From contig OY987250.1 of assembly GCA_963920765.1 (NCBI GenBank), positions 8,184,001 through 8,248,000 on the forward strand: a DNA stretch of 64,000 nucleotides. Direction: 5' to 3'. The DNA comes from Ulota crispa. Its lineage: Eukaryota; Streptophyta; Bryopsida; Orthotrichales; Orthotrichaceae. Under the pieces are notes generated by a model. The model ran no database searches, was not told where the DNA came from, and worked only from the letters and a program-made list of their open reading frames with translations. Below are positions 1 through 64,000 of the stretch, piece after piece; the stretch's first letter is position 1, and each line of letters starts with the position of its first letter. Made by a program: the position numbers and the translations under genes.

Positions 1-875
1 TGATCCCAAAAACACTTGAGGTTCATAGGAGCTATTATTATTTTTGATGTGGCCACATTAAACAAAATGCAAATATAAGTTTTTTCACTCAAATGATTCA
101 AATGCAACATTAGTAAATGAGTTTTATTGAAATCAACATACTCATATCATCAAACAAGTTTGAGTGATATCTCACAAGAAATGATACAAAGATTATATTT
201 TTCAATCAACAAACTTTTACTTGTGATTAAGAATGTGATGTATGAGATGCATTCATTTGCAATGGTTCATACGTAGGAAGTTGAAAATGCTCTTGCATTA
301 TATATTTCATAAAAATTTAAATTTCACTACTTAGATGTATTTTACAATGTAGAGTAACACTTATCTATAATTTAGGGTATACTTGTATCTCTTGTCAACC
401 ATTCTTTTTTTTCTTGTTGTGTTGAAAATGCTCACTACTTGTTGACTTCATGATATATAATAAGACTGAAAGTAAGCATTACTTCTTATTAAATTAAATT
501 ATGTCTAATTATTACTAGATTTGATCAATCAATTGATTCCAAGTGACATTTTTTAAACATATGTTCAATTTTTTTGTTATTTTTATTTTTATCAAAGTAT
601 GATATTTTCTATGAGCTTCTTAGAAATGTATAAACGTTTAAAGTATTACCAAAATGTACTGAGAACTTGTAAGTATCACTTCTTCTAATGTTGTGTCTTT
701 GTTGTCTCACTAAATCTCAAAAAAAGACACCTTATTTCAAAATTATTTGTCAGTATAGAAAGTTACTTACAAAGATTTGGCATAATCTTTTCAAATTACA
801 AATACATATAGGAGTTGAAGATTTTTCAAAGAAACTCTATTTTTTTGTTTGTTTCTAGTTCATAGTCCACACTCT
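1..875. other. AT-rich intergenic DNA, nothing recognised
   Basis: No supported coding frame, inverted repeat or RNA gene was seen. Confidence 0.6.
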
Positions 876-884
876 TAAATTTTA

Positions 885-1292
885 GGGGAAATTACAAATA
901 GGGGCATGAAAATGAAAATAATTTCAAATAGGGGCATAGTTTCAAAATAATTTGTAATTTTTTGTAACTTTTTTTTGGTTTGGACGTTGTTTGATTTAGA
1001 TATACCACATCAAATGTTAGCTAACTTTCAAAAAACTTACAGGTCTTTCTAAAAGTTGCCATCCCCTTTGCTAATATTTCTTTATTTATGCTTGATTTTT
1101 GGAGTCCTTAAAGTTTTTTGAAAGTTAGCTAACATTTGATTTGATATGTCTAAATCAACCAATGTCCAAACCAATAAAAGTTACAAAAAGTTACAAGTTA
1201 TTTTGAAATTGCGCCCCTATTTGTAATTATTTTGAAACTATGCCCCTATTTGTAATATTTTTCATACTCATGCCCCTATTTGTAATTTTCCC
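885..1292. mobile_element. Mutator-like MITE with 9-bp target duplication (408 bp)
   Basis: TAAATTTTA is duplicated at 876-884 and 1293-1301. The ends are long inverted repeats beginning GGGGAAATTACAAATAGGGG, with arms of about 190 bases (ttagctaactttcaaaaaac pairs with its complement near 1110). A 9-bp duplication with G-run ends fits Mutator-like elements. Confidence 0.85.
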
Positions 1293-1515
1293 TAAATTTT
1301 AACATACCTTTCTCCTTCTACATATTTGAAATTGTAGCTTAACTTTTACAATGGGTGATTTTTGGTGTGAAATTTTTGCTCAATAATTTGCATCTTTTGT
1401 ATAAAATACATGCAAATTCATTCCATGACCTTGACTGCACCTCACTATTCAATTGTAGAGATGAGATACAGAGTACTATGCAAGCTCAAGTAAGTTTTTT
1501 TTTTTTTTTTTTTGT

Positions 1516-1845
1516 CACATTAGGAAAAATATGGGGCCAGAATAAGGCCTTTATAAACGATTCTGTCCTTCCATTTTTTTTGTTCCTGATGTGGGGAACA
1601 AGCCCTTGCTGATGGCCAAAAAAAAATTAATTAAAACAATTTGAAAAATCAAAAAAAAAAAAAATCTTAGAAAAAAAAGAATTTTTTTTGATTTTTTTTA
1701 AATTAAAAAAATTGAAAAAACTGACATGGCACCAATAGTGCCACGTTAGCTTTTGCATGATTTTATTAGGAACCGGGTTCCCATGACTAAGGACCCTCCA
1801 AACTCAAGGGCTTATTGGGGCCCCATATTTTTCCTAATGTTTCAG
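1516..1845. mobile_element. Foldback element, about 330 bp
   Basis: The inverted ends are ACATTAGGAAAAATATGGGG and CCCCATATTTTTCCTAATGT. The interior contains A-rich and T-rich runs and a tggcaccaatagtgcca hairpin. The superfamily is unclear. Confidence 0.65.
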
Positions 1846-4322
1846 CATATCTCCATCCACCAATTTACATTATTATATACTAAAAAAATTTTCTACACAC
1901 TAGTAAACATGTAGAAACTGCTAAGTGTATTGTGCATCCACCAATACTGCAACTCTTTGAACTTCTAAATTTTAGTGTCTTATGATGATTTACCTACATA
2001 ATTTAGAAATTCATAAACTTTAAGTTAATCAAATTAACATCATGTAATTGGGTTCCAACATTTTCACATAGCTAAGCTGTAAGCACCAATAACACACAAT
2101 ATTAGATATGCATTAAATTACCAACTTCCCCTCAATTCATTTTTTTTTTTCAAATATAGTCGCTTCTTGATTTGTTGCTAGTTCCCTCTTTGTTGAGGTT
2201 AATGAACATATTTTTAATTCATCCTTACACAATCTAAATTTTGTCTTATTTTTTATTCAATCAATAAAATAGAAAAGCTCATCCAAAAAGTGTTTAAGGA
2301 TTGGATAAAGCTTAGTGAAAGGATGATGTTTAAGTTGTATTATACAAATTTTGGATGAAAATGAGACATGTAATCGATTTAGATTGACAACCATTAAATT
2401 GTAAATAGGTGTTTAAAATTAAAATGAAATAGCATGGTCCCACCTTAAATAAATACAAAGTCATATTGTTAGCAAAACCACCGCAAGCCAAAGTTTTGGA
2501 TACTTTATTGTTTTTTCACAATTAAATAAATTGACCATCAATATTTTCTATTTTTTTAATTTACAATTCCTCATTAGTAGATTCAAAAAGTGGAAGTAAA
2601 GACAATATTTTTCAATGGAGGTTTAAATGGAGTTATTTATATGATGCAAACTTGAGGATTTTGTTTATAAAAGGGCACAATACTTGGTATGTCCCCTTTT
2701 TTTTATCAAAAAACAGTTTGTGACAAGTTTCAAAAATGTGGAATGAGAGTATCAACTCATTTCTAACGAGCTTAAACTGTACAAGGAGCATCAAGAACAA
2801 TGGCAGTTATTCTTTATTGTTTATAAACCCATATTGACGTGAATTTTTATTTGCATTTTCCTAAAACAATACATGTTAAAATTTGCACATCTTTATAATA
2901 ATCGCATTAACTTGCATGTCCTCTTCATGTAAGGATAAGGTAGTGACACCCCCTCTTGAATTGCCGAAATGTGAAGACAAAGAAGTACCTTATTATAATG
3001 GTATAGTCCATATACATTGGTCATAATGAATTTAAAACAACCAATTGTCATACCCAATATGTTTGGTTTGTTTATTCATTGCATAATTGGATCTCATGTA
3101 ATTATAACAACTTAGTGCTTCCTTATTGTTATCTCTAATGTATATTATTATTTTTTATTCATTGGTTTATTTTAATGATATCATATAATGCTTGTCAAAG
3201 TTTTAATGAGCATACTTATTTAAAGAGAACCTTAGTTGCAAGTAATATATCAACAGTTAAACAAAAAAATCATGTCATACTTCTCAAAATCAACCAAAAT
3301 GATTAAAAATTATATAATATGAACAACTTTATTCTTGAATAGAAGAGCAAATAAAAAGAAAAGTTTTTCAATGAGCAAAGTTCAACTACGCTAGTTGCAA
3401 TTCATATATGGAATTATATTGAAATAGTACCTATCAAAATTATTTAAAAAAAGAATATTACATAAAAGCCCAATTAATGATAACTTATTCAAAACATTGA
3501 CGATTAGAAGATTAAATAAAGAAACTGAAAGAAATGAAAATCAAAAGTGTAAAATTTGAGAAAATAATTACTTGGAATATATTATTGAAATATGTAATTC
3601 CTTAGATTGTTTTTAGAAGTCCCAGAAATTACTTTTCCAAAACTGATTATGCAAAAAAGAACCATCAAAACAATCAAGTCCATATTTATAATACATAGAG
3701 AAGGATGATTGATTGAAATATAAATTTGCAAGACAAATTTTAGCTCTATGATACTACTTCGTAAAAACTCTATTAATGTATTAGAATAATATATCCTTCC
3801 AAGTTTTTCCTTCAATATTTTAGTTCAATACAACGTTCAACAATACTTTCAATTTCCTAATTGTGATTATTTAATTATTTTAAAAATCAACATTTCTTGC
3901 TATTTATGGATTTTATAAGCTCAAAGCTTGATATGACTTGTAAAATTGTCATGTTCACCTTCATTGCAAGTTTCCACTACATTGAATTAGAACTTCCATC
4001 TTATTTGAAGCAAACCATTTAGAAAGTAGGTCCAAACAAAGTGATGAGGTATGACAAAAAAGAGTGAGTACCATATCAAAGAGAGCATATATACCACATA
4101 ATTACATGGGCAAACCCAATAACATTGTACAACTTTCAATCCTTCAATCAAATGTCAACAAACTTAGTAGTCAATTTTAGTAGCTAAATAATGAAGTCTT
4201 TGATAATAGATTAATCGGTCATATTGTAATATGATAGCAAATTTGGCATGAGTTAATAATTTTTGCCCAAGTAGTATAATGTTACATCACTTGACTAGTT
4301 AGGTTTAATGACAAGTGACTCC
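1846..4322. other. AT-rich intergenic DNA, nothing recognised
   Basis: Only short chance frames, the longest being 77 codons at 3582-3815 on the minus strand. No family match and no clear repeat boundary. Confidence 0.55.
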
Positions 4323-4326
4323 TTAA

Positions 4327-5061
4327 CCCCTGAGTGTCGTCGCTCAAGATTTCACCGGGCGCTTTGGGGGACTGGATCTAATTTTTGACTTTCCTATAAA
4401 GTGCAATTCTAGATATTCAAGTGGTCCATGCAAGTGGAGTAATAGCCACTCAAGTCAAATGTTGTACAAGTACCTAGGGAGTCTTGATTGCATGGAACAC
4501 CATATGTGGCAAGGTGGCAAGGAGCATCTTACAGGCTACAACCGGTCAATATCCCTTGCAAGCTTCCTTGCTATGTGTTTTATGGTAGTAAGGAATTCAT
4601 TGGCAAGGGTTCAAACATGTTCTAGACCCTTGTCAAGGTAATCCTCACCAACTTTGCTTGTCATTGTTTTCAGTGCCATTGCAATTTGAAGCCCTTGAAC
4701 ATAGCACTCAAAGAAGTGCAATCTTCAATCATTTGCAAGTGTGTGCATTCACATCTAATCTTGCTACCCACGGAATTTGAGATGAATCAAGGGCTTATAG
4801 AATTTTGTAATAATCAATAAATAGCAATTACCTGCCAAAAAATGAGATTTTGCCATCACGTGTTGTTTGATCAAGTGTTATTATCTCCCATCTCCCAAGG
4901 TCAAATGTTCCTAGAATTTGCAAGCCATTTTCCAAGTAGGTGTTCCATTGTTTGCAATGGTCACTTTTTGTGGATCATCTGATTGATTGAGATATGATGC
5001 ATCAAAATTGTAGGTCTCCCAAAACCCTCATTTGGGTGAAAATGGCCTGGGCGCTCACAGG
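4327..5061. mobile_element. TTAA-bounded inverted-repeat element, copy 1 (about 735 bp)
   Basis: TTAA at 4323-4326 is followed by CCCCTGAGTGTCGTCGCTC. The other end reads GGCCTGGGCGCTCACAGG and then TTAA at 5062-5065. The C-run start, the G-run end and the TTAA borders are what piggyBac-type elements leave. A related, longer copy in reverse order begins at 39395. The 60-codon frame at 4459-4641 inside it is not recognised as a gene. Confidence 0.65.
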
Positions 5062-5065
5062 TTAA

Positions 5066-7076
5066 GAGCTAAACTTTCAAATTCTTGAAAAATAAATGAA
5101 TGCAAATTATCCCTATTCATACAATAAACCTAATTTTTTCATCCCTCTCAGATAATTATTGATAAATATCTTGTGTTGGTTTTCTAACACACATTTGGCC
5201 TTCATAAAAGGTAATTTCTCTAGAGTAAAGAAACTATAACATATAGACATATAATAAATAAAAGTAAAATGGACATATCTTAAAAAATGACATTTACAGG
5301 TATTACAACAAAATGGAACATAACATTTTGTGTTTTATATGGTTTGAAAGTAGAACCAAATGATTGTTTGTCAAGTGCTTGATTGCCTGTTTAGAAGCAT
5401 CTTCTTGATTGAAACCAACATTGAGATATAATCAGTGCTATTGCATGAACTTGCCAATGTAATTATAGTGATGCTTGGATAAGGTCGATACCCAGGACAA
5501 GAGAAAAACGTCCACCATATTCAAGTAGTCACAGCAAACAAACACTCCATTTAACCTAGCTCAAAACATAAATAAAAGTGGAATTTGCACACTATCCAAA
5601 CATTTCTCTTACAAATATTAATCGTATCCAAGTATCATTGTAGTGTACAATATTAGTCGGCAATTGAAAGCAATAGCTACTAGTAGATAGTGCCTACAAG
5701 TGCAATAATGGTCTATAATAATTGTGACATTTGTAATTACTACATTTACAGAAATATACAATCATGGAGGTGTTTCAATATTAAATATATGAAATATAGA
5801 GGGTAATACCTAAAATTTAACAAATAGCACTCTAAAGGTCATTTTCAATCTAAGAAATTAGAGAGTAAAAAATCACAATATTTAGGGTGATATTACATTA
5901 AAATAAAAGGCAACATGTAACAATGTCCAACTAAATTTATGGTATAGATCTCCAATAGAAAATTGTGCTAATATTAATATTCCAAAAAGTACAAGTGTAT
6001 TCTATCCCAAATCTAACCATTTTTTCAAACTTTGGTTTTTCAAAATAATTTTACTAGAAATATATGATAAAAATAGAAAAAATCACCATATTTGATGTTT
6101 GATGCTCTACTGTAGACAAAAATAATTAGATTTTTTTGTAAATTACTTTTTTTGAATCCATGATCAACTAATGAATGAACATTCAAGTTGTTGGCTTCAA
6201 ATCTAATTAGCATGTATTCTTGAGGGAAATGGTACATGCAATCATAAAAACATTTTCTATGGTAACAACCTAAAACTTTTATTGAAAAGTCATCCAATTT
6301 TTGTTCTTTTGAAATGTGTTTTATAACATGTTTTCATAGTTTTTGGAATTTGGACTACTCCCTTATTTCTCAAGGAATCAAATGCAGAATTTTTATTTGA
6401 GAAACAAAAAATGCATAATTTGCTATAAGTAGAATGACAGGTTGCACAATAGTTGTAAAAATGAACATTTTAATTTGATTACATATTTTTTTGTAAATCT
6501 CTTCATGTTTAACCATGATTGACATGATAATTCAATGTAATTGGAAGGATGCAAATGTGTTGCCTACAGTTCTACACTCTAATTCCTTAACCACTAAGAG
6601 TGTCAAGTAGAAATAGAAGGGAGGATGTAGATTTGGAGCTTTGATGTGAAGTAAGTTTGGAATGAAAATTCTTAAACAAGAAATCTTTATTTTTCAAGAT
6701 TTTTGTTTTTTTCAATTGCAACATGAATTGATTCATAACCTTGTACAAAAATCATTATGCATTTAGTATTTGAACAATCTATATGAATAATACACAAAAG
6801 CAACTCTTATGACATTTGGATGAATGAATATTGATCAACCTAACAATGATTACAAATTGGCAAATTTATTGTGATGTTGGACAATGACATGTTATGCATT
6901 AAAGATTATGAACTTGATTGATTCTAGGCTGAGAATGTCTGTTGTTTGTTTTCATTGGTGAAGTGACACACCCTTGAATCCGTGCACGTAGGAAATAATT
7001 GAATATGATTGTCTACATGTGTACGTTCATCCACAAAATATACTATAAGGTCATTTACTAAATGTACTATACGTTT
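5066..7076. other. AT-rich intergenic DNA, nothing recognised
   Basis: The 85-codon minus-strand frame at 6040-6297 has the composition of its surroundings and no recognisable motif. Confidence 0.55.
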
Positions 7077-7568
7077 ATCCACAAGATGCACCATAAGTTC
7101 ATCCACAACATGTACAATATACTCATCCACAACATGTACAATATACTCATCCACAACATGTACAATATACTCATCCACAACATGTACAATATACTCATCC
7201 ACAACATGTACAATATACTCATCCACAACATGTACAATATACTCATCCACAACATGTACAATATACTCATCCACAACATGTACAATATACCCATCCACAA
7301 CATGTACAATATACCCATCCACAACATGTACAATATACCCATCCACAACATGTACAATATACCCATCCACAACATGTACAATATACTCATCCACAACATG
7401 TACAATATATCCATCCACAACATGTACAATATACCCATCCACAACATGTACAACATACTCATCCACAACATGTACAATATACTCATCCACAACATACAAT
7501 ATACTCATCCATGACATGTACAATATACTCATCCACAAAAATCTACAATATACTCATCCACAAAAATG
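7077..7568. repeat. 24-bp minisatellite, about 20 copies
   Basis: The unit tcatccacaacatgtacaatatac is repeated head to tail with few changes (mainly actc/accc and single-base variants); the edges are degenerate. Because 24 is a multiple of three and the unit lacks in-frame stops in several frames, it yields long open frames of up to 223 codons on both strands. These encode 8-residue repeats such as VDEYIVHV. They lack any start context or family and are not called genes. Confidence 0.93.
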
Positions 7569-7597
7569 TACTATACATTCATTGACAAAACGTACTA

Positions 7598-8019
7598 GGG
7601 AATTGATGTATGTACCACTCCTTTTTTTGGTATTCTACCACACCCACTATACATGGTCAACATTTACAATATTAAAGTAAGTATGGATTATGAGAAAAAC
7701 ATCAATAATTTGAAAATATTATTTGACATAGAAGTTGCAATTTTAAATTATGTTTTTCAGCTCTAGACTCTACTCATAATATCAATTAAAAAATCTAAAT
7801 TATGCTTATTTTTTATTTAGATTTTTATAATTGATACTTTGAGTAGGATTTGGAGCTAAAAAAACCATATCAAATTGTTGTAACTTCTTTGTCAAATTAT
7901 ATTTTCAAATTAGTGATGTTTTGTTCTTGATCCACACCTACTTTAATATTATAAATATTAAACATATTTAGTAGGTGTGGTAGAATAGTTGAAAAGGAAT
8001 GATACATATATCAATTCCT
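7598..8019. mobile_element. Mutator-like foldback MITE with 9-bp target duplication (422 bp)
   Basis: AACGTACTA is duplicated at 7589-7597 and 8020-8028. The ends are GGGAATTGATGTATGTACC and the complement of AGGAATTGATATATGTATC. The arms also contain the pairing block tctaccacacccacta / tagtaggtgtggtaga. It directly borders the 24-bp minisatellite. Confidence 0.85.
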
Positions 8020-8028
8020 AACGTACTA

Positions 8029-8979
8029 ATATAAAAACTGGCATCCAAATTATGTGGCCCCTGTTGTTGTTTAGGGATATTTTATAATTTCATCAAAAAA
8101 TTAATCCAATTCTATTTAGTGCTAAAACAGCTAGCGTCAAAAGTCAAAACCTCATAATAATCTGGCTAAAATTCGCCCTACGAAGGCCCCCTACTCCCTA
8201 TCCCAAGATAGTGTAATTAGAAAAGACTGAAGGTAGAACGAACAGTCGAATTAGGGTTCCATCCCCAATTAAATCATCCACTAATTCACAGTCACATTCA
8301 TCCTTGTCGTCCCTTCCGAGGCGGGAGAGCTCCAGTAAAGCTTTAGTTAATCTGAACTCTGCCCGCCTTCTTGATCTCTTCAGCATTTCTGCATGCTAGA
8401 GTTCTCATATTCCTTGTTGTTCGCCAGATTCTGATCTTCCGCATGATCTCACATTGTGCCGCCGGACTTGTTTCACTTTAGATTAGATTTTCCTCTTCTT
8501 TTTGAACTCATTTTTTTACAATTCTTGTACTTTCTTTGAACACAGTTTCTCTCCGCATATTCTTGACTACAAAAATAATACTTCTCTCTCGTTTCCGGTC
8601 TTACAGTGATTTTTCTTGATTACATTAGATCGCTTATTAGTTAACAACAGACATGTATACATTTTCTTTGTCCTTTTTTTCTTCGGTCACGGCGACCGTC
8701 AGTGAAAAGCTCGGGCAAATCCCGCTTTACCAACTCCACTTAAGCTTAAGTCTAGTGAAAAATGTGTTGAATCCGGAGCAGTAATTAGCGTTTATCGCTA
8801 AAACCGGTACAAAATTACACTGAATGTTTATGAAAATGTTAGTGTAGTTTTGAAATGCGTAGCAAATCATGGCGATATTTGGGTTTGAGGAAAGAAATTC
8901 CTGACGTGCAGGATTTCGTAAACCTAGTTTAGTCGTGATCAGTAAAACCTTTTTGAGTGTACGGAATTTCAAAGAGTGG
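8029..8979 (+). promoter_or_regulatory. Upstream and leader region of the ASI1-like gene
   Basis: About 950 bases between the Mutator-like MITE and the ASI1 start codon. From about 8165 base composition becomes more balanced and CT-rich patches appear, as expected of a plant promoter and 5' leader. No certain TATA box or transcription start can be assigned. A 62-codon reading frame on the minus strand at 8198-8386 has no recognisable family and is not called a gene. Confidence 0.35.
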
Positions 8980-11900
8980 ATGGCGGAAAGAAATATGCTT
9001 ATGGCTGCTCCAGAGAAGGACGGTGTTGTTGTTGCTGTTGTTGTGAAAACGGATTATGTTTGGGGAGCGAAGGTAGGCAGCAACTACAAGGCCGTGACAA
9101 TTCGCGGGGAATTATTCTCCCTCGGGGATTGTGTGCGATGTCGGTTGAAGTTGAAGCCAGGTCATGTCGGGAAACTCGTGAGGCTGTTCGAAAAGGACGG
9201 GAGGAAGATGTGCAGAGTTCGGAGTTTCTTCTCGGTTGCTGAGTTTTCCGTGTCGGTGAATGGCTTGGATTACAATCCGGAGCCGAAGGAGCTCTTTCTG
9301 GCTTCTGGCGAAGGCTCTGACGTGGAGAAGAATTTATCTTTGGTATGCTGCTGTCGCCCGTTTGAATTATTGCTTTTTCTGACATTTCATAGCTTTTTTT
9401 GAGGTTTTGATTCGAGCTTTCAATCCAGGAAAAGATAGTTGGTCGATGCGTCGTACTTTGCACTGCAAAGGAGAGCCTTAATGAGGTGCCTTCTCGTGAG
9501 CAACTTCAAGCCGCGGACTACTTTTTTCGTCGAGGCTATGATCCTGACGGCGAGGAAATCGTTGGACTGGATTGTGTCGAAGAAGCCATCGGAGGTAAGC
9601 TTACTAACTATCGAATTTTACACTTCGCGCACCTGCCTTTTTCTTTTCTAAAAGGATAAAACCCTAACCTGCTTAAAAGCGACCGTTGCGAAGAAGGTGG
9701 TGCTTGTCCGAGGCCGGTTGCGTTTTCTTCTCGTTGTCTCTTTTTTCGCAGTACTTCGAACAGAGAGTTTCTCGTGCGCTCATCTAAGCATGCTGCGCGT
9801 GTAACGATTTGATTCAATCTTGTTTAGGGTTAGGTACGGATTAGATCCAAACAGTTCTCTTAGAAGGAAAATATGGTTTGGTTGCAGCTCAAAAAGTGTA
9901 CAACAAGAAGGAGTGGCTGGTACCGGTAGACAAGACTCTTGCCCGCTCGTCGTCACAGGTTTGCTGGATTCTTGTACATCACCTCCGAGATTTCTTACCT
10001 TCTCAATACTGTTAAAAACGAACGTGACTTTTGAATAATGCGCAAATTCTTATCAAGCAGTTTTTGCAGGACAGCAATTGTCAAGGATAATTGAAAAGGG
10101 GCTGTTGGATGGCCGTCTGTTTATTTTAGCTTTGTTTTACCATGCTAGAAGCACAATGGATGCAAGGTTGCGTAGGTGGAATGATGTAGGACTGCAGAAT
10201 AAGTACTCATGGCTTTGTGCACTTTAAAGGAATTTGGTGTTGCTGGTCTATTGCACCAACATATTGCTTGATGTCTGGTCCTATTCGTACTCTTCGTTCC
10301 CACCTCTTTTTTTTGGTATACTCTTTTGTAGGTCTCTGCTTCCAGATTGCACCGGCAGTCTCATGCTGTTTCTGGCTCGTCTTTGCAGCAGGGTGCAGCC
10401 AAAGGCATGCAAATTTCTATTCCTGAGGCGTCACCTGCTGTGTCGGGAGATTCTACGGAACGAAAGATGAAGAAGAGGAAGAGCGAGACTGTGGTATCAG
10501 AGCCACTTAAAGGTAAAGCTGTAGAGAAAAGCAACGAATTGCACCTCCCCAAAGGTGAGGCGAGTGGAACTTCGAAAAAAAGGCCAGATGAAGCTTTTGA
10601 CCGGTTAATCTTTGGATTGCCTGCACCATCGAGGCCCAATCCACTTCGAAAACAAAAAGTTTCGTCAGTCAAGGAAATCAAACCGCCGACTGCATCAACA
10701 TCGAAGGCGAAAGCAATTCAGCCGGAAGGAAAAGGTAAATCAGTGTCTGTGGTGGAAGCACGTAAACCGGAAATCAAGGGTGATTCTCTCAGAGTGTCAA
10801 CTTCTTCTATTACTCCAGTTGTCTCAAAGCCAACTTCTTCTATAACTCCAGTTGGCTCAAAACCAAAATCTGGTACTATAAAGGAAGCAATGACTGGTGT
10901 GAAGAAAAGGAAGCTTGAAAACACGCCTGATACTGAGTCGCCATCGAAGAAAATCGCGAAGCCTGCAGAAAAATCTAATGCCTCAGTTGAGAGGGAAAAG
11001 CCTTCTAAGCTTCTGAAAAGATCTTCTGAAGGTGTTGCTATCGCCAGCTCGCCTCGTGCTGAACAGGTAACAAGCGGTCACCTGATTACAATCTCAGAGC
11101 ACTCTTTAGAAGTCTTATGTGAATGTTTAGATGCCTACTTGTTGGGTGGACATATGAGAGCAGGCACAATAGTATATATTAACTTTATGAGAACCCACAC
11201 TGACCATACTTCATGGCTTTTGAAGAGGACTATTACACTTTTGTGGTTCCATCAGTTGCATATTTTTTATCTTTCTTATGCAAGTCCATTTCGGGCATGG
11301 GGTATTGCCGATATGGGGAATTTACATTTAAATGTGTTGACGCTGCAGAAACCTCCAAGAACGATTTTCAAACCAAAAATTGAGGTGAGTGATCTGCAAG
11401 GTATCTTATGTATTAATTGCTTAAGACAAGGTCGTTGGTCTCAACTATATTGCGCAGAATAGATCAAGCCACTGTTCTGCTAATGAATTTGGAATTACTG
11501 GTACAGGACTGGGATATGCATAATTTAAGTCCAGCAATTATCAGCAACAGGGTTCTATTGATACAGAATTTGGCTCCAGGGCTTCATTCTGATGACGTGG
11601 CGGTCAGAACTTTCTCTCTTTCAATATTACCAGAACGGTTAATCAATTTCGGTTCAGTTTGTCGATATCCGTGTGACGTGAAATATGTATCCTTTTTTGG
11701 CTCACGTTCGCATGCTCACAACCGGAAGTATATTATTGACCCTTACCTGAATGATATGCAGGAGGCCCTTACTGAGCATATGAGGTTCAGATGTGATGTG
11801 CGAATTGCACCACCCGTGTCGTCTTCTCATCAAACGAGTGCGTCTCTCCCTCTATTTGAGTTCTCTTACGCAATGGCCCACCAGCAGCTCAATGCCTGGG

Positions 11901-13390
11901 GATTACTATTAGGTGGAAGAATTGGCATTAATACATAAGTAGAAATTCGTTCATAAAAAAACCTAAATTGGTGTGTTCTTGTCTTTCTAGCTTCTGCACT
12001 ATTGAAACTTCCGTCCTCCAATTTAGCAGCGAAGGTTATCGAGAGAATGAAGACACAGCATGTATTTATAGCGGGCAGGTATGTCAGCTCTTCACTTGTA
12101 AATTTACTCTAAGTTGCGCCTTTTATTTGTTATCTGTTTTTTCATTTTACGTATTTGTTTATCGAAATTTTCCGACTCAAATAACCATATATCGCTGCTA
12201 AAGTCTGACCTTCTCTTACCCATAGGTTATGGACATGGCGGGAGGATTGCTTGTGGACTTTTGAGTCATCTCTATTTCTTGTTGTTTACAATCTCATCCC
12301 TCTTGAGTCTCACTAAGGAATTTCTTTAGCTGAGTTCCTGTGAAGAGCTTGGCGATGAGCATTTGCTTCTATTTATCTTCAATAGGGGTCTGTCGGTGGT
12401 GAATGCATCTAGTGAATGGTTGATTATCCAGTGTTTGATCATTTATGTTGCGCAACCTGCTAAGTACAAGACTTCGTGGTTGCGCAGGCTTGTGGATATA
12501 ACTCCTTTTAAGCCAAATGATTTCAAAACACCATCATCAAAGACTCTTGGCCATCTTTCCTTTAATAAAGAAGGAAGAGATTTTTATAATGAAAATTATG
12601 TGAGTTACAATTGGCACAGTTTGATTTACAATCTTACTTGAGTTATTTAGGACTGATGTTACAGTAGTGTTCATCTTGATATGGTCTTTCAACTTCGTAA
12701 TAAGTACTGTAGGATCCAAGCAATTTGAGTGCCTTGTGTACAAGCAAATGCTGAGATTTAAGGAAGAATGTGAAATCTTCTATAAATTACAGTATGATTG
12801 GGTAACTGGCACGTGTGACTAATTTCAAACTTGCTACAGAGAGATGCAGTGGCGACTTCCCATTTGGCACAGGGTAATACCATCGAGTTTGATTATGGTC
12901 TTCCATGGCGAGTTCTTGATGACCAGCATGAGGAGCAATGGAAGATATTACATGAGGTGTGTTTTACCTTTAGATCAGACCGCACAAGCAACTAGACTAT
13001 GGAACTGTTAGTATTGCAGCAATATTCATTAAATTGGTAAAAAGCACTTTCCCGAACGGTAATTTGGGAATACTAAATTCTGTATTTGTGAGAATATTTT
13101 GGTGATTTGAAGTGAGTTTTTTGAAAATCCATGTAAGGTATTTCATCATTGATATAAGGTCTTGAAGAATCATCACAATATTCACTATAAATCACCTAAA
13201 ACTCTTAAAATTTGAAAACTCAAAAGTCCCAATATGTAAGTTTTTCCCCAAATTAATGAATAATGTGTTTGCTGCTCATTTTTTGCACTTCTGACCCTTT
13301 CTATCAGGTTTTTATCTTGTCTTTTTACTCTGCTTCACTCTCGTCTTTTCTTTACAGGAATTGAGCAAGAGTGGCCCACAAAAGCTTTAA
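8980..13390 (+). CDS. ASI1: ASI1-like BAH and RRM domain protein (11 exons, 666 aa)
   Basis: Exons I joined: 8980-9342, 9429-9594, 9855-9958, 10332-11066, 11349-11384, 11507-11602, 11762-11912, 11991-12078, 12488-12599, 12840-12956, 13358-13390. All introns are GT-AG, phases agree throughout, and the total is 2001 nt. Residues about 20-205 form a BAH domain; landmarks are ELFLASGEG, VGRCVVLCTAKES, AADYFFRRGYDPDGEE and AQKVYNKKEW. Residues 212-456 are one long Lys/Ser/Pro-rich exon with nuclear-localisation-like KKRKSE and KKRKLE. Residues about 485-585 hold an RRM-like fold with RVLLIQNLAPGLHSDDV. The C-terminus has KTLGHLSFNKE and RDAVATSHLAQGNTIEFDY, which match the order of motifs in Arabidopsis ANTI-SILENCING 1. 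That protein binds RNA and heterochromatin and promotes full-length transcript processing of genes with intronic heterochromatin. The start is the first ATG in frame before the BAH domain; an ATG a few codons later is possible. The acceptors of exons 3 and 6 are the least certain joins. Confidence 0.86.
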
Positions 13391-13907
13391 ATGGCATGAG
13401 AAGAACTTCCATCGCATATTTTGACACCGTAAAATACTTGAAGGAAAATCTTCAACAACTCATAATCGAAGTGGAAAAATCCCAGGCTATTTGTGTACGA
13501 TAGAATAAGATGTTTATAAATTTGGAATGGGCTTGTTTTAAAGCCTTAAACACGTTTCATTCCTTTGAAGACATTTGCCGACATTGTTATTCATGGGTAT
13601 TGGCAAGTGAAACCTCCAAAATAAACCTCGTGGGAGTATCATTGAATACCTCGAATTTTTTTTGAACATTCCAATTTTCAAACTACTCAAATGATAAATT
13701 TAGGGGCAGTTCACAGTTGTTCCACTATACTATTAACAATATGTATTGTTACAAATATGCCTTTGCACTCATTTTGTGCCATTTCTTGGGACTTTTTAGG
13801 TGACTTTTCTCCTTGCCTTTTCTTGCCTTTTCCTCTCCCTCTCCCAATGTTCCTTAGATTGGCTAATTTGCTGAAATTCTACAAATTTTAAATGTGAGCT
13901 ACATGTA

Positions 13908-14220
13908 AGGTAGGAACACCCATAAGCGTTAGTGTCCCCATAACCATCACCTCTAAAATCTTGGAAAATCTGTGGAAATGAATAAATGTAATTACAAGGA
14001 TGTACAACATGTGAACATGAAACCTTAGTGTTGGTTATGGGTGCAATGGCAGTTTGCTCTTTAAAAAGTCACAACTTATGCTCACAATATCCAAATAATA
14101 CATTCGAAAGTGCAAACTCATTTTTTTCAATTCCTAATAGGATCCTATAATTTGCTAATTGTTAATTGATACTCATCATGTTCAAAACCCTTAGTTTGAC
14201 GTTTATGGGTGGTCCTACCT
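13908..14220. mobile_element. AGGTAG MITE (family 2), 313 bp
   Basis: TA target duplication (13906-13907 and 14221-14222). The ends are AGGTAGGAACACCCATAAGC and TTTATGGGTGGTCCTACCT. It shares its whole interior with 46936-47253 (acctctaaaatcttggaaaa, acaaggatgtacaacatgtg). Confidence 0.87.
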
Positions 14221-14222
14221 TA

Positions 14223-15104
14223 TATGGAAAAATTGAACAATATTGAAACTTGAGCAAAAAGGCGTATTTGGAAACGTGTTAGATTGCTAGTTGCCATCTT
14301 AGTCTGCTTTGCAACTCACATCTTTCTCTTCCGCCAATTCAAGGCATGTCACTCTTCAACTTCATTTGGTGTCGCCTCAATAGCAACATTTGCATTGTCT
14401 ACCTTGTCACCTTGGATTTGCTTTTGCATACAAATAGTAGGAGTTTGTTAATCATGGGATCAGTTTAACAAATTAGCAATTTTAGAATTTAGATTAGACA
14501 CTTATTGAGGCATTGATCTTTGTTGCAACACTAGTTGCATAACACCTCTTCTCATTCATGATAATCACTACTACTTTTTGAAGTACTTCTCTTATGTTCA
14601 GTTAGTCTTGCACATAATTGTGCGGTACATTGTCTATTGGTAATCATGAAGTCTAGGATTCAATAACATGATTTAAATGTAATGTAATCTTTCAATTAGA
14701 TTTTAAAAGAACCACTATGTCAATTCTTGGTTTTCATGAAAGTTGTGAAGCACCATTTGTTTCCTGAATTCCTTGCTTTTTGAAATTGGACATAATGAAG
14801 TTGGATTTTTGGCAACGTTGATAGTGACATTGGGCAGTTTGGAATCCCGACAATGTTTTCTCCTTTAGGTGAAAGGAATGCACATTTGCATTTCCTAGCA
14901 CCACTTTACTTAACATGCTTTTGTTTGCTCTAAAAATTGCTTTGCTCATGTTCTCTTTTAGTTTTGTGGCATGGTTTGATATTTGACGTTCTAATTTTTG
15001 AGTATGCAAGATTTGGAGTAGAAATGACATCATTTGAAGCGGCTTCAAAATGACGTTTTTTTTATCAACTTCTAATGTACTACCCATCGTATTGACGGGA
15101 TTAT
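14223..15104. other. Intergenic DNA with one unrecognised 126-codon frame
   Basis: A minus-strand frame at 14734-15114 is somewhat longer than expected by chance (lysine- and serine-rich, for example LKENMSKAIFRANKSMLSKV). It overlaps the start of the minisatellite repeat and has no recognisable domain. It could be a decayed transposon gene fragment. Confidence 0.35.
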
Positions 15105-15530
15105 GCCCCCCCACCCCTTATCCCCATGCCCCCTATCCCTGTGCCCCCTATCCCTGTGTCCCCTATCCTCGTGCCCCCTATCCCTGTGCCCCCTATCCCC
15201 GTGCCCCCTATCCTTGTGCCCCCTATCCCTGTGCCCCCTATCCCCGTGCCCCCTATCCTTGTGCCCCCTATCCTTGTGCCCCCTATCCCTGTGCCCCCTA
15301 TCCCCGTGCCCCCTATTCCTGTGCCCCCTATCCCCGTGCCCCCTATCCCTGTGCCCCCTATCCCCGTGCCCCCTATCCCCGTGCCCCCTATCCCTGTGCC
15401 CCCTATCCCCGTGCCCCCTATCCCTGTGCCCCCTATCCCTGTGCCCCCTATCCCTGTGCCCCCTATCCCCATGCCCCTATCTTTGTGCCCTTGTCCTTGT
15501 GCCCCTTGTCCCTGTGCCCTCTTTTGGCTG
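15105..15530. repeat. 15-bp minisatellite, about 25 copies
   Basis: The unit ccccctatccctgtg has C/T variation at two positions (ccctgtg, cccccgtg, ccttgtg). It lies inside a dispersed repeat that continues to about 15690 and has a relative at 52955-53280. The three forward and one reverse frames stay open because 15 is divisible by three. The encoded PPIPV, CPLSL or APYPC repeats are by-products. Confidence 0.93.
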
Positions 15531-15699
15531 AGAGAAAGTTGTGGTGCAACTACTAGTGACCTGTTGTCAACTTCTAGTGAAGCCATAGGTGATTTTACTT
15601 TATTCCATTTATAACTTTCCAATCCCAATCATGCCCAACCCTCTCCAAGTCATGCCCGACCCTATCCTAGTCATGCCCGACTCTAACTAACTAAACGGT

Positions 15700-17235
15700 A
15701 TTCAATTATTAATATAGATAAAGAAAGTAATTTTATTCAATAATTTTTTTATTTGATCTAGCTTTTGTATATTTTTATTTTGAATTTAATATGTCAAAGT
15801 TAAAGGTTGATTCTAAATTTCAAGGTGAAAATCCTCAACTAAAGCGTAAGTTTAAATCTTCTTTATTGCAATTGCTAAATCAATGTTTTCTATTGCTAAA
15901 TCTTAAACCATTGCATTAGCGTCCACAAGGTAAAGTTGGGCTTTTTTAATCTTCAAAATACCTTTGCATGTAGCAATGATGGTACAAACCTTCAAAGCAA
16001 CACTTAGATGTTGGTGATCTTGTTGCAAGTTGGATGTGTCAAACTGAATAGCCAAGAAGTAATCTTTAAAGTATAATTTCAAATTTCAAATAGAAATTAG
16101 TATTATTGTATGGTTACACCTACCAAAGGAAGTTGTGAGCATCAACATTGATTGACAAAATCAATAAATCCTTTATTAAGGAAAATTGTGCAAAATGCGT
16201 TGTTGCTATCATCAAATGTGTCCTCAAGTATTTGCAAATAATGTGAAGCTTTTTCTTACCTCTATTTTTTTTTAATCTTTATTAAACTATTAGCAAATTC
16301 AAAAAAAAAAAAAAAACCTTCTTTTAGTGCCAAAGTTTTCAAAAAAAGTTGCTATAAAGGCATATTTAAGATAATATTGATTTAGAATGTAAGATAGAAA
16401 TGCTTTAAGGTTCTAATTTTCAACATCTCAACCAATAAGATCTTGAGATTTATGATAATACAACATACCACTTAGAAAGCAATGTGAGTTATCCTTGAGA
16501 TTGGAACAAGGTAAATGTATGGATAATATGCTCTTGAATATATATAAAGTATTGTCAAAATGAAGGAAGAGATATTTTAGCATCAAGCATATTTGTATGA
16601 TTGCAGACTTCCAATACAAAAATAAAGTAGTTGGAGACCTAGCAAAATTGAAATGCCATGTAACATATTTTGAAAGCTTAAATAATTAGAGTACAAGGAG
16701 TATGCTTCTAAAGAGGCTTTTGAAGCATGTAGTGTCTTGAAGTACTATTTGTTATAGAAAGTTGTGATCAAGGTGAAGAAAGATGGACAAAAAAAAGGAT
16801 GTAAGTAAATGGTTATGCACTATATTGGTTACAATGTTTTAACAAATTTTGTAAATCTTGTAAATAGTGATAGCTTAAGTTCAATTCTCACTTGGCTTTA
16901 TCAAAAACCGGCATTATAATTTAATTCTATTCACTATTCCCTTGAAACTAGATGCATCAGGTGCGATTTAGGGTAGAAAGGGGGTCCAGGTTGAGGCACT
17001 TTGTTTAGTAGCACCCTGTTCACAATTGATGTTAAAATATTAATTTTGTGCCACTTTATTTGCCAGCTTGGCAGTAGCACTCATTGCAGGGTGAGGGGTT
17101 TACACCTGCATTCACTCATATGTAAGACCTTGCATCTAAAGTCACTTGTCTTGTCTACTTTGTCGTGCAACTTTGCAGTTTGCACATGTTGTTTGGTTAG
17201 CGCTGCAGTGCTTTCTTCCTCCCATTCAAAAATTG
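15700..17235. other. AT-rich intergenic DNA, nothing recognised
   Basis: Contains homopolymer A/T runs near 16290-16345. No supported gene. Confidence 0.55.
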
Positions 17236-17536
17236 GGAAGATTTCATGGATACCATTGAGGTTTGCAATATTTTCACAGATACCCCTGCTTTTTCAGAAA
17301 TTTCACAAATACCCTTCGACCAAAAATTTTAGGTGTTTTTTTTGTTGTGCATGCCACTTTCCTTCTTCCTTTGTGGGCACACTTAACAAGAAAGAAGTTG
17401 TGTGTGCACAAAGGGAGAAAGAAGTGACTTACACAACAAAACAAATGCCTACAAGGGTATTGTGAAATTTCTGAAAAAGCAGGGGTATCTATAAAAATAT
17501 TGCAAACTTCACGGTATCCATGAAATTTTCCCTTAA
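17236..17536. mobile_element. Mutator-like foldback MITE, GGATACC family (about 300 bp)
   Basis: The inverted ends are GGGAAGATTTCATGGATACC and GGTATCCATGAAATTTTCCC. The flanking 9-mers tcaaaaatt and ttaaaaatt differ at one base and look like a decayed target duplication. The 154-codon frame at 17001-17465 crosses it and is not a gene. Confidence 0.75.
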
Positions 17537-18473
17537 AAATTTGAAGATGAAAGAGATGTACCTTAAAAAAAATGCGCCCTCATGTTGATGCAGTAGTGAA
17601 TTTGGTGGGCAAGCTCACAATCACTCTGTACTTATGCACATTGTTAGAGTAGCTTGGCTGAGGCGTCGTTGCTGGAGCCTTACACAGCAAAAGCGACTTC
17701 TAGCCGCCAATTGCAAGATTTTTCCACATAGTAATGTCAAATAACGGAGCCTCACAGTTGGGATTACCAAAAAGTGGTGTTAGAGGGCTACTAATTTCTC
17801 AAATCAACAGTTCTGGCAAGATTTACTGTTACTACATTTTTCCAAATAATCCCTAAAATCACGGAATATTATCAACAAGTAGCAGCTAAACACGCTCTTA
17901 TTGAACTGCAATAAAGGTTGCAACATAGGATCGGGTTCTAATACCCTACACAAGTGTGAACACACTCACTTCAAAGTCTGGCAAAGAGCGCTTCTTCCTA
18001 ATTCCTACATACAAGTGGGAACTGACCTATAGACTATTTGGTGGTTTTGATGACAAAATGTAAAAAATTATTGGGAAGATAAATGCAAGTGCCTAGTTAA
18101 ATTTTGAACAAGTAATAAAGGCATTTGAAAGGGTTCCTTGCTTAAAACCAAGTTGGACAATACCATGCTTTTGATCAAGTGTATTCTATGTTTGATTGGT
18201 GAAAAAACACAAGTTGACTCTTTGTGTGAGCTAGTATTTAGTACAAAAGATTAAAGTGTTTGATTTTTAGACACTCTTTTAGAAGGTCAACAAACATAAT
18301 GGACTATTTTGTTGACAACTTGTAGATAGCATTTTGTAAAATTATGGTGCTAAGTTTCCAATTTAAATTACAATAAAAATCCAAAGACAATGTTTTGGGC
18401 AATGTCAAAAATCATTAATGAGATGCCAAGAACTTTACAAAGTTGATGCAACTCTTCAAATTGTGCTATTGAG

Positions 18474-18930
18474 ACATCCTTAATGCACCTTGGAAACAAG
18501 CCAGCATACTAATTAGCATATTCTTATAGATAGTCAAATGGAACTTGAAAATTTTATTGCAAAAACATAAGAAAACTTGGATATAGACATTAATTGTTAT
18601 AGATGCATCCCATCAAATGTGAGATGACTTCCAAAAGTTTGAAGGGCTCTCCAAATCATGGTCAAGAAAAGAAATTTCAACCAAATGGACAATAATCACT
18701 CCCTTTGGTTAAAATTTCTTTTTTAGGCTTAATTTGGAGAGCTCTTTGATTATTTTGAAAGTCATCTAACAAAGTATCTAAATCAACTACTGTCTAAATC
18801 CAACTTTTCTTATGCATTCACAATAAATTTCTCCATGTCCCTTGAATAATAAGATCCTCAAGTTCTATTTTATCATTTATTAAAAGAACGTATTTATGTC
18901 AAGCGTGCTTCCAAGGTGCATTGAGAATGA
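18474..18930. mobile_element. Long foldback, about 457 bp
   Basis: The left arm (atgcaccttggaaacaagcc, then gatgacttccaaaagtttg, then gggctctccaaat) pairs in order with the right arm (atttggagagctc, then ttttgaaagtcatc, then gtgcttccaaggtgcat). The loop is near 18690. Pairing is imperfect, with arms of about 200 bases. No class can be assigned. Confidence 0.7.
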
Positions 18931-18936
18931 ACGCCC

Positions 18937-18960
18937 TTAACCCCTAAACGCCCAAGGAGG
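18937..18960. mobile_element. Single TTAA element end
   Basis: TTAA followed by CCCCTAAACGCCCAAGG matches the left end of the TTAA-bounded family. No matching right end was found within the next kilobase. It abuts the end of a foldback at 18474-18930. Confidence 0.5.
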
Positions 18961-20218
18961 TAAGTGCAAAACATAGGTGCATTATAAAATGATACTTTTG
19001 TAATTTTGATGAAGTTTGCTTCTAAAGAGAAAACAAGAATCATGATGTTTAGTAGTTATCCATATAGCCAAACATTCAAAAAAGGTTTTGGATTCTTATT
19101 TAATGAATTCAAAAGCATTTACCATTTAGTATTCATCAAAATTACAAATTTTATTCATGGAATTCAAAATTTGGTATGATTGGTTAAAAATTGACATTCT
19201 ATTCTAAAAGTAAAAAATGTTTTCTTTTTGGAAAAGAAAACATTATTAGTTTCCTGAAATAATAAACATTATAACACTAGCAAATATTGAAGTGTTTGTC
19301 TTTGAAAAATTCTCCTTGACAAAATTTAACTTGGATGCACATGATTCAAATTGGGTTGGAAAGTAAACTTGATTTTCTATATGAAGATATTTTTTATTTT
19401 TTCAAAAAATGTATTTTTTCATCTCGGGCAGCCCAGAAAAAGGGCAGCGACCAAAAATTGGTCGATTGGGCATTTGGAAGTGCACATGACTATAACTTTA
19501 CGTGTTGCACACATTCTCATTAATATTCTTACCATCAAACCAGATAGAATTCCCACATATCAAGAATAAAGCATCTAAACACCCCATGTAATAGTTACAA
19601 GGATTGAAGTGTACAAGCATGACGCTGAATAAACAACATTTTCAAAATCAGTATGTACCCCTTACTTCAAAATTTAAGATTCCAAACATTGACTTGCTTG
19701 AAATTTGTATAACAAATAATTCAGTTTTTAGAAATTTTCAAGACATACACCTAAAATGAACATAATTGTATTCCAAACCTTCAACGAAAGCTTTGAAGAA
19801 AATTCTAGTGGACCTTACAGGAAAATTACTGCTGAGAATGATAACATGAATGCACTTTGGGGTGACAGGGCTCAAGTTACGTTATCTTTGCATTAAAGAG
19901 TTTCAAGATTATATTAACATGGACAAAAAAAATCTCATGTAGAATACATATATATAGGAATCAAGTTAGGGGTACAATTAGAAGGTGCTGTAAGAAGAAC
20001 CAGAGGACCCTGCAGTTGATATTGCTTTCAAAAAGAAAAGTGTTAATCGAAGTTCTCTGAACCACTTTGCTTCTAATGGTTAGTATTCTGAAGTAATCTT
20101 AAACAATGACATTAGCGGAGGCTTTGCATGAATAGAAGCAGAAGGCAAAAAACTGGTAGAAAGCTTCATGCAAAACAAAAGAAATATTTACAATATTTCA
20201 TTACTTGAGTCTATAGCG
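18961..20218. other. Intergenic DNA downstream of TML
   Basis: No gene is recognised. The last few hundred bases probably include TML transcription termination. Confidence 0.5.
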
Positions 20219-20283
20219 TCTATAGGGAAAGATAAAATCATCTACAGGGAAAGATAAAATCATCTACAGGGAAAGATAAAAGA
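20219..20283. repeat. Three 21-bp direct repeats in the TML 3' UTR region
   Basis: The 21-bp unit ctacagggaaagataaaatca and close variants occur three times in a row, about 270-330 bases beyond the TML stop codon on the minus strand. They probably lie in the 3' UTR or just beyond it. No role can be assigned. Confidence 0.7.
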
Positions 20284-20549
20284 TTACAAGAGCAAGGAGA
20301 TAAAATGGCACATCCAAAAAAACCAAATACAATTGAAGCCCTCGAATACAGAAACGTACAGAATGCATAACTCACAAGCAAAGAAGGCAGAACCACAAGG
20401 ATGTACATTATACCACGAATCATCCTCATTATTACTATCGGAACACTGGAGATGCTCCCTTCATTAGACTCACCAGTATGAATAAAATGCACCAAAATCA
20501 AAAAGTTCTAAACCTGACCTTCTAGGGAAACTTTACTACATGAACCTGG

Positions 20550-23500
20550 TTACGAACACAGGAATTGGCCAGTCTTGAAAGAGTGCTCACCAACTATGAA
20601 GTCTTTCGAGTCTTCCTTCATAGGAGCAAGATTCAATCCAGACAAGGTTGGTCCTGAGCAGGAGAAGAGGACCCGCACTCGAATTTTGGGTTCTGCCTTG
20701 TGCCCATTTTCGTCACTTCCATTAGATAGGGGACTTCGGGCTTTTGAGTCAACTGGCACTTGGGCTCGAAGCCAGTCAGGAGAAGACGTTGCCTGGAGGA
20801 CAAAAATGACAGATTAGGTGTAAAATCTAGGAACTCACAAGAACACTTGCGACATCCTCCTGAATCTGCTTCGTGATTAAATGTTTTGGTGAACCCTAAA
20901 AATGAACTATACTAGTAAAAATATACTGCTCAAATTACAAAAAGTAAAATTAATTTAGTATTTTTCATCCAACATACTTGCGGTTGGCGCAACACATATG
21001 CAAAAAGATTCACGATTACATATAGAACATTGGAAAGCATCAGAGCTTGGAGATAAAATAACATCTTTACAGAGGAACTTCAATAACGGCAACGAATAAT
21101 AAAACGGATTCACAATATGTGTGTACCTCAATGCTTGGAATTAGCCACCGCACCTCCTTGGCAGATCGATCAAGTGAAGCTCTGCAGAAAATGTTTAAAA
21201 TATTGTAAGCAGGTCTTGAAGAGTACCCAAGCGACACTAGAATGGCTCCTTAGAAAAGAAAGGAAAAGAAAAGTACCTAGTCTTTTATGACAAAATTCTG
21301 ACGTAAAAATTAACTTCCAACAAAATGGAGACAGGAACGTACTTGGGAGAGCTCTTGAGTGTTATAGGTGCAAAGGGCAGGTGTACAATGAAAGTCACAT
21401 CTTTTAATGCACCAAGCAAGTGGGGGTTGACAACATACTGCAAGACAAGTCAGATATGTAAGAATATTTTCTCTAAACAGAAGATTAAAAGCACAAGAGA
21501 CATGAAATATACTTAATTGAAAAGACTTACTTGCACCATGACACTGAGTGAAATATCAGTCTGCTGTGTAAGTACCCTGCAAAACACGAACGCAAAATTC
21601 AAGCACTGCACAAAATGCAACAGTCACAAGCAACCAACAGAGACCTCATGTATATCCATGAATTTGAAGTGCACCGTGGAGAGGTGAACGTTCCAATGGC
21701 AAATAATCATGACCGACGGTCATCTCTTCCTGTAGCAAGAACTTGAAGGGCAGGACGTGTAAAGCGAAATGCCACAAATCCTTGCACACTTATCCAGATT
21801 TGCACCATACCTAAACCGTAGAGGAACGGGCGTAAAATGAGGTTGCAGCCGGTACTTTAGTATTATCATAGGTTGCTCTGCTGGTTTGGTACGCACGTGA
21901 AATACTCCTTTCCCCACGCTACTTGTGACAGCCCCCCGCAAAACCGCCCTCTGCATTTCTCATTCACGGGCTTCAAAATTACTATCTGGAATGGAATATT
22001 CTATTGTGGAAGAAAACGTTGCACGAAAAGTATTGTTTATATAAAGCCTCAAGAACACCCAAGTCATGCTCTACAAGATACAAAGACCTCACAATAATGT
22101 TCAAATATGACAAGCCAATTACGTCCCACATGTGACAGCATCCCAGGTTATAGCAAGTGGATACTGGAGTGCTATACCACACATGATCCAAAGTTCAACC
22201 ACATGTTGCATATGTTCGGAAGTTAGCTCGCGATAACCAATGATAGAGAAATATTTCTGCGTACAAAAGCAGCTCTCTTCAAAAGCCCCTGCACAGGAGG
22301 TATACCTTGATGCTAGAAGGTTGATTGAGAGAGAAAGAAAACTCGATCTCTTTGTCGTTGCGTGAATGAGGAGGAGGTGTTCGCAACTGCAGGGACCCTT
22401 GGAGACCAACGCAGACGAGGTTCAACCCCTCAAACTCAGCATTGATCTCCTCCGTCAGCCACAGGACAGGTACAGTGATTTCCGATGGATTTTGAGGAGC
22501 AGCGCCTACAATACCCAAGAAAAACCAAACATGCCGCAGCTGAGTTCAGTATTTGGAAAACCGTGTACGAGAAAGAGCAATAAAAGAATGTAGCAAGCAC
22601 CTTCTAAGGTCGATGAGTTCAAGTATTTTTGATACCAGAGCAAACAAATGGAACCTTATTGCTCAGAATACTAACATAATTCAGAATATGGGCAAAACGC
22701 ATGCGCGCACACACACACACACACACAAACATATACAGAATCTTCAACAACAGCTAAAATTTCTCATACATATCAGAATAAGTTGCAAAGATAGTATCTG
22801 ACAAATCTCCAAGAGAATTAGAAGAAACCCTTCAATGTTGGCTTGCTTACGGCAAACAAAACAGAAACACAATGGTAGTAATCTGATTAAATATTCCTTG
22901 AAAACCAAAGAATCAAACTAAAAATGTTCAATAATGAATAGTTGAACGACTGGAGTGGATGGCCCAAAAAAGTCCACTATAATAATATTCAGTTGCATCT
23001 GGCATGGGATGTTACCTGCATTCGGATCGACTCCAGATAACTCAGCGGCGACCTTTGGGTCTACTGCACTCGGTTGTACGGACTGCCCCGTCGCCCCAGG
23101 CGTTGCACTAAGACCTGCTATGAGTCCCAAACCACCAAGATCCTTGTCTTTACTTTGCGATGTAGTAGCTCCAAATTCCGATGCATCAAGTCCACCTCCA
23201 AATGCTCCGTTCAGACCTTCGAACGCAGTACCAAACCCTCCCGACTCGTCCTCGAAAGCGACACCACCATAATCACCTTCAAATCCTTCAACTGCTACTG
23301 TAACTGACTCAGATGAATCACCACCTGGAAGAGCCATGTTATGAGAATAAAGCACTGACCCTCAAGAAAAACATACCACACAAGGTATACCGTGAGTTGT
23401 ACAAAGGACTCAGACAACCAGGGGCTCTCATCCATGGAAGATAATCTATCGTCATCTTTCAGATAACTGATGAGATTTTGTATACAGACAGAACATATGA

Positions 23501-26500
23501 CTGCAAGAATAAAAAAGAGCAATGCGGAGCATCTTGTCGAACCTGGGGGAAGAGTTGGGACTGTGAGATCAGAAAGACCGGCAATAACGTCGGTTGGACC
23601 GTCCTTCGTTTTTTGAAACTTGCCAACCAACTCCGATTCAGGATTGACAATAGCATCACTAGCGGCAAACGGATCCTCGACTTGAGTGCTTGAACTTTTA
23701 TCCGACAGCTGAGATCCAGAGAAAATGCCCAAAATTATTAGTTGATACGCAAACCTCAATCACTACATATCAGTACTCAATTCAAGCCCGGGCCTCAGAG
23801 AACTTGTTATATAAGTATCAAAATGTTGTATAGGATTATTTCCAATCCGCTTCCGAATACTGTGGGAGTACAAATGAAGTCAACTGAAAAAACAACGCGC
23901 AGCCAACGTATCCATGGAAAGAACAGCATTTAGACAAATCGATTGACAGATAAAATCAACAAATTGCTAGCAACCACGCTATAATGGAAGTGACACGTAC
24001 TGGGGTGCTCGTCCCAGTCGACTGTTGGGGAGTTCCGTAAGCAGCCGCTGCTGCCTCATCCCCTGCAGCTATGGTTTCTTCAGGCAGATCAAAGGTAATC
24101 TTCGATAAAACCTGCAGTCAAAATAAAATCATCAATGTCAGATGCGTACCCCAGGAAATGGAAAGTAAACCTCAGACCTAAAATGCAGGAGAAAAGGGAA
24201 AGGAAACTACAACACAATCTAATGAATTTGTATTCTGTAACCTGTCACGACAGCATTGTAGAACCCTGATGGAGGAGAAGCGGAGGACATACACACTTAT
24301 ATACACACACACACACACACACAGGCCCATCGCAAATAAAAACGAATAAATTAGACTTATTATAATTAGCATGAAGTAGTGAGCCTTATTAGAACAGCAA
24401 TATTCAAGGAGATATTCCCACCTCAACATTAGAAAGACGATCAAGAGAGTGTGCTTTCACGTGATTCCAGCTATCTGCTCCACGAGCTTTGTTCTCAATT
24501 TCCGTTGCAGATGTAATCATGTTATTGACAGAATCTCCATGAAAAGTAGCCAAGATCGTCGCCAATCGTGCTCCACTCACTCCATGGAGTACCACATCTA
24601 AAGCCATGTACACCTACACAAAATTCAACAATTGTAAACATAAAATCAGTGCCTCAAGAGCATTCAATACTATCATCATCACACAGCTTTGAAGGTTGAT
24701 CTTACGCCCACAAAGGGCAAGGATTTAACACCAATTTCCGTACAAAATTGATTAGTAATAGAAATTGGACTTAATCAAGCATCCAGAAAACTACATGGAT
24801 TGGTGTGCAACTATACCTCAGTGTATTTCCGGCCAATCTTATCTGCAGTGACATCAACACCTTTGCAGGCCGCCACAAGGACACTGCCACAAACATTTTT
24901 TTAAGCAGAAACTGCATCACAGAATAGTACTCAAGTAACCTTGGAATCGATCATGTACGCACAACAAGATCAGCTCATCAACACATAAGAAGTTCCTTAA
25001 GAAGCTCATACGTATCTGCATCTCCAAATCGAATTTACAGATTACATACACAATATGTTCAAAGGGGCACCTGACAGCCTGGTTGACAGTCCCTGCACAC
25101 TCAAAGACGTTGGTGTCATCGTCCAAGTCTGCACTAGTAATGCCCAACACATATACTGTGTTCACCAGCCTGTATACAACTCGAAACCTGCCATAAGCCA
25201 AGGGCTTCGTAGTCAAGGGCACGTGCTATATGAACTGAATGCGCCCATATAATCCCTGATAATCAGTCAAACCTCCATAACGGGTCCTGCTTTAGAAGTT
25301 AAACTAACTGTCTTAATTAGGCCTTTGTTATTCAGAAAACAAAAAGGGGACAATCAAGTGTTTATACTTATATTCCTGCTTCTGTTACGTTACAAGAGTA
25401 ACAGTGGGAAGCTGTGCCATTGGGCACAGAAATGGTGTAAAGTTTTCTTGTTGAAGATTTGTAATACTCCTAAAGGACAATATGTGATAGGTCATGAGAG
25501 ATAATACCCTCAGTCCTATCGCGCTAAGATCAAAAGATTTCATTCATCCATACAACATCCAACACTTCGAATCCTCCTGAAATATATGATACAAATTAAC
25601 ATGCAAATCAGAGAGGCATGAGAATTCAGCCAATTATAGGTCTTTAATAGTCTTATTTGTTTGAACCAGTCCATCCTTATTTATATGGATGGATAAGAGC
25701 TAAACTCAACAGATTTTTAAGGTGTAATAGAACAAAAATAGACATCATAGATGAAAGAATGGGTGAAATAAATGAAACGGATGTTGAGGTGAAAAAAAAC
25801 TTACAGATTATGAAATCAACAGTGGCAGTTCAAATAAAAACCAATAATCGAACCACATCAACGTAACATTAGATTTTCTTCATCCCAACTGCAAACTACC
25901 AGCGAGGTCTAACAATGCATGCCACAGGAGTAGCGCGATGCGGCATTAAATACAGCGTGAAGCATACAGGAAAAGTTGCTTACTTGCTTTCTTTACCAAC
26001 CACCACTTGTCCACTTGATGCTGCCAAAGCTTCATCTCCCAACCTTCATATTGGAAAAAGCAGAACTAAGTGATACGGTGAATAATAGGCGTCAATTCTA
26101 AAATCACAATCTCAAGTCCCCCATACTCAATAGCAAAATTTTCTAAGTGTGGAGTCACCAACAAGAACGACTGCGAGAGGAAAGAAAAATAGAAAACCGA
26201 AAGATGAGACTCCAAGTTCTGTACAATCAAACAATTCCAGAAGGAACTAGAAAAGCTACGAGATTGTAATGTAGAAACTAAATGCACTCACCCTGGTCCG
26301 AAGCCATCAAGTGGATCATGCTTATTGTTTGCATATGCAAGTCGAGTGACCCGAAAACTATAGGTCGCAAGTGCAGCCCTTGCAGGTGGGAACCACTCTC
26401 GCCTGCATCAAATAGATGTTCACGAGTTATGATAAAAGTTGCAGAAAACTCACAAAAATGATGCTCTGCCAAAATATCGGCATTCTACAAATGGCATAAA

Positions 26501-27608
26501 ACAGGAACGACAGCAGGAGAATCGAGTGCAAGCACACGCTCATTCGATTTCTAAATTATCCCTGATAGACTGAAATCAGGATTTAGAATACTGTAGGATT
26601 TGAAGTACTATGCAAATTGCCAAAGAGATGATCGCGGAAGTAGAATGACAAAATATAGGTTAGCCATCTACGCCTGGAACTCTCAAATAATTGGACACTC
26701 ACATTTTCAATACATAACATTATTCTCCGAAATATTATGATATGTACCTATTCTCGCATGTAGCCACTACATTGTCCCCAAAACATTCCGATAAATATCT
26801 ACTCCAGCCGTAAAACAACGGCACAAATACTCCGCTAGCACGAGTGAAACAGCAGTGCCTTTCACATGAGGCTCTGATGAGCTACCTCGATCAATTTGTG
26901 TGATACGGACCTTCCTGTACTTCTTTTATGAATTCATATGCGCAACATTCTCCATGTGCTCAGGATGTTCTCCGTTGCTGCAGAAACAATAGTCTAGACA
27001 TCACTCTCCACTACCTCGCCGTCAACGCTCTCGTGATTCAGGGCTCTTTGATAATATCCACCGTTATCTTTTAAACACAAAGCTGATCACCTCCAAGCTG
27101 AATAATCACCACTAGAAAATTCTCATCACTGTTCCAATTCCCCTACGTCTAACCCTAACTAATGAATACGAATCAAATCGATAATTCTTATTATTCAACC
27201 TTCACAATCGTGTTCATAGTTCCCTAGGACGGCTCCGTGGAAAAACTTACCGAGCTAAAATGTTCCAGAAAAGCCTAAACAAAGCTGATAAAAAGCCTAA
27301 ACAGAGCTGATAATAAGCTCTCCAACCTGCTCATTACTACAATTGATCTCTAAAAAAACGGTCACGAACTCCTCAGTAATATTTACGTTGAAAAACAGAC
27401 CGATCTGAGAAATATTCTCTATCAAAGCCAATCGAGAAGGGATTCCGATCTACCTACATTGTTAGTAAAAAGAAATCGCACTTGCATTGCTGAAAATGTA
27501 CCGAAAAGGCTTTAGAAAAAAATGAGAGGAAGAGGAAGAGCGAGATTACGTTTGGAGCAGCACATCGGGCCCGTGGACAGGCTGCAACGATAACGCCAAG
27601 CACGCCAT
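20550..27608 (-). CDS. TML: TPLATE complex muniscin-like subunit TML (15 exons, 656 aa)
   Basis: Exons 5' to 3' on the minus strand: 27550-27608, 26292-26402, 25984-26043, 25071-25187, 24817-24883, 24422-24613, 24001-24111, 23543-23708, 23016-23324, 22306-22505, 21811-21950, 21531-21576, 21343-21437, 21127-21181, 20550-20792. Every intron is GT-AG and all phases agree, giving 1971 nt. The N-terminus (MACLALSLQPVHGPDVLLQT, then REWFPPARAALATYSF) and the RVVYRLVNTVYVLGIT block form the longin-like domain, residues 1 to about 140. Residues 240-397 are a disordered linker with an EDPF motif near 250-253 and Gly/Asp/Glu-rich repeats. Residues about 400-656 are the mu-homology domain (KGVFHVRTKPAEQPMIILKY, LKDVTFIVHLP, EVRWLIPSIE). 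TML is a core subunit of the plant TPLATE/TSET endocytic adaptor, acting with TPLATE, LOLITA and TASH3 at clathrin pits on the plasma membrane. Length is near that of the Arabidopsis protein. No damage is visible. Confidence 0.95.
22709..22729. repeat. CA microsatellite in a TML intron
   Basis: A short run of CA dinucleotides lies in the intron between TML exons 9 and 10. A second CA run sits at about 24301-24323, in the intron between exons 6 and 7. Confidence 0.85.
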
Positions 27609-27724
27609 AGCCTGCAAACCTGTGCGCCCCTGATCGAGTGAGACGACGCTCTCCTCGCCTTGCGGAAGCCGCTTAGCTCATTCATTACCTCCGTCGCTGG
27701 CAATCGTCATAATACCCGGCTGGG

Positions 27725-27922
27725 TATCGTATGACACAACCTGGGCATCGTGTTCCGGGGATGCGTGCTCCTGGGTACTGCTCTTCCGGGCATCGTGTTC
27801 CTGGGATGCGTGCTCCCGGGTGTAGTGGTCCCGGGTGTAGTGGTTTTGGGATGCGTGCTCCCGGGTGTAGTGGTCCCGGGTGTAGTGGTTTTGGGATGCG
27901 TGCTCCCGGGTATCGTGTTCCC
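27725..27922. repeat. GC-rich minisatellite just upstream of TML
   Basis: Two near-perfect 45-bp units at 27811-27855 and 27856-27900 are flanked by degenerate copies back to about 27725. Each unit holds CCCGGG-containing sub-repeats (cccgggtgtagtgg). The array starts about 115 bases upstream of the TML start codon and is far richer in GC and CpG than its surroundings, so it lies in the promoter or leader. It keeps open frames on both strands only because of its repeat structure. It is not a gene. Confidence 0.8.
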
Positions 27923-28076
27923 TTGGCGGAATCAGAATTATAGTAGAACTTGACTGAATTAAACATGCTGGGATAGTGGGATTAGGGGATGTATTTAATT
28001 TAGAGTATTTTTTTTATTTGTATCAATTTGATTCACAAATTCTACTAGAGTTGTTGGGACCGTTTTTTTGTTCAAT

Positions 28077-28493
28077 GGAAATTGATATGTGCACACCCGG
28101 CGTTTGATATATGCACATTGGGGGTAAATATTAGATATTTGTCATTAGCAAGTTGAATTTGGAAATTTGAATTCAGATTTGGATTCAAAGATATCGATTT
28201 TGTCTAGAACTGCAAAGGATGTTATAGTTGAACAATGCCTAATGGAAAAACTAGTTAGAAAAATAATTATTACTTTTACCTTTGTTTATAAAAAAAGGCT
28301 AAGTTTTTTCATTGGGCATTGTTCAATTGTAACCTCCTTTATGGTTCTAAACTAAATCAAGATCTCTAAATCCAAATTTGAATTCAAATTTTCCAAATTC
28401 AACTTGTTGATGGTAAATATTAAAAATTTACCCCAGGATTTTGCTCATGCTAAACCCCAAGTGTGCATACATCAATTCTCTTTATAATTTACA
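28077..28493. mobile_element. Foldback MITE related to 7598-8019 and 44051-44573
   Basis: The inverted ends are GAAATTGATATGTGCACACC and GTGTGCATACATCAATTCTC. The interior shares the block gaattcagatttgg...gattttgtctagaac with 44051-44573. No clear target duplication was found. Confidence 0.65.
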
Positions 28494-29414
28494 TGAATTT
28501 AGGTTGGCCAAGTTCTACTATAAATGGAATTTTTGGGGGTGCAGTAGACCTTAAAACCATATTGTTGCAAAGCTTCACTCATATCTACTATAATCCCTCA
28601 TGTCCTGAGCCAAAATGTATGACAATAATATAATTATTTTGTTTTTACAATACAAATGGCTTTAGGTGTCTCTTTCTTTCTACCTTAGCAAATATTACAG
28701 TTTTTACTTATTGATGATATCAAACTAATAACATTAGTGCATCCAAATGCATTCAAAAATTGAGGCATTTAATGATGATTCATACACAAGTCTTTTCAAT
28801 TATTACACCCCAAACAAATAGTGTTAGCTTGCTCTAATTCAAAAAAAAGTTATATTGTTAGGCACATTAATTAATTAGTATATAACATTTGAAGTTAACT
28901 TAATAAAGTGTTAGTTACATTATTCAAATACTCTTTTGTCACATTAAATTCTTTGGACATTCTTGAACCAATTGGAAGAAGAAGAACACTGGTCCCACTA
29001 TACGTGCATAAATGAAGAGTCCCTTTATGCACAACCCTTACCAATATCTACAAGACAATGGTATTTAAAAGATCACCCTTGTTGCATGTTTGTTTATGTG
29101 AAACTAAACACCTAGAAGAGAACAAAAGAAAACTTATATAGAAAAACTTCTAGGAACCAAAAAATATCTTTGTGTACAAATTTTTAATCATTGTATTTGA
29201 TTCATGAAATCACTAATCTTGCTAGCAAGGTAACATTATACAGGGAAACATCAGAAAATGCTGAATGTACACAACTACAAAAGAGGCTTCTCTTCTAGAA
29301 ACCGCATAGATCATGTGTTTGTTCTTTGATTCATTTGACAGTATAAATGTGCTATTATAGTGAGTGCATTGGAAGGTACATTGAATCTCCTAAAAAATCA
29401 GTATGTACTATCAT

Positions 29415-32400
29415 CACTAGTAAAAAATGGGGAAAAAACGACTGCACTTAACGACTGCATTTCAGTGGTTTATGACTTGAAACTACTCATGTACAACTAG
29501 ATGGGTTGCAGTCGTTCTTTAGTCGACCATAGTTGCATGCTAGTGATAGTGCACTTGTCACATTTGCCATCTACTCAAAAACAACTGCGACCTTTTCATC
29601 CATTGCCCACCCTAAATTTTGGGAAAAACCTGCCCCCTCTACCCTTCTTTCTTTTTTGTTAGAAGACATCTTTCTCTCTAATCCCAATGTCTCCATTAAT
29701 GCACATCAGACACACAAATGACTAGGTGCCACTTGTCATATTTTTAGAGGTTCTGGTCGTATTTAGGCAATTTCATGAAATGGGAAATTGATAATCCACA
29801 ATAACACGTGTCCCTCGCAGTCGTAAAGAAGTTGTAAATTAGTTGTCCGGTAGTTGCTTTGCAGTTGCTTATATTATTTTAGTAGAAAAGTGGTTCACCT
29901 ATAAATTCAGTTGTACATTAGTCGTTTTTCAGTTGTCATATAGCCGATTTATAGTCAAGTTCAAGACATAAGTGACTCTTCACTCTTTTTTGGTACTATA
30001 GTACAATTGCAATGTATAGTAGATTGACAGTGATAGTTGCAATTTAGTTGTAACTAAATTAACCTCACAACTTACATGCCAAGTTGCCAACTATGCAATT
30101 GCAAGACAGTTGCATCTCAGTGGCTTTGGTGACTTTGTTATCACTGATCAGTTGTACCGCACTTCTCACCTAGTAGGGACAAAGTTGTGTTTTAGTCGCA
30201 TTCTTGTTGTAACTTAGTTATATTCTAGTTGCAATAGAGTTGCAAGCTAGTCCAACTCATTCTAGTCATCATTGGGTTATAAAGCACTTGCCACAAAGTT
30301 ATAATCTAATTCCACAATACTGACAAAGAAGTTGTACACTAGTCGCACATTAGTGATTGAATAGTATAATACAGTGGGGATTAAATTGTACATGAATAGG
30401 GCAAAATACCTAATACAAGGGCCAGTTGCAATGTAGTTGCACACTGGGCTTCTCTATTGCTACATGATTACATTAAAGTACAGTTTAGGGCAATACCCAG
30501 TATGCGGCCAATCTCCGCGTGCTTCACCTTCTAATAAGTGTTGATCTTCAATCCTTCTAAACTGCTACAGAAATCATGTCTAAACATAAAAAACCAATGA
30601 CAAGCAACCTAACTTCAATGATACATATAAGCCCTTCTTAACTCTTCTAAACACCATAAAAAGAACACCAAATCTCAATGTTAAACAACCTAGCTTTAAC
30701 TATAGAAACGAGCCCTTCTAAACACCTCTAAACACCCTAATATCAACACCAAAGCTCAATGGCAAGCAACTTACCTTCAACAAAGCAAATTGGCCCTTCT
30801 AAAATCCTCTAATCACCCTTAAATCAATACTAAAGCTCAATGTTAAACAAACTAACTTCACTGATGCAAATCAGCCTCCTCTAAGTCTTCTTACACACCA
30901 CAAGTTAAAAGCAAAGATCAATACCAAATAACCTAAGTTCAATGATGCAAATCAATCCTTTCTAAGCACTCATATACACCACAAATGAACACCAAAGCTC
31001 ACTACCAAACAACCTAACCTCAATGATGCAATTCAACCTCTCTCTAAGGATTTTCAAATACCATAGCTCTTGTGGACCAGGTGCAAAATGAGATACGGAC
31101 TACGCTGTCTTGAAGAAGCCAGGGTTTGGGAGTTGACTAATACAACTATAATACAACTACAACTTAACTAAAAAACAACTAAATAACCACTCAAGAACAA
31201 TTGGAAAACGACTACTCCACTAGGATACAACTGCAGCCGTATAGCAATGCTATAGCATTTATTGCTTAGGTATCGCACGGTGGCAACAAAAAACGACTGA
31301 AACATCACTAAAACAACTATAAAACAACTAAAAAACAACTAAAAACAACTAAAAAACAACTAAAAAACAACTAAGAAATAACTATGTGACTCAAATACAA
31401 TTGATGTTGTTTAGCACTTTAGTATTTATTTCTTAGTTAGTGCATGGTAGCAAGGACTGTAATATGAACTACATTAAAAAAAAAACAAAATTGGTTACAA
31501 TTCCCCACTTACAACCTGCAATGACACAAATTTAGAAGCAAGCTCAACAACTCTTGCATCTTTGAGTAATTTGTAAGTATGTTCTCTCCTTCTCAATTGT
31601 GCTTGTAATTTTCAATTGCTAGATCGATTACAAGTGTAGAGACTAAATCTAGATCCTTCATTTGACACAAGCAAGAATGAGCATGCAGATTCCACCAAAA
31701 GAAGAGTACAAATAGTGGAGGAACCACAGAAGAGAGAGACACCTATTCATACTTATATTGCTATTGTTCATGCTAATTTGCTTAGTAATAGGGGAAAAAT
31801 AATAAAAACAAGTAAGATGTCTCAGATATCCAGAGTTCAAGAACAACTAACTTCTTGAGTTGTATAACAATCATTTTTACTATTGCCATATATTTGTCAA
31901 CTGTATAGTAGTTGTATGTCAAATGTTACGCAGTTGATTATATTTGACAAGTTGTATTGGAGTGATGTATGAGTTGTTTCATAGTCACACTACAGTTGTA
32001 TTCTACAGATCAAAGCCAACGACATTCTAAGTCTAAATTGAATACAAATTCAATAATTGTTGGTCCATTTCTATGTGAAAGTAGAACCAAAAAGTCTACG
32101 AACTGCCCATTTTTAATGCGCATAGGGTACGCTTAAGAGACAAAATTAATGCAGTGGACTAGAGAAATAAAAAGAGCATTGCTCTTTTGCATAGAGCACT
32201 TCCACTAACCTTGTTGTGTGTATATAGGGAGGAGGAAGTGCCTATTGAGAACAGTGAAGAAACAACCGAGTAATCACGGTAAAGAACTCAAATTTAAAGT
32301 TTGGAGGGGATTAGGTGAATGAGACGCCTCCAACGATGATTGGGAAGAATTGTTACAAAGACATGTTGTATTGACAAAGGTCAAAGTAGATTGTACGAGA

Positions 32401-33676
32401 TCCTTTTGGAAACATTATGTATCAATGCAGCAAAATGATATTCTGAGATTTTTTTTGTTTTGTACAAATCACAAATCACAATCATTTTTTGAACTTTGAA
32501 CTATCAACTTGCACTGTACAAATAAAGTTTAATTCTTGTTGTCATTAATAAATTGACTATAGTTGTCAGGTAGTTGTATCATAAAAAAAACAACTATACA
32601 TGCATTGAAAATGCAATTGCAGGGATACGTAGTAGCTAATTAGTTGTTTATTCAATAGAAGTAACTAGCATGCAAAAATAAAACAACCTAAACATTAAAC
32701 CCATTAACGACTCAAGGCTGACTACAGTCAACTACTACTCAACTACTTCTCAACAACAGCACAATTGCAATAGCTAAATGAGTTGATAGCAAGACTATGA
32801 GGGATAGTAGCAACAGATCAAGTGAAATGAGAGAGTAAAAGAAGGGAACCATATGTTAGATCTTAAAGAAACAAATTGTGTGGAAAGAAAAGAAAGAGTG
32901 AGTTGTTTTTCAACTGATATATAGTTGTATAGCAGTTGTTCCCAACCCAAAATCAACTGTAATGCAACTGCGTTTCAACTATAAAAAAGTGGCCCTATTC
33001 ACACAGTGAACTTTGAAAATAATTTCTAAACCTGACAGTTCCCAAGGCTTGACAGAGGATCTCAAGGAACTTGTGTAATCATGGAAATTCAAGAACAAAT
33101 TAAAAATAAATATGTAGCAAGTGCAGTTGTTTTTCTGTTGATTTGTAGTAACACCTAATCCTAGAAACAACTAGCTTGCAACTGCCATACAACAGCAATT
33201 ACAATATGCATTCACACTAAAACCCAACCAGAAGTATTTGAACAAAATTAGCTGCGCAAAGCAAAAGAAGGGCAGCTTCAAATGTTAATGGAGCAGATTA
33301 AAAACGCAATCGTAAAAACAATTGCATTAGTTTCAATGGAGTTGTTTTTTAGTAATACAGCAATTGCTTAAACCACTGAAAAACAATTGTGGTGGTACTT
33401 AAATGGTTATTGGAGTCCATATGAACAAAATGCATCCATGGCTAAATTGTAAATTGATGATGACAGAATTTTTTGTCCTCAACAGTTACATTGATGTTTT
33501 TTGTAGTTATATATACAACTACAATATAATTGGGTTGTTGTTAACGTTCCCCCTCTGTTGTTCAACTGCTTTAGTGAGTTGCCATGTGATTTTGCAGTTG
33601 TTTTGCAGTGGTTTCACAACTTAGTTATACTCTAGTTGGCAAAATGCAATTGAAAAAAGCCATTTTTGTACTAGTG
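29415..33676. mobile_element. Non-autonomous CACTA (En/Spm) transposon, 4262 bp
   Basis: The left end reads CACTAGTAAAAAATGG and the right end CCATTTTTGTACTAGTG, an inverted terminal repeat beginning CACTA. It is flanked by the 3-bp target duplication CAT (29412-29414 and 33677-33679), as expected for the CACTA superfamily. The interior shows very many dispersed copies of gttgta/agttgt/caactaaaaaacaacta motifs in both orientations, matching the subterminal transposase-binding repeats of these elements. No reading frame longer than about 75 codons is present and no transposase is recognisable, so it must depend on an element elsewhere. Confidence 0.9.
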
Positions 33677-34083
33677 CATGGTTCTCGCCTCCCCAGTTTA
33701 GCTTGGAATCCCATTCCTTCATTGTCTTGCATTCACATACAAAAGCAGCATCATTACTTACAAGGCATGGTAGAGAATTCTCTCTCCTATACTAACCCTG
33801 GCACCCCAGCAACTCATCTATTTGTACAATACAATTGGTTGGCATCACTCAGAAAAAGTATCTATTAACATGACTTGACTAAACGGCACTTGCCATTTGA
33901 CATTGAATTTGGTGGGGGTAATGTAACTTGTATTGACCTACAACCTCTCACTTTAAAACTGTATAAGAAACTCATACAAAAGTCACAAAATCCAAAAGAT
34001 TTTTCAATTAAAGTTACACTCCTACTCATGTTCAAATACTAAAAGTGACGCAAATGGTATCCTCTTCTACCTCAAGGAGAGTA

Positions 34084-34390
34084 AAGTAGGAGGTTCTAAA
34101 GCTGTCCACCTCCTCAAATGTACTCCAGTTATACATGTTGTTTTTCATAATCTTTAACCATGTACAAAAAATGTATATTTGAAAAAGTGCACCATTTTAA
34201 AGCCCTATGCCATTTCAAATTCAAATTTTCATAACTAAATCCACAAAGCTTCAAAAAACATGAAACAACTTGGATTGATGTCAGTTCCTCTTGTCTTTCA
34301 CGGAAAATTTACTGACAAGTATTTCAAGAAGTTTGACCTCCCCAGAATTCAGTTTCAGCCCTTAGTGGTTGATTCATGAGCCTCCTACCT
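34084..34390. mobile_element. AGGTAGGAGG MITE (family 1), overlaps the thaumatin-like stop codon
   Basis: The left end is AAGTAGGAGG after TA, and the right end GAGCCTCCTACCT before TA. The interior shares long stretches with the copies at 34637 and 60296 (caccattttaaagccctat, ggctgaaactgaattctgg). On the minus strand its AGGTAG terminus supplies the last sense codon and TAG stop of the thaumatin-like gene. Confidence 0.8.
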
Positions 34391-37300
34391 TACCTTAGAT
34401 CTTGACACAAACAAAAAATCAGAATAGCAAAGCTTACAGTGCAATGAGAAGTACGCCGCGCTGCAGAGTAGCAAAATGTACAACATTACACAAGCCGAAT
34501 GGCGAACCCCTGCTGCACCTGTGCCATACTGGGAGATACCAGGAGGAGGAGGAGAATTCGTGGTGGTACTGTTTTTGCCTGTTGTTGGTGTCCCTGCAAC
34601 GCAAGCAACAATCTCTGAGTCCCATAGCTGCAGGTAAGGTAGGAGGCTTATATTCCAGTCAGGCTCTAAAACCATCTGCCTTCTCAAATGTACTTCATTT
34701 GTACATGTTATTTTTCATAGTCTTCAACAATGTACTTCATTTATACCTGTTATTTTTCATAGTCTTCAACAATGTACAATAAGTGTACAATTTGAAGAGG
34801 TGAACGGTTTTAAAGCCCTATACCACTTCAACTTCAAAATTTTGTAACTAATTCCACAAAATTCCAAAAAATACAAAACAACTTGGGTTAGATGCCAATT
34901 TCTCTTGTCTTTCAAGAAAATTTACTGAATAACATTTCAAGAAGTTTCACCTCCCTAGAAAAAAGTTTCAGCCCTTAGTTGGTCGGTTTATGAGCCTCCT
35001 ACTTCAGTCCTAACAAATACACATAGCAAGGAAATAAGGGAAGCTAGTGTGTACCTGCAGGACAGAATGTGACGGCATAATTCGCATCTTTGCAAGTGAA
35101 AGTGCTGGTGGCGTCGTCGTATGCGTAGCTGTACGCTGTCGGGCATGCGGCCTTGAACGCATTCGAGTATTCAGTGGGAGGACACGTGGCAGGTGACCCG
35201 TATGTCCCTGTACAGCAATACTGCGGTGTAGCAAACTCATCGCATGCACTCTTGCAACCGATCACTGTGCCTCCTGAAAGTACCTGCACTTCACATTGCA
35301 ACTTATCCACCGTTAGGAGACGACAAATCTCATAAAAGTCCCAAACTCTAGAGTACAGGCTCAATTCAATATAGAAATCAAAATAGAATCACAAGTATTG
35401 ATGGTATATCAGAAATTCTGCTCTAGAGCATCGGCACCCTTGGATGCAAAACATGCCCTCAGTAGCACTTGTTGTGGCCGCTTTCCTGGGTGAGCTTTAT
35501 TGTAGACGTATGCATCTGTCTTATGAAATTCATGGCTTGTCCAATTGTAGCTCAAACATTAGAACGTTCAAGGTTTGATGAATTTTTAGTACGTCCAAAT
35601 CCTACACAATCAAAATTTGTTGATTGGTTGACACAAGAGGTCCACCAGTGAAGCTCAACACTTTCCTCTGCAATACTATCCTCTATAATAAGCTCTCAAT
35701 GCTTGCTTGTATGTGCTTGATAGGAGATTTGAGCAAGCCCGTGATTATGGATGCAATTTGAACACATGTTTTTAAGTGCTCCAAGTTGCATGCCAGGGTG
35801 CGGATGCTCTTAGTACCAGTGCCAGCATAGCCACAGTGAATGACAAGCATTTCAAAAAAAACCTTGAAAAAGCTAAAGGATTCAAACATGAAGTAAAGTA
35901 GGAGGTCCATAAACCAACCATTGAAACCTACCTAACTCATCACTGACACTAATAGAAGTTAGGAGCACCCATAAACGTCAAACTATGGGTTTTGACCATG
36001 ATGACTATTAATAAACAACTAGCAAATTATAGGACCCTATTAGGAACAGAAAAAAAATAAGTTTGCACTTTTGAATGTATTATTTGGATACTCTGAGAAT
36101 AAGTTGTGAATTTTTAAAGAGCAAACTGCCATTGCACCCATAACCACTTTTAAGATTTCATGTTCACATGCTGTACATCCATGTCATTACATCTATTTAC
36201 TTCCAAAAATTTTCCAAGATTTCAGAGGTGACGATTATGGGGACACTGACGCTTATAGGTGTTCCTACCTGATATCTGAAAGAACATGTCACTTGTTCTC
36301 AGACTGCAAACGCAATTAGAACCTGAGCGGTTTTTGAGCCACCTACCTTAGTGGTTGAGACTAGAAACCTCGTCAGAGACAACACCGTTCAGCTATGGTG
36401 AATCGAGAAAGTTTGTAGAGAAGAGATATGATGCAGTGGAAATCAAATGTGTAAATACCTGAAGGGCGCTGGGGCAATTGCTGTTCAAATTGCTGGTACA
36501 TCCAGGCGTACCGCATGTTCCAGTTCCACCAGATGGCGTCATGGCAATGGGCAGATTGTAGCCGTCGACGAGGCTAATGTCGTAGAAATCGTCTCCATTG
36601 GCGCCGTCGAGGGTGATTTCCGCCAGGGTGGCAGGAATGGCGCCACCAGCGCCATTGCAGGTGAGTACGCCCCCGCAATCACCGGTCAAGCACGTCCCCT
36701 TCCCGGAGCTATCGAAATTGCACCCTGATGATTACTGTAACCAGATTAACTTTGATCCACAGTCCAGGGGGGTTTTTGTAGCTTAACCGGCCAATATTCT
36801 AGGGTCAATTGGTTGTGTAGAGTATACTCCTAACTAAGATCATCTCTTGCCATCCGTCAAATGAGCTTTTTGCGTTTCACCCGTAACGATTTTTGTAATT
36901 TGAGTCTTTCCAACAGCACTGTACTTGTCAATGTTCAAGAGCAGGGCCGTTCATGTGAGATTCAAAGTTTCTCTAGGCCCTCTTCACAGTCCTTGCCAAG
37001 TATTGTTCAATGTAATTCATTGTAATACAAGTGCAGGCCTTGAAATCCTCTAGACTACATGGGTTCTTGCCTGTTGTGCTACTTGCTGCTTTTGTTCCAC
37101 TCCAAACCTAGTTTCCAGAGGCTTCATTTGGCGGGTGGCAGGACATGCTCTACGCATATAGAAATAAAGAATATTCTCTTTTTTTCCTCTTAAATGTTCA
37201 GTTTTTTTCCTAAACTTTTGAAATCAGTTTGGCAATTCTCAAAATCAACCAGCTAGCTTGTAACTAAATGCAAGTACTCCCCGTATATTGCATTGATCTA

Positions 37301-38322
37301 TGGCCCGCCCCTTGTATTCACACACTTCTAAGGTAGGAGGCTTGAATTCGATTCATGCTCTAATTGCGTTTGGCTCTAGGAATGGTTGACATTTGAGATG
37401 AAATATCTAGTACTTTGGTTGATAAGTTAGGTAGGCTTAGATGGACGGTTTATGAGCCTCCTACCTTATTATTAACAAAACCGCCTCAGGCTGGCCCAAG
37501 GGGACGTTCCCCACCATGCCCAAAAAGGCATTTCAGCATTGCGTTGATCAATAGAAACGCAACAGAAACAGAGTTCTAGCAATCTAATTTCGATCGGTTA
37601 AATTACCTGTGCGTCCCCAAAATCGACCACCCCATGCTTCCGGTGCAGTCACTGCATTTGACGCTCCCGCCGCCAATTCAAAGCCGCCACTGACCAGCAG
37701 CGGAATGCCGCCATTGGGCTGCAATCCCACCCACACCGTGAACCCACACGTGTTGATGAACGTGAACGTCGCCCCGCTTGCTCCTGAGCCATTGAATTCA
37801 ATTAAAGCTTACCCTTGTTTCTACTCAATCAATCAACTCTTTCAACTCGATTGCCGTGCACAGAAACATCATTAGGAACAGTTAGAATATGAATTGATCA
37901 ACCTGCTAGAATGTTGTAATACGCTAACAATTGGAGGAAGACAAGAACCAAACTCGAGCAAGGCATAGTCTTCATAGTGTAGCCTTCCCGAGCTCCAACT
38001 ATTTGAAGCAGATTGCAATCCAACAAATTCCAACAATTTGCAACAAATTGCAATCCAGCAAGCTCCAACAATTTGAAACAGATTGCAATCCAGCGAGCTA
38101 CTTTAACAAAACCATATTAACAACTGTGAGAATGATGCTGCTTAAGTTACTGTCGATTGGTAATCAACTAGGAGAGGGTTTCAGCTTCGTCCTTGAAATA
38201 TATATGCACAAGCGGCGCGTGAGCACAACAGAGTTCAATTGATTACCTGCTAGAATGTTGTAAAAGGTTAACAATTGGAGGAAGACAAGAACCAAACTCA
38301 AGCAAGGCATAGTCGACCTCAT
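34385..38322 (-). CDS. Thaumatin-like protein (PR-5 family) with C-terminal extension
   Basis: Exons on the minus strand: first exon 38247-38322 or, alternatively, its duplicate 37903-37975; then 37607-37783, 36459-36724, 35055-35283, 34385-34593. Both first exons end in phase 1 at a GT donor, so either gives a closed frame of 318 or 317 aa. The first exon encodes a signal peptide ([18 protein letters not shown]). The mature domain starts [19 protein letters not shown] and holds the 16 cysteines of the family. The acidic-cleft segment [16 protein letters not shown] and the endings [13 protein letters not shown] and [11 protein letters not shown] are typical. After the domain come a Thr/Ser/Pro-rich linker ([10 protein letters not shown]) and a hydrophobic stretch ([14 protein letters not shown]), suggesting a membrane or GPI-anchored form. 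The protein is secretory-pathway routed, with defence or cell-wall roles inferred from the family. The stop codon lies inside the end of a MITE. Confidence 0.92.
34637..35004. mobile_element. AGGTAGGAGG MITE (family 1) in the last intron of the thaumatin-like gene
   Basis: It starts TA then AGGTAGGAGGCTTAT and ends TTTATGAGCCTCCTACTT. It fills most of the intron 34594-35054. An internal block of about 50 bases (aatgtacttcatttgtacatgttatt) is tandemly repeated near 34688-34766. Confidence 0.78.
35896..36348. mobile_element. AGGTAGGAGG MITE (family 1), interrupted by a family 2 MITE
   Basis: The left end is AAGTAGGAGG after TA, and the right end GAGCCACCTACCT before TA (36349-36350). Removing the nested element at 35957-36270 leaves about 139 bp, the size of the intact short copy at 37331-37466. 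It lies in intron 3 of the thaumatin-like gene. Confidence 0.75.
35957..36270. mobile_element. AGGTAG MITE (family 2), nested, 314 bp
   Basis: It opens AGTTAGGAGCACCCATAAAC and closes GCTTATAGGTGTTCCTACCT, flanked by GA on both sides. It aligns along its length with the reverse complement of 13908-14220 and with 46936-47253 (for example the caaataatacattcgaaagtgc block). Confidence 0.82.
37331..37466. mobile_element. AGGTAGGAGG MITE (family 1), short form, 136 bp
   Basis: TA on both sides, with inverted ends AGGTAGGAGGCTTGAAT and TTTATGAGCCTCCTACCT. It lies in intron 2 of the thaumatin-like gene. Confidence 0.82.
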
Positions 38323-38545
38323 AGTGTGGTCTTCCCGAGCTCCAACAATTTGAAAACAGCGTGCAAATCCAGCGAGGTCCAATAGTTTGAAAACAGAGTG
38401 CAATTCAACGAGCTACTTTTAACAAAATCATGACAGCAACTATGAGAATAACGCTGCTTAAGTTACTGTCAATTGGACGAGAGGCTTTAAGCTTTGTCCT
38501 CGTGATATGCACAGCGGCGTGTGAGCACGACAGAGTTCAATTGAT
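37889..38545 (-). repeat. Tandem duplication of promoter plus signal-peptide exon
   Basis: Two units, about 37889-38239 and 38240-38545, are aligned over their whole length. Each holds a copy of the first coding exon of the thaumatin-like gene, its leader and upstream sequence, and each ends with gagttcaattgatt. The proximal unit carries a TATA-like ATATATAT at about 38193-38205, which the distal unit lacks at the matching place (tcgtgatatgcac). The proximal leader also contains short internal repeats (aatccagcaagctccaac type, 37985-38100). Confidence 0.85.
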
Positions 38546-39394
38546 TCTCGTGGTGATTCCTCGGCAACTGGGGTAGATGAGATCATGAGAGGACCCCACC
38601 CGGCGATTGTGGAAGAAGAAGTCTACCGATGAAGGCCGGCGGTGGACATATACAGTAGAATTCGATCGAAATTCGGCGCCGTAAATTTGAATCTATGGTA
38701 GGTAGATCTTTTTCCTTTGGCGCTAGCAGCCGGTCGTTGTCAATCCCAGCTGGAGCACAATTTTGGTAAGCACCCTCTACCAGACGATGACGTGGAGGTA
38801 CACGTCACGTGCTCATGTCACTATCACCCACTGGCGCGGTTTCAAGCATTCCTGTACCTACTGCCGCTTAAACCCTACTACCGTGCTGAAACATCCAAAT
38901 CGAACACATTTCTTGCACCACTGAAAAGCTCCGTTTTGCTGATTTCAAATGTTGAGAAAGCATTTGCAATAGTGGTAGTCACGCATTCGTGGAGATTGAA
39001 ATTTTTTTGGAGATGGAGAATCAGTTGAGTGAAAATAGGAGCTAATGGGATTGGTTCTCCATGGAGAAGTTGGGACACCTCTTTTTGGGCAGTGGAGAAT
39101 GGTGAGTGGAGAATGGTGAGTGGAGAATGATTTACCTTTCATGGAACAACTTTAAGGAGCAACCAATAGAGTAAAACATGGTAAAAACAAGTGCATGTGG
39201 GTGAAAAGTTCCCCAAGAAAATTTCTCTAGCTCCATTCTCCAACCTCAGCGGTGGAGGAGAAAATGTCTCCAACCTCAGTGAATTCTCTCCCTGTGAACT
39301 GCGCTGGAAGTGCCACCTCCGCATTCTTTGATCTCGCAGAATTCTCAGACATGTCTTCACTACCCCTAATGTTCAATGATCTCATGGGGGCAAG
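38546..39394. other. Intergenic DNA upstream of the thaumatin-like gene
   Basis: More GC-balanced than average. It contains the triple gagtggagaatggt-type repeat near 39090-39130. Short frames of up to 103 codons lack recognisable domains. Confidence 0.45.
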
Positions 39395-40625
39395 TTAATC
39401 CCTGAGTGCCCATGCCATTTTCACCAAAATTAGGGTTTTGGGAGACCTACAACTTTGATGTACTGTATCTATGTCAATTGGATGATTCACAAAAAGTGAC
39501 CACTAGAAATAGTGGAATACCTCCCGGGGTGGCAAATCCTGTCTAATGCGTAGGGAGGACCATTTTGAGAAAGGGTAAAATGAGCTTTGTACTTCAAATT
39601 TAAGAAATTATTATAACTTCAAAAGAGCTTATAATAAATCTTTTATAGGTAATAATGAAGTTTTAACACTAGGATTCTTAGAATTTTTTTTAGAAGAGTA
39701 TTTAAGAAATAATAATTTTTAATAATTTCAAAAATGAGCTGGAGGGTCTGTGTGGTGCTACTTGTTTGAGAAATTCTTTGTACTATAAGTTCTTAAAATA
39801 ACTTTTGAGAACCTAAAACTTTTATAATTAGTATAAAAATGATACCATTAGAATCCCCTCAATGTCTTCTTTCTTACTATGTTCTTATAACCTACTTAAT
39901 AAATCAATTTGTTCCCTTCTTGTACATTAGAAGGGTTAAGAAAGCCTCTATCTTTGTATTGTGAGTTGCCACCCTGGGGAAGACCTACTTAGAAAGTGGC
40001 TTGCAAATTTTGGGAATAATTGACATGGGAGATGGGAGATTATAACATTTGATCAAACAACATGTGATGGCAAAATCTCATTTATTACTAGGTAGTTGCT
40101 ACTTGATAATTTTTACAAATTTCTATAAGCTTTTGATTCATCTTAAATTTTGTGAGTAGCAAGATTAGATGTGAATGCACAATCTTGTAAGTTACTAAAG
40201 ATTGCCCTTCTCTTTATGTCCAGTTTTAGGGCTTCAAATTACTATTGCACGGAAAACAATGATTAGCACTGCCAATGATGGTTGTCATAAAAAGAGTCTA
40301 GAACATGCTTGAACCCTTGTCAACAACTTTCTTGCTACCACAAAGCAAACACAAGGAAGCTTGCAAACAATATTGACCGGTTGCAACCTATAAGACGTTG
40401 CTTGTCACCATGCCTTGTATGGTGTTTCACCCAATCAAATCTCTTGCAGCACTTGTACAATATTTGGCTTTCCTTGTCATTATTCCATGGGCATGGACAA
40501 CTTGAATGCCTTCATAATTATAGTTTATAGCAAGATCAAAAAATTATATCCAATGCCTCAAACAAGCCTTTGAAATCATGAGCAATAGGATCGCATCGCT
40601 AGGGAGCTCAAGGATTGAGCAATTA
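39395..40625. mobile_element. TTAA-type element related to copy 1, right end decayed
   Basis: It starts TTAATCCCTGAGTGCCCATGCC (first base 39395). Its sequence then follows the reverse complement of 4327-5061 in order (for example the tagggttttgggagacctac block, and gatcaaaaaattatatcca near 40535), with extra interior DNA. The far end near 40600-40625 keeps similarity to the copy 1 terminus but has no clear TTAA. Confidence 0.55.
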
Positions 40626-40735
40626 GAGAGTAATTAGAGAGTAATTCCTCTCCTAGCAAGCTTGGCCTTGCCCATATGAGGTACCATTGTTACTACTAGT
40701 TTTTAAATCATCAATAATAAAGAGCTAGCAGCATG

Positions 40736-41034
40736 CACAAGTCTGGTACTTTTTGCATGGAATTTGGGTGCCCAAACAACGACAACAAAACTTGAGTCAA
40801 AACTAGAGATTTTGCATAAATGTTGTAAAGGGTATATTCATTCTAGAATGCATGTGTCACTAGCGCAAAGACCAAAATAATGAAGTGGCAACATTCACAA
40901 ACTATGCACAAATATAGTACATTTTGCATGGAATCTGGGTGCCCAAACAGTGACATCAAAACTAGAAATTTTACATACATTTAATTGATGGTATATCAAT
41001 TTTAGAATGCATGTGTCACTAGCACAAAGACTAA
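40736..41034. repeat. Tandem duplication, unit about 170 bp
   Basis: The block tttttgcatggaatttgggtgcccaaac ... agaatgcatgtgtcactagc at 40748-40867 recurs at about 40918-41022 with point differences. Confidence 0.75.
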
Positions 41035-41415
41035 AAACACAATTAATCCTTTGCAAAGAAGTTTTTGGACATTTCTAGAGCGACAGAGGGAGTACTTTCT
41101 TTGAAGCCACTCTGTGAATGTGGAAAGTTCATTTCAATCCTCTTCACACTTTGGAAATGCGTAATTTCTATGATGTGGACGTAGTTGTGTTTGTTCCGAG
41201 GTTAAATGCCTTTTTAGGCGTGTGGGACCACGGCCCAGGACCCGCCAGAAGCGGTTCCATTAATAGAAAATGTGGGTATGTGTTTGTTCCGAGGAGATGG
41301 AGCTTTTCTTTCCATGGTGCATGATTTGCATATTTGTTAGTTTGGTCATTGCAGCTTCGGACAAGAGTGGAAACTTGATTTTGCAATTGGCATGAGGAGA
41401 GGAATTGCTGCTTCT

Positions 41416-41728
41416 AAGGGAGGAGGCTCATGAGTGGATCATCTAAGGGCTGAAACTGAATTTTGGGGAGGTGAAACTTCTTAAATTTTTCTTCAAAGAC
41501 AAGAGAAATTAACATGTAACCCAAGTTAGTTCATATTTTTTGGAATTTTGTGAGATTAGTTATGAAATTTTGAAGCTAAAAGGCCACAACACTCTAAAAT
41601 GGATCACCTTCTCAAATATACATTATTTGTACATTGTTGAAGGGCTATGAAAAATAACATATATAAAGCTAGGACATTTAAGAAGGTGATCCATTTTAGA
41701 GCTTGAGCCGAATTAGAGCCTTCTACCT
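41416..41728. mobile_element. AGGTAGGAGG MITE (family 1), intergenic, 313 bp
   Basis: It starts after TA with AGGGAGGAGGCTCATGAG and ends AGAGCCTTCTACCT. The interior block ggctgaaactgaattttgg is shared with 60296-60611. Confidence 0.78.
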
Positions 41729-41892
41729 TTTCTACAGTTTTGATTGCTGGCTTTTCAGCAATCGTATGCACATTGTGATACTTGCAACAAACTCAGACTG
41801 GTAAGTAATTTCAATGTAAATTTCTTTTATAGAGATAACTGGATTTTGTTACTTCTAGGGTTTATTGCTTTTGAAAATTTCAATGCTCTTAA

Positions 41893-42800
41893 CCCCTAAA
41901 TCCCTAAGTGTCCCCTTGAGGGACAAATGGGATTTCACCTCAATTTTTGTCCTGATTTTTTGAAACATTTCTTGAAGATAGGAAAACACATTAGCTTTAG
42001 GGGAATCTAATTTTTATTCCAATCAATGCCCAAAAGCAAAAATTATGCCTAGATAAGCAAAAATTTATGCAAATTGGGCAGCAAAAAAAATTTACAAAAA
42101 CTTGAATTTTTTTATTTTTGTTTCTTTTGTCATAGGTTATAGTTTTTTCTACATCTGAAGCTTTGATCCATTCCATTTGGACTAGTTATGAGAAAGTTAT
42201 GGACAATCTTGTTTTTTGGGCACCTCAAGCATCTTCTTGAAAAAATAACTTATAAACTTCATTTTTGAATGCCAGTTTAACATATTTTCAAAAAAAATTG
42301 TTGGAAAGGGTGAAGTTTGCTTTCTAAAACAATCTCACCATGGGGCTTATTGAGTTTCAATTCCATTGCAAGGTTATTAACAATTTAAGTTTTTGTTCAA
42401 TCTCATGCCTTCTTCTACCTAATGTTTTTTTAAAGCATGAAAATTATGTATTTTTTGTTTTGATTTTTTTCCAAAGATTCTCAACTCAATGTCCCACCAT
42501 AAAAAAATAAAATTCAAAACTCTATGGTGCAAAAGTATTAAGTTAAAAAAGTTCAAAGTCAAATAGTCTGGTCATACAAGGTGCAAAACAATTTGTTTTT
42601 TACACTTTGAATGCAAATATCTTGCAATCTGTGCAGTCAAAGTTTTTGAATTTTTATTTCTGCATTCTTATACTAGTCTAGTACAAGATCCTACAGTTAG
42701 ATATGCAAAAAAACTAATTTTCAAAAAAAATTAGTCTTTGCAAAAGAAATGGCAATTTTGAGTGTCTTCTGACAAAATAATGGCCCCAAGGATTTAGGGG
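41893..42800. mobile_element. TTAA-bounded inverted-repeat element, copy 2 (908 bp)
   Basis: TTAA sits on both sides (41889-41892 and 42801-42804). The left end is CCCCTAAATCCCTAAGTG and the right end CCCCAAGGATTTAGGGG. The interior has no recognisable coding sequence. Confidence 0.75.
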
Positions 42801-42894
42801 TTAATCAAAGGCAAGTGTCCAAGAACTCTCTATCTTCTCAACTATAGATTGACCATCAGTGTTTGAATTCCATGTATGCAAAAATTGGTAGCAT

Positions 42895-43362
42895 TTAGGC
42901 CCTCTTTACACTAGAAGTGAGAAGTCATGAAAAATTCCAAATAGGTCATGGCTTCTCCTTGAAACGTCAATCTTTGGAGGTAACAGCTGTTGATTGTTAT
43001 GTCAACAGAAGGGGTCATGAAACTAAGTTTACTTTTTTAGCATGTTCCTTAAAAAAAATATTAAAAGAACAAAAATGATTTGTATTATGGATTTTGACCA
43101 AATAATCTCTAAAATTATATTCAAACCTAGCATTTTAGGAAGGCTTGGTCACAATTCCAAGAGACCCAAAAATTGTGCACTTTCATTGTCATGGAGGACA
43201 AAACTGTTGTCTACCTTATTTTTTCTTTTTCTTTTTTGTGTCCTTTGGAAAAAAAATTCCAACAAAAAATCACATTGCTTGGTCTTCTCAATTTCTATAG
43301 GTTTCATTAGCTGAAATTTTGCTCTCCATGGCTTCTCACCTCTAGTGTAAAGGGGGCCTAAA
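42895..43362. mobile_element. GGCCC-ended MITE (possibly hAT-like), about 470 bp
   Basis: The inverted ends are TTTAGGCCCTCTTTACACTAG and its near-complement CTAGTGTAAAGGGGGCCTAAA, followed inward by gaagtgagaagtcatg pairing with catggcttctcacctc. The target duplication is ambiguous. The 90-codon and 82-codon frames inside are not genes. Confidence 0.68.
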
Positions 43363-43593
43363 TTATTTTGAACGGCCCAATCAAGTTTTACAAACAAAGG
43401 AGCTCAATTATGTAGCTTTGACTAATAAAGGGGGATAAATCGCTTTCTATTATAATATAGATGAACATAAACATAAACGCACCAAAATTGTACATTTCTA
43501 GATGAGGCAAAAGGCACTTCCAAGTAGTTACCATTTGAAAGCCACATAGGGCAAAAAAGGGTCACATCCCCAAACTTGCCAAAGGTGGTTTAA

Positions 43594-43829
43594 CCCTTGA
43601 ACGACACGAAAGCCCTTTGCGACCGTATGTACAACCGTATGTACAACCGTATGTACAGACATATTTGAGCTGCTCTAAGGACTTTCCAAAAAATTTAATG
43701 CACCCACCATCATACAACCCTTCAATATTTATGATTGTAACACTAAATTTCCAACTAATTCAAACTTTTGAATATTAATTACAATCGTATTTGGTACAGT
43801 ATCTGCAGAGCCCAAGGGCCCTTCAGGGG
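43594..43829. mobile_element. TTAA-bounded inverted-repeat element, copy 3 (236 bp)
   Basis: TTAA lies at 43590-43593 and 43830-43833. The ends are CCCTTGAACGACACG and GGGCCCTTCAGGGG. Inside is a small tandem repeat of accgtatgtacaa (13 bp, three copies, about 43622-43658). Confidence 0.7.
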
Positions 43830-44050
43830 TTAAGCTTAGTGAAGTTTGTGAAACGGTCACTATGGAGTAATGGTCCAAGTGGTTATCCATTCAACATAAT
43901 AAGCCAACATGTTGATTTGATGTCACATTAGAAACCATATTTCTACCGAGTATTGGGAGAAATAACGTAATGTTCCCCACAAAAAATGTTGTGTATAAGC
44001 TAAGCTTATGTCATTTGCAACTTCTATTTTCAGTCATCATTAAATCATTA

Positions 44051-44573
44051 GGGGATTAATATGTCTACCACACCCTTTCATCTATTCTACCACACCCCAG
44101 GTATAAATTTTAGATTTCTACCATCAAATAGTCAAACTTAGAATTTGGAATTCAGATTTGGACTTAGAGACCTTGATTTTGTCTAGAACCATAAAAAAAG
44201 AGTTGTAATTGAGCAACACCCAATAAAAAAGCTTAGCTTGGAAAAAAGTATTACTTTTACTTTTGTTTATATAAAAAAGATAAGCTTTCTCAATGGGTGT
44301 TGTTCAATTACAACCTTTTTTAATGATTCTAATTAAATCACGGTCTCTTAAGTCCAAATCTGAGTTCCAAATTCTCAAATTCAGCTTTTTGATGGTAAAA
44401 ATCTAAAATTTACCCTTTTTTTTATGATTCCAAACTAAGTTGCGGTCTCTGAAGTCCAAATCTGAATTCCAAATTCTCAAATTCAGCTTTTCAATAGTAG
44501 AAATCTAAAATCTAAAATTTACCCAGGTGGGTGGTAGAATAGCTGAAAGGGTATAGTAGATATATCAATCCCG
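44051..44573. mobile_element. Mutator-like foldback MITE (523 bp)
   Basis: The flanking 9-mers AAATCATTA (44042-44050) and AAATCGTTA (44574-44582) differ at one base. The ends are GGGATTAATATGTCTACC and the complement of GGGATTGATATATCTACTA. One arm segment is present twice near the right end (ctgaattccaaattctcaaa type), so the copy has an internal duplication. Confidence 0.8.
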
Positions 44574-44599
44574 AAATCGTTATTGTAAGTTGCACTTGA

Positions 44600-44631
44600 T
44601 AACATATACCCTAAGGTCCTTTAGAGGTTAA
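44600..44631. mobile_element. Single TTAA element end
   Basis: The sequence aaggtcctttagagg followed by TTAA (44628-44631) resembles the right end of the TTAA-bounded family. No partner end was found nearby upstream. Confidence 0.4.
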
Positions 44632-44942
44632 AGCGCCAAGATTTCACATACACAAAATGTTAACATTTAAATTCTCATTACTCTAATCTGTATTCTCAAA
44701 ATAACGCAACCAACATTCTAAATACAAAGAACTTTTTCAATCGCAAAACAGCGTTGGCAATTCAATAGTTCGGGCAATATAGTATCATGAATCGGCTATC
44801 ACAAGAATAGCGAAGTATCCACGCTCCATACAAATATAGCAAAAGAAGGGTTATGATCGTATGATAAAAATACCATATCATAAAACATGTATCATACATA
44901 TAGGCACAAGTGCAGAGATACCACTAAAACATTTGTGCCACT

Positions 44943-47433
44943 CTAATTCACCTTCACAACGTCATCCTTGGTTTCTACCACAACCCCAGGTATTACTTCG
45001 CGGTGGTGAGCAATAGACTGATACATCACAGATCAGCCGACTAGATTTCTATTGTGAAATGATCTAAGCCCTCGGATGGCTCTTCGTCATCTTGATAGAG
45101 TTAACTCTTTTAACATGAGTCTGAATTGCAAGGAGAGGCAAAGTAGGAATAATACCGTACCTGCTTTCCAGGCAGACCCTTCTCTGAATTGTAGGTGAGA
45201 GCAGGAACAGGAAACGCAGACGAGGCTAACCCTGGATGTAAAATCCAAAGGTGCTGAAATCCACAGCATTTGAGGGGAGTAAAAAAAATGCCAGGTCATG
45301 CACAGACCCAAATTATTAAATTACAGAAGCAGACAGCCTCCTTCAAAGTGCACTCTCGAGCTGGCAAGCTGATATACTTCAGGACGTCAAGAGACACTCC
45401 AGCCATAGGCTTTTTCTCTCTTACCATACGACTCCTGGCTCCACTTCCACAAAAATATTGCAATCCAAAGAATGCTCACAGCAGTTTTATTGCTGCATTA
45501 GCACTGACCTATTTTCATCACCAGAACATGAGCAGTATCTGCTAGCTCTCTCCTTTTATGATGCTTTTAGGAATAACAGAAACAAATCCACCAGAGAAAC
45601 TTGGCGATAGGCATGTACAGTCTTTAATTTGGAACCTGAGAGGTGAGCAAATACCATTGCCTCATTTACCCACCAGGTTTCTCAAACTTTTGACCTATGA
45701 TCTGAGGCATTCTTCTTTGCAAATTCCTCTTCCGGAGATCTAAAGTATTGTGCAGCAGCAAGTTTTGTTCTTGGGAGTTTCGGATTGTTGTTTTTCTGTT
45801 TCACGCACAACAGAGATGAAACAAGATTAGGTCAATGGAAAAGGATGTCAAATGGGAAGTAAATAAAATAGGTAGTTGAGACTTCAGGGAACTACAGAAG
45901 ATTTCATGGTTTTTACAGACTCCTGATACTGCATGATCCCCCGACTGAACACATATCCTGCTAGCAAAAACTAACAGAACTCTGTGATACGTTATTTTCA
46001 ATCTATACAGCTCCAACTATTATATCACCAGCAGGCCAAACATGTAGACCAAAGTCATACAACATGCAAATTCCAGAGATGAATGAACAAGTTGCAGCCA
46101 TTCTTCAGCTAAAAGGAGCATTTCACGAACTTCTGGAGTACATTGAACTATAATAGTGCATGAACTATAATAGTGCAAGATACCATAAACCAACATACTT
46201 TTTGGCCACAAAATGCCAAATAGTAGTCGGCTTTGGGTGCTATCAACGTATTTTTGGCAAATGATAGTTTGAACCCGTTGTTGTAGCTTTTGTTCTAAGG
46301 CCTCCTTGCTTATAGTTACAAAGAGTTTTAACTTATTGAGGGGTGTTATGAATAACTTGTATGGTTGTCAGGTCTTTGTTGTTTTATGCTGTAATACCCT
46401 TCAATAAGTTGAAACTCCTTGTAATTATAAACACCTCAATGAATTGAAACTCTTTGTAACTATAAGAAGAGAAATCTTAGGGAAAGAGCTACGAAAACAG
46501 ATTTGAATTATCATTTGCCATAAATATGTTGATAGCACCCAAAATCAACCACTATTTGACATTTTGTGGCCAAATGTTTGTTGATTTATGGCGTCTTGCA
46601 CTGTAATACAGGACAGCAAGACAACAAGGAAATTATAGCTACAATGAGTACAGTACTTCCATTTAAGTAAAAAAAAAAAGAGGTAGGTAGAATTGTGGTA
46701 CCACTAGCTTTATCGTTAGTAGGTGGCCGTAAGACAACATGCATGGTGATCACGCATCCTGGAATTTCCCCCAGAATTACCCTGGAGTCGGCGAGCGTTT
46801 TGCTGTTCTCCAAGATTTTACCAGCATTTATCAGCTTCAAATCATTTATAGACTTGGGGCCATTTTGCTTTTCTGCACAGATGCACAGCTCGATTCTGTC
46901 AAATCCCATCATTATGGAGGAAACGAAATGCCCTAAGGTAGCGACACCCATAACCATCCCTGTACCCATACCCATCACCTCTAAAATCTTGGAAAATCAG
47001 TGGAAGCATATAGATGTAATTACAAGGATGTACAACATGTGAACATGAAATCTTAGTGTTAGTATTAGGTGCAATTGCAGTCGGCTCTTTAAAAAAAATT
47101 CACAACTTATTCTCACAGTATCCAAATAATACATTCGAAAGTGCAAACTCATCATTTTATCTCTTGCTAATAGGATCCTCTAATTTGCTAGATGTTTATT
47201 AATAATCATCATGTTCAAAACCCTTATTTTGACGGTTATGGGTGCTACTACCTTACCTCACTAAAACAATCATTTAAAATGACCGTCAACGCACCTTTTG
47301 GCCAATGGTTGAGAATACTCTCTTTGATGTTGGCCACTGTAGTTGCTGGCGCATACTTGTTAGGACCTATGTCTGTTCCGTCGTATAAACGGAACTTGAG
47401 CTCCACAGGCTCCTCCAACGACATCACAGACAT
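44943..47433 (-). CDS. MUB: Membrane-anchored ubiquitin-fold protein (MUB) homologue; 3' end uncertain
   Basis: Exons on the minus strand: 47295-47433, 46702-46872, then tentatively 45161-45231 and 44943-45017 (151 aa). The first two are firm: VELKFRLYDGTDIGPNKYAP, IKESILNHWPK, QNGPKSINDLKLINAGKILE and TMHVVLRPP are the ubiquitin-fold signature of plant MUB proteins. Known MUBs are about 118 aa and end in a CaaX box that is prenylated, placing them on the plasma membrane, where they recruit group VI E2 enzymes. Here the two downstream exons are phase-compatible with good GT/AG sites but encode no CaaX. Reading through the exon 2 donor instead gives a hydrophobic tail ending near 46586. Intron 1 is mostly a MITE, and the large intron 2 contains a foldback element. 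Confidence 0.82.
46155..46606. mobile_element. Foldback MITE in MUB intron 2, about 450 bp
   Basis: The left arm gtgcaagataccataaacc, tttttggccacaaaatgcca and gggtgctatcaacgta pairs with the right arm ending tggcgtcttgcac. The inner arms repeat tagttacaaagagtt / aactctttgtaacta. The target duplication is unclear. Confidence 0.75.
46936..47253. mobile_element. AGGTAG MITE (family 2), 318 bp, in MUB intron 1
   Basis: TA target duplication (46934-46935 and 47254-47255). The ends are AGGTAGCGACACCCATAACC and GGTTATGGGTGCTACTACCT. It makes up about three quarters of the 422-bp first intron of the MUB gene. Confidence 0.87.
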
Positions 47434-48957
47434 AATTTCTACACCACTGAAAGGTTTTGGAGAGAATTCACACTCCCAAGTCTGCTATAACCTACAAAAA
47501 TTCCTCTGATATCTTCTTCAAATATCGCCCCTAGTTTGACAACCACCTGCAAAAAAGGAAAAAATCGAAAATTTTCCACATCAGATTTCCAGCACAACAA
47601 TCCATTTATCAACCCAAAAAATCTAAGGAATTAGCAAGGGGAACAAAACTAGGTCAAAGAGATTATTCGAAAATTAGGATTCAAATATTGTGGCACCCAC
47701 TAGAAAAATCATCACCAACCAAAGTGAAAAAAAACACGTAAAATCAACAAAAACAACTGCGTCCAAATCAACAGCAACGCCACAAGCATCTCACGATCTA
47801 CTGTACAGAACAGACATATTTAAAGTACGAGTGGAAAGTAACATCCTTAGAAAAAATTTACATCCATCCGCAACCAACAAAAAAATTCATTTTGGCTCGG
47901 ATCCAAATTACGGTACCCCTAAAAAACCCACGACTCTGATTCTAATATCCAAAGGAAAGCCATGATATAAGATTCCAAAACCAACAGAAACCAAACAAAC
48001 AAAACAGAGAGCCGGGACACAATCACCCAAAATAAAAACCAGTGTAAGTAAATACTTCTCAAAAAAAAATGGTCAAACAGCCAAATAAGATAACCACGCC
48101 CCAATCCCTATAACAGATCTTACAAAGTAAACAACATCCAGTAGTAAAACTACACAAAATAAATCCACGAAATCAAAAAACAAACAACACTCGACTCGAT
48201 TCAAAATCGTAGATCCTAATCTAACGCAGGGCGTAGCACTCAAAAAAACCTCAAAATGGACACAACACCATAAAAAGAGCAACATACACGAACTGACCAC
48301 AACTAAAACACACATAACTTAACATCAAAGCCAAGCAACACAAGAGAGATCACACGAATAAGAAACATAAACCCAAAAAACGCTCAAATCGCTCAAATCT
48401 ATCTGCCCAGCCTAACGCCCCCGATCATAACCTCCACAGTAACATCAACCAACATCATACGAAACACACACGCTTCTCACCCTAAATTGCAAGCTCCTCC
48501 GGAGTCCAAAACAGCTGCTATTGCTATTGCTGCTTTCTCTGTTTCACCAGCAGCAGCTTCTCCACGTCCACTCCGCCATGAACACTCGCTCCTGCTACGC
48601 ACTCCACATGCTGCCCGTGTTGTGAAGCTTCAAAAATGGGAGTAAATCGATGCAAATGGGAGTAAATGGGAGCAAACCCTAGTGGGGATGGAACTTGGTG
48701 TGTAGGGCATCAAATTTTGTGAGATAAAAAGGAGAGTGATGAGGAGAGGGAGAGTGGAATGGTGAGATGTGAGGTGTGGGGATGGAGAGGGGGTCAGAAT
48801 GGAGAGGAGGGAGAGGGAGAGGGGGTGGCAGGGGAGGGAGGGTGGAGATCCGCCATGCCCTTCCCGGCGGAGCTTTGAATGAAAGAAGAAAGGAAGACGA
48901 GGATGACGGAGGAGGACTGGCAATGGTGAAATGGGAATAGTGGACTCAGGCTGGGCT
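47434..48957. other. MUB upstream region and purine/pyrimidine-biased DNA
   Basis: The first several hundred bases are probably MUB promoter and leader. 48640-48930 is strongly purine-rich on the plus strand. The minus-strand frames there reflect that bias. Confidence 0.4.
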
Positions 48958-49065
48958 TCGTAGAGTAGTTAGTAGAGTGGTCCATATAGTGGTGAGTAGA
49001 GTGGTTAGTAGAGTAGTTAGTAGAGTAGTTAGTAGAGTGGTCAGTGGAGTGGTTCACGTGTTGGC
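48958..49065. repeat. Short tandem repeat, agagtagttagt type
   Basis: About nine imperfect units of 11-12 bases (gttagtagagta / gtggttagtaga). They follow a purine-rich stretch at 48720-48930 (gggagagggagagggg type). Reading frames here are repeat products. Confidence 0.75.
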
Positions 49066-49255
49066 TGTTATTTGGTCGCCCGCCTTTGACTGGGTATGGG
49101 GACAAGTGCACACGTTTCCACAGCAGCCGGTACATGCACACTTGCACACTTGCTCACCATACTTTCATCTTTTCATACTATAAACTTGAGAGGCAGAAAA
49201 TAAGGAATTTTTTTCAAATCAGATGTTCATTCCAGTGTTTGGGGAGAAATGTTAA

Positions 49256-49888
49256 CCCCTAAATGCCTGAGGCCTTTTCTGGGGTTTTAGGACTTTGCTT
49301 CAAATTGAACAAAATGGCAACATTTTAATAAGCTGTATCAAGTTCTTTTGAATTGTAACCATACAAATTCAAACTAGATATGTTAAAGGTCACGCAAGAA
49401 AAAAAAACACAACAATATCACTAATGGATTGAAAGATTATAATGTTTGATCATGAGGGTGTTAAAACTACAAAAACGACTTGAAGCCTTTGAATTCTCTT
49501 TTCACATGTTGGATTTTAAAAAATAACCATCAAAAAAATATGAGGTTAAAGGAAATAACATACGTAACCCCAATCACTTTATAGCTTTTCAAAATCTTTT
49601 TTACAATTTTTCAAATGAAACTTTTATGTAAAATTTTCTCCAAGATCTTGTGTATTTGAGGCTCATTTCCAAGAGCTCTCAACACTAGAGAAAGTCAAGA
49701 CCCTTGCATGAAAGCTTGAATAAAAAAATCATAATTGATCATTTTCAAAATCAAATTGTTGATCCTAAAATTAGACATCACAAAGAATAAATCCAAAATG
49801 TAAAATACTAAAAATAGTAACTTAGTTAAGTTTATTGAACTTCAGAATATTGCAAACACCAAAATTGGGTGCCGCAAGCATTTAGGGA
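49256..49888. mobile_element. TTAA-bounded inverted-repeat element, copy 4 (633 bp)
   Basis: TTAA lies at 49252-49255 and 49889-49892. The left end is CCCCTAAATGCCTGAGGCC and the right end GCCGCAAGCATTTAGGGA. No coding sequence is seen inside. Confidence 0.72.
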
Positions 49889-50422
49889 TTAACTTCACTG
49901 GATAAAATCCGGTATTTCCCAATTTTGTTAGGATTTTCACTAATAGGCACCGGTTTTGTACTTCTAAATTTATACTATAAATACTATATTTAGGTTTTTA
50001 TGGAAAAATGAACTGGTTTTTCATCAAGTAGTTTGAGGTCGTAGCCGAGTTTTTGCAATTTCAACCGATTGCCACTACATTAACTGCCAGTTCTCCCCAA
50101 ACCTTGATTCATTCTACACCAAATAAGGTAACCGTATCCATACTTGAGCAGTCCCCAATACTGCACTCTACATTGAGGGTAGACACATCCATTCCTCACC
50201 CCTCCCCAAACCCGCACCCTAGATTTGAGGCTTTCATGACATAGCTTTGAACCCATAGTGGAGTAGTGAATGTCACTTGCACAAGCATGTCAGTTGCTAA
50301 GCTACTTTGGGATGGTTGGGATTGGGACCATCCAGTGCCACTATAGGAACATATCCAAGCAGTTTCAAGGTTAGTTTAGAATTGCTAATAGGGACCCTAT
50401 GAGCTCCAACTTTGCCCTTTAA

Positions 50423-51141
50423 CCTCTAAAGGACCAAAGTCCCCTCAAGGGACTTTTGGGATTTGGGGCATGTACTTATGGCTAGACTACTTTGTGTAAT
50501 TTTTTGAAACTTTTATGGGAGATGGGGAATTCAAAGATTTGTGTGGGCATCTAATTTTCACCTCATTTGGACATTTATTGAAGAAGTTAAAAATGAATTT
50601 ATGAGAATTTTAGTTCAGAGGATAGCCCAAAAACTTCTTTATAAATTGCATTTTTTTAAAATAAAATTTCAAGGTTAGTTCTTTAGACTTATGTATATGT
50701 GGGAAGCTTTGAATCATTCAATTCTAATTGATGAGATGAAAGTTATGAAAAGTTTTAGTTTGCGGATAGGTGTGGAGAATCTCAAAATAATGCCTACATG
50801 CAAACTAAAACTTCTCATAACTTTCATCTCATCAATTAGAATTGAATGATTCAAAGCTTCCCACATATACAAAAGTCTAAAGAATTAACCTCAAATTTTT
50901 ATTTTTAAAAAATGCACTTTTTAAAGAATTTTTTGGGCTGCCCGCCAAACTAAATTTCTCATAAACTCATTTTTAACTTCTTCAATAAATGTTGGAATGA
51001 GGAAAAAACTAGATGCGCACACAGATCTTTGAATTCCCCATCTCCCATAAAAGTTTCAAAAAATCACACAAAGTAGTTTAGCCATAGGTACGTGCCCGAA
51101 ATCCCATTTGTCTCCAAAAAGGGGGCTTGGTCCTTTAGGGG
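50423..51141. mobile_element. TTAA-bounded foldback element, near-perfect palindrome (719 bp)
   Basis: TTAA lies at 50419-50422 and 51142-51145. The left end is CCTCTAAAGGACCAAAG and the right end CTTGGTCCTTTAGGGG. Unlike its relatives, the whole element is an inverted repeat. The left arm (about 50423-50768) is matched by the right arm (about 50801-51141), for example gaagctttgaatcattcaat against its complement near 50848, with a short loop around 50770-50800. Transcription through it would give a hairpin with arms of about 340 bases. Confidence 0.82.
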
Positions 51142-51317
51142 TTAATATATCAAATATTCTACAATACTTTTTCCACAAAAATTTGCATCCCATGAAAGCT
51201 TGTTGAAAGGATAACCCTACATTTTTTTTTCTTGAATTTTCCAAGACCTTGAAGTACCCTAAACCCTTAAATGCTTGAGTATGGATATGGTTACCTTAGT
51301 GTGTTTAGGTTGCCTTA

Positions 51318-51990
51318 ACAATTAGGTTGCCTTACCTTTGGCAAATTTATCTCATGTCTCACCTTTGGCCACATGGAGGGGCATGCAACTCTCATTATGC
51401 TAATGTAATTTTGGTTCTGTGTAAAGTTCCAGCTTCCCTACTCTTGGACTTTGGCGCTTGTTGCTACGACCAACCTCTACTTGCTCCTCCGTTGTTTATC
51501 ACAATATTTATCAACAAAAGTTACCATAGTCTTGGTAAATATTCAAATAGTGTGAAATGCAAAGACATTGGTATGGGGCAACCTAAATGCACTATATGGT
51601 GTACAAATTTTTTTGCTCAGTACAAGTTGGAACTAGAATGTCAAATGTCAAATGCTAAACAGATAAAAAAAATTAAAAAAAACTTTTGTACACAAGCTAG
51701 TGCATTTAGGTTGCTCCATACTAATTTCTTGACATTTCACACTATTTCAACATTTGCCAAGACTATAGTAACCTTTCAAAAATTACTTTGATATAGTAAT
51801 TAATGGAGGAAATTAGTAGAGGTTGAAAGTAGCAACAAGCGCCAAAGTCATGGAGCAAGGAAGCCCAAACTTTAAACAAAATCAAGAATTACCATAACAT
51901 AAAGAGACCTACATGCCCCTCCAATGACCAAGGGTGAGTCATAAAGTAACTTTGCCAAGATAAGGCAACCTAATTCTTAAAGCAACTTAG
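51318..51990. mobile_element. Long foldback, about 670 bp
   Basis: Left arm landmarks (aattaggttgccttac, ggaggggcatgca, ggcgcttgttgctac) recur inverted on the right (gtagcaacaagcgcc, catgcccctcc, ataaggcaacctaatt). A second inner pair is caacctaaatgcactata / agtgcatttaggttg. The 154-codon frame at 51327-51791 is part of the repeat. Confidence 0.72.
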
Positions 51991-51999
51991 ATGCACTAT

Positions 52000-52954
52000 T
52001 TAATGTAGTAAACAAAATTCCAAAAACACGTCCATATTTTTGGAATGACTTAAGTGTATTTTAAATAAATTTTTATAGAATTAAACGAAGAAATGATTTT
52101 CATCCATAAGAAATACTTCATGCCGATATACATGACTTTACTACTTCAAAAATGAATTGCAGGTGACTTTACCGTTGAAGATTTTGTTTATAATTGTTTG
52201 CTTACGAAGTTCCAAAAAGAATCAGAAATTATTAAAACTAATTAAAGATAACAGAATTTTTTAGTTATCACCATCCATGAGAGTGTTCACTATTAGGGGA
52301 AAATTCCTGTTCATTTGTAGGGAAAGTTATGTTGCAAAATTTGGATTTAGAAAAACATTACTCAAGTCTTTTGCGTGGCTTTATGCATATTTGTCCATTG
52401 ATGCCAACTCCGACCAATGTCCCCCCCCCATTGGGTTTATATCATGTAATGCTTTATTCATACGCAAAATTGAGGAGATGGGCAAAGTCCACCAAGGAAG
52501 GCTTTTTCCGTACAATCCCATCTTAGTCAACATTATCCTGTAACAAAATCTATACCAATGACTTTTGTACTCCATGGAAAACAATTGACCACAACACGTT
52601 TGTAGAGTAGTCACTTGAGCTTGTTTTAAAATCACACTCGGGATCCATGGTCTGTGGCGGACACGAAGGTCTCACAGTTTGTCCATTATATCGGAACAGG
52701 GATCGGACCTCTGACCTTGAGTTAATCATCTAAAACCCAATCACTGATGGACACGTTGCAAGTCGATTTAATTTTTATGTGTAACGTCCAGCTTCGTTTT
52801 TCAGAAGTCCACGACTCCACGGGCCCCGACTGGCCCAGTACAAGGATTGTGCCGACCCGCATGCCGAGGCTGGGTGAAGATGCCCCAGCGAGAATGTGTA
52901 TTTTGGCAACCTGCAATTGTTGGTCTAGTATAACTTACTACTATACTGCCCGTT
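52000..52954. other. Intergenic DNA with a GC-rich patch at about 52780-52900
   Basis: The patch (gggccccgactggcccag, gccgacccgcatgccgag) is unlike its AT-rich neighbours and could be a gene or LTR fragment. No domain, tRNA or primer-binding site was recognised. Confidence 0.4.
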
Positions 52955-53280
52955 GTACCAATGGGATTATGCCCCTACCCCCTATCTGTGTGTTCCCCTC
53001 TTCTCGTGCTCCCCTATCCTCATGCCCCCATATACCCGTACCCTCTATCCATGTGCCCCCTATCCTTGTGTCCCCCTATCCCCGTGCCTTTTTTTGGCCA
53101 AGAGAAAGTTGTGGTGCAATTGCTAATGATGGTGCAACTGCTAGTGGCTTGTTAACGTTTAGATAAAAGAAAGTCATAGGTGATTTTACTTTAATCCATT
53201 TATAGCTTTCCTATCCTAGTCATCCCCGACCCTAATTGACTAACCATTGTATTCTATTTTTGATCCCAACCATGCTCAAT
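52955..53280. repeat. Second copy of the minisatellite-bearing dispersed repeat
   Basis: The order gggattatgcccc, degenerate cccctatccc-type repeats, gagaaagttgtggtgcaa, cataggtgattttacttta and ccatttata follows the region 15095-15690. Only about eight degenerate repeat units are present here, against about 25 there. Confidence 0.82.
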
Positions 53281-53376
53281 TCTAATTGCTTGACACTGTA
53301 ATTAATTATATATAGAGATGTATTGCAATTTATTTGCATTTTTTGATGTTTTGCGTCCTTTTCAGACTTTGTTTAA

Positions 53377-53770
53377 CCCCTAAATGCCCATGAGGACGTT
53401 TTTCGTCCTTTGGCCCTAAAAAAGCATTTTGTACAGCAAAAAAAAAGTCATTTTTCATCTGTTTTTTTTTTTTTTCCAAAGTGACTGTGAACACATGAAC
53501 CATTATAGAAGGCAAATAAAATTCTTATCGAGTATACTCATCTTTTTAGGTAGACCAATTTGTGAGAAAATTCAAAATCATGGTATTAGGTCCCAAGCTA
53601 TTACAATTTTCATGAGATCGGCATGCACTATTGACTTTTGAAACTTTTAGAAGCAATACTATTGGTGCCCATCAATGAAAATATTGTTGAAGCTATTGTA
53701 CAAACATTGTTGAAGCTACAATATGGGTACAATATGGGCAAGCCACATCCACCCACTAGACGTTTAAGGG
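53377..53770. mobile_element. TTAA-bounded element, copy 5, sharing a TTAA with copy 6
   Basis: TTAA lies at 53373-53376 and 53771-53774. The left end is CCCCTAAATGCCCATGAGG and the right end CACTAGACGTTTAAGGG. The right TTAA is also the left TTAA of the next element. Confidence 0.75.
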
Positions 53771-53774
53771 TTAA

Positions 53775-54015
53775 CCCCTAAACGCCCAAGCCATATTCAC
53801 TCAGATCCGTACCCTTGTGTACTTAGTTCAATAAAAGTATTACCTAAGTAGAGTCAAATAGCTTGAATTTTTTATGAGTGGTAGTAGACACATGCTTAGA
53901 GGTACATGAAAAAATACAAGTCCTTTGACTTTATCATTAAGAAGAGGATAAGAGTCAAACATGCACATTTTTCAAAACTAAGCTACCACTATGTGGTAGC
54001 TGGGGCGCTTAGGGG
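53775..54015. mobile_element. TTAA-bounded element, copy 6 (241 bp)
   Basis: It begins directly after the shared TTAA at 53771-53774 with CCCCTAAACGCCCAAGCC and ends GCTGGGGCGCTTAGGGG before TTAA at 54016-54019. It has no coding content. Confidence 0.78.
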
Positions 54016-54019
54016 TTAA

Positions 54020-55020
54020 TTGCTACTTATTTACACCTCACCCTTTCATGCAAATTGAATTGCTACAATGTCAAGTCCTTATCAAATTCGAACATAGATA
54101 TCTATGAAAAGCTATGATATAAGATAACAAAAACAATTTACATAGATTCTCCTGATGAAGTTTGATTCACTCTTCTAAAATATATTTGGAATAAGGATAT
54201 TAGGAGAGCAGCATAAGAAAGAGTCTTTTCTTGCTTTTGCATCGTAACATCATACGTTTGAACAGAAATATTCTAAGAGCATATTTGAAAAAAGAAAAGC
54301 TTCGTCTAGAGAACAGCTAGGCACCAATACATCAATCAATTTTTTGCATCTCCGTGGCAGACTAGAGAATAATAATGCCTAAGTTACAAAGGATGCTGTA
54401 ACAAGTTGTTACAACATAAACAAATGAACTATTGCAAAAACATGCTCATGGAATCAGACAAGTTCATCTACTGAAATCACTGTCATAGCAATAATTATGA
54501 CATCTGAACCCAAATATCCAATGTTAAACGTTTGAAACCTTCTATATCAGGAACATTCAACAGGAACTGTTATTGCACCCTTTTCTAATGCAAGAAAAGG
54601 AGCCATACCATTGAGATTCAAAAGTCTAATAGAGCTCTCAAAAAAATGACAAAAATTGGCAAATTTGGTAACGGAAGTTCTGTGTTCCTACAAAAACGAT
54701 AACATTTCTAGTGTCTAATTTGAACATTTGGCAGCGTTCATAGCAATTTGACCTATTTATGAAAATCGCATTTGGGACCACTTCAGCCACTTAAGTAAAT
54801 CAAAAAACTTTAATCCAGTGAATTGATTCGAACAAACGCCTTTGCCGCATGTTAATCAAATCCGGGTCAGTCAATTGTTGCCAAAAGGAGGCAGAACCAT
54901 GGCAGTTTAAAATTTCTATCAATGTGGCTAAAAATATGTCCTCTCATGACAGTACAACCTTGTGTAAAAAAGAGATGTTAGGTATCTACTAGAATACATG
55001 AATAAATTCCTAAATGAGGT
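54020..55020. other. Intergenic DNA downstream of the SNARE-associated gene
   Basis: Nothing recognised. The last part should hold that gene's 3' UTR. Confidence 0.5.
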
Positions 55021-58000
55021 TTAAAGAACAGAGTCGAGAGACTTGTGTACAATAGTCGGTTGCTGCCCATCAACGCCATTGCTGAGGGAGTCCACCTTGA
55101 TGAGCAATGGTTGCCGAATATCAGAAACGGGATCAGTAACTCCAAGAGATTCTGCAGCTGTGATCAACGATTCATCGTTACCTCCGTTCTCATCAATTGC
55201 ATTGCGCAGTGCATCCTTCGCTACCCGAGTGACCAAAATTCCTACAACAACTGCAAAATGCGAAAGAAATCTATCAGGAGACTGACAAATTATTAACTTG
55301 ATTCTTATTAGCAAGTGCAAGACGATTCCAATGCACCAAAATATGTCTTGATAGAATACTGGAAGCATTAGTAGATGACCTAAAACCAAAACAAGTGTTA
55401 ATATTAAGGAGGTGTACATTCTCAAAATCAATGTGTACACATTGTGCAAGATTTGAGGGCGTTGCGTTTAGAAACATATTGCAATGGGCATCTCTACCTT
55501 AGATAATTTCTAGTTCAAATGCAGGGCAACAGTAGTTTGGAGTCATTGTCTATCTACATATGATAATATGGCGGCTACCGGGACGCAATATATTCAAATA
55601 CTGGTTGGCGGAATCTACAATTGCAAAACGAAGTTTTAAAGAAGAAACTCACCTGTTGTTACGAGACCAACTGCCAGCATTATCTGTGAAGTACAACCAC
55701 GATAAAGGTGAGAACGTTGTCATGGCTTTTGGAATATATATTGCAATGTAATGTTCCCATGTAATGCCATTTGCCAATCTTAAACATGAAATATAAGATA
55801 AAACACAAGGCCAAAGCTGATGTATCGGAGTAACTACAAAACACAATGAAAGTACTTACTACACGTGATTTGGTGAAATGCGATCCACCGTGACTTATGT
55901 CTGCAATATCCTTGATAGTTGTGCCCACGTAAACAAATGCCAACGTGATAGGCTGTAACAATGAGCGAAGTTATCAGCGTATCGTCAACCATTATAATAC
56001 TCTTCGTTTAAAAAAATTCCTGCAGTGGGCAAGATATTATCTCATGAAGTAATTTCAACAGAAGATTAAGGCAAGAGTGTAAAAGAAAAATTGTGTTTTG
56101 AGGCAAAGCAGAAGACCGTACCATCATGCCAAACCAAGATGCCATGATGTAGCTAGTAATGCTGACAGGGGTGACGGACAGAAGGTAATTCAAAACGTTG
56201 AATGGCAGCAGCGGCACAAGCCGCAACAATAACACAATCTGCACAAGAGTACACACTCCTTTTTAAAAAAAATATATAAGCACACGGCACGATATGCATA
56301 ATGAGCTTTCGTAGCTGGAAAGCAATTCTTTGTAATACCATACCACGCGCTGTCAAAATATGGATATCAGAACAACTAACCTTAAAACCAGATTTGTGGA
56401 CAGCCACTGCAATAGCTTGGAATTGGGGGTAGTCCTTCAGTTTGGATGTCACATATGATCTTCCAACCTGTTACAGAAAAAACCAATTGAAGTTTACTCT
56501 ATCCCATGTGCCTACAGCATTTCCAAGAGACTGGCAAATCAAAAAGTGCAATATTTTTAGCAGAGGTCAAGTACTGCCTAGAGTCGGCAATCATCAAGAC
56601 ATTAGCTCCAAATAAACCAAGTATCTGATAGTATTACCTAGTTGACATATGGGACTACATGATGTGCTATTTGTGACAAAAGGAGCAAAGAGCGTATATC
56701 AGATATCTACCAAGTCCGCAAAAAACATTCTTTCTAAAAACGCAAGCAAACAACTAACATAGAGCTTGCAAACAGATGTATGAGAAGTGGAAATAATGAA
56801 GAGCATTAACGTCATCCAGCGTAGTGCCTTTGAAATTTGAATGCGGGACTTAGGCTCACCGTTCTGCCAACCAGGAAAGCAGCGGTAGCTCCCAAAGTAG
56901 AGCCAAGAGAATCCGTTGCAAAACCCACCATCAAGCCAAATAGGTAACCTCCACCCAACTGTCACAGCCAAAGGCAACTCCAACATGAGAGAAGTATACT
57001 TCCCAAGGTAGCAGAAAACAGCAGCCATTGATTTAGGCACATTGCATGACATGCACTTCCATCAGTAGAATTGTGAAGATATCCTATGCAGAAGACCTCT
57101 ATCCAAAGATTAAAAAAAACTCTCTCTGTATGGTGGACTCCTGGAAAATAACAAAAATTCAACATGTTCCACCTCATGATTCTCTAAGATTCCTTGGAAG
57201 AAGTAGTGTCAGTAAAGCAGCACCCTATCATGGTTAGCACGATCTAGCAGAAACAGATTACAGTATCTTCGTACTATCAATGTAGTATGTAAAAGCAACT
57301 ATCACCGAAGGTGAAGCAATACCGTAAGAATGGACGCCGGAATAGCCAAAACTGTGCATGGAATATATGCCAATGCCCTGCAAATATCCCGTTACTAATC
57401 AGAATTCTGGTATATATAGAGGTAGTCGATAAGTAAAAACCCCACTTTTCACCTTATGTTTCACTAAACGATTGGAATAGGTAACTTAATAGAATACACC
57501 CTACTAACGAATGCGTCCAAGATAAAGAGGAGTATTTCATAGACGAATTGCACCTCTACAAGCTTAATCAAATCTAGCATTGGAGTTACACAATCAGATA
57601 CAAAGGTTGAAGACCAAAAGTGATGATGAAACTGAACAATGCAACATTCTTGTTCAAGTTAAAAGCTTCACCCTCACTTTCATCTCTCAGCATTCCAATT
57701 ACACAGCGATGTACGCAACCATGAGAGGAGAATACCGAGAAATAAAACGGGAATAGTCAGCTTACAATACTATTGGGCCCCATGGGCCAACATCCTTTGA
57801 AACCCAAATCAAGAACTGGTTCAAGGTCTGCATCAAGTACAAAATGTCATCAATATGAAACTTCTCATATACAACGCCGCAAAAGATAACATTATTCGTG
57901 GATTACCACTTGAAGACATCCCGGCTTTACAAGAAGAAACAGTGATATCTTCTGTACCATAATAAAATCGAAAAAAATGGAAAACTCTGATCGTTTGGCA

Positions 58001-58596
58001 CTTGCAACCAAAGTGATCACTCCAGCAAGTTCTAAGCTGATGCAAGCACACTCCTTACATAATACTCAAAGTGACTCAAATAACATCCTCTTCTCTTATG
58101 TGAATTTTTTGTCAGTAGTGCAAGTAAACGGTACCCTTTCAATGTAATAAGAAACATGTGGAAACTGAGCTGATGCAAGCACACTCCTACATAATACTTA
58201 AAAGCGACTCCAATAATATCCTCTTCTCTTATGTGATTTTTGTCAGTAGTGCAAGTAAACGGTACCTTTTCAATGCAATGAGAAACATGTGGGAATTAAG
58301 CTGATGCAAGCACACTCCTACATAATACTCAAATTGAACCCTCTATCTTATGTGAATTTTTGTCAGGTAGTGCAAGTAAACGGTACCTTTTCAATGTAAT
58401 GAGAAACATGTGGAAACTGAGCGACCGCACCAAGGACAAGAACCACAGCCAGAACACATACAACCGATCGCCATACTCTTGAAGACATGCTTATAATAAT
58501 TCTCCAGAGCCGCTCCTTACGACACTGATCCAGAACGGTTCGTTTCCCAGCCAGAGGGGCTCGGAAGTCGACGGAATTCGCCAGGGTTACCACCAT
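55021..58596 (-). CDS. SNARE-associated Golgi protein family (VTT/DedA-like) membrane protein (9 exons, 327 aa)
   Basis: Exons on the minus strand: 58387-58596, 57766-57827, 57323-57377, 56860-56958, 56381-56467, 56122-56238, 55860-55952, 55653-55683, 55021-55250. All introns are GT-AG and phases agree (984 nt). A first membrane segment lies at about residues 46-62 (VVCVLAVVLVLGAVAQF). The conserved VTT/TVP38-type core spans about residues 75-245: LAYIPCTVLAIPASILT, LGGGYLFGLMVGFATDSLGS, GATAAFLVGR, KLKDYPQFQAIA, LLLRLVPLLPFNVLNYLLSV and PITLAFVYVGTTIKDIAD. The acidic C-terminal tail is specific to the plant members. It is a polytopic protein of the endomembrane system; a lipid-scramblase-like role is inferred from VMP1/TMEM41B relatives and is not shown here. 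The start is the first ATG of the long 5' exon. Confidence 0.93.
58033..58413 (-). repeat. Three tandem copies of the exon-1 3' end and splice donor in intron 1 of the SNARE-associated gene
   Basis: A unit of about 121-131 bp is repeated. Copies of the end of exon 1 with its donor (reverse complement of cggtaccttttcaatg) occur at about 58129, 58260 and 58381. Only the third is the genuine exon 1 end; the other two lie downstream in intron 1. Each copy keeps about 35 bases of exon sequence and the GT donor, followed by gctgatgcaagcacactcc. Confidence 0.85.
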
Positions 58597-59570
58597 TCGG
58601 AAAAACCTGCCTCCTCTTCTTGCATTGCCGAATCAACTTCGCCTTTTTTCCTGGTGGAAATTCCAAAACAATCGCGATTGCAAGTGTATGCAAGATCCCG
58701 TTCGTCGATCGATTACAAGCATGTCTCCTTTTTCCAACTGACTTCAAACTTCAAACCTCGCAAGGCAAGAAACCTTACCTTTTCTCAAAATACAAAATCC
58801 ACCTTTTCTATTTCAATGCTTCCGATTCCCGAAATCACGCACGGTTTAAACCTAATCGACAATCCTCGACTCCTCAGTTGCACTCAAACAGCGAATTCAA
58901 ATCTTGGTGTAATCAATCAGCCTTCCCCTATCGCAAGCTAACTCGCAATCAAGCTGACACCGATAACTCCACTACAACAGCTGAAACTCGTGAAGCTTAA
59001 GGGAATAAAAGAAAACGTCGAAATCGATTAAAGACACGATACTGCAGCTAAGTTAATTGGATCTCCAACAGAAAGAATTGACAGTCTCTATCAAGATCTC
59101 CAGCAATTGTTGGAAATCCAATCAAGATGCGTCCATCGCTCTTTTATAAAATTGTTACCCGAAGACGAGAGCCTACGTTAACGTCGTCGTGATCTGCCTC
59201 GTTCTTCTTCCTTCACAGATCCCGAGACTTCACCAAAATCCGACGACGCCACAGTCGCCGTTTGAATGAATAGATTTTTCCGGCACAAGACGTGCTTGGT
59301 TTCGGTTAAGCTACGGCGGTGTTAATGGTGGTCGGCGTTGTTGCAGTTCGGAGGAAAATTTTACTGCAAGTTTTGGAGCGATGGACGACTTTGGAAAAGG
59401 GAAGAGTGATCGGAGGAAAGCGTGACGAAGAAGAAAAATTAGGGTTGGAGGAGTAACTCTGTTCAGACCAGGAGCCGGTGGACAAAAGCCCCTCTCCGGT
59501 GTTTCATCTTGTGGAATTTGGAGGGGAAATTGCCATGTCATCATGGTTGTCATGTCATCGTGGTTTTTTT
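58597..59570 (-). promoter_or_regulatory. Probable 5' leader and promoter of the SNARE-associated gene
   Basis: The stretch is CT-rich and less AT-rich than the flanking DNA when read on the minus strand, and includes AACCCTAATTTTTCTTCTTC at about 59420-59445, which resembles plant leaders. No protein family is recognisable in its reading frames. A leader intron is possible but cannot be placed. Confidence 0.4.
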
Positions 59571-60030
59571 CGTCTGGTGAATGCTTTCACACCGGGCACC
59601 AGACGTTTAGTGAAGGAGCGTTTTTATTTTTTTATTCTTAATTGACTTCATTTTGTCATTACCTCACATGCAGTGAGAGGGAGTGTTTTGTACAAAGGAC
59701 AAGATTTGACCCCACCTCCCAAGGTGACCTCAAATCTTCTCCACCACAAGTGAGCTCCTCTCAAATTTTGGAAGGAAAAAGGTGATGACATGGACTCATT
59801 CTCCACTGGACGTCCCTTTGGTGTGAATGCCATATTGGACAACACCTTGGGATTGACCAATGAGATTGCTTGCAGCTTTGTCCAATGGTTGTGGACATCT
59901 TGGTTTGAAACGAGCTTTAGGCCCGGTTCAAACTAGCTACCAGCCAAAAATGTCTCAAACGTGATTGGTTGATAAATTATGGCTTTTATCCGCTGCGGGG
60001 TTCATACTAACAGTTTGTCCGGTACTTTAA

Positions 60031-60259
60031 CTCCTAAAGGACAAAGCGTGCCGTTACGACTAGTAGAATAAGAAGTGTTTTTCTATTATTTGGAATAGAT
60101 TCACATCTTTATTGCATTTGAGATCAACAAAGAAGTTGGAGAATAGATCAAAACAGTTATAGTAGACTACTTGAGATCCCAATTGATTAAAACTTCTTAT
60201 TGGTAGCAAATGCCAATTACATGATAGTGTATATACTATGCCCTATCGTCCTTTAAGGG
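60031..60259. mobile_element. TTAA-bounded element, copy 7 (229 bp), nested in a GGCCC-ended element
   Basis: TTAA lies at 60027-60030 and 60260-60263. The ends are CTCCTAAAGGACAAAG and CTATCGTCCTTTAAGGG. It sits inside the larger inverted-repeat element 59919-61167. Confidence 0.72.
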
Positions 60260-60295
60260 TTAACATCCATGTTCACCAACCAATAAGGTAGTGTG

Positions 60296-60611
60296 CTCAT
60301 AAACCATCCATCTAAGGGCTGAAACTGAATTTTGGGGAGGTGAAACTTCTTGAACTATTTTTTAGTAAATTTTCCTTGAAAGACAAGAAGAATTAACATC
60401 TAACCCAAGTTATTTCATATTTTTTGGAGCTTTGTGGAATTAGTTATGAAATTTTGAAGTGGAAAGGCCATAGGTCTCTAAAACCGCCCACCTCCTCAAA
60501 TGTACACTTCTTGTACATTTTGAAAACCTATGAAAAAAAGCATGTACACCAAGGGTACATTTGAGAAGGTGGGCATTTTTAATGCCTGGACGGTTTATGA
60601 GCAGAATACCT
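60296..60611. mobile_element. AGGTAGGAGG MITE (family 1), 316 bp, nested in a GGCCC-ended element
   Basis: TA on both sides. The left end is AGGTAGTGTGCTCATAAACC and the right end GGTTTATGAGCAGAATACCT. The interior matches 41416-41728 closely. Confidence 0.8.
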
Positions 60612-60957
60612 TATAAGGTAGAAATACCATAAACAATTAAAATAAGCCAAGATATGGCGAATTTCTTGAGAAATTAATCTCAATTTGTGCAGAAACAAGG
60701 ATAAGGAAGAATGCAAATAAATAAATACTCAAGAATGAATATTTTATGCAATATAAATGTGTATTCTTCATTGGGACCCTATTCTCATTTCATATGTGTA
60801 TTGTAAACAGTTACCTCTAGAACCTTGTTCTAAAGAGGTGTGAACCAATCAAATGCGAGAAAATAGCATCTTTTTAGAAGCTTTCAAAATATTTTTCAGA
60901 GCCAGCTATTGTTGGTTTTAGAATAGCCTACTCTCCAAGCAAAGGGGGGGTAAACAT

Positions 60958-60974
60958 TTATGGTGTTCCTACCT
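60958..60974. mobile_element. Single family 2 MITE end
   Basis: The sequence ttatggtgttcctacct followed by TA matches the right terminus of family 2. No left partner is seen upstream. Confidence 0.45.
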
Positions 60975-61167
60975 TAGCCACGTCAATGGCCAAGATAGTG
61001 AAGTTTTGGGGCTTGCTCCAAGGGTAGTATTAAACTTGTCTGGTAGAAGCACACTCCTGGATGACACACAAATTGACACAATGACATGGAAAAGTTTCCG
61101 CGGCCGAAACACCATACAAGGTGCCAATTTTTGTGTCTTGGCCGGTCACTAGTTTGAACTGGGCCTA

Positions 61168-62225
61168 ATAGGGCCAACTTCCATGGGCAATTGGAAGTTG
61201 GCTACAATCATTAGCGTCTTCTGGTATTATATAAAGTTTGTATTTCCTATTGTGCAAGAGAACTTGGTAGGATAAGGAGGCATGAATTTGCTTACTAGCC
61301 TATTCCAATGTTGCACTTAAGTTTATTTTGTTTGTTTTTTTAGACCATAGTGGGCTAGAATTGTGCTAGAATTTTGTGATGTATGTATATCCACTTATAA
61401 AATAAGACATAATTGAGAAATTTCAACCATGGAACATGATTGATTCTTGAATTGACTAAAATTATTATAATAAAAATCTAGAACCATATAAGCAACTTAA
61501 GAAAATTTAGCATGCTAAAGTATGGAACCCTTTATTGGGAAACTCTAAGGACACAAACAAAATACTCTAGCAATAAACAAAAATAACCATCTACAATTTC
61601 AATCTACAGAAGCATCCTTTGAAAATTATGAAAGTTTGCTTTTTGAAAGTTACAGCTATGATCAATTATTAGTCTTCAGACTAGGCCTTCTATTTTTTTT
61701 GGCTCGAAGAATTTGTGGTCATCCACCTTTTGTACCTTAATTTGTTGTACACACAACCATGACATTCTTTGATAGCTTTTGAAAGAATTTGACTTCAAGC
61801 CTGTTACTTTATGTGTAAATAGTTGTGGATGATCTTGCATGCAAAAGGTGGAGACATGATTAGATGTTGCTCATGACTCAACCGTCTACCATCTTTAGCA
61901 ATATACTTTGATCATTGCCTTTCCATGTTTCCCTTATTTCCCAAGGTTTTCAAAAAGCAAACAGAAACCAAAGGAGCAAGATTCCCAAGTTTGTCTACAA
62001 TGCTTTGAAAACCTTGTTACAAGAAGAAACAAAGGAGCTTTGAGCTGCTGAGCAATAAAGGCCAAATAAGATGCAAGTACTGACATCAGCATGCAGCTTG
62101 ATGCAATGTATCCCATCTCAGAACATGGATGTTTGAGATGCACGTGGGGTCTGTACAATTGCAAAAATCCTACATGGAAAAATGCTTTATGATTTGTAAA
62201 TGTCATCATGATATGTTTACTTACT
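61168..62225. other. AT-rich intergenic DNA, nothing recognised
   Basis: A 109-codon minus-strand frame at 61934-62263 has no recognisable family and runs into the end of the next repeat. Confidence 0.5.
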
Positions 62226-63222
62226 TGGAATTTGTTTATGGATACCCCTGAAGTTTGCCACATTTGTATAGATATCTCCAGTTTTTTAGATTTTGCACAT
62301 AAACCCTTGAGTCATATTTTTCAAGCATTTGTTTTGTTATGCACACTAAACTCTTTTCTGACCAATGTTAAAGCAAGGAGTGTAATAGAATGGAAAAGGA
62401 GTGGCGTGCGCACAAGGAAGAATGAAGTGGGCATGCACAATAGAATAAATGCTCCAGGGAACACTCCCTCTTACATTTTGCATACACCTATGATAATGAC
62501 CTATTTAATGAGGGGCTATTTACCTTGTAAATATATTATAAGACATGGTATTTTTTTAAATAAAGGTAAATGTTAGTAATTAATTACACTATATTGGTAC
62601 TTATGGTTTTTTTGAGGAGGTATTTTAAGTCACCATATATTACTTACACTACATTTTTTTTTCTTATACCTTTTTTTCCTTAGATTTTCATTCTCTTCTC
62701 CACAACAATAAAAGCACATTGAGAAAAAAAAAAACTAGAAAAAAAAAATACACTAGATGCACATTCCTCCACTAATGTCGAAGCCGTTGGTGACAACCAT
62801 TCATCCACAAAATTTGGACACTGAAAGATACTTTTTGTTTGTGTTGAATGAACCATGAGGCCCAAACCCTATACCCTACACTCTAGATCCTAAGTACTCA
62901 TTATTAACCCTTTTTCCCCATGCTATTTTATATCTACGGCTTACATAATTCTATCATTTTCTGTCTACCCTATATTATATAAAATCATGTTTGCCACTAC
63001 TAGACTATCCTATATTACATGTGATTTTTTTACAAATTTTACCCATAATTAATATATTAAACCCTACATTTTATTGCACGTAGTTTATGCTTTTTTTGCC
63101 AATGTCCCCCCCCAAGAACAAAGGCCTAAAAATTATGGTCCAAAGATATTTGTGCAATTTCTGAAAAACTAGGGGTATCTATTCAAATATGGCAAACTTT
63201 GAGGGTATCCATATAATTTTTC
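62226..63222. mobile_element. Longer GGATACC-family element (about 1 kb)
   Basis: The inverted ends of about 90 bases include TTATGGATACCCCTGAAGTT on the left and TTTGAGGGTATCCATATAAT on the right, the same termini as 17236-17536. The interior has AT-rich DNA and no recognisable coding sequence. Confidence 0.65.
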
Positions 63223-63339
63223 CTAATTACTTGTGGACTCTTTGTAGTCCATAACTCCATAAATAATAGTATAATTATGGCTTCAGTATCTTATTTAACT
63301 AAACTTGGACTATTCATATAATTCTAGATTTTGTGTGAA

Positions 63340-63452
63340 TACATAGGAAAATCTCCCAATGTTGAGAGACAGAGAAATTTTGGATGTTTTGCATACATCT
63401 CCCAATGTAGAGAGTCATGGATAATTTGGATGTTTTGCACACATCTCCCATT
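63340..63452. repeat. Short tandem repeat, unit 45-47 bp
   Basis: tctcccaatg...gagag...ttttggatgttttgca occurs twice, with a third partial copy of catctccca. Confidence 0.7.
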
Positions 63453-64000
63453 ATACAATATCCATCTCCTCATGCTTTGCATGAATTTTATATAGTTTTT
63501 TGCATTTTGATTATAATTTTTGGAGTTTGCATAATCAAAATTTAGATAAATGAGGAGTTTTGTTCAAATGCCACATGTAAATAATTTGGAATTTGTTCTA
63601 GTTTGGAAAAAGTTGGAAGGTATTTACAAAAACATCCAAAGACAATTGCAAATATGGAGGGATCTCCAAATGTTCTAAGATACAAAAAGTCCATAAATAG
63701 GTAGTTGCGTCATCATACTAAATAAAACCCAAGTGCAAATGGTTATAGATGTAATTTGAATCTTTTGAAATTGCAAGCAGCTAGTAATCTATAGTTATGT
63801 CATTTGCTATCCTCCATTATGCAAAAATGAAGGTTTCAAAGCTAAAATAAGTAATTTGTGTATTGATCATGCAAATATTATCAAGGATTTCTTACTAGGT
63901 GATAAAAAAAGCTTGAGGATGTAGCCTTGTTCTGTTACCTAGTTTCTTAACTTATGGTAAGTGAAGAAACTGCTGGTCAAAACTTGTTGGCGTTTCTTTA

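Follow-up and report, generated by a model that had tools for sequence, protein, structure and literature searches.

TTAA-bounded miniature elements of the piggyBac type at high copy number in the nuclear genome of Ulota crispa

Elements in the window

The window, the whole stretch of 64,000 nucleotides analysed here, is part of contig C9 of the 274.8-Mb genome of the plant Ulota crispa. It contains eight two-ended elements bounded by TTAA, E1 (4323-5066) through E8 (60027-60263), and all eight had been named in a preliminary description of this DNA. Element coordinates include the TTAA. Between the TTAA motifs the ends read CCCCT or near variants, giving elements of the form 5'-CCC...GGG-3' with short inverted repeats; some ends are one-base variants. 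Variant ends include CCTGT (E1, right), TCCCT (E4, right), CCTCT (E5, left) and CTCCT (E8, left). When one mismatch is allowed, the 12-mer TTAACCCCTAAA has 15 matches within the window against 0.57 expected, a number that none of 100 shuffles reaches.

E1 (4323-5066, + strand) is a non-autonomous element of 744 bp with left end TTAACCCCTGAGTG and a worn right end, TTAACCTGTGAGCG; its right TTAA is reached by the relatives L026 3010-3516 and L027 5640-6031. The proposed decayed copy at 39395 is indeed a relative of E1 (39395-40583, - strand), with 81% identity over 128 bp (39395-39522) and 77% over 608 bp (39978-40583), the two matching parts being separated by approximately 455 bp. Single ends were likewise recovered. 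One, at 18937, heads an element of approximately 540 bp (18937-19477, + strand), which has lost its right TTAA and of which the right limit is approximate; copies that start at TTAA and share 81-83% identity with it are present in L018, L022 and L026. The other is a right end, TTAACCTCTAAAGGACC (44620-44631, - strand).

The remaining two-ended elements are miniature inverted-repeat transposable elements (MITEs). E2 (41889-42804, +, 916 bp) has a perfect 15-bp terminal inverted repeat, TTAA included, and is found at 39 other places with 88-91% identity (40 of 3,205 candidates scored); nearly all of these matches span positions 1-916 or lie within a few bases of this. E3 (43590-43833, +, 244 bp) ends in CCCTTGAACGAC and CCCCTGAAGGGC and is 76% identical to L014 3487-3726, in a match that begins at its left TTAA. 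E4 (49252-49892, +, 641 bp) and E8 (60027-60263, +, 237 bp) have both ends and match from TTAA to TTAA with L017 3803-4464 (75%) and L027 3851-4084 (80%), respectively. E5 (50419-51145, +, 727 bp) is nearly all one palindrome with 314-bp arms of 89% identity. E6 (53373-53774, +, 402 bp) and E7 (53771-54019, +, 249 bp) have a TTAA in common, at the right of E6 and the left of E7. Sampled relatives of E6 cover only its interior (68-74%); for E7, BLAST against the sampled DNA gave no match, and an equal-sized element with similar ends lies at L028 9401-9649. The interiors, previously described as unrelated, do belong to separate repeat families, but six of the eight elements (E1-E5 and E8) have sampled relatives whose alignments have their edge at the element TTAA.

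Target-site duplication and copy number

Filled and empty sites were compared as the preliminary description had proposed, and the TTAA duplication it expected was found: empty paralogous copies carry a single TTAA where the filled site carries two. At five filled sites the joined flanks match unbroken copies. An intact single TTAA stands in the exact columns of at least one copy at three of these sites (2 of 5, 10 of 21 and 1 of 2 rows). The two of five rows are the empty copies of E5. For the L011 site, the exact columns do not read TTAA in 11 of the 21 empty rows. Empty copies of the other two sites read TCAA (2 rows) or TAAA (1 row).

A genome-wide search with the end sequence returned 30,972 exact occurrences of the 12-mer TTAACCCCTAAA versus 77 for its reversed control, and 3,038 of the 20-mer TTAACCCCTAAAGGACCAAG versus none. 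Two end types taken from coding elements are also repeated: L038-type ends occur 227 times (control, 0) and L044-type ends, with at most one mismatch, 947 times (control, 1). Pairwise identity among copies of the window elements in the sampled DNA is mostly 75-91%, so that most of them look old.

Transposase genes and the ends of coding elements

The piggyBac transposase domain PF13843 has 120 matches in the genome, with a best E-value of 1.3e-73 (116 of 528 candidates scored). At least one stop is present in 110 of these matches. Sixteen sampled copies fall into 11 transposase groups; the aspartate triad is complete in nine of their domains and incomplete in seven, with L044 having N at the third position. 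L044 matches the solved piggyBac transposase 6x67 with an E-value of 1.9e-19, and phmmer also gave a match to 9c0f. Unbroken frames of 563 aa and 472 aa lie at C1:1180709-1181995 and C8:19570986-19572215. The piggyBac profile found no transposase in the window and L001-L028 (best E-value 0.035).

Among the 16 coding copies sampled, eight have an inward-facing TTAACCC or TTAACCG end at a distance of 1.36-1.94 kb past the domain; the other eight showed no such right end in the flanks covered, and no end of this kind was found in the opposite sense in 72 kb. Six of the eight coding ends read CCCYT, the exceptions being CCCTA in L036 and CCGCT in L040. Both ends were located for one coding element, L038, which measures 5,026 bp from TTCACCCCTCATTGCCGA to TTAACCCTTCATTGCCGA and is of the TTAA-CCCYT type, with TTCA in place of TTAA at the left. 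The distance from that left end to the domain, on the upstream side, is 2.5 kb, which is why the L038 ends were missed in the flank searches. These covered approximately 1.5 kb per side, and more for L044; within this range CCCCTAAA ends near 15 coding copies gave one match with two mismatches (L040), and no matching TTAA inverted repeat of any kind was found near the 16 copies. A 981-bp element at L028 5376-6356 has L038-type ends and just about 29 bp in common with L038. The ends at 4375 and 8653 of L020 were considered as a single 4.3-kb element and rejected; they belong to two 893-bp copies that are 98% identical and in opposite orientation.

For the exact CCCCTAAAGG type, a complete coding element would have the form CCCCTAAAGGACC at both ends. 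One coding copy (L031/L048) has the exact right end, TTAACCCCTAAAGGCCCAAG, which lies 1,940 bp beyond the domain, and the interval between them contains no left end of the TTAACCC/G type; the exact-type left end of this gene would read TTAACCCCTAAAGG on the side upstream of C7:11817842. None of the 16 sampled coding copies showed CCCCTAAAGG on both sides, the DNA covered for L031 reaching its right end only. The search for a DDE_Tnp_1_7 transposase with matching ends thus produced many transposases, with TTAA-CCC ends where ends were found, but the exact CCCCTAAAGG end on one side only.

The last 440 bp of L031 recur at 39 other places with 75-78% identity (40 of 1,655 candidates scored), mostly in matches that extend 590-760 bp from the end. 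In a strict alignment with 11 MITEs, the last 592 bp are clear in nine, marginal in L014 and without a match in L028. A permissive alignment of the 3' flank placed ten of the 11 MITEs above the null in one orientation at near MITE length, against a small shuffled null (182-189) obtained from one element only in AT-rich DNA. The complete MITE beside the gene that this alignment suggested was not borne out by the stricter comparison: upstream of the shared tail, L031 is shuffle-like against the rest of ten of the 11 MITEs, L011 being slightly above the null. The tail at the right of L031 could belong to a MITE truncated at its 5' end and adjoining the gene. Within the sample, this tail is the only link between the interior of a MITE and a coding copy.

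Interpretation and comparison with known systems

In line with the piggyBac reading of the preliminary description, we consider it very probable that the window elements belong to the piggyBac superfamily and are non-autonomous, MITE-like members of it residing in the nuclear genome of a plant; the TTAA duplication, the CCC ends and the PF13843 transposases all support this assignment. What was observed is the form of the ends and their copy number, the duplication of TTAA, transposase genes in the same genome and a single coding element for which both ends, of this type, were located. The piggyBac-superfamily MITEs are present here in high copy number, and the transposases are mostly broken. 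Longer elements, one of which measures 5.0 kb, would encode a piggyBac transposase that binds the TTAA-CCCYT-type ends of the mini-elements and excises them; the excised element would then be joined into a new TTAA, which becomes duplicated. In this scheme the cut-and-paste chemistry and the trans-mobilisation of mini-elements are those of established piggyBac biology, and the CCCCTAAAGG families may have used transposases like that of L031.

An alternative with a negligible probability is that the apparent elements are inverted repeats arisen by chance, or copies of a motif that is palindromic or resembles a telomere. The plant telomere repeat is CCCTAAA, TTAACCCCTAAA includes a string resembling it, and E5 is a palindrome, but shuffles, reversed controls and boundary-exact copies speak against this, and the empty sites refute it. 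It is improbable, although less so, that the CCCCTAAAGG mini-elements derive from another or undescribed TTAA-using transposase and resemble piggyBac coding ends by convergence. In its favor, no coding element was obtained with the exact end on both sides, and another right end, or none, is seen in 15 of the 16 coding copies examined. Against it stand the position of TTAACCCCTAAAGGCCCAAG 1,940 bp past the L031 domain, the repetition of the L031 tail at 39 places, the shuffle-like DNA upstream of that tail in ten of 11 comparisons, unlike what a complete neighbouring MITE would give, and the CCCYT motif in six of eight coding ends.

Other TTAA-preferring families had also been raised. Sola3 is one such family, with a Sola transposase. 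The THAP domain is tied to Kolobok; a THAP search of the genome gave no matches but also detected none of 14 controls, so it carries little weight. Kolobok-superfamily elements also duplicate TTAA, but an excerpt of PMC9587614 gives their termini as 5'-RR...YY-3', and these purine 5' termini are the opposite of the CCC...GGG found here. Moreover, the genome contains many piggyBac transposases, one of them inside an element of this end type, which makes a Kolobok origin highly improbable.

The piggyBac reading concerns a transposon class well known in animals and seldom described in plants. The earlier view that it is hardly reported from plants holds to that extent, but it is in print: Table 2 of PMC4438587 lists piggyBac among superfamilies present in all groups studied, an excerpt of PMC6890710 gives 1,230 annotated fragments (0.00% of the assembly) for C-fern, and a passage in PMC8086355, citing Bouallegue et al. 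2017, mentions piggyBac-like elements in plants. The kind of element is already known; the literature searched contained no plant with piggyBac MITEs at such scale. We regard it as possible, rather than probable, that piggyBac has become a leading DNA-transposon class in this plant lineage, with in the order of 30,000 mini-elements making up several percent of the genome and fed by around a dozen divergent transposase lineages, and that at least one unbroken frame (C1, C8) is still active or has been tamed for the host. Such a population, large, diverse and the plant's own, would offer plant-adapted ends and transposases for comparison, a case for testing descent versus horizontal transfer of piggyBac into plants, and a warning that TTAA MITEs may go unclassified in plant repeat libraries.

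With the piggyBac superfamily (T. ni piggyBac/IFP2, piggyBat and PF13843 elements) the elements have in common the TTAA duplication, the CCC...GGG ends, the short inverted repeats and a DDD transposase of PF13843. Known piggyBac elements are further marked by an excision that seamlessly restores one TTAA and by a cysteine-rich domain at the C-terminus of the transposase. Animal piggyBac-related MITEs are small non-coding elements with TTAA duplication, and by this general description they are like those found here. In contrast to known piggyBac, the host is a plant and the ends number tens of thousands; the measured coding element, at 5.0 kb, compares with the 2,472 bp given for IFP2 in an excerpt of PMC10803768.

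Element ends and copies

The eight two-ended, TTAA-bounded elements of the window (E1 to E8), which together span approximately 4.2 kb or 6.5% of the window, belong to a population of piggyBac MITEs. With at most one mismatch, their end TTAACCCCTAAA occurs 15 times in the window versus 0.57 expected. In the assembly (274.8 Mb, 157 contigs), in which the window occupies C9:8184001-8248000, the exact 12-mer was counted 30,972 times versus 77 for the backwards pattern, and the 20-mer TTAACCCCTAAAGGACCAAG 3,038 times versus 0 for its control. Ends with at most one mismatch number 95 in 264 kb (the window and 20 stretches of 10 kb, 16 picked for holding an end and four adjoining the window) versus one control match. 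The commonest end letters are TTAA-CCCC-TAAA, with variable letters farther in. When the exact count is scaled by the ratio in the window (15 ends with at most one mismatch to seven exact ends), a rough extrapolation from this one window suggests approximately 33,000 elements genome-wide which, at the window mean of approximately 520 bp, would make up approximately 17 Mb, equal to 6% of the genome.

E1 to E8 with 200-bp flanks were aligned to the sampled DNA using BLAST. TTAA-to-TTAA copies were found for E2 (41889-42804), E4 (49252-49892), E5 (50419-51145) and E8 (60027-60263). E3 (43590-43833) has one copy beginning at its left TTAA, E1 (4323-5066) has copies ending at its right TTAA, and E6 (53373-53774) has interior matches only. 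No BLAST match to E7 (53771-54019) was found in the sampled DNA; an element of equal size with similar ends lies at L028 9401-9649, in one of the sampled genome stretches (L-numbers). For E2, 40 of 3,205 genome candidates were scored, and these are the copy in the window plus 39 further copies at 88-91%. E6 and E7 stand back to back and have one TTAA in common (window 53766-53782), forming with one mismatch a junction of the type TTTAGGGGTTAACCCCTAAA, which is present at 335 exact places genome-wide versus approximately 146 expected for random insertion into TTAA, a modest excess that uneven density could explain.

E5 is a near-complete palindrome with arms of 314 bp at 89%. Relatives at L025 7233-7972 and L028 2946-3641 align to it in either orientation and are likewise long-hairpin MITEs. 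If transcribed, MITEs of this type may be a source of hairpin RNA. Two copies of an 893-bp element were also observed in opposite orientation with 98% identity (L020 4375-5267 and 7757-8653). The far end is worn in both copies, so they may have arisen by gene conversion or duplication and not by recent transposition.

Filled and empty sites

Flanks were joined for 96 candidate pairs of ends, which include many that are not true partners, and were searched against the sampled DNA. This yielded unbroken copies for five filled sites, in which TTAA was counted in the exact aligned columns. A single TTAA is present in two of five rows at the E5 site, in one of two at L022:5623-6167, in neither of two at L022:8293-9213 (TCAA) and not in the one row at L028:8158-9068 (TAAA). 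At L011:6919-7849, TTAA is found in 10 of 21 rows, which are not independent places owing to the palindromic nature of the family and to overlaps between some loci; of the remaining rows, two are gapped and most others read TAAA in A/T runs. Among the aligned copies, no empty copy with two TTAA at the site was observed.

Transposase copies and their ends

For the piggyBac transposase family PF13843 (DDE_Tnp_1_7), 116 of 528 candidates were scored and yielded 120 matches. Each of these exceeds the cut-off, and 10 of them, at eight places, are stop-free. PF13843 is the sole Pfam match (threshold E 0.001) of each of the coding copies L044 and L039, and L044 matches the solved piggyBac transposase 6x67 (E 1.9e-19) and the piggyBat transposase 9c0f. 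The domains of 16 sampled coding copies show 28-81% pairwise identity and form 11 groups above 60%. A passage of PMC7351741 gives the catalytic residues as D268, D346 and D447; D-D-D is kept in nine of the 16 domains and not in seven. Two stop-free PF13843 frames scoring low against the profile (contigs C1:1180709-1181995, 563 aa, and C8:19570986-19572215, 472 aa) are possibly active or tamed transposase genes.

The coding element L038 (contig C10) measures 5,026 bp between one end TTCACCCCTCATTGCCGA and the other end TTAACCCTTCATTGCCGA. In eight of the 16 coding copies (72 kb), an inward-facing TTAACCC/TTAACCG end lies 1.36-1.94 kb beyond the domain; none was found in the opposite sense in these 72 kb. 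Six of the eight read CCCYT, the others being CCCTA (L036) and CCGCT (L040); TTAACC followed by A or T, present in both senses at the coding loci, was left out of this count. The window (64 kb) holds 15 copies of TTAACCCYT and the 264 kb hold 102; at these densities, approximately 8 or approximately 14 per sense would be expected in 72 kb of ordinary DNA, and six and none were observed. This one-sidedness points to the ends near the domains being the coding elements' own. The L038-type end occurs at 227 places genome-wide versus 0 for the control, with at least four pairs spaced 0.96-0.98 kb among 100 of the 227 matches listed, and the L044-type end, with at most one mismatch, at 947 places versus one. 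L028 5376-6356 (981 bp) is an element of this paired kind with L038-type ends and has approximately 29 bp in common with L038.

The coding copy L031 carries a right end of the window type, TTAACCCCTAAAGGCCCAAG. For the final 440 bp of this copy, 39 other matching places were found at 75-78% (40 of 1,655 candidates scored). With the preceding 1,500 bp as query, matches among 40 rows start at 1349-1350 (14 rows), 1287 (five) and 1218-1219 (two), and one weaker row spans 837-1365. Against nine of the 11 MITEs compared, the last 592 bp match beyond the level of 30 shuffles; the L031 DNA just upstream, compared with the remaining MITE part, scored as shuffles do for 10 of 11. Such a pattern would be expected if MITEs were derived from an L031-like element by internal deletion, although a truncated MITE adjoining the gene is a possible explanation of the same tail.

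Other window features and comparison with known piggyBac elements

Among nine scanned window frames, thaumatin-family matches were found in two and a match to the ubiquitin-like Rad60-SLD_2 family in one, all well above the cut-off. Exons of a thaumatin-like protein gene lie at window 35044-36731 (minus strand). For one thaumatin exon, the top matches among solved structures are the plant proteins zeamatin, NP24 and osmotin and thaumatin-like proteins. These matches make a plant host likely. Tandem arrays of 24 bp x 21 (window 7077-7582) and 15 bp x 27 (window 15114-15519) each leave several frames open, with no evidence for a gene in either. A second palindromic repeat family is present at window 44104-44514 and 28122-28433, L042 3593-3989 and L032 78-411; the copies read start close to TACCACACCC or a string like it, and they lack CCC/TTAA ends.

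The open-access literature matches listed, whose coverage leaves out the main piggyBac survey, do not include any description of a plant with an abundant native piggyBac population. The superfamily is mentioned in land plants (PMC4438587) and in plants generally (PMC8086355), and is described at a very low level in a fern (PMC6890710).
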